Positions 1 to 64,000 of a stretch of 64,000 nt of DNA are shown here, in pieces. The stretch lies in NCBI RefSeq assembly GCF_024653915.1, contig NZ_JANLGY010000016.1, positions 1-64,000 on the forward strand, in the 5' to 3' direction. Position 1 is the first letter of the stretch. Every line of letters begins with the position of its first letter. A program made the position numbers and the translations under genes. This DNA comes from Sulfuricaulis sp. GTDB taxonomy: Bacteria > Pseudomonadota > Gammaproteobacteria > Acidiferrobacterales > Sulfurifustaceae. The notes beneath the pieces were generated by a model. The model saw only the letters and a list, made by a program, of their open reading frames with translations. It was not told the origin of the DNA and did not search any database.

Positions 1-27
1 CCATAACATACGCGCCCTTCTGACCAT

Positions 28-103
<76 letters not shown>

Positions 104-117
104 TTTCCTTTATTTCA

Positions 118-537
118 TTACCCCAGAATTCCCGCACCGGCACGGGCAACTTGACCATCTTCGGATGGTTTGACGCCGCTCACGCCAATGGCTCCGACGA
201 TCTGATCTTTCCAGATCAACGGAACGCCCCCCTCCGACGCCAGGACACCAGGCAGATTGAGCACGCGCTGCTGACCATCGGCCAGCATCTTTTCCCATTC
301 TTTGGTTGGTCGCTTGAATGCGATGGCCGCCTTGGCCTTCTGAATGGCAATTTCAACGCTGGCAAATTGGGTGTTGTCGAGACGGTGCAAACAAATCAGG
401 TGGCCGCCGTCATCAACCACGGCGATGACGACGGGCCAGCCTTGTTTTAATGCCTCGGCTTCCGCCGCTGTGACGATCTTCTTGGCAGTTGCAAGTGTTA
501 ATGCGGCTTTTTCAACAAGCAAATTATTGTCCGGCAT
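118..537 (-). CDS. GlcG/HbpS family (DUF336) protein
   Basis: A 139-residue protein of the GlcG/HbpS family. Visible signatures are the VVDDGGHL segment near residues 40-47, the central helical part, and the C-terminal GGVPLIW...GAIGVSG strand-turn-strand that closes the family fold. Members include heme-binding HbpS and GlcG of glycolate loci, but most have no known function and nothing nearby suggests a substrate. The ATG at 537 is preceded by a good AAGGAGA ribosome-binding site. It is divergent from the AEC transporter gene. Confidence 0.85.
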   Translation of the reverse strand: MPDNNLLVEKAALTLATAKKIVTAAEAEALKQGWPVVIAVVDDGGHLICLHRLDNTQFASVEIAIQKAKAAIAFKRPTKEWEKMLADGQQRVLNLPGVLASEGGVPLIWKDQIVGAIGVSGVKPSEDGQVARAGAGILG

Positions 538-674
538 TGCTCTTCTCCTTTATGAATAACGGATAAGATACCGGGAAGAAGAGGCGATGCAACCGGTGCA
601 GCGCAAAACCTCCGGGTTTGTGAATTTCTGTCCTGCCGTTGCCTGATTTCTCAATCGAGTATAACTGCCACAAC

Positions 675-1553
675 ATGCTCATCATCCGTCTAATCGGCAT
701 CATCTTTCCGGTATTCGCCATCATCGCGATTGGCTATCTCTACAGCCGCTGGCGTCAGCCGGACATGACCACGGCGAACCAGATCAATATGATGATCCTG
801 CTGCCGGCACTATTATTTCACGTGCTCTCCAGTAAAGACTTTCAGCTCGGCGAGTACGGATGGCTGGCACTGGGTGGCGTTACCGTGGTCCTGGGCTCGG
901 GCCTCTTGGCGCTGCTGGTATCGAAGACCGCGCGCCTCTCCTACAAAACCTTCGTGCCCCCAATGATGTTCTCCAACGCCGGCAACATCGGACTGCCATT
1001 GGCGGTTTTTGCCTTCGGCGAGAAAGCCCTGCCGGCAGCGGTAGTGTTGTTTCTGGTCGAGAACGGCCTGCATTTTACCCTCGGGGCTTACATCATGAAT
1101 CACCGCGCGTCATTCATGAAGGTGCTGGCGCAACCGATCGTGATTGCCACACTCGCCGGTATTTCTTTCAGTCTTATGGATTGGGGAGTTCCCCAGCCAC
1201 TGGGCGAAACCATCCGCATGTTGGGCCAGGCTTCCATTCCATTGCTGCTGTTTGCCCTCGGCGCACGACTCACGCAGATTGATTTCACGGAATGGCGCAT
1301 CGGCTTACTGGGGGCCGTTCTCTGCCCACTGACCGGCGTAGTAATAGTTCTGCTGGTACGGCCATTCCTGGATTTGACGCCGCTACAGACAAGCCTGTTG
1401 CTGGTGTTCGGCGCTCTGCCACCGGCCGTACTCAATTATCTGGTCGCCGAACAATATCAACAGGAACCAGGCAAGGTTGCCTCCATTGTGCTGATTGGTA
1501 ACCTTGCTGGTATTGTCAGTTTGCCGATCGCGCTGGCCTTCGCGCTGTCATAA
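675..1553 (+). CDS. AEC family (auxin efflux carrier-like) permease
   Basis: An integral membrane transporter of about 292 residues with roughly ten hydrophobic helices. The N-terminal helix (IIFPVFAIIAIGYL) and the conserved MFSNAGNIGLPLAVFAFG segment, with its Asn-Ile-Gly-Leu-Pro core, are typical of the AEC/PIN-like secondary carriers; bacterial members export or import organic acids such as malate or malonate. Substrate is unknown here. I chose the ATG at 675 because the longer frame opens only with a TTG at 639 and a polar N-terminus. It converges on hypX across an inverted repeat. Confidence 0.85.
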   Translation: MLIIRLIGIIFPVFAIIAIGYLYSRWRQPDMTTANQINMMILLPALLFHVLSSKDFQLGEYGWLALGGVTVVLGSGLLALLVSKTARLSYKTFVPPMMFSNAGNIGLPLAVFAFGEKALPAAVVLFLVENGLHFTLGAYIMNHRASFMKVLAQPIVIATLAGISFSLMDWGVPQPLGETIRMLGQASIPLLLFALGARLTQIDFTEWRIGLLGAVLCPLTGVVIVLLVRPFLDLTPLQTSLLLVFGALPPAVLNYLVAEQYQQEPGKVASIVLIGNLAGIVSLPIALAFALS

Positions 1554-1570
1554 ACAAGACAAAAATCTGA

Positions 1571-1661
1571 AACCACGGGGGACACGGGGAACAAAAGCAG
1601 CAAGAAAAAACGAGAAGCTATTCATATCTTTGAATATTTTTCCCCGTGCTCCCCGTGGTTT
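1571..1661. repeat. Inverted repeat between AEC gene and hypX (CACGGGGA type)
   Basis: The left arm at 1571-1591 (ACCACGGGGGACACGGGGAA) is matched by an inverted right arm at 1640-1661 with only two central mismatches, around a loop of about 48 bases. Each arm contains a roughly 9-nt repeated unit, CACGGGGR. It sits between two converging genes, and the right arm runs to the hypX stop, so it could serve as a bidirectional terminator. The architecture resembles the CGCAAAG hairpins near ftsB-dnaE but the sequence differs. Confidence 0.75.
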
Positions 1662-3390
1662 AAATTTCATTGGTCGAAACCGCGATTTTTCGACTTACAC
1701 GCCGGTGCCGCGCGAGATGCAGCGGTGTCCAGGAGTTCGGAACCCTGAATACGAAGTTGTAACGCGCTACGTGGTAACTTGGATCGAATCCATAGAAATT
1801 AAGTTTCATGCGCTCCAGCTCTTCGGTGCGATAATGTAAAAGTGACTTGCTTGTTTCATCCTTCGTGCGTTGCAGTTGTTTCTCCTTTAGCTGCGTTTCA
1901 TGTGACACATCTTCGGCAAGCGCCGCCACGATGGACTCTACTTGCGCGACAAAGTCATCCGCATCCTTGCCGAAACAATCATCGATAAGGCCGCAACGTT
2001 TGGCCGCTTTGGCACCGAGCGGGAGACGGTTCTCCATGATCTCACGACCTCGCTCCCCTACACGCCGGGGTAGGAGATAAGTCCAGTATTCAGATCCGTA
2101 AAGATTTCCCATGTTCTTGTAGTGCGGGTTGAGCACCACGCCCGTGCGCGCATAAATCCGATCCGCCGCCAGGGCCAGGAAGGCGCCGCCGGCACCGGCA
2201 TTGCCGCGCAAGGCAGCAACGGTCAGGTGCGTGTCAGTCATGATAATGGCCTCCACGAGGTCATCCATCGCGTTGATATTGCGCCAGGATTCATCGGCCG
2301 GGCTGCTGGCGGCTTCGATACTGTTGAGATGAATCCCGTTCGACCAGAAGTCATGCCCGCCCATCAGGACAATCACCCGGGTTGGCCGCTGACGAACCTG
2401 TTTGTATGCCTCGAGCAGGCGCCGACACTGCTCGGTGCTCATCGCACCGTTGTAAAAGTCAAAATACAGATAACCTGCTTCGCCCATCTCTTCATACCAG
2501 ATTTCCTTATATGTTTTGCGGTCACGAGAGAATTCCAGCGAAAGTGAAACTTCTGGCACATGCGCTAATATTTCATTCAGAACAAGCGTGGCAGGGAGCT
2601 TAAAAGTTCTTTCTCCTGGGGCGATCTTTTTCAAATGACCTATCCATATCGCCCCATCGCGTGTCGCGCGGCAGAAGGCGCCATGCCGGCGCGCAATAAT
2701 CTCTCCGGCTTTGCCGCGCAGGCTGTCTTCTTCGCAGGCATCATATAAATGAAAAAGCTCTTTACCGAGCCTGTCAGTCACGCCCGGCGAGCCGTCCGCA
2801 GAGTTAATTTTTCGTAACACAGTTCGGGCATCATCCGTTGACCAGTCAATTTGACGGTCAGACTGGTTCATCAGCGGATGCCATTGTCCCCGGACATCTG
2901 CTTGCCCGGCACCGGGTGATAAAGGTACGTAATCACCACGGCTAAAGCGCTCAATCGCCAGCAGCACTGCCGTGACAGCGGCCTCGGTTACTTCATTCCG
3001 GTACAAGCTGCTTTTGCGTCCTTCACGCATCCTGAAATTGACCGAGGCCCAAACCGGGCCGGCGTCCATCTCGCCATTGGCTTGCAGCACAGTGACGCCC
3101 CACTCCGTCGCCCCGTTCAGGATCGCCCAATCGAGTGCCGAGGGACCACCATCACCGACAATGCCAGGGTGCACCACCAGACACAGGTGGTTGCGCCAGA
3201 TTTCCTCCGGAATGGCACGACGAAGATACGGAGCGAAGATAAGGTCTGGCTGAAACAAACGTACCGCCTCGACTGTTACGACATCATTGATGTCGTACTC
3301 AATCGATACGTCATGTCCGCGTTCCGTCAACTCGACATACAAACGTTGCGTAAGACTATTAAAACTGTGCGTGAGGAAAAGGATACGCAT
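1660..3390 (-). CDS. hypX: Hydrogenase maturation factor HypX (formyl-THF to CO)
   Basis: A 576-residue two-domain protein. The N-terminal part (about 1-260) is a formyltetrahydrofolate transferase-like domain with HPGIVGDGGPSALDWAI at residues 74-90. The C-terminal part (about 270-510) is an enoyl-CoA hydratase/crotonase-like domain that includes an HYKNMGNLYGSEYW segment. In the family, HypX takes the formyl group of N10-formyl-THF through formyl-CoA to CO, supplying the CO ligand of the [NiFe]-hydrogenase active site under air. It starts 3 bases after hypD, so it is in the same operon. Its presence implies an O2-tolerant hydrogenase elsewhere in the genome. Confidence 0.93.
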   Translation of the reverse strand: MRILFLTHSFNSLTQRLYVELTERGHDVSIEYDINDVVTVEAVRLFQPDLIFAPYLRRAIPEEIWRNHLCLVVHPGIVGDGGPSALDWAILNGATEWGVTVLQANGEMDAGPVWASVNFRMREGRKSSLYRNEVTEAAVTAVLLAIERFSRGDYVPLSPGAGQADVRGQWHPLMNQSDRQIDWSTDDARTVLRKINSADGSPGVTDRLGKELFHLYDACEEDSLRGKAGEIIARRHGAFCRATRDGAIWIGHLKKIAPGERTFKLPATLVLNEILAHVPEVSLSLEFSRDRKTYKEIWYEEMGEAGYLYFDFYNGAMSTEQCRRLLEAYKQVRQRPTRVIVLMGGHDFWSNGIHLNSIEAASSPADESWRNINAMDDLVEAIIMTDTHLTVAALRGNAGAGGAFLALAADRIYARTGVVLNPHYKNMGNLYGSEYWTYLLPRRVGERGREIMENRLPLGAKAAKRCGLIDDCFGKDADDFVAQVESIVAALAEDVSHETQLKEKQLQRTKDETSKSLLHYRTEELERMKLNFYGFDPSYHVARYNFVFRVPNSWTPLHLARHRRVSRKIAVSTNEI

Positions 3391-3393
3391 GCA

Positions 3394-4566
3394 TCATCCG
3401 CCCACAACAACATTCGCCGAGGTATTCTTCTCTTCTGCTCCAATCACCGCCTCATGGCGACGATACTTGTAATAGGCCGCACAGGCGCCTTCTGAAGACA
3501 CCATGCAGGAACCAATCGGATTCTGCGGCGTGCAGACCGTGCCGAATATCTTGCAGTCAGTGGGCTTCTTCACGCCGCGCAGAATGGCGCCGCATTCGCA
3601 AGCTTTGTTCTCATGAACAGGTTTTTGCACTAACGGAAATCGGACTTCGGCATCGAAGGCAGCATAGTCTTTTTTGATGCGCAAACCGCTATAAGGAACA
3701 ACTCCCAGGCCGCGCCATTCGAAAGAGCGCCGCAGCTCGAAGATCTCGGCCACCAACGTTTGTGCCTTGATATTGCCTGCATGCGTAACGCCGCGGGTGA
3801 ACTGGTTTTCCACCTCGGCACGACCTTCGTTCAGTTGTCGCACGAGCATGCCGATCGCCTGCAACACATCGAGCGGTTCGAAACCGGCGATCACCACGGG
3901 GCGTTGGTATTCCTGCGCAAAAAAATCATAGGGCCGGCTGCCGATGATGGTGCTCACATGGGAAGGCCCGATGAAACCGTCCACGCGCACATTCCCGAGT
4001 TTGCGCACGTCAGGTGAGTCCAGGATGCTCTGGATGGCGGACGGCGTCAGCACATGATTGCAGAATACGCTGAAATTTTTCAGCCCCAAGCCTTCCGCCT
4101 GCTTGATGGCCACGGCTGTCGGCGGTGTTGTCGTTTCGAACCCGATAGCAAAAAAAACCACTTCCTTGTCAGGATTGTCCTGGGCAATCTGGATGGCCTC
4201 GGCGCAGGAGTACACCATGCGCACATCGCGCCCCTGTGCCCTTGATTTCAAAAGACTGCGTTTGCGCGAGCCCGGCACACGCAACATATCGCCATAACTG
4301 CAAAGAATTACATCCGGCACTTCGGCCAGCTCGATCGCCATGTCCAGGCGACTGATCGGCAGCACGCATACCGGACAGCCAGGACCGTGCACGAGATGCA
4401 CGTTGGAAGGAAGCAAATCCTGAACACCGTAACGGAAGATGGCGTGGGTATGGCCGCCACAAAATTCCATGAGGCTGTACTCGCGCGCCGGGTCCACCTC
4501 CGCGGCGAGATCGGCGGCCAGTGCGGTGGCTACGCGCCTGTCGCGAAATTCATTGATGTACTTCAT
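3394..4566 (-). CDS. hypD: Hydrogenase maturation factor HypD
   Basis: A 390-residue HypD. The motifs CGGHTH (about 36-41) and GPGCPVC (about 61-67) carry the cysteines used in redox chemistry and Fe binding. The C-terminal cysteine cluster (CECG, then further Cys before the end) holds the [4Fe-4S] cluster. HypD with HypC forms the scaffold on which Fe(CN)2CO is assembled. I chose the ATG at 4566 (MKYINEFRD) as the canonical family start; it overlaps the hypC end by 17 bases. The next gene is hypX, where hypE is more often found. Confidence 0.96.
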   Translation of the reverse strand: MKYINEFRDRRVATALAADLAAEVDPAREYSLMEFCGGHTHAIFRYGVQDLLPSNVHLVHGPGCPVCVLPISRLDMAIELAEVPDVILCSYGDMLRVPGSRKRSLLKSRAQGRDVRMVYSCAEAIQIAQDNPDKEVVFFAIGFETTTPPTAVAIKQAEGLGLKNFSVFCNHVLTPSAIQSILDSPDVRKLGNVRVDGFIGPSHVSTIIGSRPYDFFAQEYQRPVVIAGFEPLDVLQAIGMLVRQLNEGRAEVENQFTRGVTHAGNIKAQTLVAEIFELRRSFEWRGLGVVPYSGLRIKKDYAAFDAEVRFPLVQKPVHENKACECGAILRGVKKPTDCKIFGTVCTPQNPIGSCMVSSEGACAAYYKYRRHEAVIGAEEKNTSANVVVGG

Positions 4567-4798
4567 ACGGCCTTGCGTCAAGATGGCGGGCAATCTGGTC
4601 AAAAAGCTCCAGCGTCTTTTCGGCCTCTTCTGCGTTCAGGCGCGTGATGGCGAAACCAACGTGGACGATGACATAATCACCAACAGCCACATCATCCACC
4701 AGCATGAGCGAGATGGTGTTACGAACACCACCAACCTCCACCTCGGCACAGTCATTGTCGAGTTTTTGCACTACCTTCGCCGGAATCGCCAGACACAT
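4550..4798 (-). CDS. hypC: Hydrogenase maturation chaperone HypC
   Basis: An 82-residue HypC/HupF. The protein begins MCLAIPAKV; Cys2 is the invariant ligand to the iron delivered into the hydrogenase large subunit. Its small beta-barrel binds HypD and then the apo-large subunit. It is the first gene of a hypC-hypD-hypX operon and its 3' end overlaps hypD, suggesting translational coupling. An Fnr-like palindrome lies about 93 bases upstream of the start codon. No hydrogenase structural genes are in the window. Confidence 0.95.
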   Translation of the reverse strand: MCLAIPAKVVQKLDNDCAEVEVGGVRNTISLMLVDDVAVGDYVIVHVGFAITRLNAEEAEKTLELFDQIARHLDARPYEVHQ

Positions 4799-4884
4799 GC
4801 CTCAAGTTCCTCCGCTTTATCCATACCTGCAGCACGGATATACCTAATCTAAGGCACATGATCGTTTATCCACAAATAGCGACT

Positions 4885-4898
4885 TTGACCCATGTCAA
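4885..4898 (-). promoter_or_regulatory. Fnr/Anr-like box upstream of hypC
   Basis: The palindrome TTGACccatGTCAA is a near match to the Fnr/Anr consensus TTGAT-N4-ATCAA, with a symmetric C/G in place of T/A. It is centred about 93 bases upstream of the hypC ATG. hyp genes are under Fnr control in several proteobacteria, so oxygen regulation of this operon is plausible. I could not find a convincing -10 box at the spacing of a class II Fnr promoter, so the call is tentative. Confidence 0.45.
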
Positions 4899-4984
4899 CA
4901 TTGCCGCCCCTGGCGCATGGCTTGAGCCTGTCACACGCCTGAATATCAAAGAGAACGGCCCGCACATGGGAGAAAATTCTTCGG

Positions 4985-4990
4985 TATAAT
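4985..4990 (+). promoter_or_regulatory. Candidate -10 box for mrcB
   Basis: A perfect TATAAT preceded by CGG lies 61 bases upstream of the mrcB ATG in the 252-base gap shared with divergent hypC. No clear -35 hexamer is visible 17 bases further upstream, so the site is only a candidate sigma-70 promoter. Confidence 0.4.
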
Positions 4991-5050
4991 CACGCGCCGC
5001 TTGTCAGGGAATCTGCACACTGCTGACTGTTCCTGCCGTCTGTATAACAA

Positions 5051-7354
5051 ATGGAAAATCCATACTTAAACAATTTCAGGAATTTTTTTACTCGCAAGCG
5101 CTTGCGTCTTTTTCTGTTGTCTCTGGCCCTGCTGTTGTCAGGGTTTGCGCTTTATCTCGACATTAGCGTGCGCATGCAGTTCGAAGGTAAACGCTGGGCC
5201 ATGCCGGCGCGGGTCTACGCACGTCCTGTCGAGCTTTATTCGGGCATGAAACTGCGACCGGAGCAATTGGCGATGGAATTGGCCATGCTGGATTACCGTG
5301 CGGTGGACGACCCTCAAACCCCCGGGAGTTACCGGCGTCAAGGTGACGAATTCACCATTATCACGCGTCCGTTCACGTTTTGGGATGAATCCCAGGCAAG
5401 CTTACCGTTGCAGGCTGATTTCAACGGCGTCCGCCTTAGTGCTTTAACAAATCGTGCAACCGGCAAACCGGTGACATTGGCGCGACTGGATCCCGTGTTG
5501 ATTGGCGGCATTTATCCGGCACACAACGAAGATCGCGTGTTGGTGAAATTCGATGAAATACCGCCGCATCTGATCAAAGGCCTGATCGCCATCGAAGATC
5601 GGCAATTCTATACGCATCATGGATTTTCCGCGCGCGGCACGGCGCGCGCGCTGGTCTCAATACTAAGTGGCGGTGGTGTGCAGGGAGGCAGCACCCTGAC
5701 GCAACAGCTTGTGAAGAATTTCTTTCTGACGCCCGAACGCACGCTACGACGCAAGTTCACGGAAGTGATGATGTCGATGCTTCTGGAACTGCATTATTCA
5801 AAGGACGAAATCCTGGAAGCCTACGCGAATGAAATCTATGTCGGTCAGGACAGCAATCGCGCCATTCATGGTTTTGGGCTTGCCAGCCACTTTTATTTTG
5901 ACCGCCCGCTTTCACGCCTTGATCTTCCGCAGGCCGCGCTGCTGGTGGGTTTGGTTAAAGGACCCTCTCATTATGATCCGCGCCGCCAATCTGCCCGCGC
6001 ACTGGCGCGGCGCAACCTGGTGCTGCAGGAAATGCGAAAAATGGATTTCATCACCCAGGCACAATATATCGCGGCCCGCTCCACCCCGCTGGGAGTGGTG
6101 GAAAAGGCCCCCGAAGGGACGTCGCTCTATCCCGCTTTTGTAGAACTTGTGCATCGCCAGTTGCGGCGCGACTATCGCGAGGAAGACCTGCGTTCCGAGG
6201 GTTTACAGATATTCACCACGCTGGACCCGCTGGTGCAGACCAGCGCCGAACGCGCGCTCACCGTCCGCCTGTCACAACTGGAAAGAGACCGACGTATTCC
6301 GCCGAGGACACTGGAAGGAGCGGTCGTGGTCAGCCATTCGCAAAATGGCGAGGTGCAGGCGCTCGTGGGCGGCCGCAACACACGATTCGAAGGTTTCAAT
6401 CGCGCACTCGATGCCACGCGCCCGATCGGGTCTTTAATAAAGCCAGTGATTTACCTGACTGCGCTTGAACGTCCGGACTCCTACACATTGGCGACCTTGC
6501 TCGACGACAGTCCGCTCGTCTGGCGCGAACGTGGGACCAGCGACTGGGAGCCGCAAAACTATGACAAGGAATTTCACGGTAAGGTGCCGCTGCGCGTGGC
6601 ACTTGCCAATTCCTATAATGTTTCCACGGCACGCCTGGGCCTGGCGCTGGGAGTACGCCAAGTCATGGAAAATGCACATCGACTCGGCGTTGAACGCGAC
6701 CTGAATTTCTACGCATCGAGCCTGTTGGGCGCAGACAGCCTGAGCCCGCTGGAAGTTACCCAAATGTACCAGGCATTTGCCAGCGGCGGATTTCGTGTGC
6801 CATTACGCGCAATTCGCGAGGTGCTGATGTCGGACGGTCAGCCATTGCAACGCTATCCGCTCTCGGTGGAACAGGTAATTGAACCGGGGCCGGCCTATCT
6901 GGTGACCCATGCGCTACAGATGGTGGTGCAGGAAGGGACAGCCGACGCGCTTAAAAGATATCTGTCCCCTGATCTGCGTCTGGCCGGAAAGACCGGCACC
7001 ACCAATGACTTGCGTGACAGCTGGTTCGCAGGTTACACCGGCGATCGTTTGGCAGTCGTGTGGGTAGGCCGTGACGACAATCAACCGATTAACATTACCG
7101 GCGCTGGTGGCGCCATGACAGTGTGGGGTGAGATGATGGCACGCTTGGATCCAGACCCTCTCACCCCGCCGATGCCGGAGAACATTGAAATGATACAGGT
7201 CGATTCCGTCACCGGGCTGCGCGCGGACGGGGGTTGCCAGGGATCTGTCGAGCTACCCTTCATCCGCGGCTCGGGACCGACAGAAGCGGCGCCCTGTGCC
7301 GCGCACGCACCTGCACGTTCCCTCAAAAGCTGGTTCGAGAGGTTATTTGAATGA
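5051..7354 (+). CDS. mrcB: Bifunctional penicillin-binding protein 1b
   Basis: A 767-residue class A PBP that polymerises and cross-links peptidoglycan at the inner membrane. There is a short basic cytoplasmic tail and one TM helix at about 20-40. The GT51 transglycosylase domain has the catalytic EDRQFYTHHG at 182-191 and GGSTLTQQLVKN near 212-223. The transpeptidase domain has Ser461-x-x-Lys464, SYN at 521-523 and KTGT at 647-650. The N-terminal UB2H-like region before GT51 fits PBP1b rather than PBP1a. Its TGA overlaps the ATG of the next gene. Confidence 0.96.
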   Translation: MENPYLNNFRNFFTRKRLRLFLLSLALLLSGFALYLDISVRMQFEGKRWAMPARVYARPVELYSGMKLRPEQLAMELAMLDYRAVDDPQTPGSYRRQGDEFTIITRPFTFWDESQASLPLQADFNGVRLSALTNRATGKPVTLARLDPVLIGGIYPAHNEDRVLVKFDEIPPHLIKGLIAIEDRQFYTHHGFSARGTARALVSILSGGGVQGGSTLTQQLVKNFFLTPERTLRRKFTEVMMSMLLELHYSKDEILEAYANEIYVGQDSNRAIHGFGLASHFYFDRPLSRLDLPQAALLVGLVKGPSHYDPRRQSARALARRNLVLQEMRKMDFITQAQYIAARSTPLGVVEKAPEGTSLYPAFVELVHRQLRRDYREEDLRSEGLQIFTTLDPLVQTSAERALTVRLSQLERDRRIPPRTLEGAVVVSHSQNGEVQALVGGRNTRFEGFNRALDATRPIGSLIKPVIYLTALERPDSYTLATLLDDSPLVWRERGTSDWEPQNYDKEFHGKVPLRVALANSYNVSTARLGLALGVRQVMENAHRLGVERDLNFYASSLLGADSLSPLEVTQMYQAFASGGFRVPLRAIREVLMSDGQPLQRYPLSVEQVIEPGPAYLVTHALQMVVQEGTADALKRYLSPDLRLAGKTGTTNDLRDSWFAGYTGDRLAVVWVGRDDNQPINITGAGGAMTVWGEMMARLDPDPLTPPMPENIEMIQVDSVTGLRADGGCQGSVELPFIRGSGPTEAAPCAAHAPARSLKSWFERLFE

Positions 7355-7776
7355 AGAAACAGTTTTCAAAAATTCTGTTTTTTATCGCGTCGGTGTTTCT
7401 GACGAGCTGCGCCGGATTTCTTCCGGCACCGGAGGACCAACCCGTGTCGGATAACAGCGCCGTGGTGGCTTTGATGGACACGGCAAGAGCCGACATCGCC
7501 AAGGGAAATCTTGATGCCGCCGTGGCGCCCCTGGAACGGGCGCTGCGCATAGAACCGCACAATGCTCTCTTGTGGCAAGGACTCTCCAAGCTGCGCTTGC
7601 AACAAGGGCAGTATCAACAGGCGGAAGGTTTGGCGGCTCGCTCTAACGGTTGGGCAGGAAGCAACAAGGCTTTACGGGCCGAAAACTGGCGTATTATCGG
7701 TGAAGCGCGCCTCAAACGCGGCGATCACCAGGGTGCGCAGGCAGCCTTCGACAAAGCGGCCACGCAACGAAACTAA
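7351..7776 (+). CDS. TPR-containing lipoprotein, mrcB-coupled
   Basis: A 141-residue protein with a signal peptide and lipobox ending LTSC (Cys21), so it is a probable outer-membrane lipoprotein. The mature part contains one to two tetratricopeptide-like helices (KGNLDAAVAPLERALRIEPH, then QGQYQQAEGLA). The ATG lies within the mrcB stop (ATGA), which indicates translational coupling. By position it may assist PBP1b, much as LpoB activates PBP1b in enterobacteria, but it is not recognisably LpoB; that role is inference. Confidence 0.75.
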   Translation: MKKQFSKILFFIASVFLTSCAGFLPAPEDQPVSDNSAVVALMDTARADIAKGNLDAAVAPLERALRIEPHNALLWQGLSKLRLQQGQYQQAEGLAARSNGWAGSNKALRAENWRIIGEARLKRGDHQGAQAAFDKAATQRN

Positions 7777-7855
7777 TGCCGACATTTCCACTCCATATCA
7801 ATTGAATTCTGTGCCTGCGTTGTTTCGAATTCCGTATTTGCCATAAAATTATGCA

Positions 7856-8248
7856 ATGATTCGATTCTGTTGGCTGCTCGTGCTGTTTCTTTTTCTGACG
7901 GGTTGCGCTACGCCGGAAGCGGAAGTACTGAGCAAAGCTGAATCGTTCCCGCCCACGCTCAGCGTTGAAGTGTTGCTGGACCGCCCCACGCGACCGCACA
8001 AAACCATCGCCATTCTGGGAGACATCTATGGAGGTGCTCCGGAAGAAGTGAACGAGCGGCTTGCGCGCAAAGCACGGGAAATCGGCGCAGACGCCATTGT
8101 CATCGTCAGCGTCCATGACAAGACTGCCACCCAATGGCTGCTCGATGATCACTATTATTATCCCCACGAAGCGCACTGGCCGCGCTATCGGCCCGTAAGA
8201 CATTCTTATCGGGTTGTCCGCGCCAAGGCGATCAAATATCTCGAATGA
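7856..8248 (+). CDS. Small lipoprotein of unknown function
   Basis: A 130-residue protein with a hydrophobic signal sequence and lipobox ending LTGC (about residue 17). The mature part contains a GDIYGG segment followed by NERLARKAREIGADAIVIVSV, an alpha/beta pattern often seen in small lipoproteins that belong to no characterised family. It follows the mrcB-TPR lipoprotein pair in the same direction after about 80 bases and may be cotranscribed. Function is unknown. Confidence 0.7.
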   Translation: MIRFCWLLVLFLFLTGCATPEAEVLSKAESFPPTLSVEVLLDRPTRPHKTIAILGDIYGGAPEEVNERLARKAREIGADAIVIVSVHDKTATQWLLDDHYYYPHEAHWPRYRPVRHSYRVVRAKAIKYLE

Positions 8249-8382
8249 CCTCCAATCGAACCATCTCGCAGGCAGGGCCATGTTGAGAGGGGTAGGCGCC
8301 CTCGTTGCCGTCTACTGTCATATATAAGCAAGGGTTCATACCCTGTCGATCGGCCCGCTATCCGCCACTGGCGCCATTTATT

Positions 8383-8436
8383 GCCCAGGGCACACTGGGT
8401 GTGAAATGGTTAGAACGGAAAACCTGGGCCTTTTTT
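8383..8436 (+). terminator. Candidate terminator after the lipoprotein genes
   Basis: GCCCAGG at 8383-8389 pairs with CCTGGGC at 8423-8429, directly followed by six T residues. The loop is long (33 bases), so the hairpin is weaker than a classic terminator. It lies in a 329-base stretch (8249-8577) in which I see no gene. Confidence 0.35.
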
Positions 8437-8577
8437 ACTCAACCCCCATATACTTCTTGTAAGCCGCCGTCCGTCAGCAGATGGATACCGCTGGTGCAGA
8501 AATACGGTCGGATTAGTTGTTATTCACGAAGCTTTGGGCAATTCTGTTGTCGCAATAATTACTACGGAGGGTGATTA

Positions 8578-8808
8578 ATGAGCACTGATACGCTTCTCGT
8601 TATCCTGCTGGCATGGTCAGTGGCTGGACTGTTGGCAGCCATTGCCTTCGGCAAGACCATTCGGGAAACTTCGCCGGACGAAGATGAGGGCCTCGCCTCC
8701 TCCGCCGGCACGATCAAATATATTCGCAGAAACAAAGAAAAGGCTCGTGATACTTCGGTGGATTTGCCGGCCTCGCCTGACACCACCAAAAAACGCATCT
8801 CAGGTTAG
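8578..8808 (+). CDS. Small single-pass membrane protein
   Basis: A 76-residue protein with one N-terminal hydrophobic helix (TLLVILLAWSVAGLLAAIAFG) followed by an acidic, then basic, soluble tail (KTIRETSPDEDEG, RRNKEKARD). The start is supported by GGAGG 9 bases upstream of the ATG. It does not match a family I recognise. It converges with the 2OG-oxygenase-like gene, whose stop is 3 bases away. Confidence 0.6.
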   Translation: MSTDTLLVILLAWSVAGLLAAIAFGKTIRETSPDEDEGLASSAGTIKYIRRNKEKARDTSVDLPASPDTTKKRISG

Positions 8809-8811
8809 ATT

Positions 8812-9489
8812 TTACGGGCCGTTCCCTGCGTTCGCGGGGAACGGAGATCCCGGCAACATGTTCTTGTTTATACTCCACGATAAAGTAATACGCGGTCGCT
8901 TTCCCGCATAGGGATTGACGGAATGCACCAGCTGGCTGGGGAATATCAGCATGGTCCCGGCCACCATGCCAGGGAAAAACGGCGTGGTCATGCAACCCTC
9001 CTGATGCTGACAGCAATTACGCAACCGCGGGTCCACAAAACAAAAACGGCCTGAATGTGGATCTTCCGGATCCTCATCGCCGGTGTCCAGACAATAGACC
9101 ACGCTTGCCGTTGAGCGCAGATGACTGTGCGGCAGGCAGTAATCGCCTGTTCTATAAACGTTAGCCCAGCTCAAATCGACAACCGATTGCTCGCAGTCGA
9201 GCGCCTTGCGGAACAGCGCCTTCGCCCGCGCGGTAATCAACTCGGCCTCGGTACTGACCCACTGCTCCAGGTTATGGATTTTCGTGCCACACGCGCCGCG
9301 AAAATAGCGTTTGCGCAAACGGTGGTTTTCCTCGAGCTCGAGAATCTTGGCGATAAGGCGCGGGTGATATTCCTGGGTGTCCGCAAAGCTGACTTTGTGG
9401 ATAGTGGGATCGCCGCAGACTTCCGATTTGCAGTCGTCAGGCCACACCTTGATGACTTTCATGCCAAGATGGATAGTTTCGTCGCTCAT
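8812..9489 (-). CDS. Putative 2OG-Fe(II) oxygenase-like protein
   Basis: A 225-residue protein resembling the small bacterial 2OG-Fe(II) oxygenase family found in many proteobacteria (the TIGR02466-type cupin dioxygenases). The candidate iron-binding region is LPHSHLRSTASVVYCLD (about 117-133), followed by a dipeptide-rich loop containing a DP motif, then FPSQLVHSVNPYAGKRPRITLSW, which supplies the distal His and the Arg that would bind 2-oxoglutarate. Substrate is unknown. It begins with ATG at 9489 and is separate from the acpS operon upstream. Confidence 0.6.
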   Translation of the reverse strand: MSDETIHLGMKVIKVWPDDCKSEVCGDPTIHKVSFADTQEYHPRLIAKILELEENHRLRKRYFRGACGTKIHNLEQWVSTEAELITARAKALFRKALDCEQSVVDLSWANVYRTGDYCLPHSHLRSTASVVYCLDTGDEDPEDPHSGRFCFVDPRLRNCCQHQEGCMTTPFFPGMVAGTMLIFPSQLVHSVNPYAGKRPRITLSWSINKNMLPGSPFPANAGNGP

Positions 9490-9567
9490 GAGGTCCCTGC
9501 GCCTTGCATTCTCTGACAGAGTATTTTGTCACGCAAAGGCGCGTGAGAAAATCCTGCTTGAAATAGA

Positions 9568-9948
9568 TCAACCAGTTTCGAGCGTCACAAACGCAACCGC
9601 ATGATCCAGTTCGTCCGCGAGACTGATATGGGCGACACCAATGGATTTTTCCTGCATGAACTGTCGCGCCCGTCCGCGGAACTCCAACAGTGGCTTCCCC
9701 TGCGTATCATGGGCAACTTCAATGTCGTGCAATTGCACACCATTGCTGAATCCCGTGCCCAGGGCCTTGGCAGCCGCCTCCTTGGCAGCAAAACGGCGCG
9801 CCAGAAAATTGGCCTTATTGTTGTTCTGGTGATATTCGCGCAACTCATTCGCGGTAAGAATGCGCTCGGCAAACCGTTCGCCGAAGCGGTCCAGGTCCTC
9901 TTGCATGCGCGCCACACGCACAATGTCGGTGCCGATTCCAAATATCAT
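9568..9948 (-). CDS. acpS: Holo-[acyl-carrier-protein] synthase
   Basis: A 126-residue AcpS that transfers 4'-phosphopantetheine from CoA to acyl carrier protein. The N-terminal [12 protein letters not shown] carries the metal-binding Asp, and [17 protein letters not shown] carries the conserved Glu and Lys. The length is normal for the family. The ATG overlaps the pdxJ stop (ATGA), so it is the last gene of the rnc-era-recO-pdxJ-acpS chain, a common gammaproteobacterial arrangement. Confidence 0.97.
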
Positions 9949-10673
9949 TGCGCCACAGCCTCATGCATCAAACGTTTCATTTCGCGAACGGCCTCCGGCA
10001 AACCGGTAAACAGAGCGCGGGCAATGATGGCGTGACCGATATTCAGTTCCGTAATACCCGGAATCGCGGCAACCGCCTGAACGTTGCGATAATTGAGGCC
10101 GTGACCGGCGTTAACCTGCAACTTGAGATCGAGTCCTTGCTGCACCGCCTGCTCGATACGCACCAGTTCCTGTTGGCCCGATTCGCTGGAGTCTGTTTCC
10201 GCATAACGGCCGGTATGAATTTCTATTACCGGTGCACCGGTTTTGACCGCCGCTTCGATCTGGTCCGAATCCGCATCCACAAATAGCGACACGCGTATCC
10301 CGGCATCGGCCAGCTTGGCACAGACACCCGTAATCTTCTTAAGACCGCCGACGACATCCAATCCGCCTTCGGTCGTCAGCTCCTGACGTCTTTCAGGAAC
10401 GAGGCAAATCTCGTGCGGGCGGATGCGGCAGGCGAACGTGACGATATCGTCGACTACTGCCATTTCGAGATTCATGCGTGTCTGGATCAGACGCCGCAAC
10501 AACTCGACATCCTGCTCCTGAATATGCCGACGATCCTCACGCAAATGCAGCGTGATGGCGTCAGCGCCCGCCTGCTCTGCTTCCATCGCCGCCTGAATAG
10601 GGTCGGGATACTGCGTGCCGCGCGCCTGGCGCAAGGTTGCCACGTGATCAATGTTAACGCCCAGCTTTATCAA
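9945..10673 (-). CDS. pdxJ: Pyridoxine 5'-phosphate synthase
   Basis: A 242-residue PdxJ, which condenses 1-deoxyxylulose 5-phosphate with 3-amino-2-oxopropyl phosphate to pyridoxine 5'-phosphate. Family hallmarks visible are [16 protein letters not shown] at the N-terminus, [31 protein letters not shown] and [10 protein letters not shown]. No ATG fits; the canonical N-terminus follows a TTG at 10673, one base after the recO stop, so I take TTG as the start. The 3' end overlaps acpS. Confidence 0.95.
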
Positions 10674-10674
10674 G

Positions 10675-11412
10675 TCACATCTCCACGGCAACCAGGGGAA
10701 CAACACGCCGAAACAGTTTTCGGCTGTGCAACGGTCGGTCGCCCAGATGGCGCGCCAGCGCCGCGCGCATAAGCGCTTTAACGTCACGCAGGGTTACAGG
10801 ATCACCCAGGCTTTCCTGTGCCAGCGCCAACAGACTGGACCCCCGTATCGGCACACCTTCCGTAGGCCGATTCAGCTCCGGGTATGCCAGGCGAACCGGT
10901 CCGCGATCAAGAATGTAATCATACATGGCCTGCTTATCGATCGGAGTTCTGTCATCGATGTCCTGATCCAAAACAAGCCCGTATCCCAGTTCGCGCAATA
11001 GATTTTTTTCAAAAATTCGCAGCACGGGTTCATTCGAGTCGTCCATCCTCAACTGTTGCAGTGCCGCTTGATACGCGTCAAATAATGAGTTGTGCGGATC
11101 ATGGCGGTGTAACAGTCGCAACAATACTTCATTCATATAGAAACCACAGTACAACGCGGAACCTTCGAGCGAATAGCCCGGCCCATCCATTTCGGCGCCC
11201 GTCAACACGGCAAGCTCGCCCTTACCGCTCCAGCCGATGAGCAATCGCTGAAAAGGCTTCAAGACTCCGCGCAGCCGGTTGCTGGCGCGTCGCGCTCCTT
11301 TGGCGATTAATCCGATGCGCCCATGGTTGGCCGTGAAGACCTCCAACAGCAGGCTCGTTTCGCTATAGTCATACTGGTGCAGGACAAAGGCAGATTGCTG
11401 TTGAACACGCAT
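10675..11412 (-). CDS. recO: DNA repair protein RecO
   Basis: A 245-residue RecO, the OB-fold protein that with RecR loads RecA onto SSB-coated DNA. The N-terminal pattern [35 protein letters not shown] and the GVLKPF...[12 protein letters not shown] segment are family-typical. The zinc-binding cysteines of some RecO proteins are absent, as in many Gammaproteobacteria. It sits 3 bases downstream of era in the same operon. Confidence 0.93.
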
Positions 11413-11415
11413 CGA

Positions 11416-12318
11416 TCAGGTCTCGTCAGAGTAACCGAGACTGTGCAAAGCGCGCGCGCTGTCAGACCAGCCCTCACGCACTTTCACCCACAGATGAAGG
11501 TGCACCTTGGCGCCAAAAAGCTTCTGCATCGCCAAGCGCGCACGGCTGCCAACGGTTTTAAGACGCTGACCGTCTTTCCCGATCAGGATGGGCTTCTGTC
11601 CCTCTTTTTCCACCCAGATAGTCGCATCGATATGAAGCGCCCCTTTCGTGCGTTTGAATTGTTCAATGCTCACTGCCGTCGCATAAGGCACTTCCTGCTG
11701 GAATCCCCGGAATATCTGTTCGCGGATGAGTTCCGACGCCAGAAAACGCTCTCCACGATCAGAGATTTGATCCGCGGGATACAAGAAAGGCTGGTGCGGA
11801 AGATGCTTGAGAATGACATTCTCCAGATCGTCAGCGTTGGCGCCGGTACGCGCCGAAACCGGCACGATCTCGGCAAACTCCGCTTTACGGTTGGATAGCT
11901 CCATGAGTGGCAGCAGCTTGGAGCGATCCTTGAGTTGATCCAGTTTGTTGATAACCAGGATCACGGGGATGCCTTGCTTGACCACCAATTGGAGGGGGTA
12001 TTCATCTTGCTTGGTCCAACCGCTGGCGGCAATCATCAGCACAATGCAATCCACGCCCTGCAAACTGGCACCGGCCACGCGATTCATATGGCGATTCATC
12101 ACACCTTTATTATCCGCGTGCAAACCCGGCGTATCCACATACACAATTTGTGTATGGTCAGTAGACTTGATGCCCAGCAACCGATGACGTGTCGTCTGGG
12201 CCCGGGATGAGGTAATGCTGATTTTCTGCCCAACCAAACGGTTCAAGAGCGTGGATTTACCCACGTTCGGACGTCCTGCAAGCGTCACAAGACCGCTACG
12301 TGTGGCTGCGTCAGACAT
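11416..12318 (-). CDS. era: GTPase Era
   Basis: A 300-residue GTPase that binds the 3' end of 16S rRNA during 30S assembly. G1 is GRPNVGKST, the switch region contains SSRAQTTRHR, G3 is DTPG and G4 is NKLD. The C-terminal KH domain includes ATIWVEKEGQKPILIGKDG. I chose the ATG at 12318 (MSDAATRSG), which overlaps the rnc stop (ATGA). Coupling with rnc matches their shared role in rRNA maturation. Confidence 0.97.
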   Translation of the reverse strand: MSDAATRSGLVTLAGRPNVGKSTLLNRLVGQKISITSSRAQTTRHRLLGIKSTDHTQIVYVDTPGLHADNKGVMNRHMNRVAGASLQGVDCIVLMIAASGWTKQDEYPLQLVVKQGIPVILVINKLDQLKDRSKLLPLMELSNRKAEFAEIVPVSARTGANADDLENVILKHLPHQPFLYPADQISDRGERFLASELIREQIFRGFQQEVPYATAVSIEQFKRTKGALHIDATIWVEKEGQKPILIGKDGQRLKTVGSRARLAMQKLFGAKVHLHLWVKVREGWSDSARALHSLGYSDET

Positions 12319-13022
12319 CAGAGTTGGCGCAGCTGGTCGAGGGCCTGAGCCGCTGCTTCCTGCTCGGCATGACGGCGGCTGTTGCCTTCGCCGCGCACGG
12401 GTTGATCGAGCAACGTTACCTGGCATTCGACCACAAAACTCTGATTGTGCGGTTCGCCGGTCACATTCCGGACTAAATAGGTGGGTGTTGGCAGAGAGAG
12501 TTTTTGCAAATATTCCTGCAGCTGCGTCTTCGGATCCTTGGGAATGGAATGCGGATCCAGCACTGCCAGTTTGTCACGATAGAGATGCAGAATGACGCGT
12601 GTGACTTCAGTTATCGATGCATCCTTGCAGATAGCGCCGAATACCGCCTCGAGAGCGTCTGCCAGGATCGAATCGCGGTCATATCCACCGCTCTTGAGCT
12701 CGCCTTCGCCCAACTTGAGGTAATTTCCAAGATCGAGGTCGCGAGCCAGCGCCGCCAGCGTTTCCTTCTTGACCAAACTGGCGCGTAAACGCGTCAGCTC
12801 GCCTTCATACAGGTTCGGATAACGATTATAAAGCTCGGAGGAGATGGCAAAACCCAGAATGCTGTCGCCCAGAAATTCGAGTCGTTCATAGTTGGCAGCG
12901 CTCTTGCTGCGATGGGTCAAGGCTCGCTCGAGCAGCTCGGGCTGCTGGAAAGTGTACGCCAGCCGGCGCGCGAGCTCGACAGACGTCTTATTCTGAGCCA
13001 CGGACCTCGATGCTGTGATCAA
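12318..13022 (-). CDS. rnc: Ribonuclease III
   Basis: About 234 residues. The endonuclease domain has the signature ERLEFLGDSILGFAIS and the second catalytic acidic cluster SILADALEAVFGA; a double-stranded RNA-binding domain follows (TQLQEYLQKLSLPTPTYLV to the end). It processes rRNA precursors. The frame opens with TTG at 13022; a GTG at 13001 preceded by GAGG is an equally plausible start, giving 227 residues. Both overlap the DUF4845 gene upstream. Confidence 0.94.
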   Translation of the reverse strand: MITASRSVAQNKTSVELARRLAYTFQQPELLERALTHRSKSAANYERLEFLGDSILGFAISSELYNRYPNLYEGELTRLRASLVKKETLAALARDLDLGNYLKLGEGELKSGGYDRDSILADALEAVFGAICKDASITEVTRVILHLYRDKLAVLDPHSIPKDPKTQLQEYLQKLSLPTPTYLVRNVTGEPHNQSFVVECQVTLLDQPVRGEGNSRRHAEQEAAAQALDQLRQL

Positions 13023-13368
13023 AAGTAAGTAGCGCGGATATATTCAGCGCAATAGGAGTCACCGATTCATAATTGATGCGTATAACCTTGTTTCTTCCTT
13101 TTGCTGTAACAGTGAGTGAATTAGAAAGATCGAAATTATCCGCACTATCAATTTCAAGCCGTTTGCGGATGGCTTCCTGGATATCCCGCATAGTCATCGT
13201 ACCGGCATCGGGTTGCCGACCCAGACTTTCCAGCGCACTTTTCACCTTGAAATCGCCCAGATAGGGCGGAATCATTTTGAAGAGCAGGAAAAGAAAAAAA
13301 GCCATGGTGCCGAGCACGAACAACATGCTCCACATGCTCATGCCCGATTGGCGTTTGGGAACTTGCAT
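12988..13368 (-). CDS. DUF4845 family membrane protein
   Basis: About 126 residues with an N-terminal TM helix (SMWSMLFVLGTMAFFLFLLFKMIPPYL) and a small periplasmic domain. Proteins of this DUF4845 type are regularly encoded between lepB and rnc in Gammaproteobacteria, but their role is unknown. I chose the ATG at 13368 (MQVPKRQSG) because an AAGGAG sits 6 bases upstream; the in-frame ATG at 13374 would be too close to it. The N-terminal GMSM-like hydrophobic stretch is reminiscent of type IV pilin-like leaders, but no cleavage motif is clear. Confidence 0.8.
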   Translation of the reverse strand: MQVPKRQSGMSMWSMLFVLGTMAFFLFLLFKMIPPYLGDFKVKSALESLGRQPDAGTMTMRDIQEAIRKRLEIDSADNFDLSNSLTVTAKGRNKVIRINYESVTPIALNISALLTFDHSIEVRGSE

Positions 13369-13407
13369 CTTCATCTCCTTCAGAAATATCAAGTCAGATA
13401 AGAGAAT

Positions 13408-14238
13408 TCAATTAATCGAATTGCCGATACGGTTCCAGACAACGCGTTCCCAGAACCATTTGTCCTGTGCAGCCATGTCCCAGCTGAACCAGATCAGGAA
13501 AGCCTTGCCCACCAGATTCTGGTTTGGCACAAAACCCCAATAACGGCCGTCGTTGCTGTGATCGCGATTATCGCCCATGACGAAATATTTCCCCTCGGGC
13601 ACCACAATCTCCGGCAGTGGAGGATCCAGCCGGTTTGTCGTCAGGATGTCATGTTTCACGCCATTGAGGCTCTCCGTCAACCGCAGCGCCTCACCCTGGG
13701 CGTCTCCTCCCGAAGCAAAAAAGTACGGCCGTCCATCAGACTGTTCCATCAGCTTGCCGTTGATATAGATCTTCTTATCCTTATATAGGATATGGTCGCC
13801 AGGAACGCCAATGACGCGCTTTATATAGTTAATCGAAGGATTTCCCGGGAACCGGAAAACCGCTACCTCCCCCCGCTTCGGCTGGCCCGCTTCCAGAATC
13901 TTGTTGTTGGCCACGGGCAGGCGCACCCCATAGGAGAACTTGTTCACCAGAATGAAATCACCGATATAAAGACTGGGCAACATCGAGCCGGAGGGAATGC
14001 GGAAGGGCTCCACCAGAAATGAACGGATAAAGAATACGATCAGGATGACGGGGAAGAAGGCGCGCGCGTATTCCACATATATAGGCTCCTTGCGCGCCAA
14101 TTCCGCTGCTTCGGCTTTGCCGGCCTCTGACAACGCTCTGGCACGCTGTTCGCGACCTGCCGACCACAACCAACGGTCGAGACCCCAGACAGTCCCGGTG
14201 CCCACCAGAATCAGCAGCATGATTAGCGCGAAGTCCAT
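13408..14238 (-). CDS. lepB: Signal peptidase I
   Basis: A 276-residue leader peptidase that cleaves signal peptides at the periplasmic face. There are two N-terminal TM helices. The catalytic Ser lies in the box PSGSMLPSL (Ser85) and the general-base Lys in YIKRVIGVPGD (Lys140); box E, GDNRDHSNDGRYWGFVP, is intact. I took the ATG at 14238 (MDFALIMLL); the extension upstream reads into the lepA end. It lies 5 bases downstream of lepA, the usual pairing. Confidence 0.96.
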   Translation of the reverse strand: MDFALIMLLILVGTGTVWGLDRWLWSAGREQRARALSEAGKAEAAELARKEPIYVEYARAFFPVILIVFFIRSFLVEPFRIPSGSMLPSLYIGDFILVNKFSYGVRLPVANNKILEAGQPKRGEVAVFRFPGNPSINYIKRVIGVPGDHILYKDKKIYINGKLMEQSDGRPYFFASGGDAQGEALRLTESLNGVKHDILTTNRLDPPLPEIVVPEGKYFVMGDNRDHSNDGRYWGFVPNQNLVGKAFLIWFSWDMAAQDKWFWERVVWNRIGNSIN

Positions 14239-14242
14239 GGGA

Positions 14243-16045
14243 TTATTTCCGGTCCACACGCAAAACGGCGAGAAAAGCCTCTTGTGGGATTTCCACGGTG
14301 CCAAACTGTTTCATTCTCTTCTTCCCTTCTTTCTGTTTTTCCAGCAGTTTACGTTTGCGCGTCGCATCGCCGCCATAGCATTTGGCGGTCACGTTCTTGC
14401 GCAGCGCCTTGACCGTCTCGCGCGCGATAATTTTGGAGCCAATCGCCGCCTGAATGGCGACATCAAACATCTGCCGTGGAATCAATTCGCGCAGCTTGCT
14501 AGCCAGCTCACGTCCACGGTACTGGCTCTGCTCACGATGTACAATCATCGACAGGGCATCCACTTTATCGCCATTGATCAGCACGTCAAGTTTGCACAGT
14601 TCAGAAGGCCGAAACTCGACGAAATCGTAGTCGAACGAAGCGTAACCGCGGCTGACGGACTTAAGCCGGTCAAAGAAATCCAGCACAACCTCGTTCAGTG
14701 GTAATTCGTATATCAACATCGCCTGACGTCCGTGATAGGTCATGTCCTTCTGGATGCCGCGCTTTTCCACGCACAACCCGATGACATTGCCGACATATTC
14801 CTGTGGCACAAGAATGGTAGCGCGGATAATGGGTTCGCGGATTTCAACGATTTGGGACGGGTCCGGCAGCTTCGCCGGATTTTCCACGAGCAGCGCCTCG
14901 TTCGCCGTCACCACTTCGTAGACCACCGTCGGAGCAGTGGTGATAAGGTTAATCCCGTATTCGCGCTCAAGCCGCTCCTGGATGATCTCCAAGTGCAGCA
15001 TACCGAGAAACCCGCAGCGGAAACCAAAACCAAGCGCCTGCGATGTTTCCGGCTCGTAGTGCAGCGAGGCATCGTTAAGCTGAAGCTTTTCCAACGCATC
15101 GCGAAAGTTCTCGTATTCCGAGGATTCCACCGGGTACAGCCCGGCAAAGACGCGCGGCTTGATCTCCTTGAAGCCTGGCAATGGCTTGTCCGCCGGACGA
15201 TCCACGTGCGTGATGGTATCGCCGACGCGTGCGCTGCGTACGTCCTTGATGCCGGCAACGACGTAGCCCACTTCCCCGGGACCCAGCTCCTCCACCAGCT
15301 TGCGTTTGGGTGTGAAAATACCGATTTGCTCAACGAGATGATCGCGCTGCATCGCCATAAGGCGGATTTTCTCTTTGGGCTTCAACCTTCCATCCATGAC
15401 GCGCACCAGCGATACCGTGCCGAGGTAATTGTCGAACCAGGAATCAATGATCAGCGCCTTGAGCGGCGCATCGGCACGGCCCTTCGGCACCGGAATGTGC
15501 CGGACAATGGCCTCCAGGACATCCGTCACACCCTCACCGGTCTTGGCGCTGGTGCGGATCGCCTCCTTGGCGTCAATGCCGATGATATCCCCGATTTCGT
15601 CGATTGCCCGCGCGGGATCAGCGGAAGGAAGGTCAATCTTGTTCAATACCGGCAGGATTTCCAGATCAAGCTCGGCCGCGGTGTAGCAATTCGCCACCGT
15701 CTGCGCCTGCACACCTTGGGAGGCATCGACAACAAGCAAAGCGCCTTCGCAAGCGGTCAGCGAACGCGACACCTCATAGGAAAAATCCACGTGGCCGGGA
15801 GTGTCAATCATGTTCAGGCGGTAAGTTTGGCCGTTACGCGCCTTGTAGTCGAGCGCGACGCTCTGGGCTTTGATGGTAATACCGCGCTCGCGCTCAAGGT
15901 CCATGGAGTCCAGCACCTGTGCCTGCATCTCGCGCGCCTCCAGTGCACCGCAAGTCTGGATAAACCGATCCGCCAGCGTGGATTTGCCGTGATCGATATG
16001 CGCAATGATCGAAAAATTCCGGATGAGTTCCTGGTTCCAGCTCAT
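14243..16045 (-). CDS. lepA: Elongation factor 4 (LepA)
   Basis: A 600-residue translational GTPase. It starts [27 protein letters not shown], where AHIDHGKST is the P-loop; DTPGHVDF (G3) and [10 protein letters not shown] (G4) follow. The EF-G-like domains and the LepA-specific C-terminal domain (ending at the [10 protein letters not shown]...VEIPQEAFL region) are complete. It acts on the ribosome and influences initiation and stalled states. The ATG at 16045 matches the family start. A terminator separates it from mucD upstream. Confidence 0.97.
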
Positions 16046-16104
16046 GAAAGTCGCGCTACCCCCACGGAAAGTCTCCGGTGGAAACCATCCGTGGCGAGGA
16101 TATG

Positions 16105-16124
16105 AAAAAGGCGCCAAAGGCGCC
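16105..16124 (-). terminator. Rho-independent terminator after mucD
   Basis: On the minus strand GGCGCC-TTT-GGCGCC (16124 down to 16110) forms a compact stem followed directly by five T residues (16109-16105). It lies between the end of mucD and the start of lepA and would end the rpoE-rseA-rseB-mucD transcript. Confidence 0.7.
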
Positions 16125-16225
16125 CGGGATTAGGGTCTGTGTCAATATGATCAGGGCCGTGGTCAGTTGTTCACGTCCGCCCTGTTCGGCGTAGCATACC
16201 CTATTTCAGGGGCGGCATAAATGTT

Positions 16226-17626
16226 TCAGGGTGCAGGCCGTCCAGCACTGTCCAGGGCCAGAAACAGCGTCGCCATCCCGCGTCGCACCCGCAACACCGC
16301 GGGTCGCCCGGGACGCATGTGCGCCAGGAGCCGGCGGAACCCGTCAGCATCCGTGACACGTTTGCCGTCTACTTCCAGAATCACATCGCCCTGACGCAAA
16401 CCGGTATCGCGCGCACGACCTTCCTCGACGTCATTCACGCTCGCGCCGTGATCGATATCCAGCTCTCGCCGTTGCTGGCCCGTGATATCCCCCAAGGAAA
16501 GCCCAAATCGCGACTGACGCTCTGGGCGGTCCTTCTTGACTGTTGGCCGTGCCGGAAATTCTTCCTTAAGCTCACCCAACGTCACGACAACGGTTTGCAA
16601 GGCCTGATCACGTCTGAACACGCGAAAACGCGCATGCGTACCCGGCATTGAAAGTCCGACCAGGGCCGGCAAATCGGAAGAATGGTTAACGACCTTGCCT
16701 TCGTACTCCACCACAATATCGCCGGCGCGCAGATCGGACTTTGCCGCCGGACTTTTGGGAAGAATATCCGCCACCAGGGCGCCACGTGGTGTATTCAGAC
16801 CATAAGCGCTTGCCAATGCCCGCGACACATCCTGCAAACTCACGCCGAGCCATCCGCGACGCACCCTGCCCTCGCTTTTGAGTTGCGAGCCAATGGTCAT
16901 GGCGGCATCGATGGGAATCGCGAACGACACACCCGTGAAACTTCCGGTGCCGCTGTATATCTGTGAATTCACACCGACAACCTCGCCCTTCAGGTTGAAT
17001 AGCGGGCCACCGGAGTTGCCGGGGTTGATGGGCACATCCGTCTGGATGAATGACACATAATTTTCATTCGGCAGTGTCCGCCCTTTGGCGGAAACGATGC
17101 CGGCGGTGGCTGAACTGTCGAAACCAAAGGGCGAACCAATGGCCAACACCCATTCACCCACCTGAAGCTTGTTGGCATCACCGATGACGATCGTGGGCAA
17201 TCCGGTGGATTCGATTTTCAACAACGCGATGTCGCTGCGTCGGTCGGAACCCACCAGATGTGCGCTGAATTCACGCCGGTCGTTCAAGCGCACCAGTATT
17301 TCACGCGCGTTCTCGATGACATGCGCGCAGGTAATGATGTAACCATCAGAACTGATGATGAATCCCGACCCTAATGAATTCTCCTCGGTAGGTGCCGCGC
17401 CCTCGCCGAAATTACGGCGAGTAAAATCACGCGCGCTGCCGTCCTCTGGCGCAGGATTTTCCGCTGAAAAACCGGCTGGCTTCAGCTCGCGCGTGACGCT
17501 GATATTCACTACTGTGGTACCGTTCAGGCTGACCAACCGACTGAAATCCGGCAGCCCACGCTGTGCGGCCGCCAGCGGAGCCGAGAGGAGCAGAAGGAGA
17601 AGAGCTGAAAAACGAAAACTTGTCAT
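16226..17626 (-). CDS. mucD: DegP/MucD-type periplasmic serine protease
   Basis: A 466-residue Do-like protease. It has a signal peptide (ending near APLAAAQ) and a trypsin-like domain with the triad His102 (TCAHVIEN), Asp132 (SDIALLKI) and Ser205 (GNSGGP), followed by two PDZ domains (about 255-350 and 370-460). It degrades misfolded envelope proteins. Position directly after rseB (mucB) makes it MucD of the sigma-E regulon. The residue before the catalytic His is Ala, and TCAHVI replaces the commoner TNAHVV, but the triad is intact. ATG 17626 was chosen for the clean signal peptide. Confidence 0.94.
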   Translation of the reverse strand: MTSFRFSALLLLLLSAPLAAAQRGLPDFSRLVSLNGTTVVNISVTRELKPAGFSAENPAPEDGSARDFTRRNFGEGAAPTEENSLGSGFIISSDGYIITCAHVIENAREILVRLNDRREFSAHLVGSDRRSDIALLKIESTGLPTIVIGDANKLQVGEWVLAIGSPFGFDSSATAGIVSAKGRTLPNENYVSFIQTDVPINPGNSGGPLFNLKGEVVGVNSQIYSGTGSFTGVSFAIPIDAAMTIGSQLKSEGRVRRGWLGVSLQDVSRALASAYGLNTPRGALVADILPKSPAAKSDLRAGDIVVEYEGKVVNHSSDLPALVGLSMPGTHARFRVFRRDQALQTVVVTLGELKEEFPARPTVKKDRPERQSRFGLSLGDITGQQRRELDIDHGASVNDVEEGRARDTGLRQGDVILEVDGKRVTDADGFRRLLAHMRPGRPAVLRVRRGMATLFLALDSAGRPAP

Positions 17627-17727
17627 TAAACAGGATTTCAATATAACCACGATCCTTCTTATAGTAGTAAGAAATCCTCACATTTGTATTTCTGTAATCC
17701 TGCTTAGTCCTGTTAATCCTGTCTATT

Positions 17728-18708
17728 CTATTGATTCGCCACCGGTGTCACCGATCCGCCAATCAGGGCGATGGTTTCCGCCGGGACCTCACCGACCGTC
17801 GTAACCTGATAATCATCAATGCGTGAGCCCAGCGCGTTCACCGCACCCATGCGACTGGGTCCCAGCATGAAAGGCTTGGTGTCTTCGCCGCGCTTCTCCA
17901 CAAACACAGACACCGCCGCCAGTCCATCCGTGTACACCAGATGCTCTACCGGGCGTTTTCGCATTAGCGTCTGGCGCGAAATGTGAGCGGAAAGCCGGAA
18001 GCCTTTGGGCAACTGCGCCGCCATCCAACCGGGTTTGGCCGGAATCGTTTTAAGATCCTCCTCTTCCCGGTGCCAGACCATGTCTTTTCCGGCCACACCG
18101 GGCATGAGCGCCGAGGCGGGAATTTTTGTTCCAATATTGATGTGCGTGAACATGAATTGCTCGAGAATCTTGCCTTGGGTATCAAGGAGATCGGCTTTCA
18201 GCAACAGACCGGTCTCCTTGTCCGCCCACAGATGATATCCATAGCGATACTGGTCGATCGGTTTAACAATCACGAGTTGGGCCGGCCGGCCGGTAACGCG
18301 CTCCACGTTGCCCAGTCGTATTGCATAGTAATCATCAAGGTCCTGGATGCGCTCCGGCAATATGGCCGGGAAGGTCTGCTTGTCTGCCTTGCGGAATTCC
18401 ACCATCACCGAGTTTTTGTCCGGCCAGTAACAGGTCACTTCATGCTGGTTGCGGATGATTTCACGCGGCGCGCCGTTAAGGGACACGAGCCGCTCGTGGG
18501 CTGCTCCATTTTCCACTTTGTGGATGATGCGCATGGCCTCAAGCTGGGTCTCGTGCTGATAAACAAAAACGCCTTCGTAATCGAGCATGCGGGCCGCCTG
18601 GTTGATTTTCATCAGCCAGTCATGCGCGGTGTCACCGGCCAGGGCGGCGGTGCTGAAAACCAGACAGACAGGAAAAAAGAGGTGACGGGAGAGCGTACGG
18701 AGGTTCAT
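17728..18708 (-). CDS. rseB: Sigma-E regulatory protein RseB (MucB)
   Basis: A 326-residue periplasmic protein with a signal peptide (ending near TAALAGD) and the MucB/RseB fold, which begins with the conserved DWLMKINQAARMLDYEGVFVYQH segment. RseB binds the periplasmic part of anti-sigma factor RseA and protects it from DegS until lipids or LPS signal stress. Its ATG overlaps the rseA stop (ATGA), and mucD follows about 100 bases later. Confidence 0.94.
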   Translation of the reverse strand: MNLRTLSRHLFFPVCLVFSTAALAGDTAHDWLMKINQAARMLDYEGVFVYQHETQLEAMRIIHKVENGAAHERLVSLNGAPREIIRNQHEVTCYWPDKNSVMVEFRKADKQTFPAILPERIQDLDDYYAIRLGNVERVTGRPAQLVIVKPIDQYRYGYHLWADKETGLLLKADLLDTQGKILEQFMFTHINIGTKIPASALMPGVAGKDMVWHREEEDLKTIPAKPGWMAAQLPKGFRLSAHISRQTLMRKRPVEHLVYTDGLAAVSVFVEKRGEDTKPFMLGPSRMGAVNALGSRIDDYQVTTVGEVPAETIALIGGSVTPVANQ

Positions 18709-19262
18709 TTAGCAGGATTATCATAACCAACGACGCGCACGTAAGGCATCATTCCACCGATGCCGGAGGACGAGGCAAATTCATTATGCTCGACCAGGAA
18801 GGCGTTCAACGCGCTCACCGCTTCCGGTTCCTTTTGCTGCATGTCCCAGCGCGTGGTACCGGCACGGATGATATTTTCCGGCGCAGGCTGAACGGCCGCC
18901 AGCGGCGTCACCGGTGACGATGCGGGGCGGTTAAACCACTGAACGCTCGCGATAGCGATGGCTGCCACGGAGGCGGCGATGGCAAATGTTCCGGCATAGC
19001 GGGTAATTTTCTGGCGCGGGAAGGAACCGGTGCCGGCGGGCTCCATGCCGATTTGCACCGCCACGCGCTCCGCCATGTCGCGCGGGATTAGCACGTCCAG
19101 ATCCTGATGCAGGGCTGAGCGCAGCAGATGGTAACGCTCCCAGGTCCGGCGCAAGTCGGCATCCTTTTCAAGAGCCGCCATGACGCGGCGTTCATCCAGA
19201 TCATCGAGTTCGTTATCCACCAGTGCGGACAACTTTTCTTTCATGTCTTCGGTGTTGCTCAT
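18705..19262 (-). CDS. rseA: Anti-sigma-E factor RseA (MucA)
   Basis: About 185 residues. The N-terminal anti-sigma domain starts MSNTEDMKEKLSALVDNELDDLDERRVM, a pattern typical of RseA/MucA; one TM helix (FAIAASVAAIAIASVQWF) and a periplasmic tail follow. It sequesters RpoE at the inner membrane. Two ATGs are close: 19268 overlaps the rpoE stop, and 19262 has GGAG at 8-base spacing. I prefer 19262. It is cotranscribed with rpoE and rseB. Confidence 0.92.
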   Translation of the reverse strand: MSNTEDMKEKLSALVDNELDDLDERRVMAALEKDADLRRTWERYHLLRSALHQDLDVLIPRDMAERVAVQIGMEPAGTGSFPRQKITRYAGTFAIAASVAAIAIASVQWFNRPASSPVTPLAAVQPAPENIIRAGTTRWDMQQKEPEAVSALNAFLVEHNEFASSSGIGGMMPYVRVVGYDNPAK

Positions 19263-19264
19263 AT

Positions 19265-19843
19265 TCATCTCTCCAGCAAAGGACGCAATTCCTGATCGAC
19301 CGCTTCGCGCGCGCGAAAAATGCGCGAGCGCACCGTGCCGATCGGACAATCCATGACCTGTGCGATCTCCTCGTAACTCATGCCATCAATCTCGCGCAAG
19401 GTGATCGCCGTGCGCAGGTCTTCCGGAAGCCCTTCGATTACCCGGTGCACGGTATTGGCAATTTCGTCCGTCAGCATCTGTCGCTCCGGTGTCGCCTGCT
19501 CGCGCAGGCTGGAACCGCCGTCGGCCAGCTCCGCAATTTCAATTTCCATGTCCGTTCCGGGCGGGCGACGTCCTTTCGACTCCAGATAATTCTTCGCCGA
19601 GTTCACGGCGATGCGGTACAACCAAGTATAGAACGCACTCTCACCTCGAAACCCGCCGATGGCGCGGTAGGCCTTGATGAGGGCCTCCTGCGTCACGTCT
19701 TCCACCTCATGCCGATCGCGCACGTAACGCGAGATCAGCTTGGCAATCTTGTGCTGGTATTTCCGGACCAGCAGGTCGAAGGCGGTTTTGTCGCCCTTCT
19801 GCACCCGTACGACCAGCTTCTGGTCAATGCTTCGCTCGCTCAT
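19265..19843 (-). CDS. rpoE: RNA polymerase sigma factor RpoE (AlgU)
   Basis: A 192-residue ECF sigma factor that controls envelope-stress genes. Region 2 contains YQHKIAKLISRYVRDRHEVEDVTQEALIKAYRAIGGFRGESAFYTWLYRI, and region 4 contains REIDGMSYEEIAQVMDCPIGTVRSRIFRAREA. I chose the ATG at 19843 (MSERSIDQKLV), typical for RpoE/AlgU. It heads rpoE-rseA-rseB-mucD and is divergent from nadB. A sigma-E-like promoter lies just upstream, suggesting autoregulation. Confidence 0.97.
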   Translation of the reverse strand: MSERSIDQKLVVRVQKGDKTAFDLLVRKYQHKIAKLISRYVRDRHEVEDVTQEALIKAYRAIGGFRGESAFYTWLYRIAVNSAKNYLESKGRRPPGTDMEIEIAELADGGSSLREQATPERQMLTDEIANTVHRVIEGLPEDLRTAITLREIDGMSYEEIAQVMDCPIGTVRSRIFRAREAVDQELRPLLER

Positions 19844-19885
19844 GGGGTTTGAACCCCCTGCGCATGACGGGGCATACCGAAACTG

Positions 19886-19912
19886 ATTGACTGCCAGAAA
19901 TGGCCGAAGTTC
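19886..19912 (-). promoter_or_regulatory. Sigma-E type promoter of the rpoE operon
   Basis: On the minus strand a -35 GAACTT (19912-19907) and a -10 TCAAT (19890-19886) are separated by 16 bases, matching the RpoE consensus (GAACTT, 16-17 bases, TCnnA). The expected start leaves a leader of about 36 bases before the rpoE ATG. This is the standard autoregulatory design of the operon. Confidence 0.6.
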
Positions 19913-20053
19913 GCTGGCAAAGCCTGAAAAAAAGGGGATTTCTTGTTCAATTTTCCGTCCCTGAAGCTGCGTTGGCCCGATCAGTGCGGGCCGACTCGTG
20001 TGATAGGATATCGTAAACGTCACCAACGTGTCCTCCCCTCGCCCACATCCCGC

Positions 20054-21694
20054 ATGACCACATCGCAGTCGTCCGATGTCCTGATTATCGGCGGCGGAGT
20101 TGCCGGCCTGAGCCTCGCCCTGCGAATTGCGGATCAGGCACGCGTCACCATTCTGGCCAAGGCCGCGCTCACCGAAGGCTCAAGCCTGTACGCCCAAGGC
20201 GGTGTCGCCGCGGTATTGAACGGCGAAGAAGACAGCTTTGATTCTCACATCCAGGACACGATCAACGCCGGCGCCGGCCTGTGTCACCGGGACACGGTGG
20301 AATTCACCGTGCGTGAAGGACCGGCGGCGGTCAATTGGCTCATCGAGCGCGGTGTGCCCTTCAGTCGCGAGGAACATCCGCACAATGGCCTCGAATATCA
20401 CCTGACACGCGAGGGCGGTCACAGCCACCGCCGCGTGATCCATGCCGCTGACGCCACCGGCCGCGCCGTGGAAACCACGCTGGAAGGTCTGGTGCGCCGT
20501 CACCCCAATATCACGCTGCGTGAAAATCACATTGCCATTGACCTCATTACCAGCCAGAAACTCGGTCGCTCGGAGGGCAATCGTTGTCTGGGTGCGTACG
20601 CGCTCGACAAGGAAAGCGGCCATATCCTGGCCTACAGTTCCCGATTTTTGGTGCTGGCTGCGGGCGGAGCGTGCAAGGCCTATCTATATACAAGCAATCC
20701 GGACACATCCACGGGCGATGGCATTGCCATGGCCTGGCGCGCCGGCTGCCGCGTGGCCAATATGGAGTTCGTGCAGTTCCACCCGACTTGTCTCTATCAC
20801 CCGCGCGCCAAGTCTTTCCTCATTTCCGAGGCAGTCCGCGGCGAAGGTGGCAAGCTTACGCTCCCCGATGGCACGGCCTTCATGCAGGATCACGATCCGC
20901 GCGGTGAACTGGCCTCACGCGATATCGTCGCACGCGCCATCGACTATGAGATGAAACGTGGCGGTCTCGATTACGTGCACCTGGATATCAGTCACAAGCC
21001 GGCGGATTTCATCAAGGAGCATTTCCCGACGATTTATCAACGCTGCAAGGATTACGGTTACGACATCACGCGCGCGCCGATCCCGGTGGTGCCGGCGGCG
21101 CACTATACCTGCGGCGGAATCATGACCGACCTGTCCGCCCGCGCCGACCTGGCACAGCTTTATGCCGTCGGTGAATGCTCTTTTACCGGCCTGCACGGGG
21201 CCAATCGCCTTGCCAGCAACTCCCTGCTGGAATGTCTGGTGTTCGCCAAAGCGGCGGCCGACGACATCCTGAAGCAACTACCCGCCGCCGGCCCGGTTCC
21301 GGAAGGCTTGCCGGCGTGGGACGAAAGTCGCGTCACCGATCCCGATGAGCAGGTCGTGGTCTCACATAACTGGGATGAACTGCGTCGCGGCATGTGGAGT
21401 TACGTCGGCATCGTGCGCACCACCAAGCGCCTGCAGCGCGCGCAACACCGGGTGAACATGCTGAAAGAAGAGGTACGGGAGTTCTACAGTAACTTTAAAG
21501 TTACCAACGATCTTATTGAATTACGTAATTTATTATTGGTATCGGAATTGATCATCCAGTCTGCACTCGCGCGCCGCGAATCGCGCGGGCTGCATTTCAC
21601 GCGTGACTTTCCTCAGCCCAGATCGGGCGCCCCACAAGACACCATACTTACGCCGCCACCGCCTGAAGTTTCAGGGCGACGCGCCAACGCCTGA
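20054..21694 (+). CDS. nadB: L-aspartate oxidase
   Basis: A 546-residue flavoprotein that oxidises L-aspartate to iminoaspartate, the first step of NAD synthesis. FAD binding is shown by DVLIIGGGVAGLSLAL. The succinate dehydrogenase/fumarate reductase-like body includes SLYAQGGVAAVL, EFVQFHPTCLYHP, SEAVRGEGGKL and GLHGANRLASNSLLECLVF. I chose the ATG at 20054 (MTTSQSSDV) ahead of the dinucleotide-binding strand. It is divergent from rpoE, a common gammaproteobacterial arrangement, and its 3' end overlaps cptA antisense by 47 bases. Confidence 0.96.
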   Translation: MTTSQSSDVLIIGGGVAGLSLALRIADQARVTILAKAALTEGSSLYAQGGVAAVLNGEEDSFDSHIQDTINAGAGLCHRDTVEFTVREGPAAVNWLIERGVPFSREEHPHNGLEYHLTREGGHSHRRVIHAADATGRAVETTLEGLVRRHPNITLRENHIAIDLITSQKLGRSEGNRCLGAYALDKESGHILAYSSRFLVLAAGGACKAYLYTSNPDTSTGDGIAMAWRAGCRVANMEFVQFHPTCLYHPRAKSFLISEAVRGEGGKLTLPDGTAFMQDHDPRGELASRDIVARAIDYEMKRGGLDYVHLDISHKPADFIKEHFPTIYQRCKDYGYDITRAPIPVVPAAHYTCGGIMTDLSARADLAQLYAVGECSFTGLHGANRLASNSLLECLVFAKAAADDILKQLPAAGPVPEGLPAWDESRVTDPDEQVVVSHNWDELRRGMWSYVGIVRTTKRLQRAQHRVNMLKEEVREFYSNFKVTNDLIELRNLLLVSELIIQSALARRESRGLHFTRDFPQPRSGAPQDTILTPPPPEVSGRRANA

Positions 21695-22094
21695 ACGACT
21701 CCGGCTCGACCGCATCTGCGGCAATCGCCAGATTCACCGGCCAGCGGTGACCTTCCAGTCGCAAACTCATCAGTGTTACCCCGGGGTGCACCAACCGGCT
21801 TGTGATCCGGGCCGGCAGCCATGTATCGCTCCCCGCCATACGAACCGAGGCCATGCCTTCATTATCCAGTTCGATCGCCTGGATGCTCAAGGGCCCAGAG
21901 CGCCAAGCATGGGTGATCAAAGAATAATAAAGGCTCGATCCGAGTAGGGCCCAAAGAACCATGCGCAACCACCAGGGAACAGGTACGGCAGCCACTAAAG
22001 CCATCGCACCCAAGTGCGCAGCCAAAAATATCCCGGCCAATAGATAGGAAACTTTTATGTTTAAAATCAGGTTAGTTTCTGATTTTTGCGACAA
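21648..22094 (-). CDS. CptA/YgfX-like membrane protein
   Basis: A 148-residue protein with two hydrophobic helices in the N-terminal half (VSYLLAGIFLAAHLGAMALVA and WWLRMVLWALLGSSLYYSLI) and a soluble C-terminal part with LLxxx-type strands. Size, topology and position directly downstream of sdhE identify the YgfX/CptA family; its role (proposed toxin-like inhibitor of cytoskeletal polymers, or an SdhE partner) is unsettled. The only start in frame is TTG at 22094, overlapping sdhE by 23 bases. The 3' end overlaps nadB. Confidence 0.75.
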   Translation of the reverse strand: MSQKSETNLILNIKVSYLLAGIFLAAHLGAMALVAAVPVPWWLRMVLWALLGSSLYYSLITHAWRSGPLSIQAIELDNEGMASVRMAGSDTWLPARITSRLVHPGVTLMSLRLEGHRWPVNLAIAADAVEPESFRRWRVALKLQAVAA

Positions 22095-22383
22095 GTTGCA
22101 TTAACTCTTTTTCAGGTGGTTTTTGGCTCCCTTGCAGATAGGCAAGGAGGGTTTGGTCCGATGTGGTCAAAAGTTTTTCAAAAGCATCCTGCTCGTCGGA
22201 GGTGAGACTGGCATAGCGCTGGTCGAGGAATTCCTTGAGGACCACGTCCAGTTCCAGCAATCCTCGCCGGGAGCGCCAGCGCAACCGGTCATATCGACGC
22301 GCGTCGTTTGCGCTTCGGCTTGCTCCCTTCTCCCCCGGCGGGAGAAGGGGTGGGGATGAGGGGGAAGGAGACTTTTCCGTCAC
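22072..22383 (-). CDS. sdhE: FAD assembly factor SdhE, with extended N-terminus
   Basis: The core RLRWRSRRGLLELDVVLKEFLDQRYASLT...LLAYLQG is the SdhE (YgfY) signature; the RGxxE part promotes covalent flavinylation of SdhA. The probable start is GTG at 22383, overlapping the sdhB stop (GTGA), which gives 103 residues instead of the usual 80-90. The extra part (SPSPSSPPLLPPGEKGAS) is encoded by a palindromic intergenic-type repeat found twice elsewhere in the window. A TTG just before RWRSRRG is an alternative start that would leave the repeat outside the gene. Confidence 0.88.
   Translation of the reverse strand: MTEKSPSPSSPPLLPPGEKGASRSANDARRYDRLRWRSRRGLLELDVVLKEFLDQRYASLTSDEQDAFEKLLTTSDQTLLAYLQGSQKPPEKELMQLVAKIRN
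22321..22372. repeat. G/C-rich palindromic repeat within the sdhE 5' end
   Basis: A REP-like palindrome built on CTTCTCCCCCGGCGGGAGAAG, flanked by a purine-rich GGGGTGGGGATGAGGGGG arm. The same family occurs as inverted pairs at 51905-52026 and 57719-57816. Here it lies between the sdhB stop and the conserved sdhE core and is open in the sdhE frame. Confidence 0.8.
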
Positions 22384-23075
22384 AAGACGCGCTTCGCCAG
22401 CATCATCTTTATATGCCCGATGGCCTTGGCCGGGTTCAGTCCCTTGGGGCAGACTTCGGTGCAATTCATGATGGTATGGCAACGGAACAGCTTATAAGGA
22501 TCTTCCAGATCGTCGAGGCGCTCGCCGGTGGCTTGGTCGCGACTATCCGCCAGAAAACGCCAAGATTGCAGTAAGGCCGCCGGCCCCAGAAACTTATCGG
22601 GATTCCACCAGAATGACGGGCAAGCCGTTGTACAACAGGCACAAAGTACGCACTCGTAAAGACCGTCCAGCTTGTCGCGGTCTTCCGGCGCCTGTAGCCG
22701 CTCAATCTCCGGCTCCGGATCATGATTGATCACCCAAGGCTTCACCGCCCGGTAGGCGCTGTAAAACTGGCTCAGGTCCACAATCAGGTCACGCACTACC
22801 GGTACACCCGAGAGCGGCTTTAGCTCAATCGGCTGCCTCAGGCTATCCAGCGGGGTGATGCAGGCCAAGCCGTTGCGGCCATTGATATTCATTCCGTCTG
22901 ACCCACAGACCCCCTCTCTGCAGGAACGCCGGAATCCGAGGCTGTCATCCTGTTGCTTGAGCAACAGCAGCGCATCCAGCAACATGACCGCCCCACTGTC
23001 ATCGGACAGCTCGTAGGCCTGCATACGCGGCTTTTTGTCGGTTTCGGGATTGAAGCGATAGATCGAAAATCGCAT
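22380..23075 (-). CDS. sdhB: Succinate dehydrogenase iron-sulfur subunit
   Basis: A 231-residue SdhB that passes electrons from SdhA to ubiquinone. The [2Fe-2S] ligands are in SCREGVCGSDGMNINGRNGLAC, the first [4Fe-4S]/[3Fe-4S] set in CVLCACCTTACPSFWWNP, and the last in CHTIMNCTEVCPKGLNPAKA. It is full length and begins MRFSIYRFNPE. It is followed by sdhE, but sdhA lies about 6.5 kb upstream on the same strand beyond an inserted region, so it needs its own promoter or long read-through. Confidence 0.97.
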   Translation of the reverse strand: MRFSIYRFNPETDKKPRMQAYELSDDSGAVMLLDALLLLKQQDDSLGFRRSCREGVCGSDGMNINGRNGLACITPLDSLRQPIELKPLSGVPVVRDLIVDLSQFYSAYRAVKPWVINHDPEPEIERLQAPEDRDKLDGLYECVLCACCTTACPSFWWNPDKFLGPAALLQSWRFLADSRDQATGERLDDLEDPYKLFRCHTIMNCTEVCPKGLNPAKAIGHIKMMLAKRVL

Positions 23076-23238
23076 GCGTTGAGTTTAGCCGTTTGTCCTA
23101 CCCTGTGAAACACCGGAAAACCCGGCATTTACTACCCGAAACAGCCCGGAATACCAACCAGTAATCCCCATGTTTCCCGCCTTTGGTCGGCCCAAGGCGG
23201 CTCGCTCCCGGAACTACGCTAATAATTAACACATCAGA

Positions 23239-23271
23239 CACGGAAACAGCTCCAGAGAGAGCGTTTCCGTG
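23239..23271 (+). promoter_or_regulatory. Leader hairpin before the membrane/VWA gene pair
   Basis: CACGGAAAC at 23239-23247 pairs perfectly with GTTTCCGTG at 23263-23271 (AGC/GCT-type bases extend it), ending about 20 bases before the ATG and just ahead of the GGGAGAG ribosome-binding site. It could control translation or stabilise the mRNA; there is no T-run of terminator type. Confidence 0.45.
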
Positions 23272-23291
23272 TTTCACATTGGGAGAGAGCC

Positions 23292-24770
23292 ATGGAAATT
23301 CTGCACGCCTTAATCGTCTGGCCGGACCAGCTGTTGTTGTCCCTGCTGCTTCTGTTTTTCATCGCTGTCCCAATACTCTACGGCGCGCGCCAGGCGATGC
23401 ACAGCCTGCTGCATGCCATGTTCCGCGCGGTCAGCAATCCGCTGCGCCTGATGTCACGCTGGCTGTTCAAGTCAGCCGATGCGCTACGTGAGCGCAACAA
23501 GCTCGTGCTGTTGTCACGCGGACGCGAAGAGGTCTCGCTCAACATCGTCAAGGAATTCGACCGCGTCACCAGCCTGGTCGAACGCGACCTGCACGGTTAC
23601 CCGGCGCTGCAGCGCAAGCTCATGGACGAGATCACGCGCATCGAGGAGGAATTCCAGAAATGCGGTGAAGTACCGCCGCCGCCTCCGGAATGGACCAAGG
23701 CCGTGGCCGCCATCGCCAAGATCAAACCCTCTGGCGATGGGCTGGTGGAACGGATACTGGAAGACATCAGTAACTCTATTGATGATGTCTACGACAAAGT
23801 TGTCGCCGAGTACCGCGAGTCATCCAAGCAACGCCATAATATTCTCAAGAACTTCATGCCGTTCTGGCGCTCAGTCGACCGCAGTCTGAAACGGGTCGAC
23901 AAGGATCTCACCGGCATGCAGCAGAGCGCCGCCAAGATCGACGAGCAGGTTGAGAAGTTCAAACAGATCCATGCCAAGAGCGAAAATGCCGAACATTCGC
24001 TGACCTCCTCCTCCACAATCCTGTTCGTGATTTCGCTGCTGGCGATCACGATCGCCGCCGGTGGCGCGTTCGTGAACTTCTGGCTCATCGAGCGTCCGAT
24101 GGCCGCCATGGTCGGCGGGTCCGAATACATCGTCGGCGATATTCAGGCATCTTATCTCGCCGCTATGGTGATTATCTTCTTCGAGACTCTGATGGGTTTG
24201 TTCCTGATGGAGTCGCTGGGCTACACCCATCTGTTCCCGCTCAACAACCTCAACAATCGCATGCGGCGCTGGCTGGTATGGATTTCCTTCAGCATCCTGC
24301 TGATTCTTGCCGGCGTGGAAGTAGCGCTGGCAGTCATGCGCGACTTGATCATTTCGGCTGATATCGCGCTGAAACAGGAACTGGCCGGTGGCAGCGCTGT
24401 TACCGCCGCAGTAGCCAATTCCTGGGCGCTCGATATTCCCAAGGCGGCTCAGATGATCCTCGGCTTCACCCTGCCCTTCGCGCTGGCCTTTGTGGCCATC
24501 CCGCTGGAGTACCTTATCCATTCCGGGCGCACGGTGTTCGGCGCATTGCTGGTACTTTCCATCCGTGCGCTGGGTTTTGCCATGCGTTTCATTTCCACGA
24601 TGGTGCACCAGATCGGCAAGGGCACTGGGTACCTTTATGATGCCATCATCTTTCTGCCACTGATCATTGAGCGCGCTGTGATGAATCGTGGCCCACGCCA
24701 AGCCACACTGCCACCGGGCAGTTCAGGCGGCATGGCCGCCTTATCCAAACACGGGGAGCATGTACTGTGA
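23292..24770 (+). CDS. Polytopic membrane protein with cytoplasmic coiled coil, VWA partner
   Basis: A 492-residue protein I do not recognise. It has an N-terminal hydrophobic helix (about 10-30), a long charged and partly coiled region (about 50-240) with KRVDKDLTGMQQSAAKIDEQVEKFKQIHAKSENAEHS, then about five membrane helices between 245 and 450 (for example ILFVISLLAITIAAGGAF and YLAAMVIIFFETLMGLFLM). The ATG has GGGAGAG upstream. The next gene starts inside its stop (GTGA) and encodes a VWA lipoprotein, so the two products very likely form one complex in the envelope. Confidence 0.75.
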   Translation: MEILHALIVWPDQLLLSLLLLFFIAVPILYGARQAMHSLLHAMFRAVSNPLRLMSRWLFKSADALRERNKLVLLSRGREEVSLNIVKEFDRVTSLVERDLHGYPALQRKLMDEITRIEEEFQKCGEVPPPPPEWTKAVAAIAKIKPSGDGLVERILEDISNSIDDVYDKVVAEYRESSKQRHNILKNFMPFWRSVDRSLKRVDKDLTGMQQSAAKIDEQVEKFKQIHAKSENAEHSLTSSSTILFVISLLAITIAAGGAFVNFWLIERPMAAMVGGSEYIVGDIQASYLAAMVIIFFETLMGLFLMESLGYTHLFPLNNLNNRMRRWLVWISFSILLILAGVEVALAVMRDLIISADIALKQELAGGSAVTAAVANSWALDIPKAAQMILGFTLPFALAFVAIPLEYLIHSGRTVFGALLVLSIRALGFAMRFISTMVHQIGKGTGYLYDAIIFLPLIIERAVMNRGPRQATLPPGSSGGMAALSKHGEHVL

Positions 24771-25432
24771 GCCGGCGCTTCTGGATTATTCCTGTTCTGG
24801 CGTTAAGCCTGTTCGCCATCTCCTGCGCTGACCAACGTACCCACGCACAAGCGGTCTACATGCTGGTGGACACCTCGGGGACTTACTCCAAAGAACTCGA
24901 CAAGGCCCAGCGCGTCGTGAGCTACATGCTGGGCACGCTGAAGGCCGGTGATTCCTTCGCCGTGGCGCGGGTCAAGAGCCGCAGCTTTTCCGAGAAAGAT
25001 ATTATTGCCAAGGTGTCTCTGGGCAAAGACCCGATGCAGATGAACAACCAGAAGCGCGAGTTCGCGCACAAGGTCGGCACCTTCAAGGCCGACCTCAAAA
25101 AAGGCAGCGCCTACACCGACATCACCGGCGGCATGATCCAGGCCTCGGAATTCCTGAACGAGACCGGCGCCGGACAGAAAACCATCCTGATTTTCTCCGA
25201 CATGCAGGAAGAGCTGGACTACAAAACCGTGCGCGATTTTCCGATCGATTTAAAAGGCATACGCATCATCGCGCTGAACGTCACCAAGCTCACCACCGAC
25301 AACGTTGATCCGCGACGTTATATGGGGCGTCTGGAATGGTGGGAAAAGCGCGCCCGCGACGCCGGGGCTTCAGACTGGAAGGTGGTGAACGATCTGGAGC
25401 ATCTGGAGCGCATCTTTAAGGGCCGAGGATAA
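24767..25432 (+). CDS. VWA-domain lipoprotein, coupled to membrane protein
   Basis: A 221-residue protein with a signal peptide and a lipobox-like end ISC at Cys20. The mature part is a von Willebrand factor A fold: MLVDTSGTYSKELDK supplies the MIDAS DxSxT/S loop, AYTDITGGMIQASEFL the Thr loop, and ILIFSDMQEE the second Asp, so metal binding looks intact. VWA domains mediate protein contacts. It begins with GTG overlapping the stop of the preceding membrane-protein gene. I know no characterised system made of this pair. Confidence 0.8.
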   Translation: MSRRFWIIPVLALSLFAISCADQRTHAQAVYMLVDTSGTYSKELDKAQRVVSYMLGTLKAGDSFAVARVKSRSFSEKDIIAKVSLGKDPMQMNNQKREFAHKVGTFKADLKKGSAYTDITGGMIQASEFLNETGAGQKTILIFSDMQEELDYKTVRDFPIDLKGIRIIALNVTKLTTDNVDPRRYMGRLEWWEKRARDAGASDWKVVNDLEHLERIFKGRG

Positions 25433-25568
25433 GAAATGTCCTATGAGTTCGGTGTTGTGACAAAAGCGCATCTGCAGCGAGTAATTATCTAACCTCTTTT
25501 TACAAGAAGCTGTAACCTGTCTGCTATCGGCCAGAAGCAGCCGGTCGGGTTATCCTTAAAAACCTGAC

Positions 25569-25628
25569 ACTCAACGTTCACGTAAAATGCGCGAGCTTGC
25601 GAGCAAACTAATTGACGCGTTGTTAAGT
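25569..25628 (-). other. attC site 1 (end of array)
   Basis: Read on the minus strand, the inverse core ACTTAAC (ends at 25628) and the core GTTGAGT (25575-25569) pair at 6 of 7 positions, and match RYYYAAC and GTTRRRY. The arms ACGCGTCAAT and ATTTTACGTG are partly complementary, around a GCTCGCAAGC inner palindrome. Length is 60 bases. The TAA of the upstream gene lies inside the inverse core. Confidence 0.75.
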
Positions 25629-26384
25629 GCATATTTCTCGAATCTTATTTCCCATCAACTTCAATAAATAATTGCTATTTAGACCGGAAGGACCAGAGAA
25701 GAATGGAATGACTACTAATTTAGTCTGCTCATCAATATTGACCCAATAGTAGCGTCTTTTATATTGTCTATTGTTTTCCGAGGTAGGAGTAATGTCTTCA
25801 TATTTAATAAGTCCACTAGTACTTTGGCCCCCACCGAAGCACATAAAGAACTCGCGTAGATAACTTACTCCTGTGCAAATAATTAATTTAGGCGCTTTCT
25901 CTTCTCTGAGCCTGGATAAGGCGGGGAATCTGTTCATAAAGCACCAAGTTTGAAATAAGTGCTTTTCATCAAACCCGGTGATTTCTTTTAATTTATATTT
26001 TTGCCAGAGAGATTCGTTTGTTGAATCAAATGCTATTGGGTATAGATTCAATTTGAACAATTCTGATCCATCCCATTTATTTAGAGCAAGATCCCTGTAA
26101 TCTTCGCCACTTTCTCCCTGCATGGCCGCGTAAAGCTTCGCAAAGCTCCTGCCATATGGATATGTGATGCTGTCTTTCCATTTAAACAGGTTTTGTTCTG
26201 GAGTGAACTTGCCCTTACTGATTTCTTCAGGCAAATGCTTTTCATAGTAAATTCCGTCTTCGTAACTGCCGCCTCCCCATTCAATTCCACAAAGCCAAGT
26301 GTCGGCCTCTATATTTCCACCATCACAGCCCGACAAAGAACAAACCCACTCTTGAAAATTCTTAGGTATCATCAATACTTCCAT
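25623..26384 (-). CDS. Cassette protein, possible UDG-superfamily fold
   Basis: About 253 residues, no clear family. An N-terminal strand TWLCGIEWGGG, a middle strand KLIICTGVSYLREFF, and a C-terminal VVIPFFSGPSGLNSNYLLKLMG line up with the glycine-rich, central and HPSGxN-like motifs of uracil-DNA-glycosylase-fold proteins, but the His is missing and the match is by eye only. I took the ATG at 26384 (MEVLMIPKN); ATG 26372 is possible. It is A+T-rich compared with sdh genes. Its stop codon is inside attC site 1. No attC is visible between it and the zinc-ribbon gene, so the two may share a cassette. Confidence 0.6.
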   Translation of the reverse strand: MEVLMIPKNFQEWVCSLSGCDGGNIEADTWLCGIEWGGGSYEDGIYYEKHLPEEISKGKFTPEQNLFKWKDSITYPYGRSFAKLYAAMQGESGEDYRDLALNKWDGSELFKLNLYPIAFDSTNESLWQKYKLKEITGFDEKHLFQTWCFMNRFPALSRLREEKAPKLIICTGVSYLREFFMCFGGGQSTSGLIKYEDITPTSENNRQYKRRYYWVNIDEQTKLVVIPFFSGPSGLNSNYLLKLMGNKIREICT

Positions 26385-26521
26385 ATGCGCTAGCAAGCGC
26401 TATCCGGTATCTCATTGTCAAAGTCCTCGCTAAGGTCGATTTGAGTGAGAGGCTTGAAGCTACCGGAAAGGATTTAAGCCACCAGATATACATCTAGTTT
26501 GGCCTGTAATTACAGATTTTC

Positions 26522-26707
26522 TCAGTCAGCGGTAGTGACGGTGTCCAGAGAATTGCAAAACGGGCAGACGTTTACAGCCCCGGGGAAAGAAGGATAATTA
26601 GGAACCTTGCCGGGCTGCTGAATGCAATTCTCGCACCAAATTTGTTTACATTTAGTACACTGCCTCATATTACAACCACTAGTAGAGCAATAACGACAGG
26701 AAGCCAT
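26522..26707 (-). CDS. Zinc-ribbon microprotein in cassette
   Basis: A 61-residue cysteine-rich protein. CRYCSTSGC, CTKCKQIWCENC and CPFC give at least eight cysteines in CxxC pairs, enough for two structural zinc sites. The start is well supported by AAGGAGA 7 bases before the ATG. No family assigned. It follows an attC-like site and precedes the possible UDG-fold gene, so it could be the first gene of a two-gene cassette. Confidence 0.65.
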   Translation of the reverse strand: MASCRYCSTSGCNMRQCTKCKQIWCENCIQQPGKVPNYPSFPGAVNVCPFCNSLDTVTTAD

Positions 26708-26743
26708 ACGATTCTCCTTTCACTTTAGAGAGTTCTACTTATC

Positions 26744-26833
26744 ACATAACGACAAACTGGCCTGTCTGATTCTTTTTGCCAGTCGCAAAGAGAGCATACT
26801 GTATGCAGTGCTGTTTGTGAAATACGGTTAAGT
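26744..26833 (-). other. attC-like site 2 (weaker)
   Basis: On the minus strand, inverse core ACTTAAC (26833-26827) and core GTTATGT (26750-26744) pair at 6 of 7 positions. Inner arms CACAAACAG and CAGTTTGTC are near-complementary, and a GCATACaGTATGC palindrome lies inside. At 90 bases it is within the attC size range, but pairing is less complete than in the other sites. Confidence 0.5.
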
Positions 26834-27045
26834 GTTGTCACTATCACCAATTGCACCTACGAACAATAACTGAGCATGCTGCTGTGAGGCTGGATAGATG
26901 TTCGTCTCTGCTGGCGTATCAATAACATAGCTATTGTTATGATTTGTGACTGACTGCTATGGGTCGAATTCTGACGGTCGGTTAACGGCCACTTCCGGTC
27001 ATTACCTTTCCCAAAAGCGGACGGTCGCAGTATTCGGAAACGGAC
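26834..27045 (-). other. Apparently gene-less cassette
   Basis: The 212 bases between attC sites 2 and 3 contain no convincing gene. One 64-codon frame opens with TTG at 27051 without a ribosome-binding site. The strand carries a degenerate inverted motif around GACCGTCCGCTTTTGGG and GACCGGAAGTGGCC. Cassettes that lack an open frame are known; some carry promoters or small RNAs, but I see no specific signal here. Confidence 0.4.
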
Positions 27046-27109
27046 ATTCAACGTTTAAGCTGTGGGGCGCGTAGCGAAGCAAGCGTCCCACACGAGCACA
27101 TTGTTATGC
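27046..27109 (-). other. attC site 3
   Basis: On the minus strand, inverse core GCATAAC (27109-27103) and core GTTGAAT (27052-27046). The arms GTGTGGGACGC and GCGCCCCACAG are complementary with one bulge, around a TTGCTTCGCTAC loop, giving a 64-base attC. The TAA of the NERD gene lies in the inverse core, as in true cassettes. Confidence 0.85.
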
Positions 27110-27778
27110 GTTTTTTGTAAATCGACAGTTCGGATAGTTTTCACACCCTAGAAATTTCGAACCTGCTTTAAGACCTTTTCTCGCCGTTCGTTCAACTAAG
27201 TTAGAACCACACTTCGGGCAAACTGTTGTAGAGCTGTGCCGTTCGCGCAAAGACTGCATATGATCTTTGGTTGTAAGTGTAGACTCTGAAATAAGTTTTT
27301 CGATTATTTTTAATGTGCGACTAATTTCTTCTGCCGAAAGTACGCGATCACGATATTGTTTTATGTATGAACTCAGACCAGATCTTATTACGTTATCTGG
27401 CAATTCGGTTTTGAACTTACAGTTGCCAACGAAATAGATAATTGTACGAATGATGGATTCATCAAGGCTAAGATATTCAGAGAGGACCTTCTTTTGTCTG
27501 AAGGTTTGTCGAATAGGATTCTGAAACGAATAATTTTTGCCATATAGTGATTGGGTCCAATTTGACTGATCCTCAGATCCAAATATCCATCCCTTTATAT
27601 TTTTTGTTTCTATTATAAATACCCCATATGGTGACACTAAAAGATGATCTATCTGAGTTGTTCCGTTTTTTGTGGGTATAATGACATCATGAAATCTCCG
27701 ATAAATATCGGCATTAAGGGACAGCCACATATTGAAAGCTGTTTTCTTTTCGCCGAACCATCCTCGTAGTATTCTCAT
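27104..27778 (-). CDS. NERD-domain protein with C4 zinc finger
   Basis: A 224-residue protein. The N-terminal nuclease-related domain (about 1-120) shows GEKKTAFNMWLSL, the HDVIIPTKNGTTQIDHLLVSPYGVFIIETKN core (Asp and Glu-x-Lys of the PD-(D/E)xK-like fold), and NPIRQTFRQKKVL. A C-terminal topoisomerase-type C4 zinc finger (CPKCGSNLV...CENYPNC) follows. Likely a DNA-acting enzyme. The ATG at 27778 lies 10 bases past a core site GTTATGC, the typical spacing of a cassette gene. NERD proteins occur in mobile and defence-like loci; role here is not proved. Confidence 0.85.
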   Translation of the reverse strand: MRILRGWFGEKKTAFNMWLSLNADIYRRFHDVIIPTKNGTTQIDHLLVSPYGVFIIETKNIKGWIFGSEDQSNWTQSLYGKNYSFQNPIRQTFRQKKVLSEYLSLDESIIRTIIYFVGNCKFKTELPDNVIRSGLSSYIKQYRDRVLSAEEISRTLKIIEKLISESTLTTKDHMQSLRERHSSTTVCPKCGSNLVERTARKGLKAGSKFLGCENYPNCRFTKNA

Positions 27779-27787
27779 TTCATTTCC

Positions 27788-27878
27788 GCATAACGATTGA
27801 GGTGTGCCGCGCCGGCCGCAAAAGCATCAGGAAACATGGTGCGTCGTCCCCGGCGTCGGCACGAACAAAGTGTTAGGT
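27788..27878 (-). other. attC site 4
   Basis: On the minus strand, inverse core ACCTAAC (27878-27872) and core GTTATGC (27794-27788). Strong arms GTGCCGACGCCGG and CCGGCGCGGCAC pair with a single bulged base, around a longer loop. Length is 91 bases. It follows the small membrane-anchored gene by seven bases. Confidence 0.85.
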
Positions 27879-27884
27879 TTCAAA

Positions 27885-28292
27885 TTAGACAATATCAGTG
27901 TAAATCCTTAGGTGTTGTTTGATTCTTTCAATCCGTTTATCTGCTTTGTCGTAGTCTATCGTGTTCGACAGTCCCATCAGATGAGTAGCCGCTTCCATTG
28001 GGTCTTCGCCATTACGGCCCAACCATTTCCTGTACCAAAAAGGAAGATCTTTATAAGAAGCCCTTAGCTCGGCGGAGTGGCGGCGGTTGGCCTCGACTCG
28101 CTGGTCCTTTCGGTCTTTCATTAGCTCAATTAGACCATCAGCATTAATTGCATTGGCATAAAAGATGAGATCCGTAAAGATTTGGTGTTTTATTTCCCGG
28201 TATCGAAGTATCGGTTGAAACCAGAACGTCGTAAGTAAATAGCCGCCAGCACCAGCGAGAATACTTACGAAAACGACAATGTATTCCTTCAC
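27885..28292 (-). CDS. Membrane-anchored cassette protein, unknown function
   Basis: About 135 residues with one N-terminal TM helix (YIVVFVSILAGAGGYLLTTFWF) and a charged, helical cytoplasmic region (MKDRKDQRVEANRRHSAELRASYKDL). No family recognised. The long reading frame opens upstream near a MITE end; a GTG at 28292 is preferred because AAGGGAG stands 5 bases upstream and the hydrophobic helix follows at once. It begins soon after the core site GTTAGGT and ends ahead of attC site 4. Confidence 0.65.
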   Translation of the reverse strand: MKEYIVVFVSILAGAGGYLLTTFWFQPILRYREIKHQIFTDLIFYANAINADGLIELMKDRKDQRVEANRRHSAELRASYKDLPFWYRKWLGRNGEDPMEAATHLMGLSNTIDYDKADKRIERIKQHLRIYTDIV

Positions 28293-28312
28293 CACATCTC
28301 CCTTACGTTGAA

Positions 28313-28594
28313 ACCTAACGAGACTGTAGGAAAAGTTCCTTTTCGGACCCCAACTTACCAGATGCGACACAGTGCGATGAAAGTGCCGTTGTGTCGACGG
28401 ATTTCAACGATGTGTGCAAATACTCGTCACGCAGGCTCTGGCGCATTTCTGTCTGTATTTCCATTTCGATCCAGTACTTTTGCCACTACCTATTGTTTGT
28501 GCAAATCGGTGTCGATTTGGGGTTTTCCTACAGTCTCAACGCTATTGCTCACGCGCGTGCATCTTCGCACGTCGCGTGCAGCAATTTGTTAGCT
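28313..28594 (-). other. attC site 5, split by a MITE
   Basis: The two halves are 28313-28319 (ACCTAAC on the plus strand) and 28538/28541-28594 (ending GTTAGCT). Joined without the 218-base insertion and one AAC copy they give a 61-base attC: cores GTTAGGT and AGCTAAC, arms ATTGCTCACGCGCGTGC and GCACGTCGCGTGCAGCAAT that pair with two bulges, and an ATCTTC loop. As it stands the site cannot fold into a normal attC hairpin, so the UDG cassette is probably locked in place. Confidence 0.8.
28320..28537. mobile_element. 218-bp MITE in the attC core
   Basis: Perfect 15-base terminal inverted repeats GAGACTGTAGGAAAA (28320-28334) and TTTTCCTACAGTCTC (28523-28537) bound the element. Both ends are flanked by AAC (28317-28319 and 28538-28540), a 3-base target duplication. 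There is no open frame large enough for a transposase. The termini resemble those of IS5-type elements, so it may be a non-autonomous derivative; the family assignment is inference. Confidence 0.85.
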
Positions 28595-29374
28595 CTTAGT
28601 GAAATCAAGCCGCTCACGGACATTCTGTGCCATGACGAAATATGCCGCGTCCAGATCGGCTGCGCGATGACGTACCGGATCCTTTGGCTTTAGATCATCA
28701 ATACGCTTTTTGCGCATGAAATACGAGAACTGCGATCCTGCGTTGCCGGAAGGATGCGGCAGATAGCCAAGATATTGACTCGCCGCAACTGCACCATTCG
28801 CTATGCACCACTTCATCGCTTCGTCAACGACGGGCCCCATTGCAATGACGAATGGCTTCTTTGCGAGCTGAGCGAACGTGGTGACAAACCCGTTCTCGAA
28901 TTCACGACGGAATATCGTTCTGGAAAGTACGTCGTTAAATGGACCATTGAAGTATTTGCCAGCCTTGAAAGCAGCATTTGGAATGATGGAAGTGGGATGA
29001 AAGAAATCGTAATTGCTGCCCCATAGCGACGCCGCGCTGTTCAGGCCAAGTTTTTGGGGGATCATGAAATGGTCCAACATTTCATTGATCCGAGGCCTCA
29101 TTCCGTCGAAAGCTGCTGTTTGCTTCGCCTTTCTCAAAACCCCAGCAGCGGGTAGTGAACCCCGTAAAGCCACGCCCGCAACTCTATGGGCAGTATTCAT
29201 CTGGGTCGGTCCGGGAGTGATGCCGACGAGGACAAGCTTCGCGTCAATGTTCACTTCTTCAAACGGCACGTAATAGACCTCTGCCTCACGCTCCGAATCT
29301 AGCAAATAGGAACGTACGCTAGCGGAGTCGGCCTTGAGCAGGGTTGCAAAGCGCTCTAGTAAGGTTGAATGCAT
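28589..29374 (-). CDS. Uracil-DNA-glycosylase-superfamily protein
   Basis: A 261-residue protein. The motifs LVLVGITPGPTQ (near 49-60, the first glycosylase motif) and YLPHPSGNAG (near 204-213, the HPSGxN motif) are those of the UDG fold; a middle FHPTS segment also fits. UDG-like enzymes remove damaged bases from DNA. It is a cassette gene: the ATG at 29374 is 12 bases after a core-like GTTAGCT, and the TAA lies in attC site 5. Substrate specificity cannot be told. Confidence 0.8.
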   Translation of the reverse strand: MHSTLLERFATLLKADSASVRSYLLDSEREAEVYYVPFEEVNIDAKLVLVGITPGPTQMNTAHRVAGVALRGSLPAAGVLRKAKQTAAFDGMRPRINEMLDHFMIPQKLGLNSAASLWGSNYDFFHPTSIIPNAAFKAGKYFNGPFNDVLSRTIFRREFENGFVTTFAQLAKKPFVIAMGPVVDEAMKWCIANGAVAASQYLGYLPHPSGNAGSQFSYFMRKKRIDDLKPKDPVRHRAADLDAAYFVMAQNVRERLDFTKS

Positions 29375-29385
29375 GTTCTTGTGAG

Positions 29386-29392
29386 AGCTAAC
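29386..29392 (-). other. Core site at the upstream edge of the array
   Basis: On the minus strand GTTAGCT, the exact counterpart of the AGCTAAC inverse core of attC site 5, lies 12 bases before the UDG-like ATG. It marks the recombination boundary of the first cassette. No folded attC arm is visible on its sdhA side. Confidence 0.55.
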
Positions 29393-29488
29393 AGATAATA
29401 TAAGGGCAATTTTCTCAGGATATCCTCAGTACTGATAGTGTCGATACGAATGATCTAAACACCTGTTCAGTCTGGAAATTATTCTTCT

Positions 29489-29524
29489 CCGGTCCGTGTA
29501 TCCTGATTATGTTATACGGACCGG
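29489..29524. repeat. Strong hairpin between sdhA and the cassette array
   Basis: CCGGTCCGTGTA (29489-29500) pairs with TATACGGACCGG (29513-29524), eleven of twelve bases, around a 12-base loop. There is no T-run on either strand, so it is not a standard terminator. It is the only conspicuous structure in the 250 bases between sdhA and the first cassette. Confidence 0.5.
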
Positions 29525-29624
29525 TGGGTGCGAGGTTGCGTTGTACTGGCCCTTCTTGGCTACGGCTGCTTCGGGTCGAAAGCGGACTGAGCGTATTTTG
29601 GGTAGAAGGGCTAATTTAGCGGCG

Positions 29625-31391
29625 TTAATACACCCTTTCCTTCGGCGGAAAAGTTTCAACGCTAAGCGGCTTCAACCGCACCGGCTTGTAATCGAGCTTG
29701 TTCCCTTCTTTGCTGTAAAGCGTGTGCTTGAGCCAGTTCTTGTCGTCGCGCTCGGGATAATCGGTTCTTGAATGTGCGCCGCGGGATTCGTGGCGCGCGG
29801 CGGCGGAATGGATCGTGGCCAGCGCGATGTCCATCAGGTTTTCCAGTTCCAATGCTTCTATCCGGGCGGTATTGAACACCTTGCTGTGGTCGCGCAACGT
29901 GGCCCGTTTCAGGCGCGCTTGCAGCTCCGCGACCTTTTTGATACCGGCATCGAGGATTTTCTGCTCGCGGAACACGCCGCAGTGTTCTTCCATGACCAGG
30001 CGCAGCTCGTCACAGATCAGATCGACGGATTCGCCCTCGCCCTGCTTGTCCCAGCGCGTCAGGCGCGCCATGGCGCGGTCAATGGCCTCCTCCGGCATGG
30101 CGCGATGGCGGGGATTTTCCTTGAGATATTGGAGGATGTGATTGCCGGCAGCGCGGCCGAAGACAATGATATCGAGCAGTGAATTGCCGCCGAGGCGGTT
30201 GGCGCCGTGCACCGACACGCAGGCGCATTCACCCACGGCGTACATGCCCGGTACTTCCTCTTCCGGCCCGGTGTGCACCGGCACCACGACTTGACCGTGG
30301 CGGTTGGTAGGAATGCCACCCATGGTGTAGTGCGCCGTGGGATACACCGGGATAGGTTTTTCCACCGGGTCAGTATGTGCGAAGCGGATAGCCAATTCGC
30401 GTATGCCCGGCAGGCGCTTGGAAATGATTTCCTCACCGAGATGATCGACCTTCAGCAGTACATGGTCCTTCTTCGGGCCGCAACCGCGCCCGGCGTGGAC
30501 TTCCTCGTAGATCGCACGGCTGATCACGTCGCGGCTGGCGAGGTCCTTGGCTTTGGGTGCATAGCGTTCCATGAAGCGCTCGCCCTCGCCGTTGATCAGA
30601 TACCCACCCTCGCCGCGCACGGCTTCCGAAATAAGCATGCCCTTGCCAGCGATGCCAGTGGGATGGAATTGCACGAACTCCATGTCCTGCAATGGAACGC
30701 CGGCGCGCAGCGCCATGGCCATGCCATCGCCGGTGTTGATGAGCGCATTGGTGGTGGTGCGGTAGACGCGCGCCACCCCGCCGGTGGCGATGAGCGTGGT
30801 TTTGGCCTCGATGATTAACGGCTCACCGGTTTCGATTTCGATCACCAGCGCGCCGAGGGCATAACCGTCCTTGTCCATCAGCAGATCGACGGCAAAGAAT
30901 TCATCGAAGAAGTGCGTGCGTGCCTTCAGGTTCTGCTGATAGAGAGCATGCAGCATGGCGTGGCCGGTACGGTCGGCCGCCGGACAAGTGCGCATCGCCT
31001 GTTCGCCACCAAAGTTCAGGCTCTGGCCGCCAAAGGCGCGCTGGTAGATGCGGCCATTTTCCAGGCGCGAGAACGGCACGCCGTAATGTTCGAGCTCGAT
31101 CACCAGATTCGCCGCCGCGCGGCACATGTATTCGATCGCGTCCTGATCACCGAGATAGTCGCCACCCTTCACGGTGTCGTACATGTGAAAGTGCCAGTTG
31201 TCCGGTTGTGTATTGCCGAGCGCCGCGTTGATGCCGCCCTGCGCCGCCACGGTGTGCGAGCGCGTGGGGAACACCTTGGACACCACGGCGACATGGGCCT
31301 CGCCCTGCGCCAGTTGCAGCGCCGCGCGCAATCCGCCGCCCCCGGCGCCGATGACAAGGCAGTCGAAACGCCGGCGCGCGATATTCTTCAT
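29625..31391 (-). CDS. sdhA: Succinate dehydrogenase flavoprotein subunit
   Basis: A 588-residue SdhA that oxidises succinate to fumarate. The FAD site shows CLVIGAGGGGLRAALQLA. The His that carries covalent FAD is in TRSHTVAAQGG (His46). The body has EFVQFHPTGIAG, SEAVRGEGGYL, RDVISRAI (with the catalytic Arg) and HGANRLGGNSLLDIIVFG. I chose the ATG at 31391, which overlaps the sdhD stop (ATGA). Unusually, sdhB does not follow directly; a 6.5-kb insert intervenes. Confidence 0.97.
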   Translation of the reverse strand: MKNIARRRFDCLVIGAGGGGLRAALQLAQGEAHVAVVSKVFPTRSHTVAAQGGINAALGNTQPDNWHFHMYDTVKGGDYLGDQDAIEYMCRAAANLVIELEHYGVPFSRLENGRIYQRAFGGQSLNFGGEQAMRTCPAADRTGHAMLHALYQQNLKARTHFFDEFFAVDLLMDKDGYALGALVIEIETGEPLIIEAKTTLIATGGVARVYRTTTNALINTGDGMAMALRAGVPLQDMEFVQFHPTGIAGKGMLISEAVRGEGGYLINGEGERFMERYAPKAKDLASRDVISRAIYEEVHAGRGCGPKKDHVLLKVDHLGEEIISKRLPGIRELAIRFAHTDPVEKPIPVYPTAHYTMGGIPTNRHGQVVVPVHTGPEEEVPGMYAVGECACVSVHGANRLGGNSLLDIIVFGRAAGNHILQYLKENPRHRAMPEEAIDRAMARLTRWDKQGEGESVDLICDELRLVMEEHCGVFREQKILDAGIKKVAELQARLKRATLRDHSKVFNTARIEALELENLMDIALATIHSAAARHESRGAHSRTDYPERDDKNWLKHTLYSKEGNKLDYKPVRLKPLSVETFPPKERVY

Positions 31392-31726
31392 GCGAGCAGG
31401 ACCCGCGCTGCCCACAGGCCCAAGGCCAGCAAACCGAGGGCCGTGAACAGCGAAACGCTGAAGCGCAGCCATAGCGGATGGAGATAATCGAGATAGATGC
31501 TGCGCATGCCGATCCAGGCGTGCACCAGGATGCTCAGAATGAATATCGCCCAGGCCATGCGGACATAACCGACGTCAAACCAGGCCTGCCATGCGGCGTG
31601 ATCACGGATCGGCGCCAGGCTCAGGTGCACGATGACATAAACCACGAAGCCCGCCATGTAAATCGAGGTCACGCGCTGCCACAGCCATTGCAGCATGCCG
31701 GCGTGAGCACTGCCGGTGGCTCTCAT
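31388..31726 (-). CDS. sdhD: Succinate dehydrogenase membrane anchor SdhD
   Basis: A 112-residue membrane subunit with three TM helices. HAWIGMRSIYLDYL carries the Asp80-Tyr81 pair that is part of the ubiquinone site in the family. The ATG at 31726 (MRATGSAHAG) overlaps the sdhC stop (ATGA); the longer frame upstream runs inside sdhC. It anchors SdhA-SdhB to the inner membrane together with SdhC. Confidence 0.9.
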   Translation of the reverse strand: MRATGSAHAGMLQWLWQRVTSIYMAGFVVYVIVHLSLAPIRDHAAWQAWFDVGYVRMAWAIFILSILVHAWIGMRSIYLDYLHPLWLRFSVSLFTALGLLALGLWAARVLLA

Positions 31727-32109
31727 GCGTTCCACAGGCAGGCCCCCGTCAGAATCACAATAACGCCTATAGCGGCAAAGGACAGCCAGGCATTCAGGCG
31801 CGCGGTCGATTTGGAGTCGCCGATACCGACATCGAGTAACAAGTGGCGCATGCCGGACATGAAATGCTGGGCAAAGGCCCATACTGTTATAAGGATGACA
31901 ATCCGGCCCTCAAGGCTGGTAGCGCGTGCGCTGATTTCGGCAAAGGCCGCGGGGTCTTGCAGTGAGCGATCCAACATATAGAGGGCGAACGGCAGCAACA
32001 GAACCAACAGCGCGCCCGTGGCGCGGTGCAGGATGGACAGTATGCCGCCCACGGGCAGGCGGATTTTGAAGAGATTCAGGTATACGGGACGTTTTTTGTT
32101 TTTCCCCAT
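31723..32109 (-). CDS. sdhC: Succinate dehydrogenase cytochrome b556 subunit
   Basis: A 128-residue membrane subunit with three TM helices. It begins with the typical RPVYLNLFKIRLPVGGILSILHRATG, including Ser25 and Arg29 of the quinone site, and HFMSGMRHLLLD supplies the heme b ligand (His82) and the RH motif. It is the first gene of the sdhCDA cluster and is divergent from ygfZ. No clear promoter is seen in the 180-base gap. Confidence 0.95.
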   Translation of the reverse strand: MGKNKKRPVYLNLFKIRLPVGGILSILHRATGALLVLLLPFALYMLDRSLQDPAAFAEISARATSLEGRIVILITVWAFAQHFMSGMRHLLLDVGIGDSKSTARLNAWLSFAAIGVIVILTGACLWNA

Positions 32110-32289
32110 AATATTTTCTAAATCCGTACTTCCCTGTCTCGGTTCATCCTGTTAACCCGCACCCAAAGGGAGGGAATCTCAAGCTGGCTATAGTGTAATC
32201 CCGTTATTATTGGCGTCCAGCCGTTTTTCACCGCCGCCGGGATTCCGCTATCATGCGCATCCCGGTCAGTTATCGATGGAAGCCAAGCC

Positions 32290-33345
32290 GTGATCAATGC
32301 GTGGAAATCATTCATTCAGAGCCAGGGGGCAATCCTCGAGGACGAGCGCGTCCAACACTTTGGCAACCCCGCGATAGAACGCCGCGCAGCCGCCCAGGGC
32401 AACGTGCTGGTTGATTTGTCAGAGTTGTCTCTGATCCGCGCGCGCGGCGCGGACACGCAGAATTTTCTCAACGGTCAGTTCAGCAATGACCTGCGCAGTC
32501 TGGACGCGACACACAACCAGCTCTCCTCCTGGTGCAGCCCCAAAGGGCGGATGCTGGTCATCTTCCGCCTGTTCCGGCGCGGTGACGACACCCTGCTGCA
32601 ATTACCGGCTGCCCTGCTGGAAACAACGCTCAAACGCCTGAAAATGTTTGTGATGCGCGCGAAAGTAACACTCGACCCCGTGAATGACGAATTGGTCGGC
32701 TTCGGCATTTCAGGACCGGATGCGGAAAAACTGTTGCACGATGCCACAGGTTTCGCGCCTGGCAGCGTCGACGGTTGCGAGACGCGCGATGAAATAACTA
32801 TCGCAAGACTTCCCGGCCCGCATCCCCGTTTTGAAATTATCGCCGCAACGGATGTTGCCACAAAATTGTGGAATAGCCTGAAAGCCAAAGCGACGCCCGT
32901 CGGCCCGTCGGCTTGGGCGTGGCTCGACATCATGGCGGGCATTCCCAGCGTGCATCCGGAAACCAGCGACGTCTTCGTGCCGCAGATGGCCAATCTCGAA
33001 ATCGTGGGCGGCGTGAATTTCAAGAAAGGCTGCTACCCCGGTCAGGAAATCGTGGCGCGCATGCAGTATCTCGGCAAGCTCAAACAGCGCATGTACCGCG
33101 CGCATGTTGAAAACGACGCCTTGCCCCGCCCGGGTGACGCCATTTTCGCGCCGGACTTTCCGGGGCAATCGGCGGGAACGGTTGTTGCCGCCCAACCCGC
33201 GCCGGATAACGGTTTCGACCTGCTGGCCGTGATCCAGATCAGCAGCGCCGAGGCGGGCAAACTCCATCACGGGAGCGAAAACGGTCCGAGGCTCTCACTG
33301 CAAAACTTACCCTACCCTGTCGCGCCCGCCACCCGCGCGGAATAA
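32290..33345 (+). CDS. ygfZ: Folate-binding protein YgfZ
   Basis: A 351-residue GcvT-like protein with the diagnostic KGCYPGQE motif at 246-253 (Cys248). YgfZ proteins bind folate and support assembly or repair of some iron-sulfur enzymes, which fits a location next to the succinate dehydrogenase genes, although no coupling is visible. The start is GTG at 32290; the first residues INAWKSFI fit the family. It is divergent from sdhC. Confidence 0.92.
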   Translation: MINAWKSFIQSQGAILEDERVQHFGNPAIERRAAAQGNVLVDLSELSLIRARGADTQNFLNGQFSNDLRSLDATHNQLSSWCSPKGRMLVIFRLFRRGDDTLLQLPAALLETTLKRLKMFVMRAKVTLDPVNDELVGFGISGPDAEKLLHDATGFAPGSVDGCETRDEITIARLPGPHPRFEIIAATDVATKLWNSLKAKATPVGPSAWAWLDIMAGIPSVHPETSDVFVPQMANLEIVGGVNFKKGCYPGQEIVARMQYLGKLKQRMYRAHVENDALPRPGDAIFAPDFPGQSAGTVVAAQPAPDNGFDLLAVIQISSAEAGKLHHGSENGPRLSLQNLPYPVAPATRAE

Positions 33346-33430
33346 ACGTCCGCCGCTTGCCGTCACGGTGTTGGTCGCATTGACATCGCTTGTGTGGTGT
33401 CTAGGCTTGTGCTTGAATCGTTTGCGTCTA

Positions 33431-33459
33431 TTGCTGCTATATAAGTAAATTCTTATAAA
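33431..33459 (+). promoter_or_regulatory. Candidate promoter of the YeiH-like gene
   Basis: A TTGCTG -35 (33431-33436), a 17-base spacer and a TATAAA -10 (33454-33459) precede the YeiH-like ATG by about 55 bases. The -35 is only a partial match, so this is tentative. Confidence 0.35.
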
Positions 33460-33513
33460 GTCCGGGATGTTGCACAAGTGGTTGCCTTACAACCAGTTTA
33501 GGAGACAAGCAAT

Positions 33514-35100
33514 ATGATATACACCAAGAAAACTCCGTGGACGTTAATCATGGGCGTCATCATGGTGGCCTACGCCTACATGGTGTCGGCCGGCATGATG
33601 GAGCCGCTTATTAAATTGCTTCACACGGGCAAACACGCCGGCGAGATGGTCACGCTCGGATATTGGTTCGGCGGGATCGCAGTCGTGGTCGGCCTGTGGC
33701 AATTGCTGGCCACGCCGAAACAAGGTCAGGCAGACTATTACATCTCCACCATCGGCGGCCTCATGTTCATCATGCTGATCGCGTTCGTGGTGAAGTGGGG
33801 GCTCGATCCGATGATGGGGCTTTGGGGCAAGAACGCCGAGCCCGCCCTGGGTTTTAATTTCGCCAAGATGTTGAACCTGAACTACGTGGTGATGGGCATC
33901 ATCGCCGGCATTATCGTGGTGAACGTATTCAAGATCCCTGAATGGGCGCAGAACGGCGTACGCCTGTCGCGTCTCGGCCTGAAAACCGGCGTCATCCTGC
34001 TGGGCACCCTGTACAGCCTCGCGGAGCTGGCGCAGCTCGGCAAGCTGTCGGTCGTGCTGATCGGCTTCTTCGTGCTGGGTTCGGTCGGCCTGGTGCTGTG
34101 GATGGGCGCGCGGCGCAACATCCCGAACTCCATGGGTGGCGTGCTCTCGGCCGGTCTCGGTGTCTGCGGCGTATCCGCTGCGGTCGCCGCGGCCCCGGTC
34201 GTGCAGGCGAAATCAACCGAAATCGCCTACACCATCGGCACCATCCTGCTGTGGGGCATCTTGATGATGTTCATTTTCCCGATCGTCGGCAAGGCGATGG
34301 ACATGGGCCCGATCCAGTTCGGCGCCTGGGCCGGCACCGGCATTCTGAACTCGGCGCAGGTGGCGGGTGCCGCGCTGGCCTTCCAGCCGGACGGCATCGA
34401 GACCCTCAAGGTCGCCGAAATCTTCAACATCACGCGCGTGCTGTTCCTGCCCATCATCGTGCTGTGGCTGGCGGTGTGGTACGTGAAACGCGAGCAGACC
34501 GACCTCAAGGTCAACCTCGGCGAAGTGGTCCTCGGCAAGTTCCCGGTGTTCGTCTTGGGCTTCATCCTGATGTTCGCTTTGTCTTCCACCGGCGTGTTCG
34601 CGCCGGCCCAGCACTACAAGGGCAAGTTCTTCGACAACAGCGAGGCCAAGCTGGTCAAGACTGACAAGGAAGGCAAGGTCCACAGCAAGCTGCTGAAGGA
34701 CGAGGAAGTCGCCACCCTGCAGGCCGAGGTCGGCAAGGTCCAGCGTGAAGACCAGAAGGCCGCCATCGCCCGCCTGATGGAGAACAAGAAGACCATGTCA
34801 ATCGATGATGATACCCTGTTGCGTGGCGTGGCCAATGCCAAGATCCTGTCCAAGGATGGCAATGCAATATTGAAGAAGGCGCATGGCGCCGTTTATCACA
34901 CCGCGGGTAAGATCAAGATGTTCCGTAATCTCATTGCCTGGTTCTTCACCTTCGGTCTGGTCGGCCTCGGCATGCAGATCACCATGGCATCGATCAAGCA
35001 GGCCGGCGGCCAGCCGCTGATCATCGGCACCGTCGTGGGCGCGACCAAGGCAATCGGCGCCCTGATCGTGGTCATGATGTTCGTGCACGAAACCATTTAA
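33514..35100 (+). CDS. YeiH family (UPF0324) transporter with large loop insert
   Basis: A 528-residue polytopic membrane protein of the YeiH/UPF0324 family. The body contains the conserved SMGGVLSAGLGVCGVSAAVAAAPVVQAK and FGAWAGTGILNSAQVAGAAL segments. About 110 hydrophilic residues (about 370-480) are inserted before the last two helices, which is longer than usual. Members are proposed sulfate or sulfonate exporters, but function is not proven. A GGAGAC precedes the ATG. It is followed at once by a 40-residue membrane protein gene, then usp and SRPBCC-like genes. Confidence 0.85.
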   Translation: MIYTKKTPWTLIMGVIMVAYAYMVSAGMMEPLIKLLHTGKHAGEMVTLGYWFGGIAVVVGLWQLLATPKQGQADYYISTIGGLMFIMLIAFVVKWGLDPMMGLWGKNAEPALGFNFAKMLNLNYVVMGIIAGIIVVNVFKIPEWAQNGVRLSRLGLKTGVILLGTLYSLAELAQLGKLSVVLIGFFVLGSVGLVLWMGARRNIPNSMGGVLSAGLGVCGVSAAVAAAPVVQAKSTEIAYTIGTILLWGILMMFIFPIVGKAMDMGPIQFGAWAGTGILNSAQVAGAALAFQPDGIETLKVAEIFNITRVLFLPIIVLWLAVWYVKREQTDLKVNLGEVVLGKFPVFVLGFILMFALSSTGVFAPAQHYKGKFFDNSEAKLVKTDKEGKVHSKLLKDEEVATLQAEVGKVQREDQKAAIARLMENKKTMSIDDDTLLRGVANAKILSKDGNAILKKAHGAVYHTAGKIKMFRNLIAWFFTFGLVGLGMQITMASIKQAGGQPLIIGTVVGATKAIGALIVVMMFVHETI

Positions 35101-35121
35101 CGTCTACGAGAGGACAAAACC

Positions 35122-35244
35122 ATGAAAGATAAATTCGATCGCGGTAGCGCGCTGACCATTTTCAAAAGCGACCGCCACGAGGACTTTACGGCACTGATCA
35201 TCTCGCTGGCCATCGCCTTCCTGGTCTACGTGTTCATCGCGTAA
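35122..35244 (+). CDS. 40-residue single-pass membrane protein
   Basis: An open frame of 40 codons plus stop, starting MKDKFDRGSALTIFKSDRHEDF and ending in one TM helix (TALIISLAIAFLVYVFIA). GAGAGGA lies 8 bases before the ATG, 21 bases after the YeiH-like stop, and a strong terminator follows 34 bases later, so it is expressed with the transporter. It may be an accessory subunit of it. I do not recognise a family. Confidence 0.8.
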   Translation: MKDKFDRGSALTIFKSDRHEDFTALIISLAIAFLVYVFIA

Positions 35245-35277
35245 CACACGTATAACAGGTATCGTCTTGCAACCATA

Positions 35278-35312
35278 CCCGGTGGTGCGCCCCAGCGCCC
35301 CACCGGGTTTTC
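35278..35312 (+). terminator. Rho-independent terminator after the 40-residue gene
   Basis: CCCGGTGGTGCGC (35278-35290) pairs with GCGCCCCACCGGG (35295-35307) around a CCCA loop, with one G-T wobble, followed by TTTTCTTT. A very clear terminator for the YeiH-like operon, only about 15 bases ahead of the usp gene start region. Confidence 0.85.
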
Positions 35313-35329
35313 TTTGAGGGTTACAGTGA

Positions 35330-35794
35330 ATGTTCAAGACCCGACACATCCTCCTCGCCAGCCATGACACCGACGGCGCGCGCGCCGCCGAGAAGACCGC
35401 GCTGGCGCTATGTCCGCCTGGCGGCACCCTGCACCACCTGATCGTGGTACCGGATTTCTGGAAAGGCATGCAGGGCGACGACTGGCTCAACAATGCCTCG
35501 ACGCGCGATATCTTCGGGCGCTACGTCGAAAACCAGCTGGAAGATGAAATCCGTCTCCACGTGCAGCGTCTGCAAAAGCTGGCGGCCAAACGCCGCATTC
35601 GCTACCGCCCGGACATGACGCTCGGCAAACCCACTGACTGCCTGATCGAGCGCGCCAAACGCACCGGCATCGACCTGGTGGTGATCGGCTCGCCCCGGCC
35701 ACGCAGCAAGGCCGGGCTGCGTTCACGCATGGACACCGAGAAACTGACTCGCGCCCTGCGCGTACCCCTGCTGATTGTTCCGCGCCCGAAGTGA
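35330..35794 (+). CDS. Universal stress protein family (UspA)
   Basis: A 154-residue UspA-like protein. The fold is apparent from RHILLASHDTDGARAAEKTALAL at the start and IDLVVIGSPRPRSKAGLRSRMDTEKLTRALRVPLLIVPRP at the end, the latter including a GSPRP variant of the usual G-2x-G-9x-G ATP-binding motif. Its stop overlaps the GTG of the next gene. It follows the YeiH terminator, so it may have its own promoter. Confidence 0.85.
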   Translation: MFKTRHILLASHDTDGARAAEKTALALCPPGGTLHHLIVVPDFWKGMQGDDWLNNASTRDIFGRYVENQLEDEIRLHVQRLQKLAAKRRIRYRPDMTLGKPTDCLIERAKRTGIDLVVIGSPRPRSKAGLRSRMDTEKLTRALRVPLLIVPRPK

Positions 35795-36402
35795 CCGCCG
35801 CTTCGCAATCCAGCCCGGATGAAGACAGGGCCTGGGCCACCATCCACACCACGCTCCGTCCAGAGGAATTGAGCGACCTCAGCCGCGACGTCGAGGTCCT
35901 GTTCCGCCTCAATCCCTATTATTATTTCAACGTCTGGCGCCAGACCGGGCCCGACACCTTTCACGTCGAGTTCGAGAACAAGAGCAACCAGTTGCGCCAG
36001 TCGCTCGACCTGCATGTCGCTCACGAGGACGGGCGCGGGCTGACCGTGGCCTATTCCGGCGGAATCAAGAAATACACCGCGTTCACGATCGAACCGGCAA
36101 CGGGCGGAAGTCGCCTGACCGTTACCGACGACTACAATCTGCTGCCGGTGGCTGAACGCGAACAACGCCAGGCGGAGGTGGACAAGAGCCTCAAGGCCTG
36201 GGCGGAATCGTTGCGATTGTATTTTGTGCGGCTCAAGCGCTGGTCATGGCTGCCGGGATGGCGCTGGTATATGCGCCGGGTCTGGATTCCCATGAAACCC
36301 TCCGCCCGCCGCATCGTGTGGTTTATCTACCTGATTACCGTGGCGGAGTTTTTCTTTTTTCTGTTCGTCCTGCTGATCTACCTGATCGAACAGAATAATT
36401 AA
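35791..36402 (+). CDS. SRPBCC-like protein with C-terminal membrane segment
   Basis: A 203-residue protein. Residues 30-130 have the alternating hydrophobic and charged strands of an SRPBCC (START-like) fold (RLNPYYYFNVW, GPDTFHVEFENKS, SRLTVTDDYNLLP), and one TM helix at the end (IVWFIYLITVAEFFFFLFVLLIYLI). Its GTG start overlaps the usp stop (GTGA), so the two are coupled. Function unknown. A dispersed hairpin repeat follows it. Confidence 0.65.
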   Translation: MTAASQSSPDEDRAWATIHTTLRPEELSDLSRDVEVLFRLNPYYYFNVWRQTGPDTFHVEFENKSNQLRQSLDLHVAHEDGRGLTVAYSGGIKKYTAFTIEPATGGSRLTVTDDYNLLPVAEREQRQAEVDKSLKAWAESLRLYFVRLKRWSWLPGWRWYMRRVWIPMKPSARRIVWFIYLITVAEFFFFLFVLLIYLIEQNN

Positions 36403-36430
36403 CTAGGGAATCTCTGATTTATGAGTTTTC

Positions 36431-36511
36431 ACCGCAGAGTACGCAGAGATCGCAGAGATTTTCCAGTTCATTTTCATGATTTTTCTCTGCGTACTCCGCG
36501 CTCTCTGCGGT
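36431..36511. repeat. Dispersed hairpin repeat, copy A (CGCAGAG period)
   Basis: The left arm ACCGCAGAGTACGCAGAGAT (36431-36450, continuing to 36458) is matched by an inverted right arm ending CTCTCTGCGGT (36484-36511). Both arms are tandem 9-base units nnCGCAGAG. It lies between the convergent SRPBCC-like gene and ftsB, and both genes could use it as a terminator. Confidence 0.85.
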
Positions 36512-36556
36512 AGATAATCATATAAATCAGACCTTCCCTAGCGCTGATCACGCACA

Positions 36557-36874
36557 TCACTTTTTCTCGGGTTGGGTTTTTTTCGGAGGTGCAGCCTCCG
36601 GTTTGGGGTCGATGACTTGGTAAAAAGTCTCCCCCTTCTTCACCATGCCAAGCTCAGATCGCGCGCGCCCCTCGATGACTTCGAGCCCCTGCTTCAGGTC
36701 GTTAACCTGCGCCTCGAGCGTCTGATTACGCTCCTTGAGCTGAGCATTTTCTTTCTGTTGTGCGGCAATCTCCCGATTGAGTCGCCACACGGCTATCACT
36801 CCGCCATCGCCAAACCACAGCGGATATTGCAACAGGACCAGCAGCCCCAGAAGGGCATAGGCGGCTAATTTCAC
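36557..36874 (-). CDS. ftsB: Cell division protein FtsB
   Basis: A 105-residue bitopic protein. An N-terminal TM helix (AAYALLGLLVLLQYPLWFG) is followed by a leucine-zipper coiled coil (LNREIAAQQKENAQLKERNQTLEAQVNDLKQGLEVIEGRARSELGM). FtsB joins FtsL and FtsQ in the divisome. A short Pro/Lys tail ends it. It lies 41 bases downstream of eno, its standard neighbour. Confidence 0.92.
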   Translation of the reverse strand: MKLAAYALLGLLVLLQYPLWFGDGGVIAVWRLNREIAAQQKENAQLKERNQTLEAQVNDLKQGLEVIEGRARSELGMVKKGETFYQVIDPKPEAAPPKKTQPEKK

Positions 36875-36915
36875 AAACTCATTCTAGCCTACTGAACATC
36901 TGCCAACTGAGCGTC

Positions 36916-38223
<1,308 letters not shown>

Positions 38224-38240
38224 TTAAATGAAAGGAAATT

Positions 38241-38327
38241 CACCGCAAAGACGCAAAGAGCGCAAAGGTAGAACATTCTTGAAATTTTAAACTTGTCTTT
38301 CTCTGCGTCCTTTGCGCCTTTGCGGTG
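38241..38327. repeat. Dispersed hairpin repeat, copy B
   Basis: Left arm CACCGCAAAGACGCAAAGAG (38241-38260, continuing to 38268); right arm, inverted, ending CGCCTTTGCGGTG (38297-38327). The units are 9 bases (CGCAAAGnn). It occupies most of the 128-base gap between kdsA and eno, two genes read in the same direction. Confidence 0.85.
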
Positions 38328-38339
38328 ATATTTGGTTTT

Positions 38340-40918
<2,579 letters not shown>

Positions 40919-40940
40919 TTATATAGAAACAAAAAATAGC

Positions 40941-41033
40941 TCACCGCAAAGGCGCAAAGGACGCAAAGAAAGGCGAATTTCAAATTACAAAATACTTACT
41001 TTTTCCTTTGCGCTCTTTGCGTCTTTGCGGTGA
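40941..41033. repeat. Dispersed hairpin repeat, copy C
   Basis: Left arm TCACCGCAAAGGCGCAAAGG (40941-40960, continuing to 40970); inverted right arm ending GTCTTTGCGGTGA (41002-41033). Same 9-base unit as copy B. It fills much of the gap between tilS and pyrG. Confidence 0.85.
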
Positions 41034-41070
41034 AATTTCCCTTTTTTCAGGCCTCTTAAAAGCCACGAAA

Positions 41071-42420
41071 TTAGGGCACGGGATCAAGCCGCAATTTCCA
41101 TCCCGGTTCGTTCGCTCGCGCCACATACGGTTCACACACCCAGCGATCGCCAATGGCGGCGAGATCTCCATTGACATAAACCAGCGGCAGACGATTGCGT
41201 TCCCATGGCGGGATGCCAGCTTCCTGAAGGAGTTTCTTGAGCTTGTGATGGTGCGCGCGACCGGGAAGGCGGCAAATTTCGCCGCCCTGACGCAGTCCAA
41301 CAATAATGGGGAACTGGCCAATGCGGTCATGCGACAGGCCGTCACCCTGTGATTTCTCGGCGCGTAATAATCCCACGCCCGGGATTTCCAGAGGATCTGT
41401 CAGCTTCCAGTGATTTCTCCAGCCGGAATTCGTTGCGCCACGCGGTCTTAACACAATGAGCTCATCACGATAGCGGCACACTTCGGCTCCAGGCCAGCGA
41501 ATCACGGCCCGGTTTGAGCGCGGGTCCCGCATGACCTGCATCAGCACTTGATCCAGATGCATGGCGGACGGTGCCTGAAAACCCTGGCGACGCAGCCAAT
41601 AGCGGACAAGATTGCGCTGCCTAGGAGGGGTCAATCCCCGTAGCGCTGCCACCGATAATTTAGCCTTCTCCATGCCACCGCACACTTTCAAATCTGATTC
41701 CGCCAGCTCGTCCAGCAACTCTCCCGCCTCCGCCGCCATGCCCGCCGAACGTGAGATTCGGCGCGATGCCTCAGGCCAATGCGCCTCCAGCAAGGGAAAT
41801 ACCTGATGGCGTAGATAGTTCCGCGAGAGCCGCAAGTCGCTATTGCTGGCGTCCTCAATCCATTGCAGATTTTCCTGTCGGGCATAATTGGCCAGCTGTT
41901 CCCGGGTAAAACCCAGTAACGGTCGCGCCAGGCGGCCGGCGCGAAACGCTGTCATGGCTGGCATGGCCGCCAGGCCGGGCACACCGGCCCCACGGAGCAG
42001 TTGTAATAATACGGTTTCGGCCTGGTCATCGGCATGGTGGGCCGTGAGCAATACTTCGCCTTTTCCAACATTCCGCGCCAGACAGGCATAGCGCGCACGA
42101 CGTGCAGCGTCTTCCAGCCCATGCTCGCGGATTTGCGTGACCTGCACGCGTTCCACCGTGCAAGGAACTTGCAGACGTTCGCAGGTTTGCTGCACGCGCT
42201 GCGCCCAACTGGAAGAATCGGGGTGCAGCCCATGGTCCACGTGGATCGCGTGTAAAGGCAAGTCCAGCGATGCGCGCAAGGCACCCAGCGCATGCAGAAG
42301 CACACAGGAATCAAGACCGCCGCTGAAAGCGATTTTCAGTGGTGTAGCGGAGGACAGGCCCAGGCGGTGCAGGACATCCGCCAATGTCGAGGGAGAAAAG
42401 ATGGGCTTCGCCCCCGACAT
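41071..42420 (-). CDS. tilS: tRNA(Ile)-lysidine synthase
   Basis: About 449 residues. The PP-loop motif IAFSGGLDSCVLLHAL binds ATP; VDHGLHPDSSSWAQRV and LLTAHHADDQAETVLLQLLRG follow. TilS converts C34 of the CAU-anticodon tRNA-Ile to lysidine, changing it to read AUA. The TilS C-terminal domain is present. Two starts are possible: ATG 42471, inside accA, or ATG 42420 with GGGAG 5 bases upstream. I prefer 42420, which leaves a normal lead-in. Confidence 0.92.
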   Translation of the reverse strand: MSGAKPIFSPSTLADVLHRLGLSSATPLKIAFSGGLDSCVLLHALGALRASLDLPLHAIHVDHGLHPDSSSWAQRVQQTCERLQVPCTVERVQVTQIREHGLEDAARRARYACLARNVGKGEVLLTAHHADDQAETVLLQLLRGAGVPGLAAMPAMTAFRAGRLARPLLGFTREQLANYARQENLQWIEDASNSDLRLSRNYLRHQVFPLLEAHWPEASRRISRSAGMAAEAGELLDELAESDLKVCGGMEKAKLSVAALRGLTPPRQRNLVRYWLRRQGFQAPSAMHLDQVLMQVMRDPRSNRAVIRWPGAEVCRYRDELIVLRPRGATNSGWRNHWKLTDPLEIPGVGLLRAEKSQGDGLSHDRIGQFPIIVGLRQGGEICRLPGRAHHHKLKKLLQEAGIPPWERNRLPLVYVNGDLAAIGDRWVCEPYVARANEPGWKLRLDPVP

Positions 42421-42457
42421 CCTGTCTCCCGCGACATTAGTGCGTCCCTGCACGTCT

Positions 42458-43417
42458 TCAATGCTCTTCATATTCGCCGTAATGCATCAAGCGGTCGTAG
42501 CGCCTTTCGAGCAGGCGTTCGAGCGGCACGGAACCCAGATTATTGAGAGTGGCAATCAGGGATGATTTCAGGGTCTTGGCGATCTCGTCCATGTCACGAT
42601 GCGCACCGCCCAGCGGCTCCGTCACGATTTCATCCACCAAGCCCTGGCGGTTCAAACTTTCAGCGGTAATGCCCATGGCCTGTGCCGCCTCCGCGGCCAT
42701 GTCGGCGGAACGCCACAGTATCGAGGCGCAACCTTCGGGTGATATCACGGAATATGTCGAATACTGCAACATCAGTAACCGGTCACACACGCCAATGGCA
42801 AGCGCCCCGCCCGACCCTCCCTCACCGATAACAACGCTCACGATAGGAGTGTGCAGCCGCGCCATTTCATAGAGATTGCGCGCGATGGCCTCGCTCTGGC
42901 CGCGTTCTTCCGCGCCGACACCGGGATAGGCCCCCGGGGTATCGATCAGCGTGATCAGGGGCAAATGGAAACGTTCCGCGATGCGCATGAGACGCAAGGC
43001 CTTGCGATAACCTTCCGGTCGCGGCATGCCGAAATTACGCCGCACCTTTTCGCGCGTATCGCGCCCTTTCTGATGCCCAATCACCACCACCGGACGTCCG
43101 TCGAGTCGCGCCAACCCACCGACGATCGCCGGGTCATCGGAAAAAGTACGATCGCCATGCAACTCTTCGAATTCAGTGAAAACACGCGCGAGGTAATCCA
43201 GCGTGTAAGGACGCAGCGGATGGCGCGCGAGCTGCGAGATTTGCCACGAAGTCAGTGAATGGAAAATCGATTCGGTCAGCTTGCGGCTTTTGGCGCTGAG
43301 CTTGTTAATTTCATCATTGATGTTGATCGCCCCGCCCTTATCGGCGTAACGCAAGGCTTCGATCTTGGCTTCCAGATCGGCGATGGATTGTTCGAAGTCG
43401 AGGTAGTTTTGATTCAT
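42458..43417 (-). CDS. accA: Acetyl-CoA carboxylase carboxyltransferase subunit alpha
   Basis: A 319-residue AccA, which with AccD transfers carboxyl from biotin to acetyl-CoA for fatty-acid synthesis. It begins [67 protein letters not shown] and [16 protein letters not shown]-like segments are conserved. The longer frame upstream is not needed; ATG 43417 is canonical. It overlaps the tilS frame end region. Confidence 0.97.
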
Positions 43418-43446
43418 GAATATTGAATAAGGATTTATATGACTAT

Positions 43447-43519
43447 TCGACGCGAAGACGCGAAGACGCAAAGTTTTTGATATTTTTGATCATGCCTTTC
43501 TTTGCGTCTTTGCGACAAG
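43447..43519. repeat. Dispersed hairpin repeat, copy D
   Basis: Left arm CGACGCGAAGACGCGAAGAC (within 43447-43473); inverted right arm CTTTCTTTGCGTCTTTGCGA (within 43496-43519). The unit is CGCGAAGA/CGCAAAGA with 9-base period. It lies between dnaE and accA, the fourth copy in this gene cluster. Confidence 0.8.
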
Positions 43520-43527
43520 AATTAATA

Positions 43528-46500
43528 TTAACGATAGATAAGATGCACGTTACGTTCGCCGGCAAAGTGTGACAGACGCTCCAGCAGCGTGTTCGTCGGA
43601 CTGATTCTCCATTCATCGCCCAAAACGATCTCGGCTTCCGCCAAGGTGCCCTGATAGTGCAGAAACACCGGACACTTTCCTTGGCCCGCGGGGCTGAGAA
43701 TTTCCTTCAGCTCCTCAACGAAACCGTTGCCCGCCTCATCGGCATTCACATCGATCACCAGGCGCGCGCTGAAAGCGGCACGGGCCTGGTCAATATTATA
43801 GAGCTTCTCGGCGGACATTTTGAATCCGCCCGTATATTCGTCCACGCTGACCTGACCTTCCACGACGAGCAAGGTGTCCTTGGCCAGCAGCTCCCGGCTC
43901 TGTGCATACAGATCGGAAAACACCGCCAGCTCCAAGCGTCCGGTACGATCATCGAGCGTCACGAAGGCCATGCGGTCACCGCGACGAGTTTGCATGGTGC
44001 GGCTTGCCACCACCAACCCCGCTACCACCACGGTGCTGTTCGCAGAAGGCTTGAGCTCGGCGATCGTGGCGTCCGTGATGTGCTGGAGTTCCTCGGCGTA
44101 ACGCGCGATCGGGTGTCCGGTGAGATACAGTCCCAATGTTTCACGTTCGCCATCGAGACGCTGTTCCTCGCTCCACTCGGCCACAATTTCGTAAACATGA
44201 GCCTCCGTGGGCGCCGCGGCGGCACCGAAAATATCCTCCTGCCCGGCTTCGAGGTTGCGGCTGTGCTGATCGGCCGCGGCCAGCGCGGTATTGAGCGAGG
44301 TCATCAGCGCGGCCCGGTGCGTACCGAGGCCGTCAAGCGCACCGGCACGGATGAGCGATTCCAGTACCCGGCGGTTGACCTTGCGCAAATCGATGCGTTG
44401 GCAGAAATCAAAAAGATCTTTGAAAGACCCTTCGCGATTGCGTTCCTGCAAGATTGTATCGATAGCCGCTTCACCCAATCCCTTGATCGCACCCAACCCG
44501 TAAAGAATCGTTTCGTCATCCACCGAAACGAAATGGTATTCACAGCGGTTGATGTCGGGCGGCAGAATATTCAGCTTCATGTCACGACATTCGGCCATCA
44601 TGGTCACCACCTTGTCGGTCTTGTCCATGTCCGACGAGAGCACCGCCGCCATGAAGGCCGCCGGGTAATGCGCCTTGAGCCAGGCCGTCTGGTAGGCAAT
44701 CAGCGCGTAGGCCGCCGAATGCGAGCGGTTGAATCCATAGCCGGCAAATTTCTCGATAACGTCGAAGATATGCGTGGCCAGCTTATCGCTCACAGCACGC
44801 GCCACCGCGCCCTGGACAAAGCCCTCGCGCTGCATGGCCATTTCTTCCGGTTTTTTCTTGCCCATGGCGCGGCGCAGCAAGTCAGCACTGCCGAGCGTAT
44901 AACCCGAAAGCACCCGCGCGATCTGCATGACCTGTTCCTGATACAGAATCACCCCGTAGGTAGGCTTCAGGATTGGTTCAAGACTCGGGTGCAGGTATTT
45001 GATCGCTGTGCGCTTGTGCTTGCGATTAATGAAGTCATCCACCATTCCCGACTGCAACGGTCCCGGACGAAACAACGCCACCAAGGCGATGATTTCTTCA
45101 AAATTGTCCGGTTGCAGGCGCAGAATGAGGTCCTTCATGCCGCGCGATTCCAGCTGGAACATGGCCGTGGTGCGCGCGGATTTGATCAGCGCAAACGTCG
45201 CCGGATCGTCGATAGGAAGCTGTTCGATGACAATCGGCGGTTCGCCATTTTTTTCACGCACGATATTGATCGTCTTGACGGCTTTGTCGATGATCGTAAG
45301 CGTACGCAGGCCGAGAAAATCGAATTTGACCAGACCGATCTTCTCGACGTCCTCCATGTCAAACCCGGTCACCGTCTGCTTGCCGCCCTGCTCGCAGTAC
45401 AACGGCATGAAGTCGGTGAGCGGTCCGGGGGCAATCACCACGCCGCCGGCGTGCTTGCCGGCGCTGCGCGCCAATCCTTCCAGCGTGCGCGCCGTGTCGA
45501 GCAGCTCGCGCACATCCTCTTCCTTCTTGTAACGTTCCGCCAACTGCGGCTCGATTTCGAGCGCGCGCTCCAGGGTAATGCCGATTTCAAAGGGGATAAG
45601 TTTTGCCAGCTTGTCCACGTAACCATAAGGCTGGTCCATGACGCGTCCGACATCGCGCACCACCGCCTTGGCCGCCATGGTGCCGTGGGTGATGATCTGC
45701 GCCACCCGGTCCTGGCCATAGCGTTTGGTAACGTATTCGATCACTTCATCGCGCCGCTCCATGCAAAAGTCCACATCGAAGTCCGGCAGCGAGACACGCT
45801 CGGGATTGAGGAAACGCTCAAACAGCAGCTCGTATTTGATCGGATCGAGCTCGGTAATGCCGAGACACCAGGCCACCAGCGACCCGGCGCCGCTGCCTCT
45901 CCCCGGCCCGACCGGGATGCCATTCTGCTTGGCCCACTGAATGAAATCCGCCACGATCAGGAAGTAACCGGGAAAACCCATCTTGGTGATGGTGGACAAC
46001 TCCAACTCCAGGCGCTCGGAATAAGCGGCGCGGCTGGCTTCGCGTTTGTCCTCCGGCATCAATTGCAATCGTGCTTCCAGGCCTTGATGCGATTGCTGAC
46101 GCAACAAGGTATCGATTGTCATTCCCTCCGGCACCGGGTAGGCCGGCAGGTAATATTTTCCCAGCTCAAGGCGCAAATTACAGCGACGTGCTATTTCGAC
46201 GGTATTTTCAATCGCCTCGGGGATGTCCTGGAACAACTCGCCCATTTCCTCACTGCTGCGGAAATATTGCTGTGTCGTGTAGCGCCGCGGCCGGCGGGTG
46301 TCGGTCAGCACGCGACTGTCCTGAATGCAGGTCCGCACCTCGTGCGCATCGAAGTCGTCTGGCTGCAGGAACACCACATGATTTGTCGCCACCACCGGCA
46401 ATGACAATCGTTGCGCGAGATCCACGGCGGCATGATTGTAATCTTCCTGAAACGCCTGGCCGGTACGCTGAAGTTCCAGATAAAAGCTGTCAGGGAACCA

Positions 46501-46977
46501 CTGTTGATAGACGCGCGCCTGTTCTTCCGCCTGTATCGCGTTGCCGGACAACAACATCTGGCCGATTTCACCTTCGATTGCGCCCGACAGGGCAATCAGC
46601 CCAGACATCGGCGCCTCAAGCCACGATTTACTGAGACAAGGCTTGCCCGATTGCTGTCCATCAACATAGGTGCGCGTCAGCAGACGGCAGAGCCGACGGT
46701 AACCCTCCGTGCTCTGACACAGCAGCACCAACCGATAAGGCTTATGCGGGTCGGCGGGATTTTCCAGCCAGACGTCCGCCCCGACGATGGGTTTCACTCC
46801 AGCAGCGCACGCGGCCTGGTAAAACTTGACCACCCCAAAAAGGTTGGCCAAATCCGTAACCGCCACGGCCGGCATACCATGACGGACGGCGGTTTTTACC
46901 AGATCGTCCGTGCGGACGATGCCGTCCGCCAGGGAAAATTCGGTATGGACTCTGAGATGAACGAAAGGCCGGGTCAC
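43528..46977 (-). CDS. dnaE: DNA polymerase III subunit alpha
   Basis: About 1149 residues. The PHP domain starts FVHLRVHTEFSLADG. Polymerase catalytic Asp residues lie in SLPDFDVDFCMERRDEVI; other palm segments are PVGPGRGSGAGSLVAW and GVILYQEQVMQIARVLSGYTLG. HhH and C-terminal OB-fold parts are present, ending near the tau-binding region. It is the chromosomal replicase. The reading frame opens with TTG at 47070, but a GTG at 46977 gives the usual N-terminus. Confidence 0.95.
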   Translation of the reverse strand: MTRPFVHLRVHTEFSLADGIVRTDDLVKTAVRHGMPAVAVTDLANLFGVVKFYQAACAAGVKPIVGADVWLENPADPHKPYRLVLLCQSTEGYRRLCRLLTRTYVDGQQSGKPCLSKSWLEAPMSGLIALSGAIEGEIGQMLLSGNAIQAEEQARVYQQWFPDSFYLELQRTGQAFQEDYNHAAVDLAQRLSLPVVATNHVVFLQPDDFDAHEVRTCIQDSRVLTDTRRPRRYTTQQYFRSSEEMGELFQDIPEAIENTVEIARRCNLRLELGKYYLPAYPVPEGMTIDTLLRQQSHQGLEARLQLMPEDKREASRAAYSERLELELSTITKMGFPGYFLIVADFIQWAKQNGIPVGPGRGSGAGSLVAWCLGITELDPIKYELLFERFLNPERVSLPDFDVDFCMERRDEVIEYVTKRYGQDRVAQIITHGTMAAKAVVRDVGRVMDQPYGYVDKLAKLIPFEIGITLERALEIEPQLAERYKKEEDVRELLDTARTLEGLARSAGKHAGGVVIAPGPLTDFMPLYCEQGGKQTVTGFDMEDVEKIGLVKFDFLGLRTLTIIDKAVKTINIVREKNGEPPIVIEQLPIDDPATFALIKSARTTAMFQLESRGMKDLILRLQPDNFEEIIALVALFRPGPLQSGMVDDFINRKHKRTAIKYLHPSLEPILKPTYGVILYQEQVMQIARVLSGYTLGSADLLRRAMGKKKPEEMAMQREGFVQGAVARAVSDKLATHIFDVIEKFAGYGFNRSHSAAYALIAYQTAWLKAHYPAAFMAAVLSSDMDKTDKVVTMMAECRDMKLNILPPDINRCEYHFVSVDDETILYGLGAIKGLGEAAIDTILQERNREGSFKDLFDFCQRIDLRKVNRRVLESLIRAGALDGLGTHRAALMTSLNTALAAADQHSRNLEAGQEDIFGAAAAPTEAHVYEIVAEWSEEQRLDGERETLGLYLTGHPIARYAEELQHITDATIAELKPSANSTVVVAGLVVASRTMQTRRGDRMAFVTLDDRTGRLELAVFSDLYAQSRELLAKDTLLVVEGQVSVDEYTGGFKMSAEKLYNIDQARAAFSARLVIDVNADEAGNGFVEELKEILSPAGQGKCPVFLHYQGTLAEAEIVLGDEWRISPTNTLLERLSHFAGERNVHLIYR

Positions 46978-47079
46978 GCCCGGTATTTGACCGTAAATCC
47001 AAGGGTCAGGGAAGCAGTAAAAACCTGTTGCTCCGGCGCCTAATTGGCCTGATTCATTAGGTTTTTTCAAACGTCAAGA

Positions 47080-47085
47080 TATAAT
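47080..47085 (+). promoter_or_regulatory. Candidate -10 box for the gsp operon
   Basis: A perfect TATAAT lies about 50 bases upstream of the gspC ATG in the gap shared with divergent dnaE. No clear -35 is visible at 16-18 bases, so it is only a candidate. Confidence 0.35.
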
Positions 47086-47134
47086 GTTAATCAGGCACAT
47101 CTAATCTGCGGTGCAAGCGGCTGAAACTCAATAA

Positions 47135-48001
47135 ATGAGCATTACCGAAGTCATTACAAATCCCCGTGTCAGGCAGTGGCTCCCCGGAGTTCTCAATGGC
47201 GGGATGCTGCTACTCCTCACGGCAAGTCTGGCCCAATGGACATGGCTGCTGGTTAAGCCTCCCTTGCCGCCACTCATGATGGCGCCACCTCCGCCCCCGA
47301 CGCTTGCCAATACTTTTTCATTACAGCCCCTGTTGGCGGCGCATTTGTTCGGTCAGGTCAGCCAGGAGCTGACCGGTGGGCGCCTGGACAACCTCCCCAT
47401 CAGCAGCCTGAATCTGGTTCTGGCCGGGGTGATCGCCTCGGGCACCGGCGGTTACGCGCTGATAGCGGTCAACGGGCAATCGCAAGAACCATTTGCAGTC
47501 GGCCAGACGATCACGGGTGGGGCAGTATTACAGGCGGTTTACTCGGACCGGGTCGTGATTGGACGCAATGGCACGCTCGAAAGCCTGCTGCTGGAAGGGG
47601 CGGATAATTCACAATCACCGCAAGAGATGGTGGCGCGCACCACTCACAGGCCGGCCAAGGATGCCACTGGTGTCGTACGGGAAACAGGGGCCAACCAATA
47701 TATGGTAGAGCGCGATCAATTGGCCGCCCAGATACGCACACCGGAGTTCCTGAAGCAGGCAACATTAGCCCCCTCCAGTGGCGGTGGATTTCTGGTGCGA
47801 CAAATTCAGCCGAACAGCCTCTACGAAAAACTGGGGCTGCGCGCGGGGGATGTCATCAAGTCCGTCAATGGGCAACCGATCAATACGGCGGAAGATGCGA
47901 TCAAGCTTTACCAGCAGTTGTCCAGCATCAATTCTGTGCAATTGGAAATCGCTCGCAGCGGCAAAAGTGAGTCACTTTTTTATCAGTTTGCGCAAAACTA
48001 G
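47135..48001 (+). CDS. gspC: Type II secretion system protein GspC
   Basis: A 288-residue bitopic inner-membrane protein. A TM helix (GMLLLLTASLAQWTWLLV) precedes a proline-rich linker, the HR domain (LLAAHLFGQ through VIGRNGTLESLLLEG) and a C-terminal PDZ domain (RQIQPNSLYEKLGLRAGDVIKSVNGQPI). GspC links the inner-membrane platform to secretin GspD. It is the first gene of gspC-N. Confidence 0.94.
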   Translation: MSITEVITNPRVRQWLPGVLNGGMLLLLTASLAQWTWLLVKPPLPPLMMAPPPPPTLANTFSLQPLLAAHLFGQVSQELTGGRLDNLPISSLNLVLAGVIASGTGGYALIAVNGQSQEPFAVGQTITGGAVLQAVYSDRVVIGRNGTLESLLLEGADNSQSPQEMVARTTHRPAKDATGVVRETGANQYMVERDQLAAQIRTPEFLKQATLAPSSGGGFLVRQIQPNSLYEKLGLRAGDVIKSVNGQPINTAEDAIKLYQQLSSINSVQLEIARSGKSESLFYQFAQN

Positions 48002-48033
48002 AGCCGCTTCCAAATGAGCATTACTTCAATAAT

Positions 48034-50352
48034 ATGATTGGATTCAGAATGAATATTTCCCGCCATTATCTGGCAGCAAGCCTAGGCAGCCTATTGGTCG
48101 GTGTATTGCTGGCCACGCCCCATGCATTGCATGCACAGCAACCAGGAGAGGAAGCCGGACAAGATGAACCGCCTGTGATGGCCGTTCCGCCCCCTGCCCC
48201 TCCTGGAAGCCACCAACCCGGGTCACCCCTGACGCCAATGGGGGTCGCGCCCTCGGCACGACCGACTACACCCATGCCACCTTCCCGGCCATCGGCAACG
48301 ATGCCAACGGCCACGGCACCCACCGGACCAGCGCTTCGTCCCGGTGAAATGATGTTCAATTTCCAGGAAGCGGATATTCAGGCCGTGGTGAAAACCGTGT
48401 CACAGATCACCGGGAAGAATTTCCTGCTCGACCCACGTGTCAAAGGCAGGCTGACGATTATCTCCACCCAACCGGTTTCCAAGAATGCCATTTATCAGAT
48501 ATTTCTCGCGTCACTGAAAGCGCAGGGCTACACCGCCGTCGATAGCGCCAGCGGTTTCATCAAACTGGTTCCGCTCGGGGACGCCAAGCAGAACGCCGAT
48601 GTCAGCACTGGTGTCATGCCACGTCCCGGCGAGCAGACTATCACGCACGTCATCACGGTCCAGCACAGTTCCGCCGCGCAACTGGTACCGCTGCTGCGTC
48701 CGCTGATGGCGCCGACCAGTCAGCTTTCGGTTTACCCACCCAGCAACACCTTGATTGTCACGGATTACGCCGACAACATTCGTAATCTGTTGCGCATTGT
48801 CGAGATCATTGACCAGCGGGGCGGGGCAGAGTTTGCCATCATCCCTTTGAAGCACGCCTCGGCGCTGGACATCGCGGACATGGTCGTCCGGCTTTATCCC
48901 AATATTTCACAATCATCCGGAATCCCCACCCCGGCTCAGGCTGCCACGGGAGAGGCGGATCGCGTCAACATCCTGCCCGATCTTCGTACCAACAGTTTGC
49001 TGGTACGCGCAGAAAACCAGGGCGCCATCAAAGATCTGCGTGAATTTGTCGAGAAACTCGACGTGCCGGCCAGAGTCTCGGGCAATACCCGCGTGGTGTA
49101 TTTGCGCAACGCCGAAGCCACCAAACTCGCTGAAATACTTCGCGGCTTGTTGTCGGGTGAGGCTCGCTCACAAACGGCTGCGCCCGCGATACCGGGACGA
49201 CCCGCGGCAGCACGATCCGGTGTGGAGTCGTCGCAAATCCAGGCGGACGAGGCCACCAACTCACTGATCATCAGTGCACCGGATGCGGTGTTTAACAATT
49301 TGCGCGCCGTGATTGAAAAGCTCGACGTGCGGCGCGCACAGGTGTATGTCGAGGCACTCATCGCAGAAATTACCACCGACAAGGCATCGCAATTCGGATT
49401 CCAGTGGGCAACGGGCACACAGGCTGGAAGTGGAGCTGTTGCCGGGTTGGCCAATTTCCCGAATTCCGGCGCCTCGATCGCCGGGGTAGCTGCCAATCCT
49501 ACGTCGCTGGGCTCTGTGGGTGGGTTGTCGTTGGCCTATCTCGGCAAAAAAATCACCCTGTCGGACGGTACAGAAGTGCGCAGCCTCGGAGCGTTGGCTC
49601 GCGCGCTCGAAGAAAAGAGTATCGGCAACATTCTGTCCACGCCCAATATTCTCACGCTGGATAATGCGGAGGCAAAAATTGTCGTTGGCCAGAATGTTCC
49701 ATTCGTAACAGGGAGTTTCTCGCAGGCGACTTCCACCAGCGGTACCGTTAATCCGTTCCAGACTATCGAACGCAAGGATGTCGGCCTCACCCTGAAAATC
49801 AAGCCCCAGATATCGGAAGGTGGCTCCGTCAAACTCCAGATCTCCCAGGAAAGTTCGAGCGTCTCTCAGGCCACGGGTGTGCAAGCCTCGGATCTGATCA
49901 CGAATAAACGATCTCTCGATACGACTGTCGTGGTGGATGATGGCAACACCATCGTGCTGGGAGGATTGATCGAGGACAGCATGAGGGAAAACACCCAGGC
50001 CGTTCCCTTTCTGGGCCGCATTCCACTCCTGGGCTGGCTGTTCAAATACCGGACCGAAACTAAAACCAAGACTAATCTTATGGTTTTTTTGCGTCCGGTC
50101 ATCGTCCGCGGTCCTGAAGACAGTTACAGTTTTACTTCCAGCCGCTATGCGCACATTCGCGCCGAACAAAAGAAAATCATCAAGCAGCCGGCTCCCATTC
50201 TTGAAGAATTCAAGCCGAGGGAGCCATTACCGCCTGCTCCATCCGAGGGGAAGAGGGACGTAAACGTTTCCGATGAAATTCCGTCGGACAAAATATTTGG
50301 GCCGCCCGGTATTTCAGACTCGACGTCGTCATCAGATCGCGCAACGCCTTAA
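48034..50352 (+). CDS. gspD: Type II secretion system secretin GspD
   Basis: A 772-residue outer-membrane secretin. A signal peptide (ending near HALHAQ) and a Pro-rich stretch precede domains N0 to N3 (starting MMFNFQEADIQAVVKTVSQITGKNFLLDP) and the secretin core (VGQNVPFVTGSFSQ, then DVGLTLKIKPQISEGG and VVVDDGNTIVLGGLIED). The channel exports folded proteins. ATG 48049 is an alternative start. No separate pilotin gene is seen here. Confidence 0.95.
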   Translation: MIGFRMNISRHYLAASLGSLLVGVLLATPHALHAQQPGEEAGQDEPPVMAVPPPAPPGSHQPGSPLTPMGVAPSARPTTPMPPSRPSATMPTATAPTGPALRPGEMMFNFQEADIQAVVKTVSQITGKNFLLDPRVKGRLTIISTQPVSKNAIYQIFLASLKAQGYTAVDSASGFIKLVPLGDAKQNADVSTGVMPRPGEQTITHVITVQHSSAAQLVPLLRPLMAPTSQLSVYPPSNTLIVTDYADNIRNLLRIVEIIDQRGGAEFAIIPLKHASALDIADMVVRLYPNISQSSGIPTPAQAATGEADRVNILPDLRTNSLLVRAENQGAIKDLREFVEKLDVPARVSGNTRVVYLRNAEATKLAEILRGLLSGEARSQTAAPAIPGRPAAARSGVESSQIQADEATNSLIISAPDAVFNNLRAVIEKLDVRRAQVYVEALIAEITTDKASQFGFQWATGTQAGSGAVAGLANFPNSGASIAGVAANPTSLGSVGGLSLAYLGKKITLSDGTEVRSLGALARALEEKSIGNILSTPNILTLDNAEAKIVVGQNVPFVTGSFSQATSTSGTVNPFQTIERKDVGLTLKIKPQISEGGSVKLQISQESSSVSQATGVQASDLITNKRSLDTTVVVDDGNTIVLGGLIEDSMRENTQAVPFLGRIPLLGWLFKYRTETKTKTNLMVFLRPVIVRGPEDSYSFTSSRYAHIRAEQKKIIKQPAPILEEFKPREPLPPAPSEGKRDVNVSDEIPSDKIFGPPGISDSTSSSDRATP

Positions 50353-50370
50353 CCACTCTTGACGGCCGCC

Positions 50371-51882
50371 ATGGACAACGCGCCCGACCTGCAAACCCTG
50401 GACCCCACCTGGACTCAGCGCCTGCCTTACCATTTTGCGCGCCGCCACGGCGTTATTAGCGCCTGCGTGCGTGACGGTCTGCTGGAAGTCTGGGCCAAAC
50501 CGGGCGTGTCGAGTGCCACCCTGGCGGAGCTGGATCGCGCCCTCGGGCAACCCATTCAAGTACGCGAACTGAGCGCGGCGCTCTTCGATTCCGCCCTCAA
50601 CCGCGCCTATGAGCGCGGCGTGTCGCAGGCCATGGATATTGTCGACGACCTCGATGAAGACCTGGATCTGGCGGAGCTGACGCAAAACCTCCCGCAGGCC
50701 ACGGACCTGATGGAGAGCGAAGACGATGCGCCGATCGTGCGATTGATTAACGCCCTCCTGACCCAGGCGGTGCGCGAGAATGCTTCTGACATCCACATCG
50801 AACCGTTCGAGACCCGCACCGTGGTGCGCTACCGCATCGACGGCGTGCTGCGGGATATCATCGAGCCGCAACGTGCCCTGCACGGCGTGATCGTCTCGCG
50901 CGTCAAGATCATGGCCAGCCTCGATATCGCCGAAAAACGCCTACCGCAGGACGGCCGTATCACGCTGCGTCTTGCGGGCCGGCCGGTGGATGTGCGTGTT
51001 TCGACCGTGCCGACCGGCCATGGCGAACGCGTCGTCCTGCGCCTGCTGGACAAGCAGGCCGGTCGCCTCGACCTGACCGGACTGGGCATGTCGGACAGTA
51101 CCCTGAAAATATTGGTAGCGCAGATTAACCAGCCGCACGGAATCATTCTCGTCACCGGCCCCACCGGCTCGGGCAAAACCACCACGCTTTACGCCGCACT
51201 GGGCAAGCTCGACAGTACTCAACACAATATTCTCACGGTCGAGGATCCTGTCGAATACGACCTTGACGGCATCGGGCAGATGCAAGTCAACGCCAAAATC
51301 GATCTCACGTTCGCGCGGGCGCTGCGCTCCATTCTGCGGCAGGACCCGGACATCATCATGATTGGCGAAATTCGCGATCTCGAAACGGCGCAGATCGCGG
51401 TACAGGCGAGCCTGACCGGCCACTTGGTGCTGGCCACGCTGCACACCAACGACGCCGTCGGCGCCGTGACACGTCTGGTGGACATGGGCGTGGAGCCGTT
51501 TCTGGTAGCGTCGAGCCTGCTCGGTGTGCTGGCGCAGCGACTGGTACGCAAGCTCTGCCCAGTCTGTCGTCGGGAGCATGTACCGGACACGGCGGAAATG
51601 AAAATGCTCGAAGACAGCCAGGGTAAAGGCACAAGGTCCATATACATGCCCGGAACTTGTGCCACCTGTTCCAACACGGGATACCAGGGAAGAACCGGAA
51701 TATACGAGTTACTGAGCATTGACGAGAGTATGCGCACCCTCATCCATGACGGCGCGTCCGAGGGGAGATTGCGTGAGTATGCGCGTGCGCACGGCATGCG
51801 CACCATTCGCGACGACGGATTGCGCTGGGTCCATGCGGGCGCAACCAGTCTTGAAGAAGTGTTGCGCGTGACACGCGAATGA
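50371..51882 (+). CDS. gspE: Type II secretion system ATPase GspE
   Basis: About 503 residues. The Walker A is GPTGSGKTTTLYAAL and the Walker B DPDIIMIGEIRD; Asp and His boxes are in between and after (LVLATLHTNDA). A tetracysteine zinc motif (CPVC and CATC) sits near the C-terminus, as in other GspE. It powers pseudopilus assembly from the cytoplasm. ATG 50371 (MDNAPDLQT) is preferred over TTG 50359. A 263-base repeat-filled gap separates it from gspF. Confidence 0.95.
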   Translation: MDNAPDLQTLDPTWTQRLPYHFARRHGVISACVRDGLLEVWAKPGVSSATLAELDRALGQPIQVRELSAALFDSALNRAYERGVSQAMDIVDDLDEDLDLAELTQNLPQATDLMESEDDAPIVRLINALLTQAVRENASDIHIEPFETRTVVRYRIDGVLRDIIEPQRALHGVIVSRVKIMASLDIAEKRLPQDGRITLRLAGRPVDVRVSTVPTGHGERVVLRLLDKQAGRLDLTGLGMSDSTLKILVAQINQPHGIILVTGPTGSGKTTTLYAALGKLDSTQHNILTVEDPVEYDLDGIGQMQVNAKIDLTFARALRSILRQDPDIIMIGEIRDLETAQIAVQASLTGHLVLATLHTNDAVGAVTRLVDMGVEPFLVASSLLGVLAQRLVRKLCPVCRREHVPDTAEMKMLEDSQGKGTRSIYMPGTCATCSNTGYQGRTGIYELLSIDESMRTLIHDGASEGRLREYARAHGMRTIRDDGLRWVHAGATSLEEVLRVTRE

Positions 51883-51904
51883 TCAGAACCTGTCTCAAAA
51901 TCAT

Positions 51905-52026
51905 TTCCCCCTCCCCTCGCGGGAGGGGGCTGGGGGGAGGGGGAGAAATCAGACGGAATACGAAACTGAATTTTCCGGTGACATTTCTCACCCCCACCCT
52001 GACCCTCCCCCGTCAAGGGGGAGGGA
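51905..52026. repeat. BIME-like pair of G/C-rich palindromes in gspE-gspF gap
   Basis: Two copies in inverted orientation: CCCCCTCCCCTCGCGGGAGG (within 51905-51947) and CCCTCCCCCGTCAAGGGGGA (within 51986-52026), each itself a palindrome with a purine-rich or pyrimidine-rich arm. The unit also occurs at 57719-57816 and at 22321-22372. Confidence 0.8.
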
Positions 52027-52043
52027 ACTTATCTTTAAGATCA

Positions 52044-52128
52044 GTAGCCCGGATGGAGCGCAGCGCAATCCGGGGGCTCGTCAAGATTTCCCCGGGTTCC
52101 GGCGCTACGCGCCTGCACCCGGGCTACA
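52044..52128. repeat. GTAGCCCGGATG-type inverted repeat pair
   Basis: GTAGCCCGGATGGAGCGCAG (from 52044 to about 52074) and an inverted partner ending GCACCCGGGCTACA (about 52091-52128). Each contains GCGCTNCGC-like centres. This resembles a widespread intergenic repeat of proteobacteria. It is placed directly before gspF (start 52146). Confidence 0.75.
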
Positions 52129-52145
52129 TCGGAGGGCCGTAGCAC

Positions 52146-53366
52146 ATGGCGGCCTTTGAATATCAGGCGCTGGATGCCATGGGACACGCCGTCAAGGGCG
52201 TGATGGAAGGCGATGCCGAGCGCCAGGTGCGCGCAACCCTGCGCGAAAAGGGGCTCACTCCGCTGCAGGTCGAGATTATTGACCAGCGCGCCGAGTCCAA
52301 ACGCAGCGGTTGGCAATTCTCCTTGCGTCGCGGCATTCCCGGTGCCGAGTTGGCGTTAATCACGCGCCAGTTTGCCACCCTTATTAACGCAGGCCTGACC
52401 ATCGAAGAATGTCTCAACGCCCTCATTGAACAAACGGATACCGCGCGCTCCCGCGCCGTGCTGGCCGGGGTGCGCACGCGCCTGCTGGAGGGCCAGTCAT
52501 TGGCGCGCAGTCTGGCGCAGTTTCCCGATTCCTTTCCGGACATATTCCGCAGCATGGCGGATGCCGGCGAACAGTCCGGCAAACTCAGCGAGGTTCTCGA
52601 ACGCCTGGCGGATTACACCGAGAATCGGCAATCGCTTCAGCAAAAGGTTTTACTCGCCTTCATTTATCCGGCGTTGGTCACGCTGGTAGCGCTCGCGGTG
52701 GTAATTGGCCTCGTCGTTTATGTCGTACCGCAGGTCACGCGTGTTTTCGAAAACACCGGACAACAATTACCGCTCGCCACGGAAATACTCATTGCCACCA
52801 GTAATTTTCTGCGTGCCGGAGGCTGGTGGTGGTTGATTGGCTCTGTGGTTGCATTCTTTGCGTTCCGTGTTGCCCTGCGTGAACCACATTTACGCCTGCG
52901 TTGGCATCACCTGTTATTAAGGATGCCGCTGGTAGGGCGCCTGCTGCGCGGCACCAACGCGGCACGTCTTTCCAGCACCCTGGGTATCCTGACATCCAGC
53001 GGCATACCACTGCTTAATGCCATGCAGTCGGCGGTGCATACCGTGACCAACCTTCCCATGCGCGCCGCCGTGGAAGATGCGCTGCGCCAGGTGCGCGAAG
53101 GCGGGAGTCTCGCACGCTCACTCGGCAAAACCAAACTTTTCCCGCCCATGGTGATCCATTTGATCGCCAGCGGCGAGGCCACCGGTAAGCTCGACCAGAT
53201 GCTGGATCGCGCCGCCGCCGCGCAGACGCGGGAACTGGAGAACTGGGTACGGGCGCTGACCGCCCTGCTCGAACCGATGTTAATCCTGGTGATGGGCGCG
53301 ATCGTGTTATTTATCGTGCTTGCCATCCTGTTGCCTATTTTTGAAATGAATCAACTCATCAAATGA
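52146..53366 (+). CDS. gspF: Type II secretion system protein GspF
   Basis: A 406-residue polytopic platform protein with three TM helices (VTLVALAVVIGLVVYVVPQV, WWWLIGSVVAFFAFRV and LILVMGAIVLFIVLAILL) and two repeated T2SF domains (LITRQFATLINAGLTIEECL, then RLSSTLGILTSSGIPLLNAM). It starts MAAFEYQALDAMGHAVKG. It overlaps gspG at its end. Two repeat families separate it from gspE. Confidence 0.95.
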   Translation: MAAFEYQALDAMGHAVKGVMEGDAERQVRATLREKGLTPLQVEIIDQRAESKRSGWQFSLRRGIPGAELALITRQFATLINAGLTIEECLNALIEQTDTARSRAVLAGVRTRLLEGQSLARSLAQFPDSFPDIFRSMADAGEQSGKLSEVLERLADYTENRQSLQQKVLLAFIYPALVTLVALAVVIGLVVYVVPQVTRVFENTGQQLPLATEILIATSNFLRAGGWWWLIGSVVAFFAFRVALREPHLRLRWHHLLLRMPLVGRLLRGTNAARLSSTLGILTSSGIPLLNAMQSAVHTVTNLPMRAAVEDALRQVREGGSLARSLGKTKLFPPMVIHLIASGEATGKLDQMLDRAAAAQTRELENWVRALTALLEPMLILVMGAIVLFIVLAILLPIFEMNQLIK

Positions 53367-53374
53367 GGATGTTT

Positions 53375-53824
53375 ATGAAACGCATGGTCCGGATCAACAG
53401 CGCCGCAAGAGGCTTCACACTCATCGAAGTCCTGGTTGTCGTGGTAATTCTCAGCATCCTCGCGGCGCTGATTGTTCCCCGCATCATGGACCGTCCGGAT
53501 CAGGCGCGTATGGTCGCGGCCAAAAGCGACATTCAGGCCATCACCAATGCGCTCAAACTTTATCGTCTGGACAACGGGACTTATCCCACGACCGAACAGG
53601 GTTTACAGGCGTTGGCCAAGAAACCGGAAACCGGTGAGGTCCCGCGTAACTGGAAATCCAGTGGCTACCTCGACCGACTACCCAAGGACCCGTGGAAAAA
53701 CGATTACCAGTACCTGAACCCCGGCCTGCACGGTGAAATCGACGTGTTCAGCTTCGGCGCCGATGGACAGCCCGGCGGTGATGGCATCAATGCCGACCTC
53801 GGGTCGTGGAATATCGATTCCTGA
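53375..53824 (+). CDS. gspG: Type II secretion major pseudopilin GspG
   Basis: A 149-residue pseudopilin. The prepilin cleavage site is RG|FTLIEVLVVVVILSILAALIVP, with Glu at +5. GspG motifs NGTYPTTEQGLQAL and DPWKNDYQYLNPG (Ca2+-binding loop region) follow. It forms the shaft of the pseudopilus. I chose ATG 53375 because GAGG lies 6 bases upstream; the in-frame ATG at 53363 overlaps the gspF stop. The prepilin peptidase GspO is not in this operon. Confidence 0.95.
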   Translation: MKRMVRINSAARGFTLIEVLVVVVILSILAALIVPRIMDRPDQARMVAAKSDIQAITNALKLYRLDNGTYPTTEQGLQALAKKPETGEVPRNWKSSGYLDRLPKDPWKNDYQYLNPGLHGEIDVFSFGADGQPGGDGINADLGSWNIDS

Positions 53825-53833
53825 GTCTGGACC

Positions 53834-54331
53834 ATGAATCCGCCGCGTTCGCAACAGGGCTTCACGCTGATCGAGGTTGCCGTGGTGATGCTGGTTATTG
53901 TCATTGTTCTCGGCATTGTCAGCGTTAACCTTGAACCTGACCGGGAAACCCCGGTACGCGACGAAGCCCGGCGCATGGCGCTACTGCTGCAAACCGCACA
54001 AGAAGAGGCCATTTTGCAGGGAAAGATCCTGGCGGTGTCCATCGAGCGCGAGGGTTATTATTTCCTGATGCTGAACGATAAAAACGAGTTCAAGCCAATG
54101 ACAGATGATGAGGTGCTCCACGCCCGTCCACTGCCTGCCGGCATTGTTATCTCATCTATCGATATTGAAGGTCTGCCGGAAAACGAAAAACCGCGTTTGA
54201 TCCTGCTGCCAACCGGCGAACTTCCTCCGTTCACCGTTATTTTCTCACACGGTGACATTCGATGGCAGGTGGAAGGAACACTCACGGGTGAAATTTCGTC
54301 ACAAGCTGCTTCAACACCGGTAAAGACATAA
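53834..54331 (+). CDS. gspH: Type II secretion minor pseudopilin GspH
   Basis: A 165-residue prepilin-like protein. The leader ends with QQG|FTLIEVAVVMLVIVIVLGIV. The C-terminal domain is soluble, with RRMALLLQTAQEEAILQGKILAVSIEREGYYFLM typical of GspH. It starts 9 bases after gspG, and its stop overlaps the gspI ATG. Confidence 0.92.
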   Translation: MNPPRSQQGFTLIEVAVVMLVIVIVLGIVSVNLEPDRETPVRDEARRMALLLQTAQEEAILQGKILAVSIEREGYYFLMLNDKNEFKPMTDDEVLHARPLPAGIVISSIDIEGLPENEKPRLILLPTGELPPFTVIFSHGDIRWQVEGTLTGEISSQAASTPVKT

Positions 54332-54723
54332 TGCACCGACTTCGCCGTGGATTTACTCTGGTCGAGGTGCTGGTGGCGCTGGCCGTGCTGGCAATAGCGC
54401 TCGCCGCTATCCTGCGAGCCATGGGTCAAGCGATAGATGCCACCAGCACGTTACGTGAGCGCAATATCGCGCTCTGGGTGGCACAAAATCGGCTGGTCGA
54501 GCATCAAATGCGACGTGACTGGCCAGCCGCTGACACGAAAGATGGCGACGCCGAGATCGGCGGCGTGAAATGGTATTGGCGGGAACAAGTCTCCACCACG
54601 CCTGAACCCAGAATCCGGCGCATTGAAATAACCGTCCGGCGCATCGCCGACAGCCAGAATACACAAGCCAGGCTGGTGGGTTACCTGCGCAACACCACTG
54701 ACACAAAAGCGGCCGGCACATGA
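54331..54723 (+). CDS. gspI: Type II secretion minor pseudopilin GspI
   Basis: A 130-residue pseudopilin with leader RRG|FTLVEVLVALAVLAIALAAILRA. The NIALWVAQNRLVEHQM segment is the usual GspI feature. GspI, J and K form the tip complex of the pseudopilus. ATG at 54331 overlaps gspH end, and its stop overlaps gspJ. Confidence 0.93.
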   Translation: MHRLRRGFTLVEVLVALAVLAIALAAILRAMGQAIDATSTLRERNIALWVAQNRLVEHQMRRDWPAADTKDGDAEIGGVKWYWREQVSTTPEPRIRRIEITVRRIADSQNTQARLVGYLRNTTDTKAAGT

Positions 54724-55325
54724 ATCGCAACCGTGGCTTCACACTTCTTGAACTTTTGGTAGCGATCGGGATTTTCGCCCTGATCTCCGGAATAGCGTAC
54801 GGAAGCCTCACACGATTGATGGCCGATCGCCAACGTCTGGAAGTCGAGCATAATTTCTGGCGCAGCCTGTCGCTCACCTTCGCGCGCCTCGAAGAAGATC
54901 TGTCGCAGGCGCGTGAGCGCTCGGTGCGCGATGTCATCGGCTTCGCCCAACCCGCGTTCCGCGGACAACCCACGGACACACGTTCCACAGGAACACCCAG
55001 CGTGGAGTTCACGCGCGGAGGCGTGCTGACATTCAGCGACGGGGCGCGCAGTGATTTGCAGCGCGTCGCCTACCGCCTCGTTGACGGAACACTGAAGCGG
55101 CTCACCTGGCCCGTGCTCGATATGGGTCCACAAACCGTCCCGCTTGAATCCCCGATCTTGAACAACGTCGAGGAATTTCGCGTGCGTTTCTATGCCCCCG
55201 CCGGAGCCTGGCTCGATCTGTGGCCAGTCGAAGGCATCAGTGAAATATTGCCTCGCGGCATTGAAGTTAAAATGACACTCAAGGGGCGCGGCGAGTTCAC
55301 GCGTCTGTTTCTGGTCAATGGCTAG
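54720..55325 (+). CDS. gspJ: Type II secretion minor pseudopilin GspJ
   Basis: A 201-residue pseudopilin with leader NRG|FTLLELLVAIGIFALISGIAYG. The core RLEEDLSQARERSVRDV and VAYRLVDGTLKRLTWPVLD is conserved in GspJ. ATG 54720 overlaps the gspI stop, and gspK starts 8 bases inside its end. Confidence 0.94.
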   Translation: MNRNRGFTLLELLVAIGIFALISGIAYGSLTRLMADRQRLEVEHNFWRSLSLTFARLEEDLSQARERSVRDVIGFAQPAFRGQPTDTRSTGTPSVEFTRGGVLTFSDGARSDLQRVAYRLVDGTLKRLTWPVLDMGPQTVPLESPILNNVEEFRVRFYAPAGAWLDLWPVEGISEILPRGIEVKMTLKGRGEFTRLFLVNG

Positions 55326-56325
55326 GCAAACATTCACTCCAGCCTCACGACAACACGGGCTGGCACTAATCACCGCCATGCTGGTGGTCGCCATTGCCGC
55401 CACGACGGCGGCATATCTGAGCTTCGATCAACAGATCTGGCTGCGCCAGGCGCAAAATCTGACTGATCGTGCCCAGGCAGAAGTAGTGCGCGCCGGCGCG
55501 CAGGAATGGGCCATCACGATACTGGCGAAGGACGCCAAGGACAGCAAGAACGACGATCTGACCGAGGATTGGGCCAAGCCGCTGCCGCCGCTCGCGGTCG
55601 AGGGTGGTCAGGTCACGGGCCGCATCTTCGATGCGCAGGGGAAATTCAACCTCAACAATCTGGTTCGCGGAGGAGCACCCAGTCCAGCTGACATCGGAGC
55701 CTTTAAGCATCTTCTTGAATCATTTTCGATTGATCCAAACCTTAGCGACGCCGTGATCGACTGGATCGATGCCGATAGCAATGCCAGCTCCGCCGGGGCC
55801 GAGGACATTGATTATCTTCAGATGAAAATCCCCTATCGCGCCGCCAATCAGCCGCTGCAAAGCGTGGAGGAACTGCGCCTGGTGCGCGGCTTTACCAAGG
55901 AGCTCGTCGATAAGCTCCGCCCCTGGATCAGTGCCCTGCCGCAACCCACGGAAACCAATCTCAACACAGCGCCCAAGGAGGTGCTGAGCGCTGTTTTCTA
56001 CACGCTTCCAATATCGGCCATTGAATCATTCATGGCGCAGCGCCCATACAAGAATCAAGTGCAGATGGGACAGGAACTTGTCAAATTGGCGGCCGGCACC
56101 ACCCTGCCGCAGGCATTCTATGGCATCAAAAGCAGTTATTTCGAAGTTGAAGTGACAACCCTGTTCGGCCGCTACCAGCGCACCACGCAGGCCTTGATCC
56201 AGCGTTCCGCGGGCGAGGCGGGTTTTCGCGCTCTGTGGCACAGCCAGCGCCTGTTCGCTGGATTTGCCAGTTCAGAGTCAGGCCTTGATGAAAACCCCGA
56301 TACCGCCACGGGTGGGAATATATAA
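55318..56325 (+). CDS. gspK: Type II secretion minor pseudopilin GspK
   Basis: A 335-residue GspK, the large tip pseudopilin. The leader is QHG|LALITAMLVVAIAATTAAYLS, lacking the Phe+1, as usual in GspK. The helical insertion domain with DFNLNNLV-like FDAQGKFNLNNLVRG, DWIDADSN and LNTAPKEVLSAV follows. It overlaps gspJ by 8 bases. Confidence 0.94.
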   Translation: MARQTFTPASRQHGLALITAMLVVAIAATTAAYLSFDQQIWLRQAQNLTDRAQAEVVRAGAQEWAITILAKDAKDSKNDDLTEDWAKPLPPLAVEGGQVTGRIFDAQGKFNLNNLVRGGAPSPADIGAFKHLLESFSIDPNLSDAVIDWIDADSNASSAGAEDIDYLQMKIPYRAANQPLQSVEELRLVRGFTKELVDKLRPWISALPQPTETNLNTAPKEVLSAVFYTLPISAIESFMAQRPYKNQVQMGQELVKLAAGTTLPQAFYGIKSSYFEVEVTTLFGRYQRTTQALIQRSAGEAGFRALWHSQRLFAGFASSESGLDENPDTATGGNI

Positions 56326-56356
56326 TGATGTACAGAAATAGCTCGACCCGATAAAA

Positions 56357-57682
56357 ATGGCCGCCCCACAAACTTCCCGCACTATGCGCAAATTTACTTC
56401 AGCGCCCTGGCTGCAATCCCTGCGGCAGGCCTTGTCGCGCAAAGGCGGTACTCTGGAATTACTGCTCCCGCGCGGCTGGCCGGAAAGCCAAGGCATGGTT
56501 CAATGGCGCCTGCGTGAAGGACCGGGAGTGGCGCCTCACGGTAAGGTGGCAGAGCTGAATCAAATCCCGGGTGTCAGTGTCATGACGCGCGTGCAGGTAT
56601 GGACACCGCCTTCCGACAGCTTGCTGACGCGGGTGACCTTGCCCACCCGTTCACGCACCAAGATCCAGCAGGCGCTGCCCTTCGCGCTCGAAGAACAAAT
56701 CATTGGCGAACCGGAAAAGCTGCATTTCGCCTATCGAATACAGGATGACAACAGTCTTGCCGTGGCGGTGACGTCGCGCGAGCGCATGCAGTCATGGCTT
56801 GCACAGCTAACTGCCGCCGGCCTGCGGCCCACCGGATTCTGCCCCGCCCTGCTCGCGCTGCCACTGGATGCCGGTTCCTGGTCGATGGCCTTCCATGAGA
56901 ACAACATTTGGGTTCGCACGGGAACCAGTTCCGGATTTACCTGCGCGTCGAACGACAATACCCCGCCATCCATGCTGGAGATGGCGCTGCGCGAGGCGCA
57001 TGTGAAGCAGAATGCGCCCGTGGGCCTGACGGTGATCCACCCGCCCGCCGGCTTCGACCCAGGCGCATGGGCGGCACTGCTTAAATTACCCGTGAATATC
57101 CAGAAGCAGGACTTCTGGACGGGTTATCATGAATCCAGTCCGGCGTTAAATCTTCTGCAAGGAAGTTTCGCGCCCTCGCATCAGATGCAGGAAATGCTGC
57201 CCGGCCTGAGGCCGGCGGCGATCATGCTGGCGATCTGGCTTGTCGGCAGCCTGGGTTTCAACCTGTGGGAATGGTGGAACCTGAAAAGCGCCCATGAAAA
57301 CCAGCGGCAGGAAATGACCAAGGTGTTTCGCCAGGCTTTCCCGGACGCCCAAGTGATAGTCGACCCGGCACTGCAAATGCAGCGGCTTTTGGGCGAGTTG
57401 CAGGGTAAGAGCGGCAAGTCCAACCAAGCCGATGCCCTGCCCCTGCTGGGCAGCGTCGCACCTGTAATGCAGGCACATCCTCAGATAAAACTTCGCAGTA
57501 TCCAATACGGGGAATCAAAACTAACGGTGGATATTACGCTGCCGGATTTCCAGACCATGGAAACAGTAAAGACCGCTTTCACGGCGCGCGGCATGCAGGT
57601 GGAAGTGATCGGCGCCAACAGCACGGCGGCCGGGATTGAGGGCCGTTTGCGCCTGAGCCAGACTGGCAAGGCGGGAACGTGA
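56357..57682 (+). CDS. gspL: Type II secretion system protein GspL
   Basis: A 441-residue platform protein. The N-terminal actin-like cytoplasmic domain includes RSRTKIQQALPFALEEQIIGEPEKLHFAY, which binds GspE. A single TM helix (AAIMLAIWLVGSLGFNLWEWW) precedes a periplasmic ferredoxin-like domain (PQIKLRSIQYGESKLTVDITLPDFQTMETVK). It links the ATPase to the membrane platform. A repeat-filled gap separates it from gspM. Confidence 0.92.
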   Translation: MAAPQTSRTMRKFTSAPWLQSLRQALSRKGGTLELLLPRGWPESQGMVQWRLREGPGVAPHGKVAELNQIPGVSVMTRVQVWTPPSDSLLTRVTLPTRSRTKIQQALPFALEEQIIGEPEKLHFAYRIQDDNSLAVAVTSRERMQSWLAQLTAAGLRPTGFCPALLALPLDAGSWSMAFHENNIWVRTGTSSGFTCASNDNTPPSMLEMALREAHVKQNAPVGLTVIHPPAGFDPGAWAALLKLPVNIQKQDFWTGYHESSPALNLLQGSFAPSHQMQEMLPGLRPAAIMLAIWLVGSLGFNLWEWWNLKSAHENQRQEMTKVFRQAFPDAQVIVDPALQMQRLLGELQGKSGKSNQADALPLLGSVAPVMQAHPQIKLRSIQYGESKLTVDITLPDFQTMETVKTAFTARGMQVEVIGANSTAAGIEGRLRLSQTGKAGT

Positions 57683-57718
57683 TTAATGAAACTCTGACAA
57701 GCAACCAAAAAAGAACGT

Positions 57719-57816
57719 CCCTTCCCCCTTCACGGGGGAAGGAGAGGATGGGGGTGTGCTGCGTAAAAAAATATTTAACACCCCCACCCCAACCCTCCCC
57801 CGTCAAGGGGGAGGGA
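57719..57816. repeat. BIME-like pair of G/C-rich palindromes in gspL-gspM gap
   Basis: Two inverted palindromes, CCCTTCACGGGGGAAGG (within 57719-57756) and CCCTCCCCCGTCAAGGGGGA (within 57779-57816); the second is identical in core to the copy at 51986-52026. It fills the 166-base gap before gspM. Confidence 0.8.
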
Positions 57817-57848
57817 GACCAATCAGAGACTCCCGAATTCATGCTGAC

Positions 57849-58358
57849 ATGATCTTCAAAGACACATTACGAAATTTCACATTCGAACGGCTGCGCGCTC
57901 TGCCGCCACGCGATCGTTGGTTGCTCATCGGTGGTGCCGTCGGGTTATTGCTGGTTGTATATCTTTCCCTGTGGCTGCCGATGCAGCGCGAACTCTCGCG
58001 TCTGCGCGCGTCCGTGCCGCAGGGAAAAATCCAGCTGGCGCAGATGCGGGTGCAGGCCATGGAAATCAGCCAGTTGCGCGCCAGCGGACGCGTGCCTCAG
58101 GCCGGTGGCAATCTGCTGGTAAACCTGGAACAGTCCGCCACCGCCAATGGCATACGTAGCCGCATCATTCGCATGGAACCGGAAGGAAACGGCGGCGCGC
58201 GACTGTCGCTGGAAGGCGTGCATTTCAACGCGCTGATCGGCTGGCTCGCTAGCCTCCAGAATCAGGGCGGCGTGCGTATCGAAAAGGCCACGTTCGAGGC
58301 ACAACCGGCGGCCGGCACGGTGAATGCGCGCCTGGTGCTGCGGAGCGCCGGTGGATGA
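57849..58358 (+). CDS. gspM: Type II secretion system protein GspM
   Basis: About 169 residues. A cytoplasmic N-terminus, one TM helix (LLIGGAVGLLLVVYLSLWLP) and a periplasmic ferredoxin-like domain; the stretch QAGGNLLVNLEQSATANGI is a usual GspM sign. I start at ATG 57849 (MIFKDTLRN); the longer frame would translate the palindromic repeat upstream. It ends overlapping gspN (ATGA). Confidence 0.88.
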   Translation: MIFKDTLRNFTFERLRALPPRDRWLLIGGAVGLLLVVYLSLWLPMQRELSRLRASVPQGKIQLAQMRVQAMEISQLRASGRVPQAGGNLLVNLEQSATANGIRSRIIRMEPEGNGGARLSLEGVHFNALIGWLASLQNQGGVRIEKATFEAQPAAGTVNARLVLRSAGG

Positions 58359-59146
58359 GTAAAAATCGCTGGCTCCTGTACAGCATCTTCGGCCTGGTTT
58401 TTTATCTTATATTTCTTGTGATCGAGTTGCCGGCTTCCTGGTTCGCATGGGGATTGAACCGATACACCCAGGGCGCTGTGCGTCTGGACCCCATTGCCGG
58501 CAGTCTGTGGGGTGGGAATGGACGGTTGGTGATCTATTATCCAACAACTACGCCACACGACTTTGGGCAGGCTGAATGGGGCATTAACCCTCTATGGCTG
58601 TTGACCGGACGCGTTCAACTCTCTCTGCAAACCAGCAATCAGGACCGACAAATAAAAACAACCATCGGGATAGCCAGAAACAGTTTCACTCTTAAGGACA
58701 CCGATATTGCTTTGCCTGCTTCATTTGTCGCCCAGCTCTATGCGCCCTTATCACTGATCAGCCCGCAGGGAAAAGTCAGGATAAGCGCGGAGGGTCTGAC
58801 GCTTTCGCCGGACAGGGTGGAAGGCACCGCGACGCTGGAATGGCTGAACGCCGGCAGCAGCCTTTCCAACGTCCAACCACTCGGTGATTATCGTCTGGAT
58901 ATCACGGGTGCGGAAATGAACGCCAATCTCAAGCTCACCACTCTGCGCGGGGATCTTGAATTCACGGGTCAGGGACAGTGGCAACCCCAAACAGGACAGG
59001 TACAGATAACCGGTTCCGCCACACCACGCGCCCGCGCCGACGAGCTCGACTCTTTACTTAAAATGATCGGTACCGATCAAGGTGGCGGCAAACGCGCGCT
59101 GATGATGAACTCTTCCTATCCCCTGCTGAAACTATCGGGCAGCTAA
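58355..59146 (+). CDS. gspN: Type II secretion system protein GspN
   Basis: A 263-residue bitopic protein, with TM helix SIFGLVFYLIFLVIELPASWFAW followed by a periplasmic beta-rich domain beginning AVRLDPIAGSLWGGNGRLVIYY. GspN is an accessory part of T2SS, absent from some. It is last in the operon; gspO (prepilin peptidase) is not here. It converges with a lipoprotein gene only 26 bases away. Confidence 0.88.
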   Translation: MSKNRWLLYSIFGLVFYLIFLVIELPASWFAWGLNRYTQGAVRLDPIAGSLWGGNGRLVIYYPTTTPHDFGQAEWGINPLWLLTGRVQLSLQTSNQDRQIKTTIGIARNSFTLKDTDIALPASFVAQLYAPLSLISPQGKVRISAEGLTLSPDRVEGTATLEWLNAGSSLSNVQPLGDYRLDITGAEMNANLKLTTLRGDLEFTGQGQWQPQTGQVQITGSATPRARADELDSLLKMIGTDQGGGKRALMMNSSYPLLKLSGS

Positions 59147-59172
59147 TCCAGGTTTCCAGCGCCGAACAGCAT

Positions 59173-60096
59173 CTACGGGAAATACACCAGACTTGGCTGG
59201 ATGCTGAGCAAACTTCCGTTCACATCATAGACAGATGCGCTCGTGATCTGGAAGTTTGGCGAAGCAGTCAAGCCCCGAGGATGTATTACGAACACTTGCA
59301 AGTAACGCGGCATGATGCCTTGCGGGGCAACGATATCCACATAAAGTCGCTGTCCATCCTGACGCCAGTAAACCATTCGCTGATATTTGCCGAAGGCAAC
59401 GGGCGTCACACTCGTATCGCGCATCACCGCTTCCGGCGCGTAGACATTGATATCGCCCGGAGCAAGAACTGTCTCATTGAAATCCACGACCAGAGAGGCC
59501 GCCCCAATTTCAGTCGCGCCGGCGCCAAAGTTTATTTTGGCATAGGGCGCGGCCTCCAGCCTGCTGAAATCCACGATGGCGCCCGGACCCGACAGGTCCT
59601 GGCGCAAAAACTGATTGGAGCTGCCCGTGCCCGGCATAATTTCCAGGTTCACCGCAAAAGGGTCGGCCACCCCGGAGCTGTTGTCCGTGGCATTCAGCGA
59701 TATGGTCAGAGATGCCATGCCGGCCGCGGCACCCGCCGGAATATCGGCCACCAGCACCGTCTGCAACGGTTCGTGTCCAAGCCACCAGGAGATGTTGGAA
59801 TCAACATAGGGCGAATAATGCATGCCATTCGCGCGGCCATCGGTGCGTAAATTAAAAACAGAGCGCACAAGCCCCATGGATTTCAGGTCCCAAGTTTGGT
59901 TGCTGGCATCCGTCAAGGTGACGTCAATCGTTTCCTTGCGCGCGTTCTCCGAGCCGCCAACCATCACCGACACCGTGTCTCCCGCCCGCGCAATGGTGGG
60001 AAAGGTATTGACGCCAGTGCAGGCAGGCAGGCTGGCAAGCATGATCAACATCCCGGCAAGTGAAATTCCATATTTTCGTATACATGTCACATTCAT
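59173..60096 (-). CDS. Lipoprotein paired with dockerin protease
   Basis: A 307-residue protein with a signal peptide and lipobox LPAC (Cys25 or so). The mature part is predicted to be beta-rich and Ig-like. A segment IGAASLVVDFNETVLAPGDIN is reminiscent of the cohesin-type strand pattern (A-x-L-x-x-D-x-x-V-L), which would pair with the dockerin of the neighbouring protease; this is a speculation from one motif. AGGAGA precedes the ATG at 60096, 13 bases after the protease gene stop. Secreted or surface exposed. Confidence 0.7.
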   Translation of the reverse strand: MNVTCIRKYGISLAGMLIMLASLPACTGVNTFPTIARAGDTVSVMVGGSENARKETIDVTLTDASNQTWDLKSMGLVRSVFNLRTDGRANGMHYSPYVDSNISWWLGHEPLQTVLVADIPAGAAAGMASLTISLNATDNSSGVADPFAVNLEIMPGTGSSNQFLRQDLSGPGAIVDFSRLEAAPYAKINFGAGATEIGAASLVVDFNETVLAPGDINVYAPEAVMRDTSVTPVAFGKYQRMVYWRQDGQRLYVDIVAPQGIMPRYLQVFVIHPRGLTASPNFQITSASVYDVNGSLLSIQPSLVYFP

Positions 60097-60109
60097 AACG
60101 AATCTCCTC

Positions 60110-62125
60110 TTAATACCCCAATTGCCGCCGCAACAGCAACACATCGCGCACATCCAGCACACCATCATTATTCATGTCGCCCAGAATCAAGTCCTGCGCG
60201 GCCGGGACCTGTAACTGTCCCACAAAACGCATCAGCATCATCAGATCAGACACATTAACCTGGCCGTCCGGCACGCCGGACGGAGCCAGATCACCCTTGT
60301 TGGAAACCGCTGGGTTCGTGCCATAGGCAATCTCCGCCCCGTCAGACAAACCATCGCCATCGGTATCGGCCAACAGAGGATTCGTGCCGTATGTATTCAC
60401 CTCGGCGTTATCCGTCAAACCATCGCCATCGGTGTCGGAATTATAAGGATCGGTCCCAAGCGCGACTTCCTGCACGTTAGTCAATCCATCACCATCAATA
60501 TCATCATCACAGGCATCGCCCGATCCGTCACCATCGAGATCGGTCTGTGTCGGATTGGAAACCAGCGGGCAATTGTCGGTATCGTGGTTATAACCATCAC
60601 CATCCGCATCCAGACTGATGCGGCCGTTGCCAGTGCGGTAATCGAAACCAGTGGTATTCACATCTTTCGCCGTGCTGGTCAGCAGCCAGCGAATCTGGGA
60701 CAGCGACATGGACGGATTCTGCGCTCGAAGCAGCGTCACCGCCCCAGCTACATGCGGTGCAGCGGCGGATGTGCCATAGAATGCCGACGATAAAGACGTT
60801 TGCACACCATCCGGGCCGCTGATTTCCGGCTTGGCGCGGCCATCCGTGGTCGGCCCTTCCGAACTGTAGCTTTCGGGAACATCACTGAGGTTCGTCGCGC
60901 CCGTAGCCAGCACATTAGCGCAATCGGCCGGCTGCGCCAGGCTGGTGGCGGTGGTCTTGGACCCCAATGCCGGGCCGGTTGTGAACAGGGTCAGACGCCG
61001 ATTGGCAGTCGAGCCGCTGGTCTTGCGCACCACGATGTAATGGGTGCCGGTAACGGCCGGCACGTAATCCCTGATTGCCTCATCGGGATAGGGGTACCAG
61101 TTTCTGCCAGTACCCGACTGCTTGTTCTCCGATGACTTGACCAGAACACCGCCGGCACCGGGTACACCATTATAGAGCTCCAGGTTGTAGTCAATGGTCG
61201 TAGTCGGATACGCCTCCCAGTTCAGATAAATCGAAACCTTGCTGCCCGCGGTCAGGCTGACGGTGTTGTAATTCTGCCCGGCCGCGAACTCATGCTGCAG
61301 ATCACCGTTGGAGTCCGTGAAGGTGCCAAGATAATGCGTGTTGCGGTAATTGCCCGCGGCATTCACCCATTGCACCCCGGCCGCCTCGGCGCGCGCGGTA
61401 ATGTCGCACAGGGCGCCGGTACCGTCGTAAAAGGCGACATTGAACCAGGCCACCGAATGCACGATGACATCCGTCCCCGCCGCGATCATGTCATCCACCG
61501 CCTGCGACAACTGGGGTTCGGAACCGATCTTCGCCAGGCGCAATGCAGCCCCCGGCGCCATTTCGTGCACGATCTCGGCAACGTTGGTGCCATGGTTACC
61601 GCCACCGGTGCCGCTGCCAGTGTAATCGGTGATGACGAGGTTCGACGGCAGATCGCCCGAGGCCTGGGAATTAGTGTAGTTGGAGAATGACAGGTCAATA
61701 ACACCGGTGGTCGTGCCGGCGCCCGACTGGCCGAGGGCCTGCATGTCGGCCGCGCCGGTGAGCGCCACCCCCTGTCCCGTCACGGCGGCGGGCTCATGCG
61801 GATAAGGCAGGCGCACCAGCGCCGACTCCGGCAGGGCGCGGATGAGCGCAGACAATTTTCCGGCGGGAAGGGAAACTTCATGCAAACGGTTCCAGCGATG
61901 GCGCAAGGCGCCGCCGTGCCGCGCAATCAGCGCCGGAGAGGTTGCCTCGGGATCAGCCTCGACAATAACAGTCACCAGCGGCGCGGCAGCGGCGGGCTCA
62001 TGTCCTGCGCGCTCCGCCCGCTGCTGGATTTCGTGGGAAGTGCGGGCGTCGGCGACGGCATCGAGCGCAAAGCCCGCGGCAAGAACGGCGGCGCAGAAAA
62101 ACCGGCATGAAACCTTGAGCGCCAT
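60110..62125 (-). CDS. Secreted subtilisin-like protease with dockerin
   Basis: A 671-residue S8 serine protease. A signal peptide (ending near AVADA) is followed by a pro-region and catalytic domain with Asp144 (GVIDLSF), His178 (GNHGTNVAEI) and Ser453 (YGTSAAAPHVAG); a pre-peptidase C-like beta domain is inserted (about 270-385). Next come thrombospondin type 3 Ca2+-binding repeats (about 505-605, DADGDGYNHDTDNC and DTDGDGLTDNAE) and a C-terminal dockerin (611-671; DGQVNVSDLMMLMRF and NNDGVLDVRDVLLLRRQ). A likely type II secretion substrate, since the gsp operon is adjacent. ATG 62125 has GGAGG upstream. Confidence 0.92.
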   Translation of the reverse strand: MALKVSCRFFCAAVLAAGFALDAVADARTSHEIQQRAERAGHEPAAAAPLVTVIVEADPEATSPALIARHGGALRHRWNRLHEVSLPAGKLSALIRALPESALVRLPYPHEPAAVTGQGVALTGAADMQALGQSGAGTTTGVIDLSFSNYTNSQASGDLPSNLVITDYTGSGTGGGNHGTNVAEIVHEMAPGAALRLAKIGSEPQLSQAVDDMIAAGTDVIVHSVAWFNVAFYDGTGALCDITARAEAAGVQWVNAAGNYRNTHYLGTFTDSNGDLQHEFAAGQNYNTVSLTAGSKVSIYLNWEAYPTTTIDYNLELYNGVPGAGGVLVKSSENKQSGTGRNWYPYPDEAIRDYVPAVTGTHYIVVRKTSGSTANRRLTLFTTGPALGSKTTATSLAQPADCANVLATGATNLSDVPESYSSEGPTTDGRAKPEISGPDGVQTSLSSAFYGTSAAAPHVAGAVTLLRAQNPSMSLSQIRWLLTSTAKDVNTTGFDYRTGNGRISLDADGDGYNHDTDNCPLVSNPTQTDLDGDGSGDACDDDIDGDGLTNVQEVALGTDPYNSDTDGDGLTDNAEVNTYGTNPLLADTDGDGLSDGAEIAYGTNPAVSNKGDLAPSGVPDGQVNVSDLMMLMRFVGQLQVPAAQDLILGDMNNDGVLDVRDVLLLRRQLGY

Positions 62126-62257
62126 TCCCTCCTCCGTCAACACCCGTGATACAAACCCGGGTGAATATAATTATGTTTTGTTTAAAACCGGTTACACGGC
62201 ATTTTCCGCCGGAAGGGACGCGGCATCAAGTTCGTTCTACATCTGCGCACGTAACAC

Positions 62258-62356
62258 GTAGGGCGGGTTAGGCGTTTTTTGCCGTAACCCGCCGAATGGA
62301 TTTTGTTGGGCCGTTCAGCTACATCCGGCGGAATACGCTGCGCTATTCTGCCCTAC
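62258..62356. repeat. GTAGGGCGG-type repeat, copy 1
   Basis: A compound palindrome. It contains GGCGGGTTAGGCG, a poly-T/A centre (GCCGTAACCCGCC) and a second part CCGGCGGAATACGCTGCGC ending CCCTAC. A second copy in inverted orientation is at 63851-63948. It lies immediately downstream (6 bases) of the PEP-CTERM gene stop. Confidence 0.85.
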
Positions 62357-62361
62357 AGTAA

Positions 62362-62910
62362 TTACTTCTTCCGACGCGCCAGGCCCACAAGACCCAGCAG
62401 CCCGGATCCAAACAGCCACACCGCCGCCGGTACCGGCACCGGCGTCATCTGGAAGCCGGTCCAGGTACCCGAGACCTGATTACCGCCGTCATCAAAGCCA
62501 TCAAACCAGAAATCCAGCGAGTCAAATGTACCGAAGGATCCAAACTCAATGGCGAGATTCAGCCCATCAAAGGTACCGCCGTTCAGCGACAATTCGGGAT
62601 ATCCGATCAGGTGATTAACATCGTCGGCCGCCGTAAACGTGTAACTGCCGACAGTCAATGTCATGCTGTTCCCGCTTCCGGAACCAAAACTTACGACACC
62701 GGTCCCGCCGCTCAAAATACTGTCATCGAATGTACCGGTCGCGGAGATGGTGCTCCCCATGTTCAGGCCGAAGTCGTTGGGGGTGTCGGCCCAGCCATCC
62801 ACGGTGCCCGTCAGCTCATAGTTGACCAGCGCCGCATGCGTTATGGCGGACGACCCAAGAAGGCCTAAAGCCAGCAAAACCGTACAGCCTGATTTTTTGA
62901 TGATATTCAT
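62362..62910 (-). CDS. PEP-CTERM sorting-domain protein
   Basis: A 182-residue secreted protein with signal peptide (ending near ITHAA) and a C-terminal sorting signal VPVPAAVWLFGSGLLGLVGLARRKK (158-182): the PxP motif, hydrophobic helix and basic tail that exosortase recognises. The middle is glycine-rich and without family match. GGAGGAGA precedes the ATG at 62910. Implies an exosortase/EpsH system elsewhere in the genome, with envelope or exopolysaccharide retention. Confidence 0.9.
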   Translation of the reverse strand: MNIIKKSGCTVLLALGLLGSSAITHAALVNYELTGTVDGWADTPNDFGLNMGSTISATGTFDDSILSGGTGVVSFGSGSGNSMTLTVGSYTFTAADDVNHLIGYPELSLNGGTFDGLNLAIEFGSFGTFDSLDFWFDGFDDGGNQVSGTWTGFQMTPVPVPAAVWLFGSGLLGLVGLARRKK

Positions 62911-62967
62911 TGTTCAATCTCCTCCAAATTCCGTGCGGATATTTACCCGGTCACATTAGCGCAATGA

Positions 62968-63576
62968 TTATTTTCCTATTGACGTGCATGCCGCCTTTAC
63001 CTGGTCATAACAACTTTGTGCTTCCACGGCAGTGATTTCAAATCGCCTTGATATCCGCGGTGACACCATCGTATCGGTAAAGCGACAAAGCGGCGGCTGG
63101 CGGCCGGTATCAGCGGTCGCGAACTGCAAGTTGGTGGTATTGCGAATCTGCGCCGTGGTCGTGGTAGAAGCGCACGAAATGGAGTCCGGCGGCACCGCCG
63201 TTGCACGGTTAGTGATCGCGGCCAGTTCCGCGTCGCTCCAGCAGGGGCATGGCACCTTGAAACAGGGCATATCGGGATCGCCCGCCTGCATTTTTTTGCG
63301 GTAGTTGGCAAGAATCTTGTTATTGGGTGTTTCCTTGTCGCCAACGATATCCAGGTCCTGGGCCTCGCAGTAGGCGACACATAGTCCATAAAGGCCCGGC
63401 GTTGCATTGGTCTTCAATCCATCGCACACGCCCTCATTGGCAGGCGTGATTCCATCCGGCGTTTCAGCCAGCACCGGGGCCGCGCCAACAAGTCCGGCGA
63501 CAAGCAACAGACATGCCAGTTTCGAACTGAACGACTTGCCATGAACGTGCACCAAATTAGGGACTGTCATCTTCAT
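62968..63576 (-). CDS. Secreted cysteine-rich protein of unknown function
   Basis: A 202-residue protein with a signal peptide (ending near VLAET). The mature part has about ten cysteines; CDGLKTNATPGLYGLCVAYCEAQDLD and MPCFKVPCPCWSDAELAA are distinctive. This pattern recurs in hypothetical proteins near PEP-CTERM genes, from memory. Function unknown. It lies 57 bases upstream of the PEP-CTERM gene and may be in one transcript. Confidence 0.75.
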   Translation of the reverse strand: MKMTVPNLVHVHGKSFSSKLACLLLVAGLVGAAPVLAETPDGITPANEGVCDGLKTNATPGLYGLCVAYCEAQDLDIVGDKETPNNKILANYRKKMQAGDPDMPCFKVPCPCWSDAELAAITNRATAVPPDSISCASTTTTAQIRNTTNLQFATADTGRQPPLCRFTDTMVSPRISRRFEITAVEAQSCYDQVKAACTSIGK

Positions 63577-63686
63577 GTTTCATTTCTCCGCACTGTTTGA
63601 CAATTGTTGATTTTATATTTATTCGCTCCCGTTGTTTCTTCCGGCTCAGTCGCCAAACCCGTCGAACCGGAACAAAAAACGGCAGA

Positions 63687-63702
63687 GGGTATATTCATAC
63701 CC
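63687..63702 (-). promoter_or_regulatory. Palindrome upstream of the cysteine-rich gene
   Basis: GGGTATattcATACCC is a perfect 6+6 palindrome about 115 bases upstream of the cysteine-rich protein start. It could be an operator. It lies in the 376-base gene-free stretch 63577-63952, which otherwise holds A+T-rich sequence and a repeat. Confidence 0.3.
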
Positions 63703-63850
63703 CCTGTCATTTAAAAGTTTTCCCCAAGTAATTTTAATTAATTTCTCCTCCGAACTCCGAATCCATTTTTGGTTTTACTCCGGATTTTTGTGTTCCATCC
63801 GGGTTCTCCTGCAACTTTCCTCCAAACTCCAAATTCTTTTCAGAGGTCAC

Positions 63851-63948
63851 GTAGGGCGGAATAGCGCAGCGTATTCCGCCGGATGTAGTTGGCCCTATAC
63901 AAACTCCACATCCGGCGGGTTACGGCAAAAAACGCCTAACCCGCCTAC
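63851..63948. repeat. GTAGGGCGG-type repeat, copy 2 (inverted)
   Basis: GTAGGGCGGAATAGCGCAGC at 63851 through to ACGCCTAACCCGCCTAC at 63948, the inverted counterpart of copy 1. It stands 4 bases downstream of the stop of the partial PEP-CTERM gene at the window edge. Confidence 0.85.
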
Positions 63949-63952
63949 CTGT

Positions 63953-64000
63953 TTACTTTTTCTTCCTCCGCGCCAAACCCGCCAAGCCCAACAGCCCCGA
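63953..64000 (-). CDS. PEP-CTERM protein, 3' end only
   Basis: Reading in from the window edge on the minus strand, 15 codons encode SGLLGLAGLARRKKK and then TAA. This is the C-terminal end of another PEP-CTERM sorting signal, nearly identical to the tail of the gene at 62362. The rest of the gene lies beyond the window. Confidence 0.8.
   Translation of the reverse strand, partial: SGLLGLAGLARRKKK

What the first reader, a model, noticed from the sequence alone, without database searches (positions are those of the whole stretch)
28313..28594. A MITE has inserted exactly into an attC core triplet
Seen: 15-base perfect inverted ends, a 218-base element and AAC on both sides. Deleting the element plus one AAC rebuilds a well-paired 61-base attC with cores GTTAGGT and AGCTAAC. 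AAC is the complement of the conserved GTT at which integrase cuts. The insertion would destroy recombination at this site and freeze the UDG cassette. A hit on these three bases may be chance, or may show a preference of the element for folded attC or for the GTT triplet.
Basis: partly seen in the sequence, partly recalled or inferred. Interest (0 to 1): 0.85.

Follow-up and report, generated by a model that had tools for sequence, protein, structure and literature searches.

The report
Jumping element that targets integron sites
A short non-coding jumping element sits exactly at the cut point of an integron recombination site, and relatives of it in several bacterial groups, including full-length versions with their own transposase, land at the same place, which suggests an unrecognised group of mobile elements specialised on the bacterial gene-cassette system.

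Summary
In detail: window 28320-28537 is a 218-bp element with 15-bp perfect inverted ends and AAC on both sides; joining the flanks gives a 61-nt attC. It is not chance. Forty-nine distinct copies chosen by their ends alone (24 short, 25 IS-sized) all have GTT on both sides, mostly CGTT|element|GTTR, the R' core of attC. Whole-attC scores are high in 34 of 46 testable sites; a few sites are not clear attCs. The autonomous partner is an IS1182-family insertion sequence (1.3-1.8 kb, ~520-aa DDE transposase) with the same ends and target; all 67 ends found in 40 transposase-led loci lie at GTT/AAC. Its transposases form one clade apart from five other IS1182 transposases, two of which show a CTAG repeat instead. 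Insertion is directional: MITE clusters of 14, 6 and 3 agree; 23 of 26 ISs point with the array. Destruction of the attC is not shown: the upstream hairpin and G^TT remain, and the element joins the front of the next cassette. The papers found do not link IS1182 with attC targeting; ISfinder was unavailable. I read it as a new variant, convergent with IS1111-attC.

The parts
28320..28537 (-). 218-bp MITE of the IS1182-attC group, given in array orientation (minus strand)
   Evidence: 15-bp perfect TIRs; aligned over full length to the two C22 copies of the own genome at 86% and 74%, and to the G014 and G006 copies at 71% and 70%
28320..28334 (.). terminal inverted repeat GAGACTGTAGGAAAA
   Evidence: the same type of end bounds the IS1182-family ISs
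28523..28537 (.). terminal inverted repeat TTTTCCTACAGTCTC
28317..28319 (-). target triplet copy 1 (GTT on the array strand), original junction with GTTAGGT
   Evidence: GTT on both sides in 49 of 49 end-selected copies
28538..28540 (-). target triplet copy 2 (GTT), which closes the upstream attC
28538..28594 (-). attC body: R'' AGCTAAC at 28588-28594, hairpin, and the duplicated GTT at 28538-28540
   Evidence: hairpin fold; scored 24.5 by the attC scan, 98th percentile of shuffles 19.6
28313..28319 (-). displaced rest of the R' core, GTTAGGT, now at the start of the next cassette
28589..29374 (-). gene of the upstream cassette, 261 aa, function not established
   Evidence: ORF list; no Pfam/NCBIfam match; PDB match to a UDG only at E 0.95
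27885..28292 (-). gene of the downstream cassette; likely GTG start at 28292 behind GGGAG (by eye); the listed ORF runs back into the MITE to 28370
27788..27878 (-). next attC of the array (R'' ACCTAAC, R' GTTATGC), intact, read by eye
   Evidence: sequence; not reported by the scan
27104..27778 (-). cassette gene with NERD and topoisomerase-type Zn-ribbon domains
27046..27109 (-). attC of the NERD cassette, R' reads GTTGAATG without any element
25573..25631 (-). attC, R' reads GTTGAGTG without any element (far end approximate)

Best explanation
The element is a non-autonomous derivative (MITE) of a distinct group of IS1182-family insertion sequences whose DDE transposase inserts into the R' core of attC sites, at C^GTT^R, duplicating the three bases GTT. 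Target choice appears to read the 3' half of attC (the L' box about nine bases before GTT) and is directional. Shown by sequence: the shared ends, the GTT repeats, the attC context of most tested sites, the orientation bias, and the IS1182 transposase inside full-length relatives. Inferred: that the IS1182 transposase moved the MITEs in trans, that the GTT is a target duplication, and that the insertion makes the element the leader of the downstream cassette so that integron integrase could carry it. In the own genome no such transposase and no integron integrase over the cut-off was found, so these copies look like relics in an attC cluster without integrase.
For: Own-genome copies, 3 of 3, at CCTAAC|..|AACG. 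49 of 49 distinct copies chosen by end similarity alone have GTT on both sides; with L132 added (50), the base before GTT could be read in 48 and is C in 47. In 40 transposase-led loci (two are repeats of others) 38 hold at least one end within 2 mismatches, and 67 of 67 such ends lie at GTT/AAC. attC tests: R''/L'' consensus in 31 of 46 sites against 47 of 261 control CGTTA sites, Fisher p 5e-11; leave-one-out score above the 98th percentile of shuffles in 34 of 46; 3'-half score above the control 95th percentile in 32 of 46, Mann-Whitney p 4e-21. Full-length ISs: L089, 1761 bp, with a 522-aa protein that passes the NCBIfam IS1182 cut-off (273.6 against 270 bits) and two Pfam DDE models; homologues in 20 of 369 class genomes at 1e-40 and 4 of 398 phylum genomes at 1e-60. 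One clade, 100/100 support, apart from five other IS1182 transposases. Orientation: MITE clusters of 14, 6 and 3 each the same way (83 of 84 pairs); IS reading frame on the array strand in 23 of 26. IS carriers have integron integrase in 16 of 19, non-carriers in 6 of 18 (p 0.0025).
Against: No transposition was observed. Several sites are not recognisable attCs: L154 and L160 (two copies in G681), L155, L139 and L156 score low. My first two generic attC tests were weak: core complementarity in 11 of 45 against 37 of 267 (p 0.08) and a fold test in 17 of 45 against 53 of 267 (p 0.01); arm pairing at p<0.05 in 5 of 46, though scores exceed controls overall (p 5e-5). The stronger consensus test was framed after looking at the sites. 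One degenerate copy (L043) has GTT on one side only and L100 reads GTC. Of 25 lone ends with at most 1 mismatch, 14 are at GTT/AAC and 11 are not; some of the 11 are probably chance matches. Two transposase loci (L149, L152) show no end. A directional, asymmetric target is unusual for a DDE element (recalled). Over all 26 carriers checked, integrase is over the cut-off in 18, a weaker link (p 0.03). No autonomous partner was found in the own genome.
Confidence: 0.86

Rival explanations
1. Integron integrase, not the transposase, put the elements there: a circular element carrying GTT at its joined ends recombines with attC at G^TT. The two GTT triplets would then be core sites, not a target duplication, and the fixed orientation follows naturally.
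For: The triplet is exactly the G^TT crossover (crossover between first and second base of GTTRRRY: PMC8876359, passage); orientation is uniform within MITE clusters; tandem elements share GTT (L026, L142); integrase is common among IS carriers of the class sample.
Against: No attC was seen at the element's own 3' end (scan of the window, and by eye). Some copies lie at CGTTR sites with no clear attC (L154, L155, L160). Carriers G003, G006, G035, G197, G442, G532, G602 and G649 have no integrase over the cut-off, though G003 and G035 hold fragments. Related IS1182 elements show a target repeat of their own (CTAG for ISKpn6 and the G029 element), as expected of the DDE enzyme.
Confidence: 0.07
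2. A narrower form of the best explanation: the transposase recognises only a short linear double-stranded sequence (about TNA-N8-CGTTR) that attC sites happen to carry; attC folding is irrelevant. (Not exclusive of the best explanation.)
For: Of the 12 sites that fail the whole-attC test, six keep a 3' half above the 90th percentile of controls (L092, L160, L044, L006, L049, L139). T-N-A at -11 to -9 in 26 of 46 sites against 38 of 764 controls.
Against: The other six of the 12 are lower, L034, L155 and L154 well below. R''/L'' consensus on the far side is enriched too (31 of 46). IS1272 of the same family is reported to choose stem-loops (PMC5678879, passages).
Confidence: 0.35
3. The hit on the core triplet is chance.
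Against: 49 of 49 end-selected copies at GTT, most of the tested ones in attC.
Confidence: 0.01

Closest known systems
IS1111-attC group (ISKpn4, ISPst6 and others)
   Different: IS1111 elements have a DEDD transposase guided by a seekRNA and sub-terminal repeats (PMC11187229, abstract start and passages); here a DDE IS1182 transposase, terminal repeats and a 3-bp GTT repeat.
IS1182 family (ISKpn6, IS1272)
   Same: Transposase family by NCBIfam and Pfam; ISKpn6 ends also begin GAG.CTG.
   Different: ISKpn6 and the G029 element show a 4-bp CTAG repeat; IS1272 replaces stem-loops and leaves no target repeat, with some older copies at non-inverted-repeat targets (PMC5678879, abstract and passages). 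The attC group shows a 3-bp GTT in attC.
Group IIC-attC introns
   Same: Mobile elements that use attC hairpins as landing sites (PMC7923331, passages).
   Different: Retroelements acting through RNA; no transposase.
Integron-flanking MITEs of Acinetobacter
   Same: MITEs linked with integrons (PMC10969869, passages).
   Different: Those flank whole class 1 integrons and are thought to move them; attC is not mentioned in that review (0 occurrences).

Membership tests
IS1182 family (autonomous partner) | Transposase matches the IS1182 model | tested here: met
   L089: NF033551, 273.6 bits, cut-off 270, residues 8-514. The shortened L090 protein scores 196.1, below the cut-off.
IS1182 family (autonomous partner) | DDE transposase domain | tested here: met
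   PF13751 and PF01609 over their cut-offs in L089; the catalytic residues were not assigned one by one
IS1182 family (autonomous partner) | Terminal inverted repeats bounding the gene | tested here: met
   25 IS-sized copies with 3 or fewer mismatches to the end consensus over both 16-base ends together
IS1182 family (autonomous partner) | Groups with the known elements tested and shares their target | tested here: not met
   Separate clade, 100/100, and GTT in place of CTAG. Read as a distinct group inside the family; the outgroup branches are long.
MITE of that group | Short, non-coding, shares TIR type and target repeat with an autonomous IS | tested here: met
   24 copies of 207-232 bp; no frame common to all clusters
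MITE of that group | Mobilised in trans by the IS transposase | not testable with these tools
   Needs an assay
Integron gene cassette | Own attC at the 3' end | tested here: inconclusive
   None seen by reading; the scan reported none inside the window element, but that scan also misses an attC seen by eye
IS1111-attC | DEDD transposase of the IS110/IS1111 type | tested here: not met
   The transposase is IS1182/DDE

The most novel reading that the evidence does not exclude
A DDE transposase group has evolved directional, near site-specific insertion at the integrase crossover of attC. Because the insertion restores G^TT on its upstream side, IS and MITE become the leader of the downstream cassette and can be excised and spread by integron integrase without an attC of their own, so the element parasitises the cassette system rather than breaking it.
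Probability: 0.35. Interest if true: 0.85.

Novelty: new variant of a known kind. Interest (0 to 1): 0.7.

Why it matters
Known attC-specific landing elements are the IS1111-attC group and group IIC-attC introns. A DDE family doing the same, with small passengers, would be an independent, convergent solution and shows how strongly attC acts as a landing pad. It matters for annotating cassette arrays (such an insertion can split an attC call and look like an empty cassette) and for asking how a DDE enzyme reaches a directional, asymmetric target. The insertion geometry also gives a direct test of whether an IS can ride a cassette.

Tried and rejected
Chance hit: rejected by the other copies. 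The element as a gene cassette: not favoured for lack of a visible own attC, though integrase-driven entry stays open as a rival. A conserved small protein in the MITE: the three own-genome copies share an open 49-aa frame ending on the TAG of GTTAG, but it is not common to all clusters and the alignments carry single-base gaps; not pursued. Copies in plasmids: none for two MITE queries; three large records hold the transposase. Viral contigs: three pattern hits, none with the full ends or GTT on both sides; no transposase relative. Rfam: nothing at gathering score in 23000-31000. Orthologous empty site: not found for the window copy, nor, going by the hit table only, for the C22 pair.

Rows dropped before the counts: of 52 end pairs with 3 or fewer mismatches, two were wrong pairings across neighbouring ends (L025 2982, L044 3073), and one (L051, Ruminococcaceae, ends GAGACTGTAGCAAA) is flanked by GAA/TTC and was set aside as another family; that leaves 49. 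L132 (4 mismatches) was added for later counts (50). Four of 50 lacked enough upstream sequence for the attC tests (46). Pairs with 4 or 5 mismatches were otherwise not counted. Of the 32 contigs I judged 21 to hold true members; 20 have GTT on both sides and L043 on one; none of the other 11 has GTT on both sides. The first attC tests gave weak results and were replaced, not deleted. Their control sets and that include some real attC sites.

Papers: I used search listings and read passages of PMC5678879 (also its abstract), PMC8618304, PMC11187229, PMC5001619, PMC12444791, PMC7923331, PMC10969869, PMC8876359 and PMC10057117; none was read whole. That the papers found do not link IS1182 with attC targeting rests on (4 papers with both words, judged by title and abstract start; 22 papers, listing only, except PMC10057117, which has no 'attC'). 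(Xanthomonas integrons) says that insertion sequences targeting attC have been seen often, citing the two IS1111 papers. The original IS1111-attC paper (PMC2447020) is not held. ISfinder was not available.

Full report
What is there. Window 28320-28537 is bounded by 15-bp perfect inverted repeats and by AAC on both sides. Read on the minus strand, which is the direction of this cassette array, the order is: upstream gene, attC hairpin ending in GTT, element, GTTAGGT, next cassette. In window 20000-36000 the attC scan reports four places: the occupied site, two more attC sites at 25575 and 27052, and 30698, which lies in a conserved FAD-protein gene and is probably false. One more attC, at 27788-27878, is seen by eye and missed by the scan. 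The genome has no integron integrase over the family cut-off, so this is an attC cluster without integrase.

Other copies. The own genome (2.73 Mb, 31 contigs) has two more copies, next to each other on contig C22, 86% and 74% identical over the 218 bases. Both sit between CCTAAC and AACG. Of 60 genomes (own included) 4 have a match: the own genome, two with a full copy and one with a partial copy. A pattern for both ends, with no flank in it, was run over the 84,980-species genome collection and gave 32 contigs. I judged 21 to be true members by the longer ends; 20 of these have GTT on both sides and one degenerate copy on one side. By record title they come from Gammaproteobacteria (among them Acidiferrobacterales and Thiodiazotropha), Deltaproteobacteria bins, Geothermobacter and a Nitrospirae bin. 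The 11 others (Firmicutes, Bacteroidetes, Cyanobacteria) do not have GTT on both sides.

The autonomous partner. Single ends with up to 2 mismatches are found in 27 of 57 genomes of the order, while the reversed-pattern control rings in 18 of 57, so single ends alone are weak evidence. They led to inverted pairs 1.3-1.8 kb apart. L089 holds a 1761-bp element with a 522-aa protein that passes the NCBIfam IS1182 model and Pfam DDE models. Homologues: 11 of 57 order genomes at E<=0.001, of which three (G035, G006, G003) carry the close type; 4 of 398 phylum genomes at 1e-60; 20 of 369 class genomes at 1e-40; and three plasmid-collection records of Pseudoalteromonas and Catenovulum at 1e-30. The own genome has none.

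Targets. Choosing pairs by end similarity only left 49 distinct copies, 24 of 207-232 bp and 25 of 1314-1833 bp. All 49 have GTT on both sides. With L132 added (50 copies; longest 1839 bp), the base before GTT is C in 47 of the 48 that could be read, and the two bases after the second GTT are AG 29, AT 13, AA 4, GG 2, GA 1, AC 1. In 40 transposase-led loci (L161 and L163 repeat L155 and L140) 38 hold at least one end within 2 mismatches; 67 of 67 such ends lie at GTT/AAC; L149 and L152 show no end. Of 25 lone ends with at most 1 mismatch, 14 lie at GTT/AAC by my count of the listing; the other 11 include probable chance matches and degenerate copies such as L100 (GTC).

Are these attC sites? 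Two generic tests were weak; I think because the bases after GTT belong to the next cassette and the arms have unpaired spacers. A test for the R''-L'' consensus, framed after I had looked at the sites, passes in 31 of 46 against 47 of 261 control CGTTA sites in the same loci, some of which look like attC sites themselves. A leave-one-out score over both halves exceeds the 98th percentile of shuffled sequence in 34 of 46. Positions -16 to -9 before GTT carry 0.26-0.65 bits in the sites and 0-0.03 in controls. L154 and L160 (one genome), L155, L139 and L156 are not clear attC sites; L034 fails the score but reads as an attC by eye. Of the 12 sites under the threshold, six keep a 3' half above the 90th percentile of controls. 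I take this as recognition of the L'-R' side, with whole attC as the usual but not the only carrier. In L185 an intact attC about 600 bp from the occupied one is homologous to it through both halves.

Direction. With all copies turned so that GTT lies on the reading strand, MITE interiors align the same way in 83 of 84 pairs of 60 bp or more; the one exception is a 62-bp match. Clusters linked by alignments of 100 bp or more hold 14, 6, 3 and 1 copies. If orientation were free, agreement within clusters would have a probability of about 2^-20, taking the insertions as independent; the printed flanks differ. The longest IS reading frame runs with the array in 23 of 26; the three exceptions are two related copies in G006 and the Catenovulum one.

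Tandem copies. In L142 an IS stands between the attC and another element (its right flank is GTTGAGGCTG). In L026 two elements share one GTT. So an occupied attC can probably be hit again.

Family and mechanism. The 17 long transposases form one clade (100/100) apart from five other IS1182 transposases, with the caveat of long branches. Of these five, ISKpn6 and the G029 element gave clear ends (GAG.CTG and CAGCCTG) with a 4-bp CTAG repeat; the other three gave no clear ends. IS1272 of this family is reported to target stem-loops and replace them (PMC5678879, passages). I therefore read GTT as the target repeat of a DDE transposase whose target changed from a palindrome to the attC core. The direction of insertion is unexplained by the usual symmetric DDE picture (recalled). 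Integrase-driven entry of a circle would explain it but fits the non-attC sites and the carriers without intact integrase poorly.

Consequence for the attC. Insertion leaves R''...GTT upstream and puts GAGA in place of AGGT. In the fold the long stem stays and the R box opens. Two other attC sites of this array read GTTGAGTG and GTTGAATG with no element. So the site may be weakened or may still work, and the element lies inside the next cassette's borders. That is inference.

Link with integrons. Of the 19 IS carriers of the class sample put to, 16 have integrase over the cut-off, against 6 of 18 genomes without a transposase hit. These 18 are those listed less G000 and G458, so not a random draw (p 0.0025). 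With G341 and six carriers it is 18 of 26 (p 0.03).

Verdict. A real targeting behaviour seen in several classes of bacteria, not a chance hit: an IS1182-family group with MITEs that occupy the attC crossover. I found no description of it in the papers searched; ISfinder could not be checked.

Noticed in passing
G000:C22:184433-185410 (L004 12434-13411): Two MITE copies in the same orientation bracket a single cassette whose gene (159 aa, minus) looks to me like a PIN-type toxin (label by eye, not tested).
   Followed up: no
L048, L051, L032: Firmicutes elements with similar ends (CTGTAGCAAA type) are flanked by short inverted rather than direct repeats (for example GAA|..|TTC), as if inserted in a palindrome.
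   Followed up: no
L004 13495-13628; G006:C46; G000:C6; G020: A dispersed repeat unrelated to the MITE next to the C22 copies, 94% identical in G006 and matched at several places of G020.
   Followed up: no
window 27104-27778 minus: Cassette gene with NERD plus zinc-ribbon domains, with a partial PADLOC match to PglW (E 8e-9).
   Followed up: partly
L001/L002 MITEs, array strand: The three own-genome copies share an open 49-aa frame whose stop codon is the TAG of the target's GTTAG.
   Followed up: partly
L134 1233-1745: A group II intron maturase-domain gene is annotated near the IS in Catenovulum, possibly a second element drawn to the same array.
   Followed up: no
G571:C38:31024-31701: A partial integron integrase lies about 1 kb from the IS copy of G571.
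   Followed up: no
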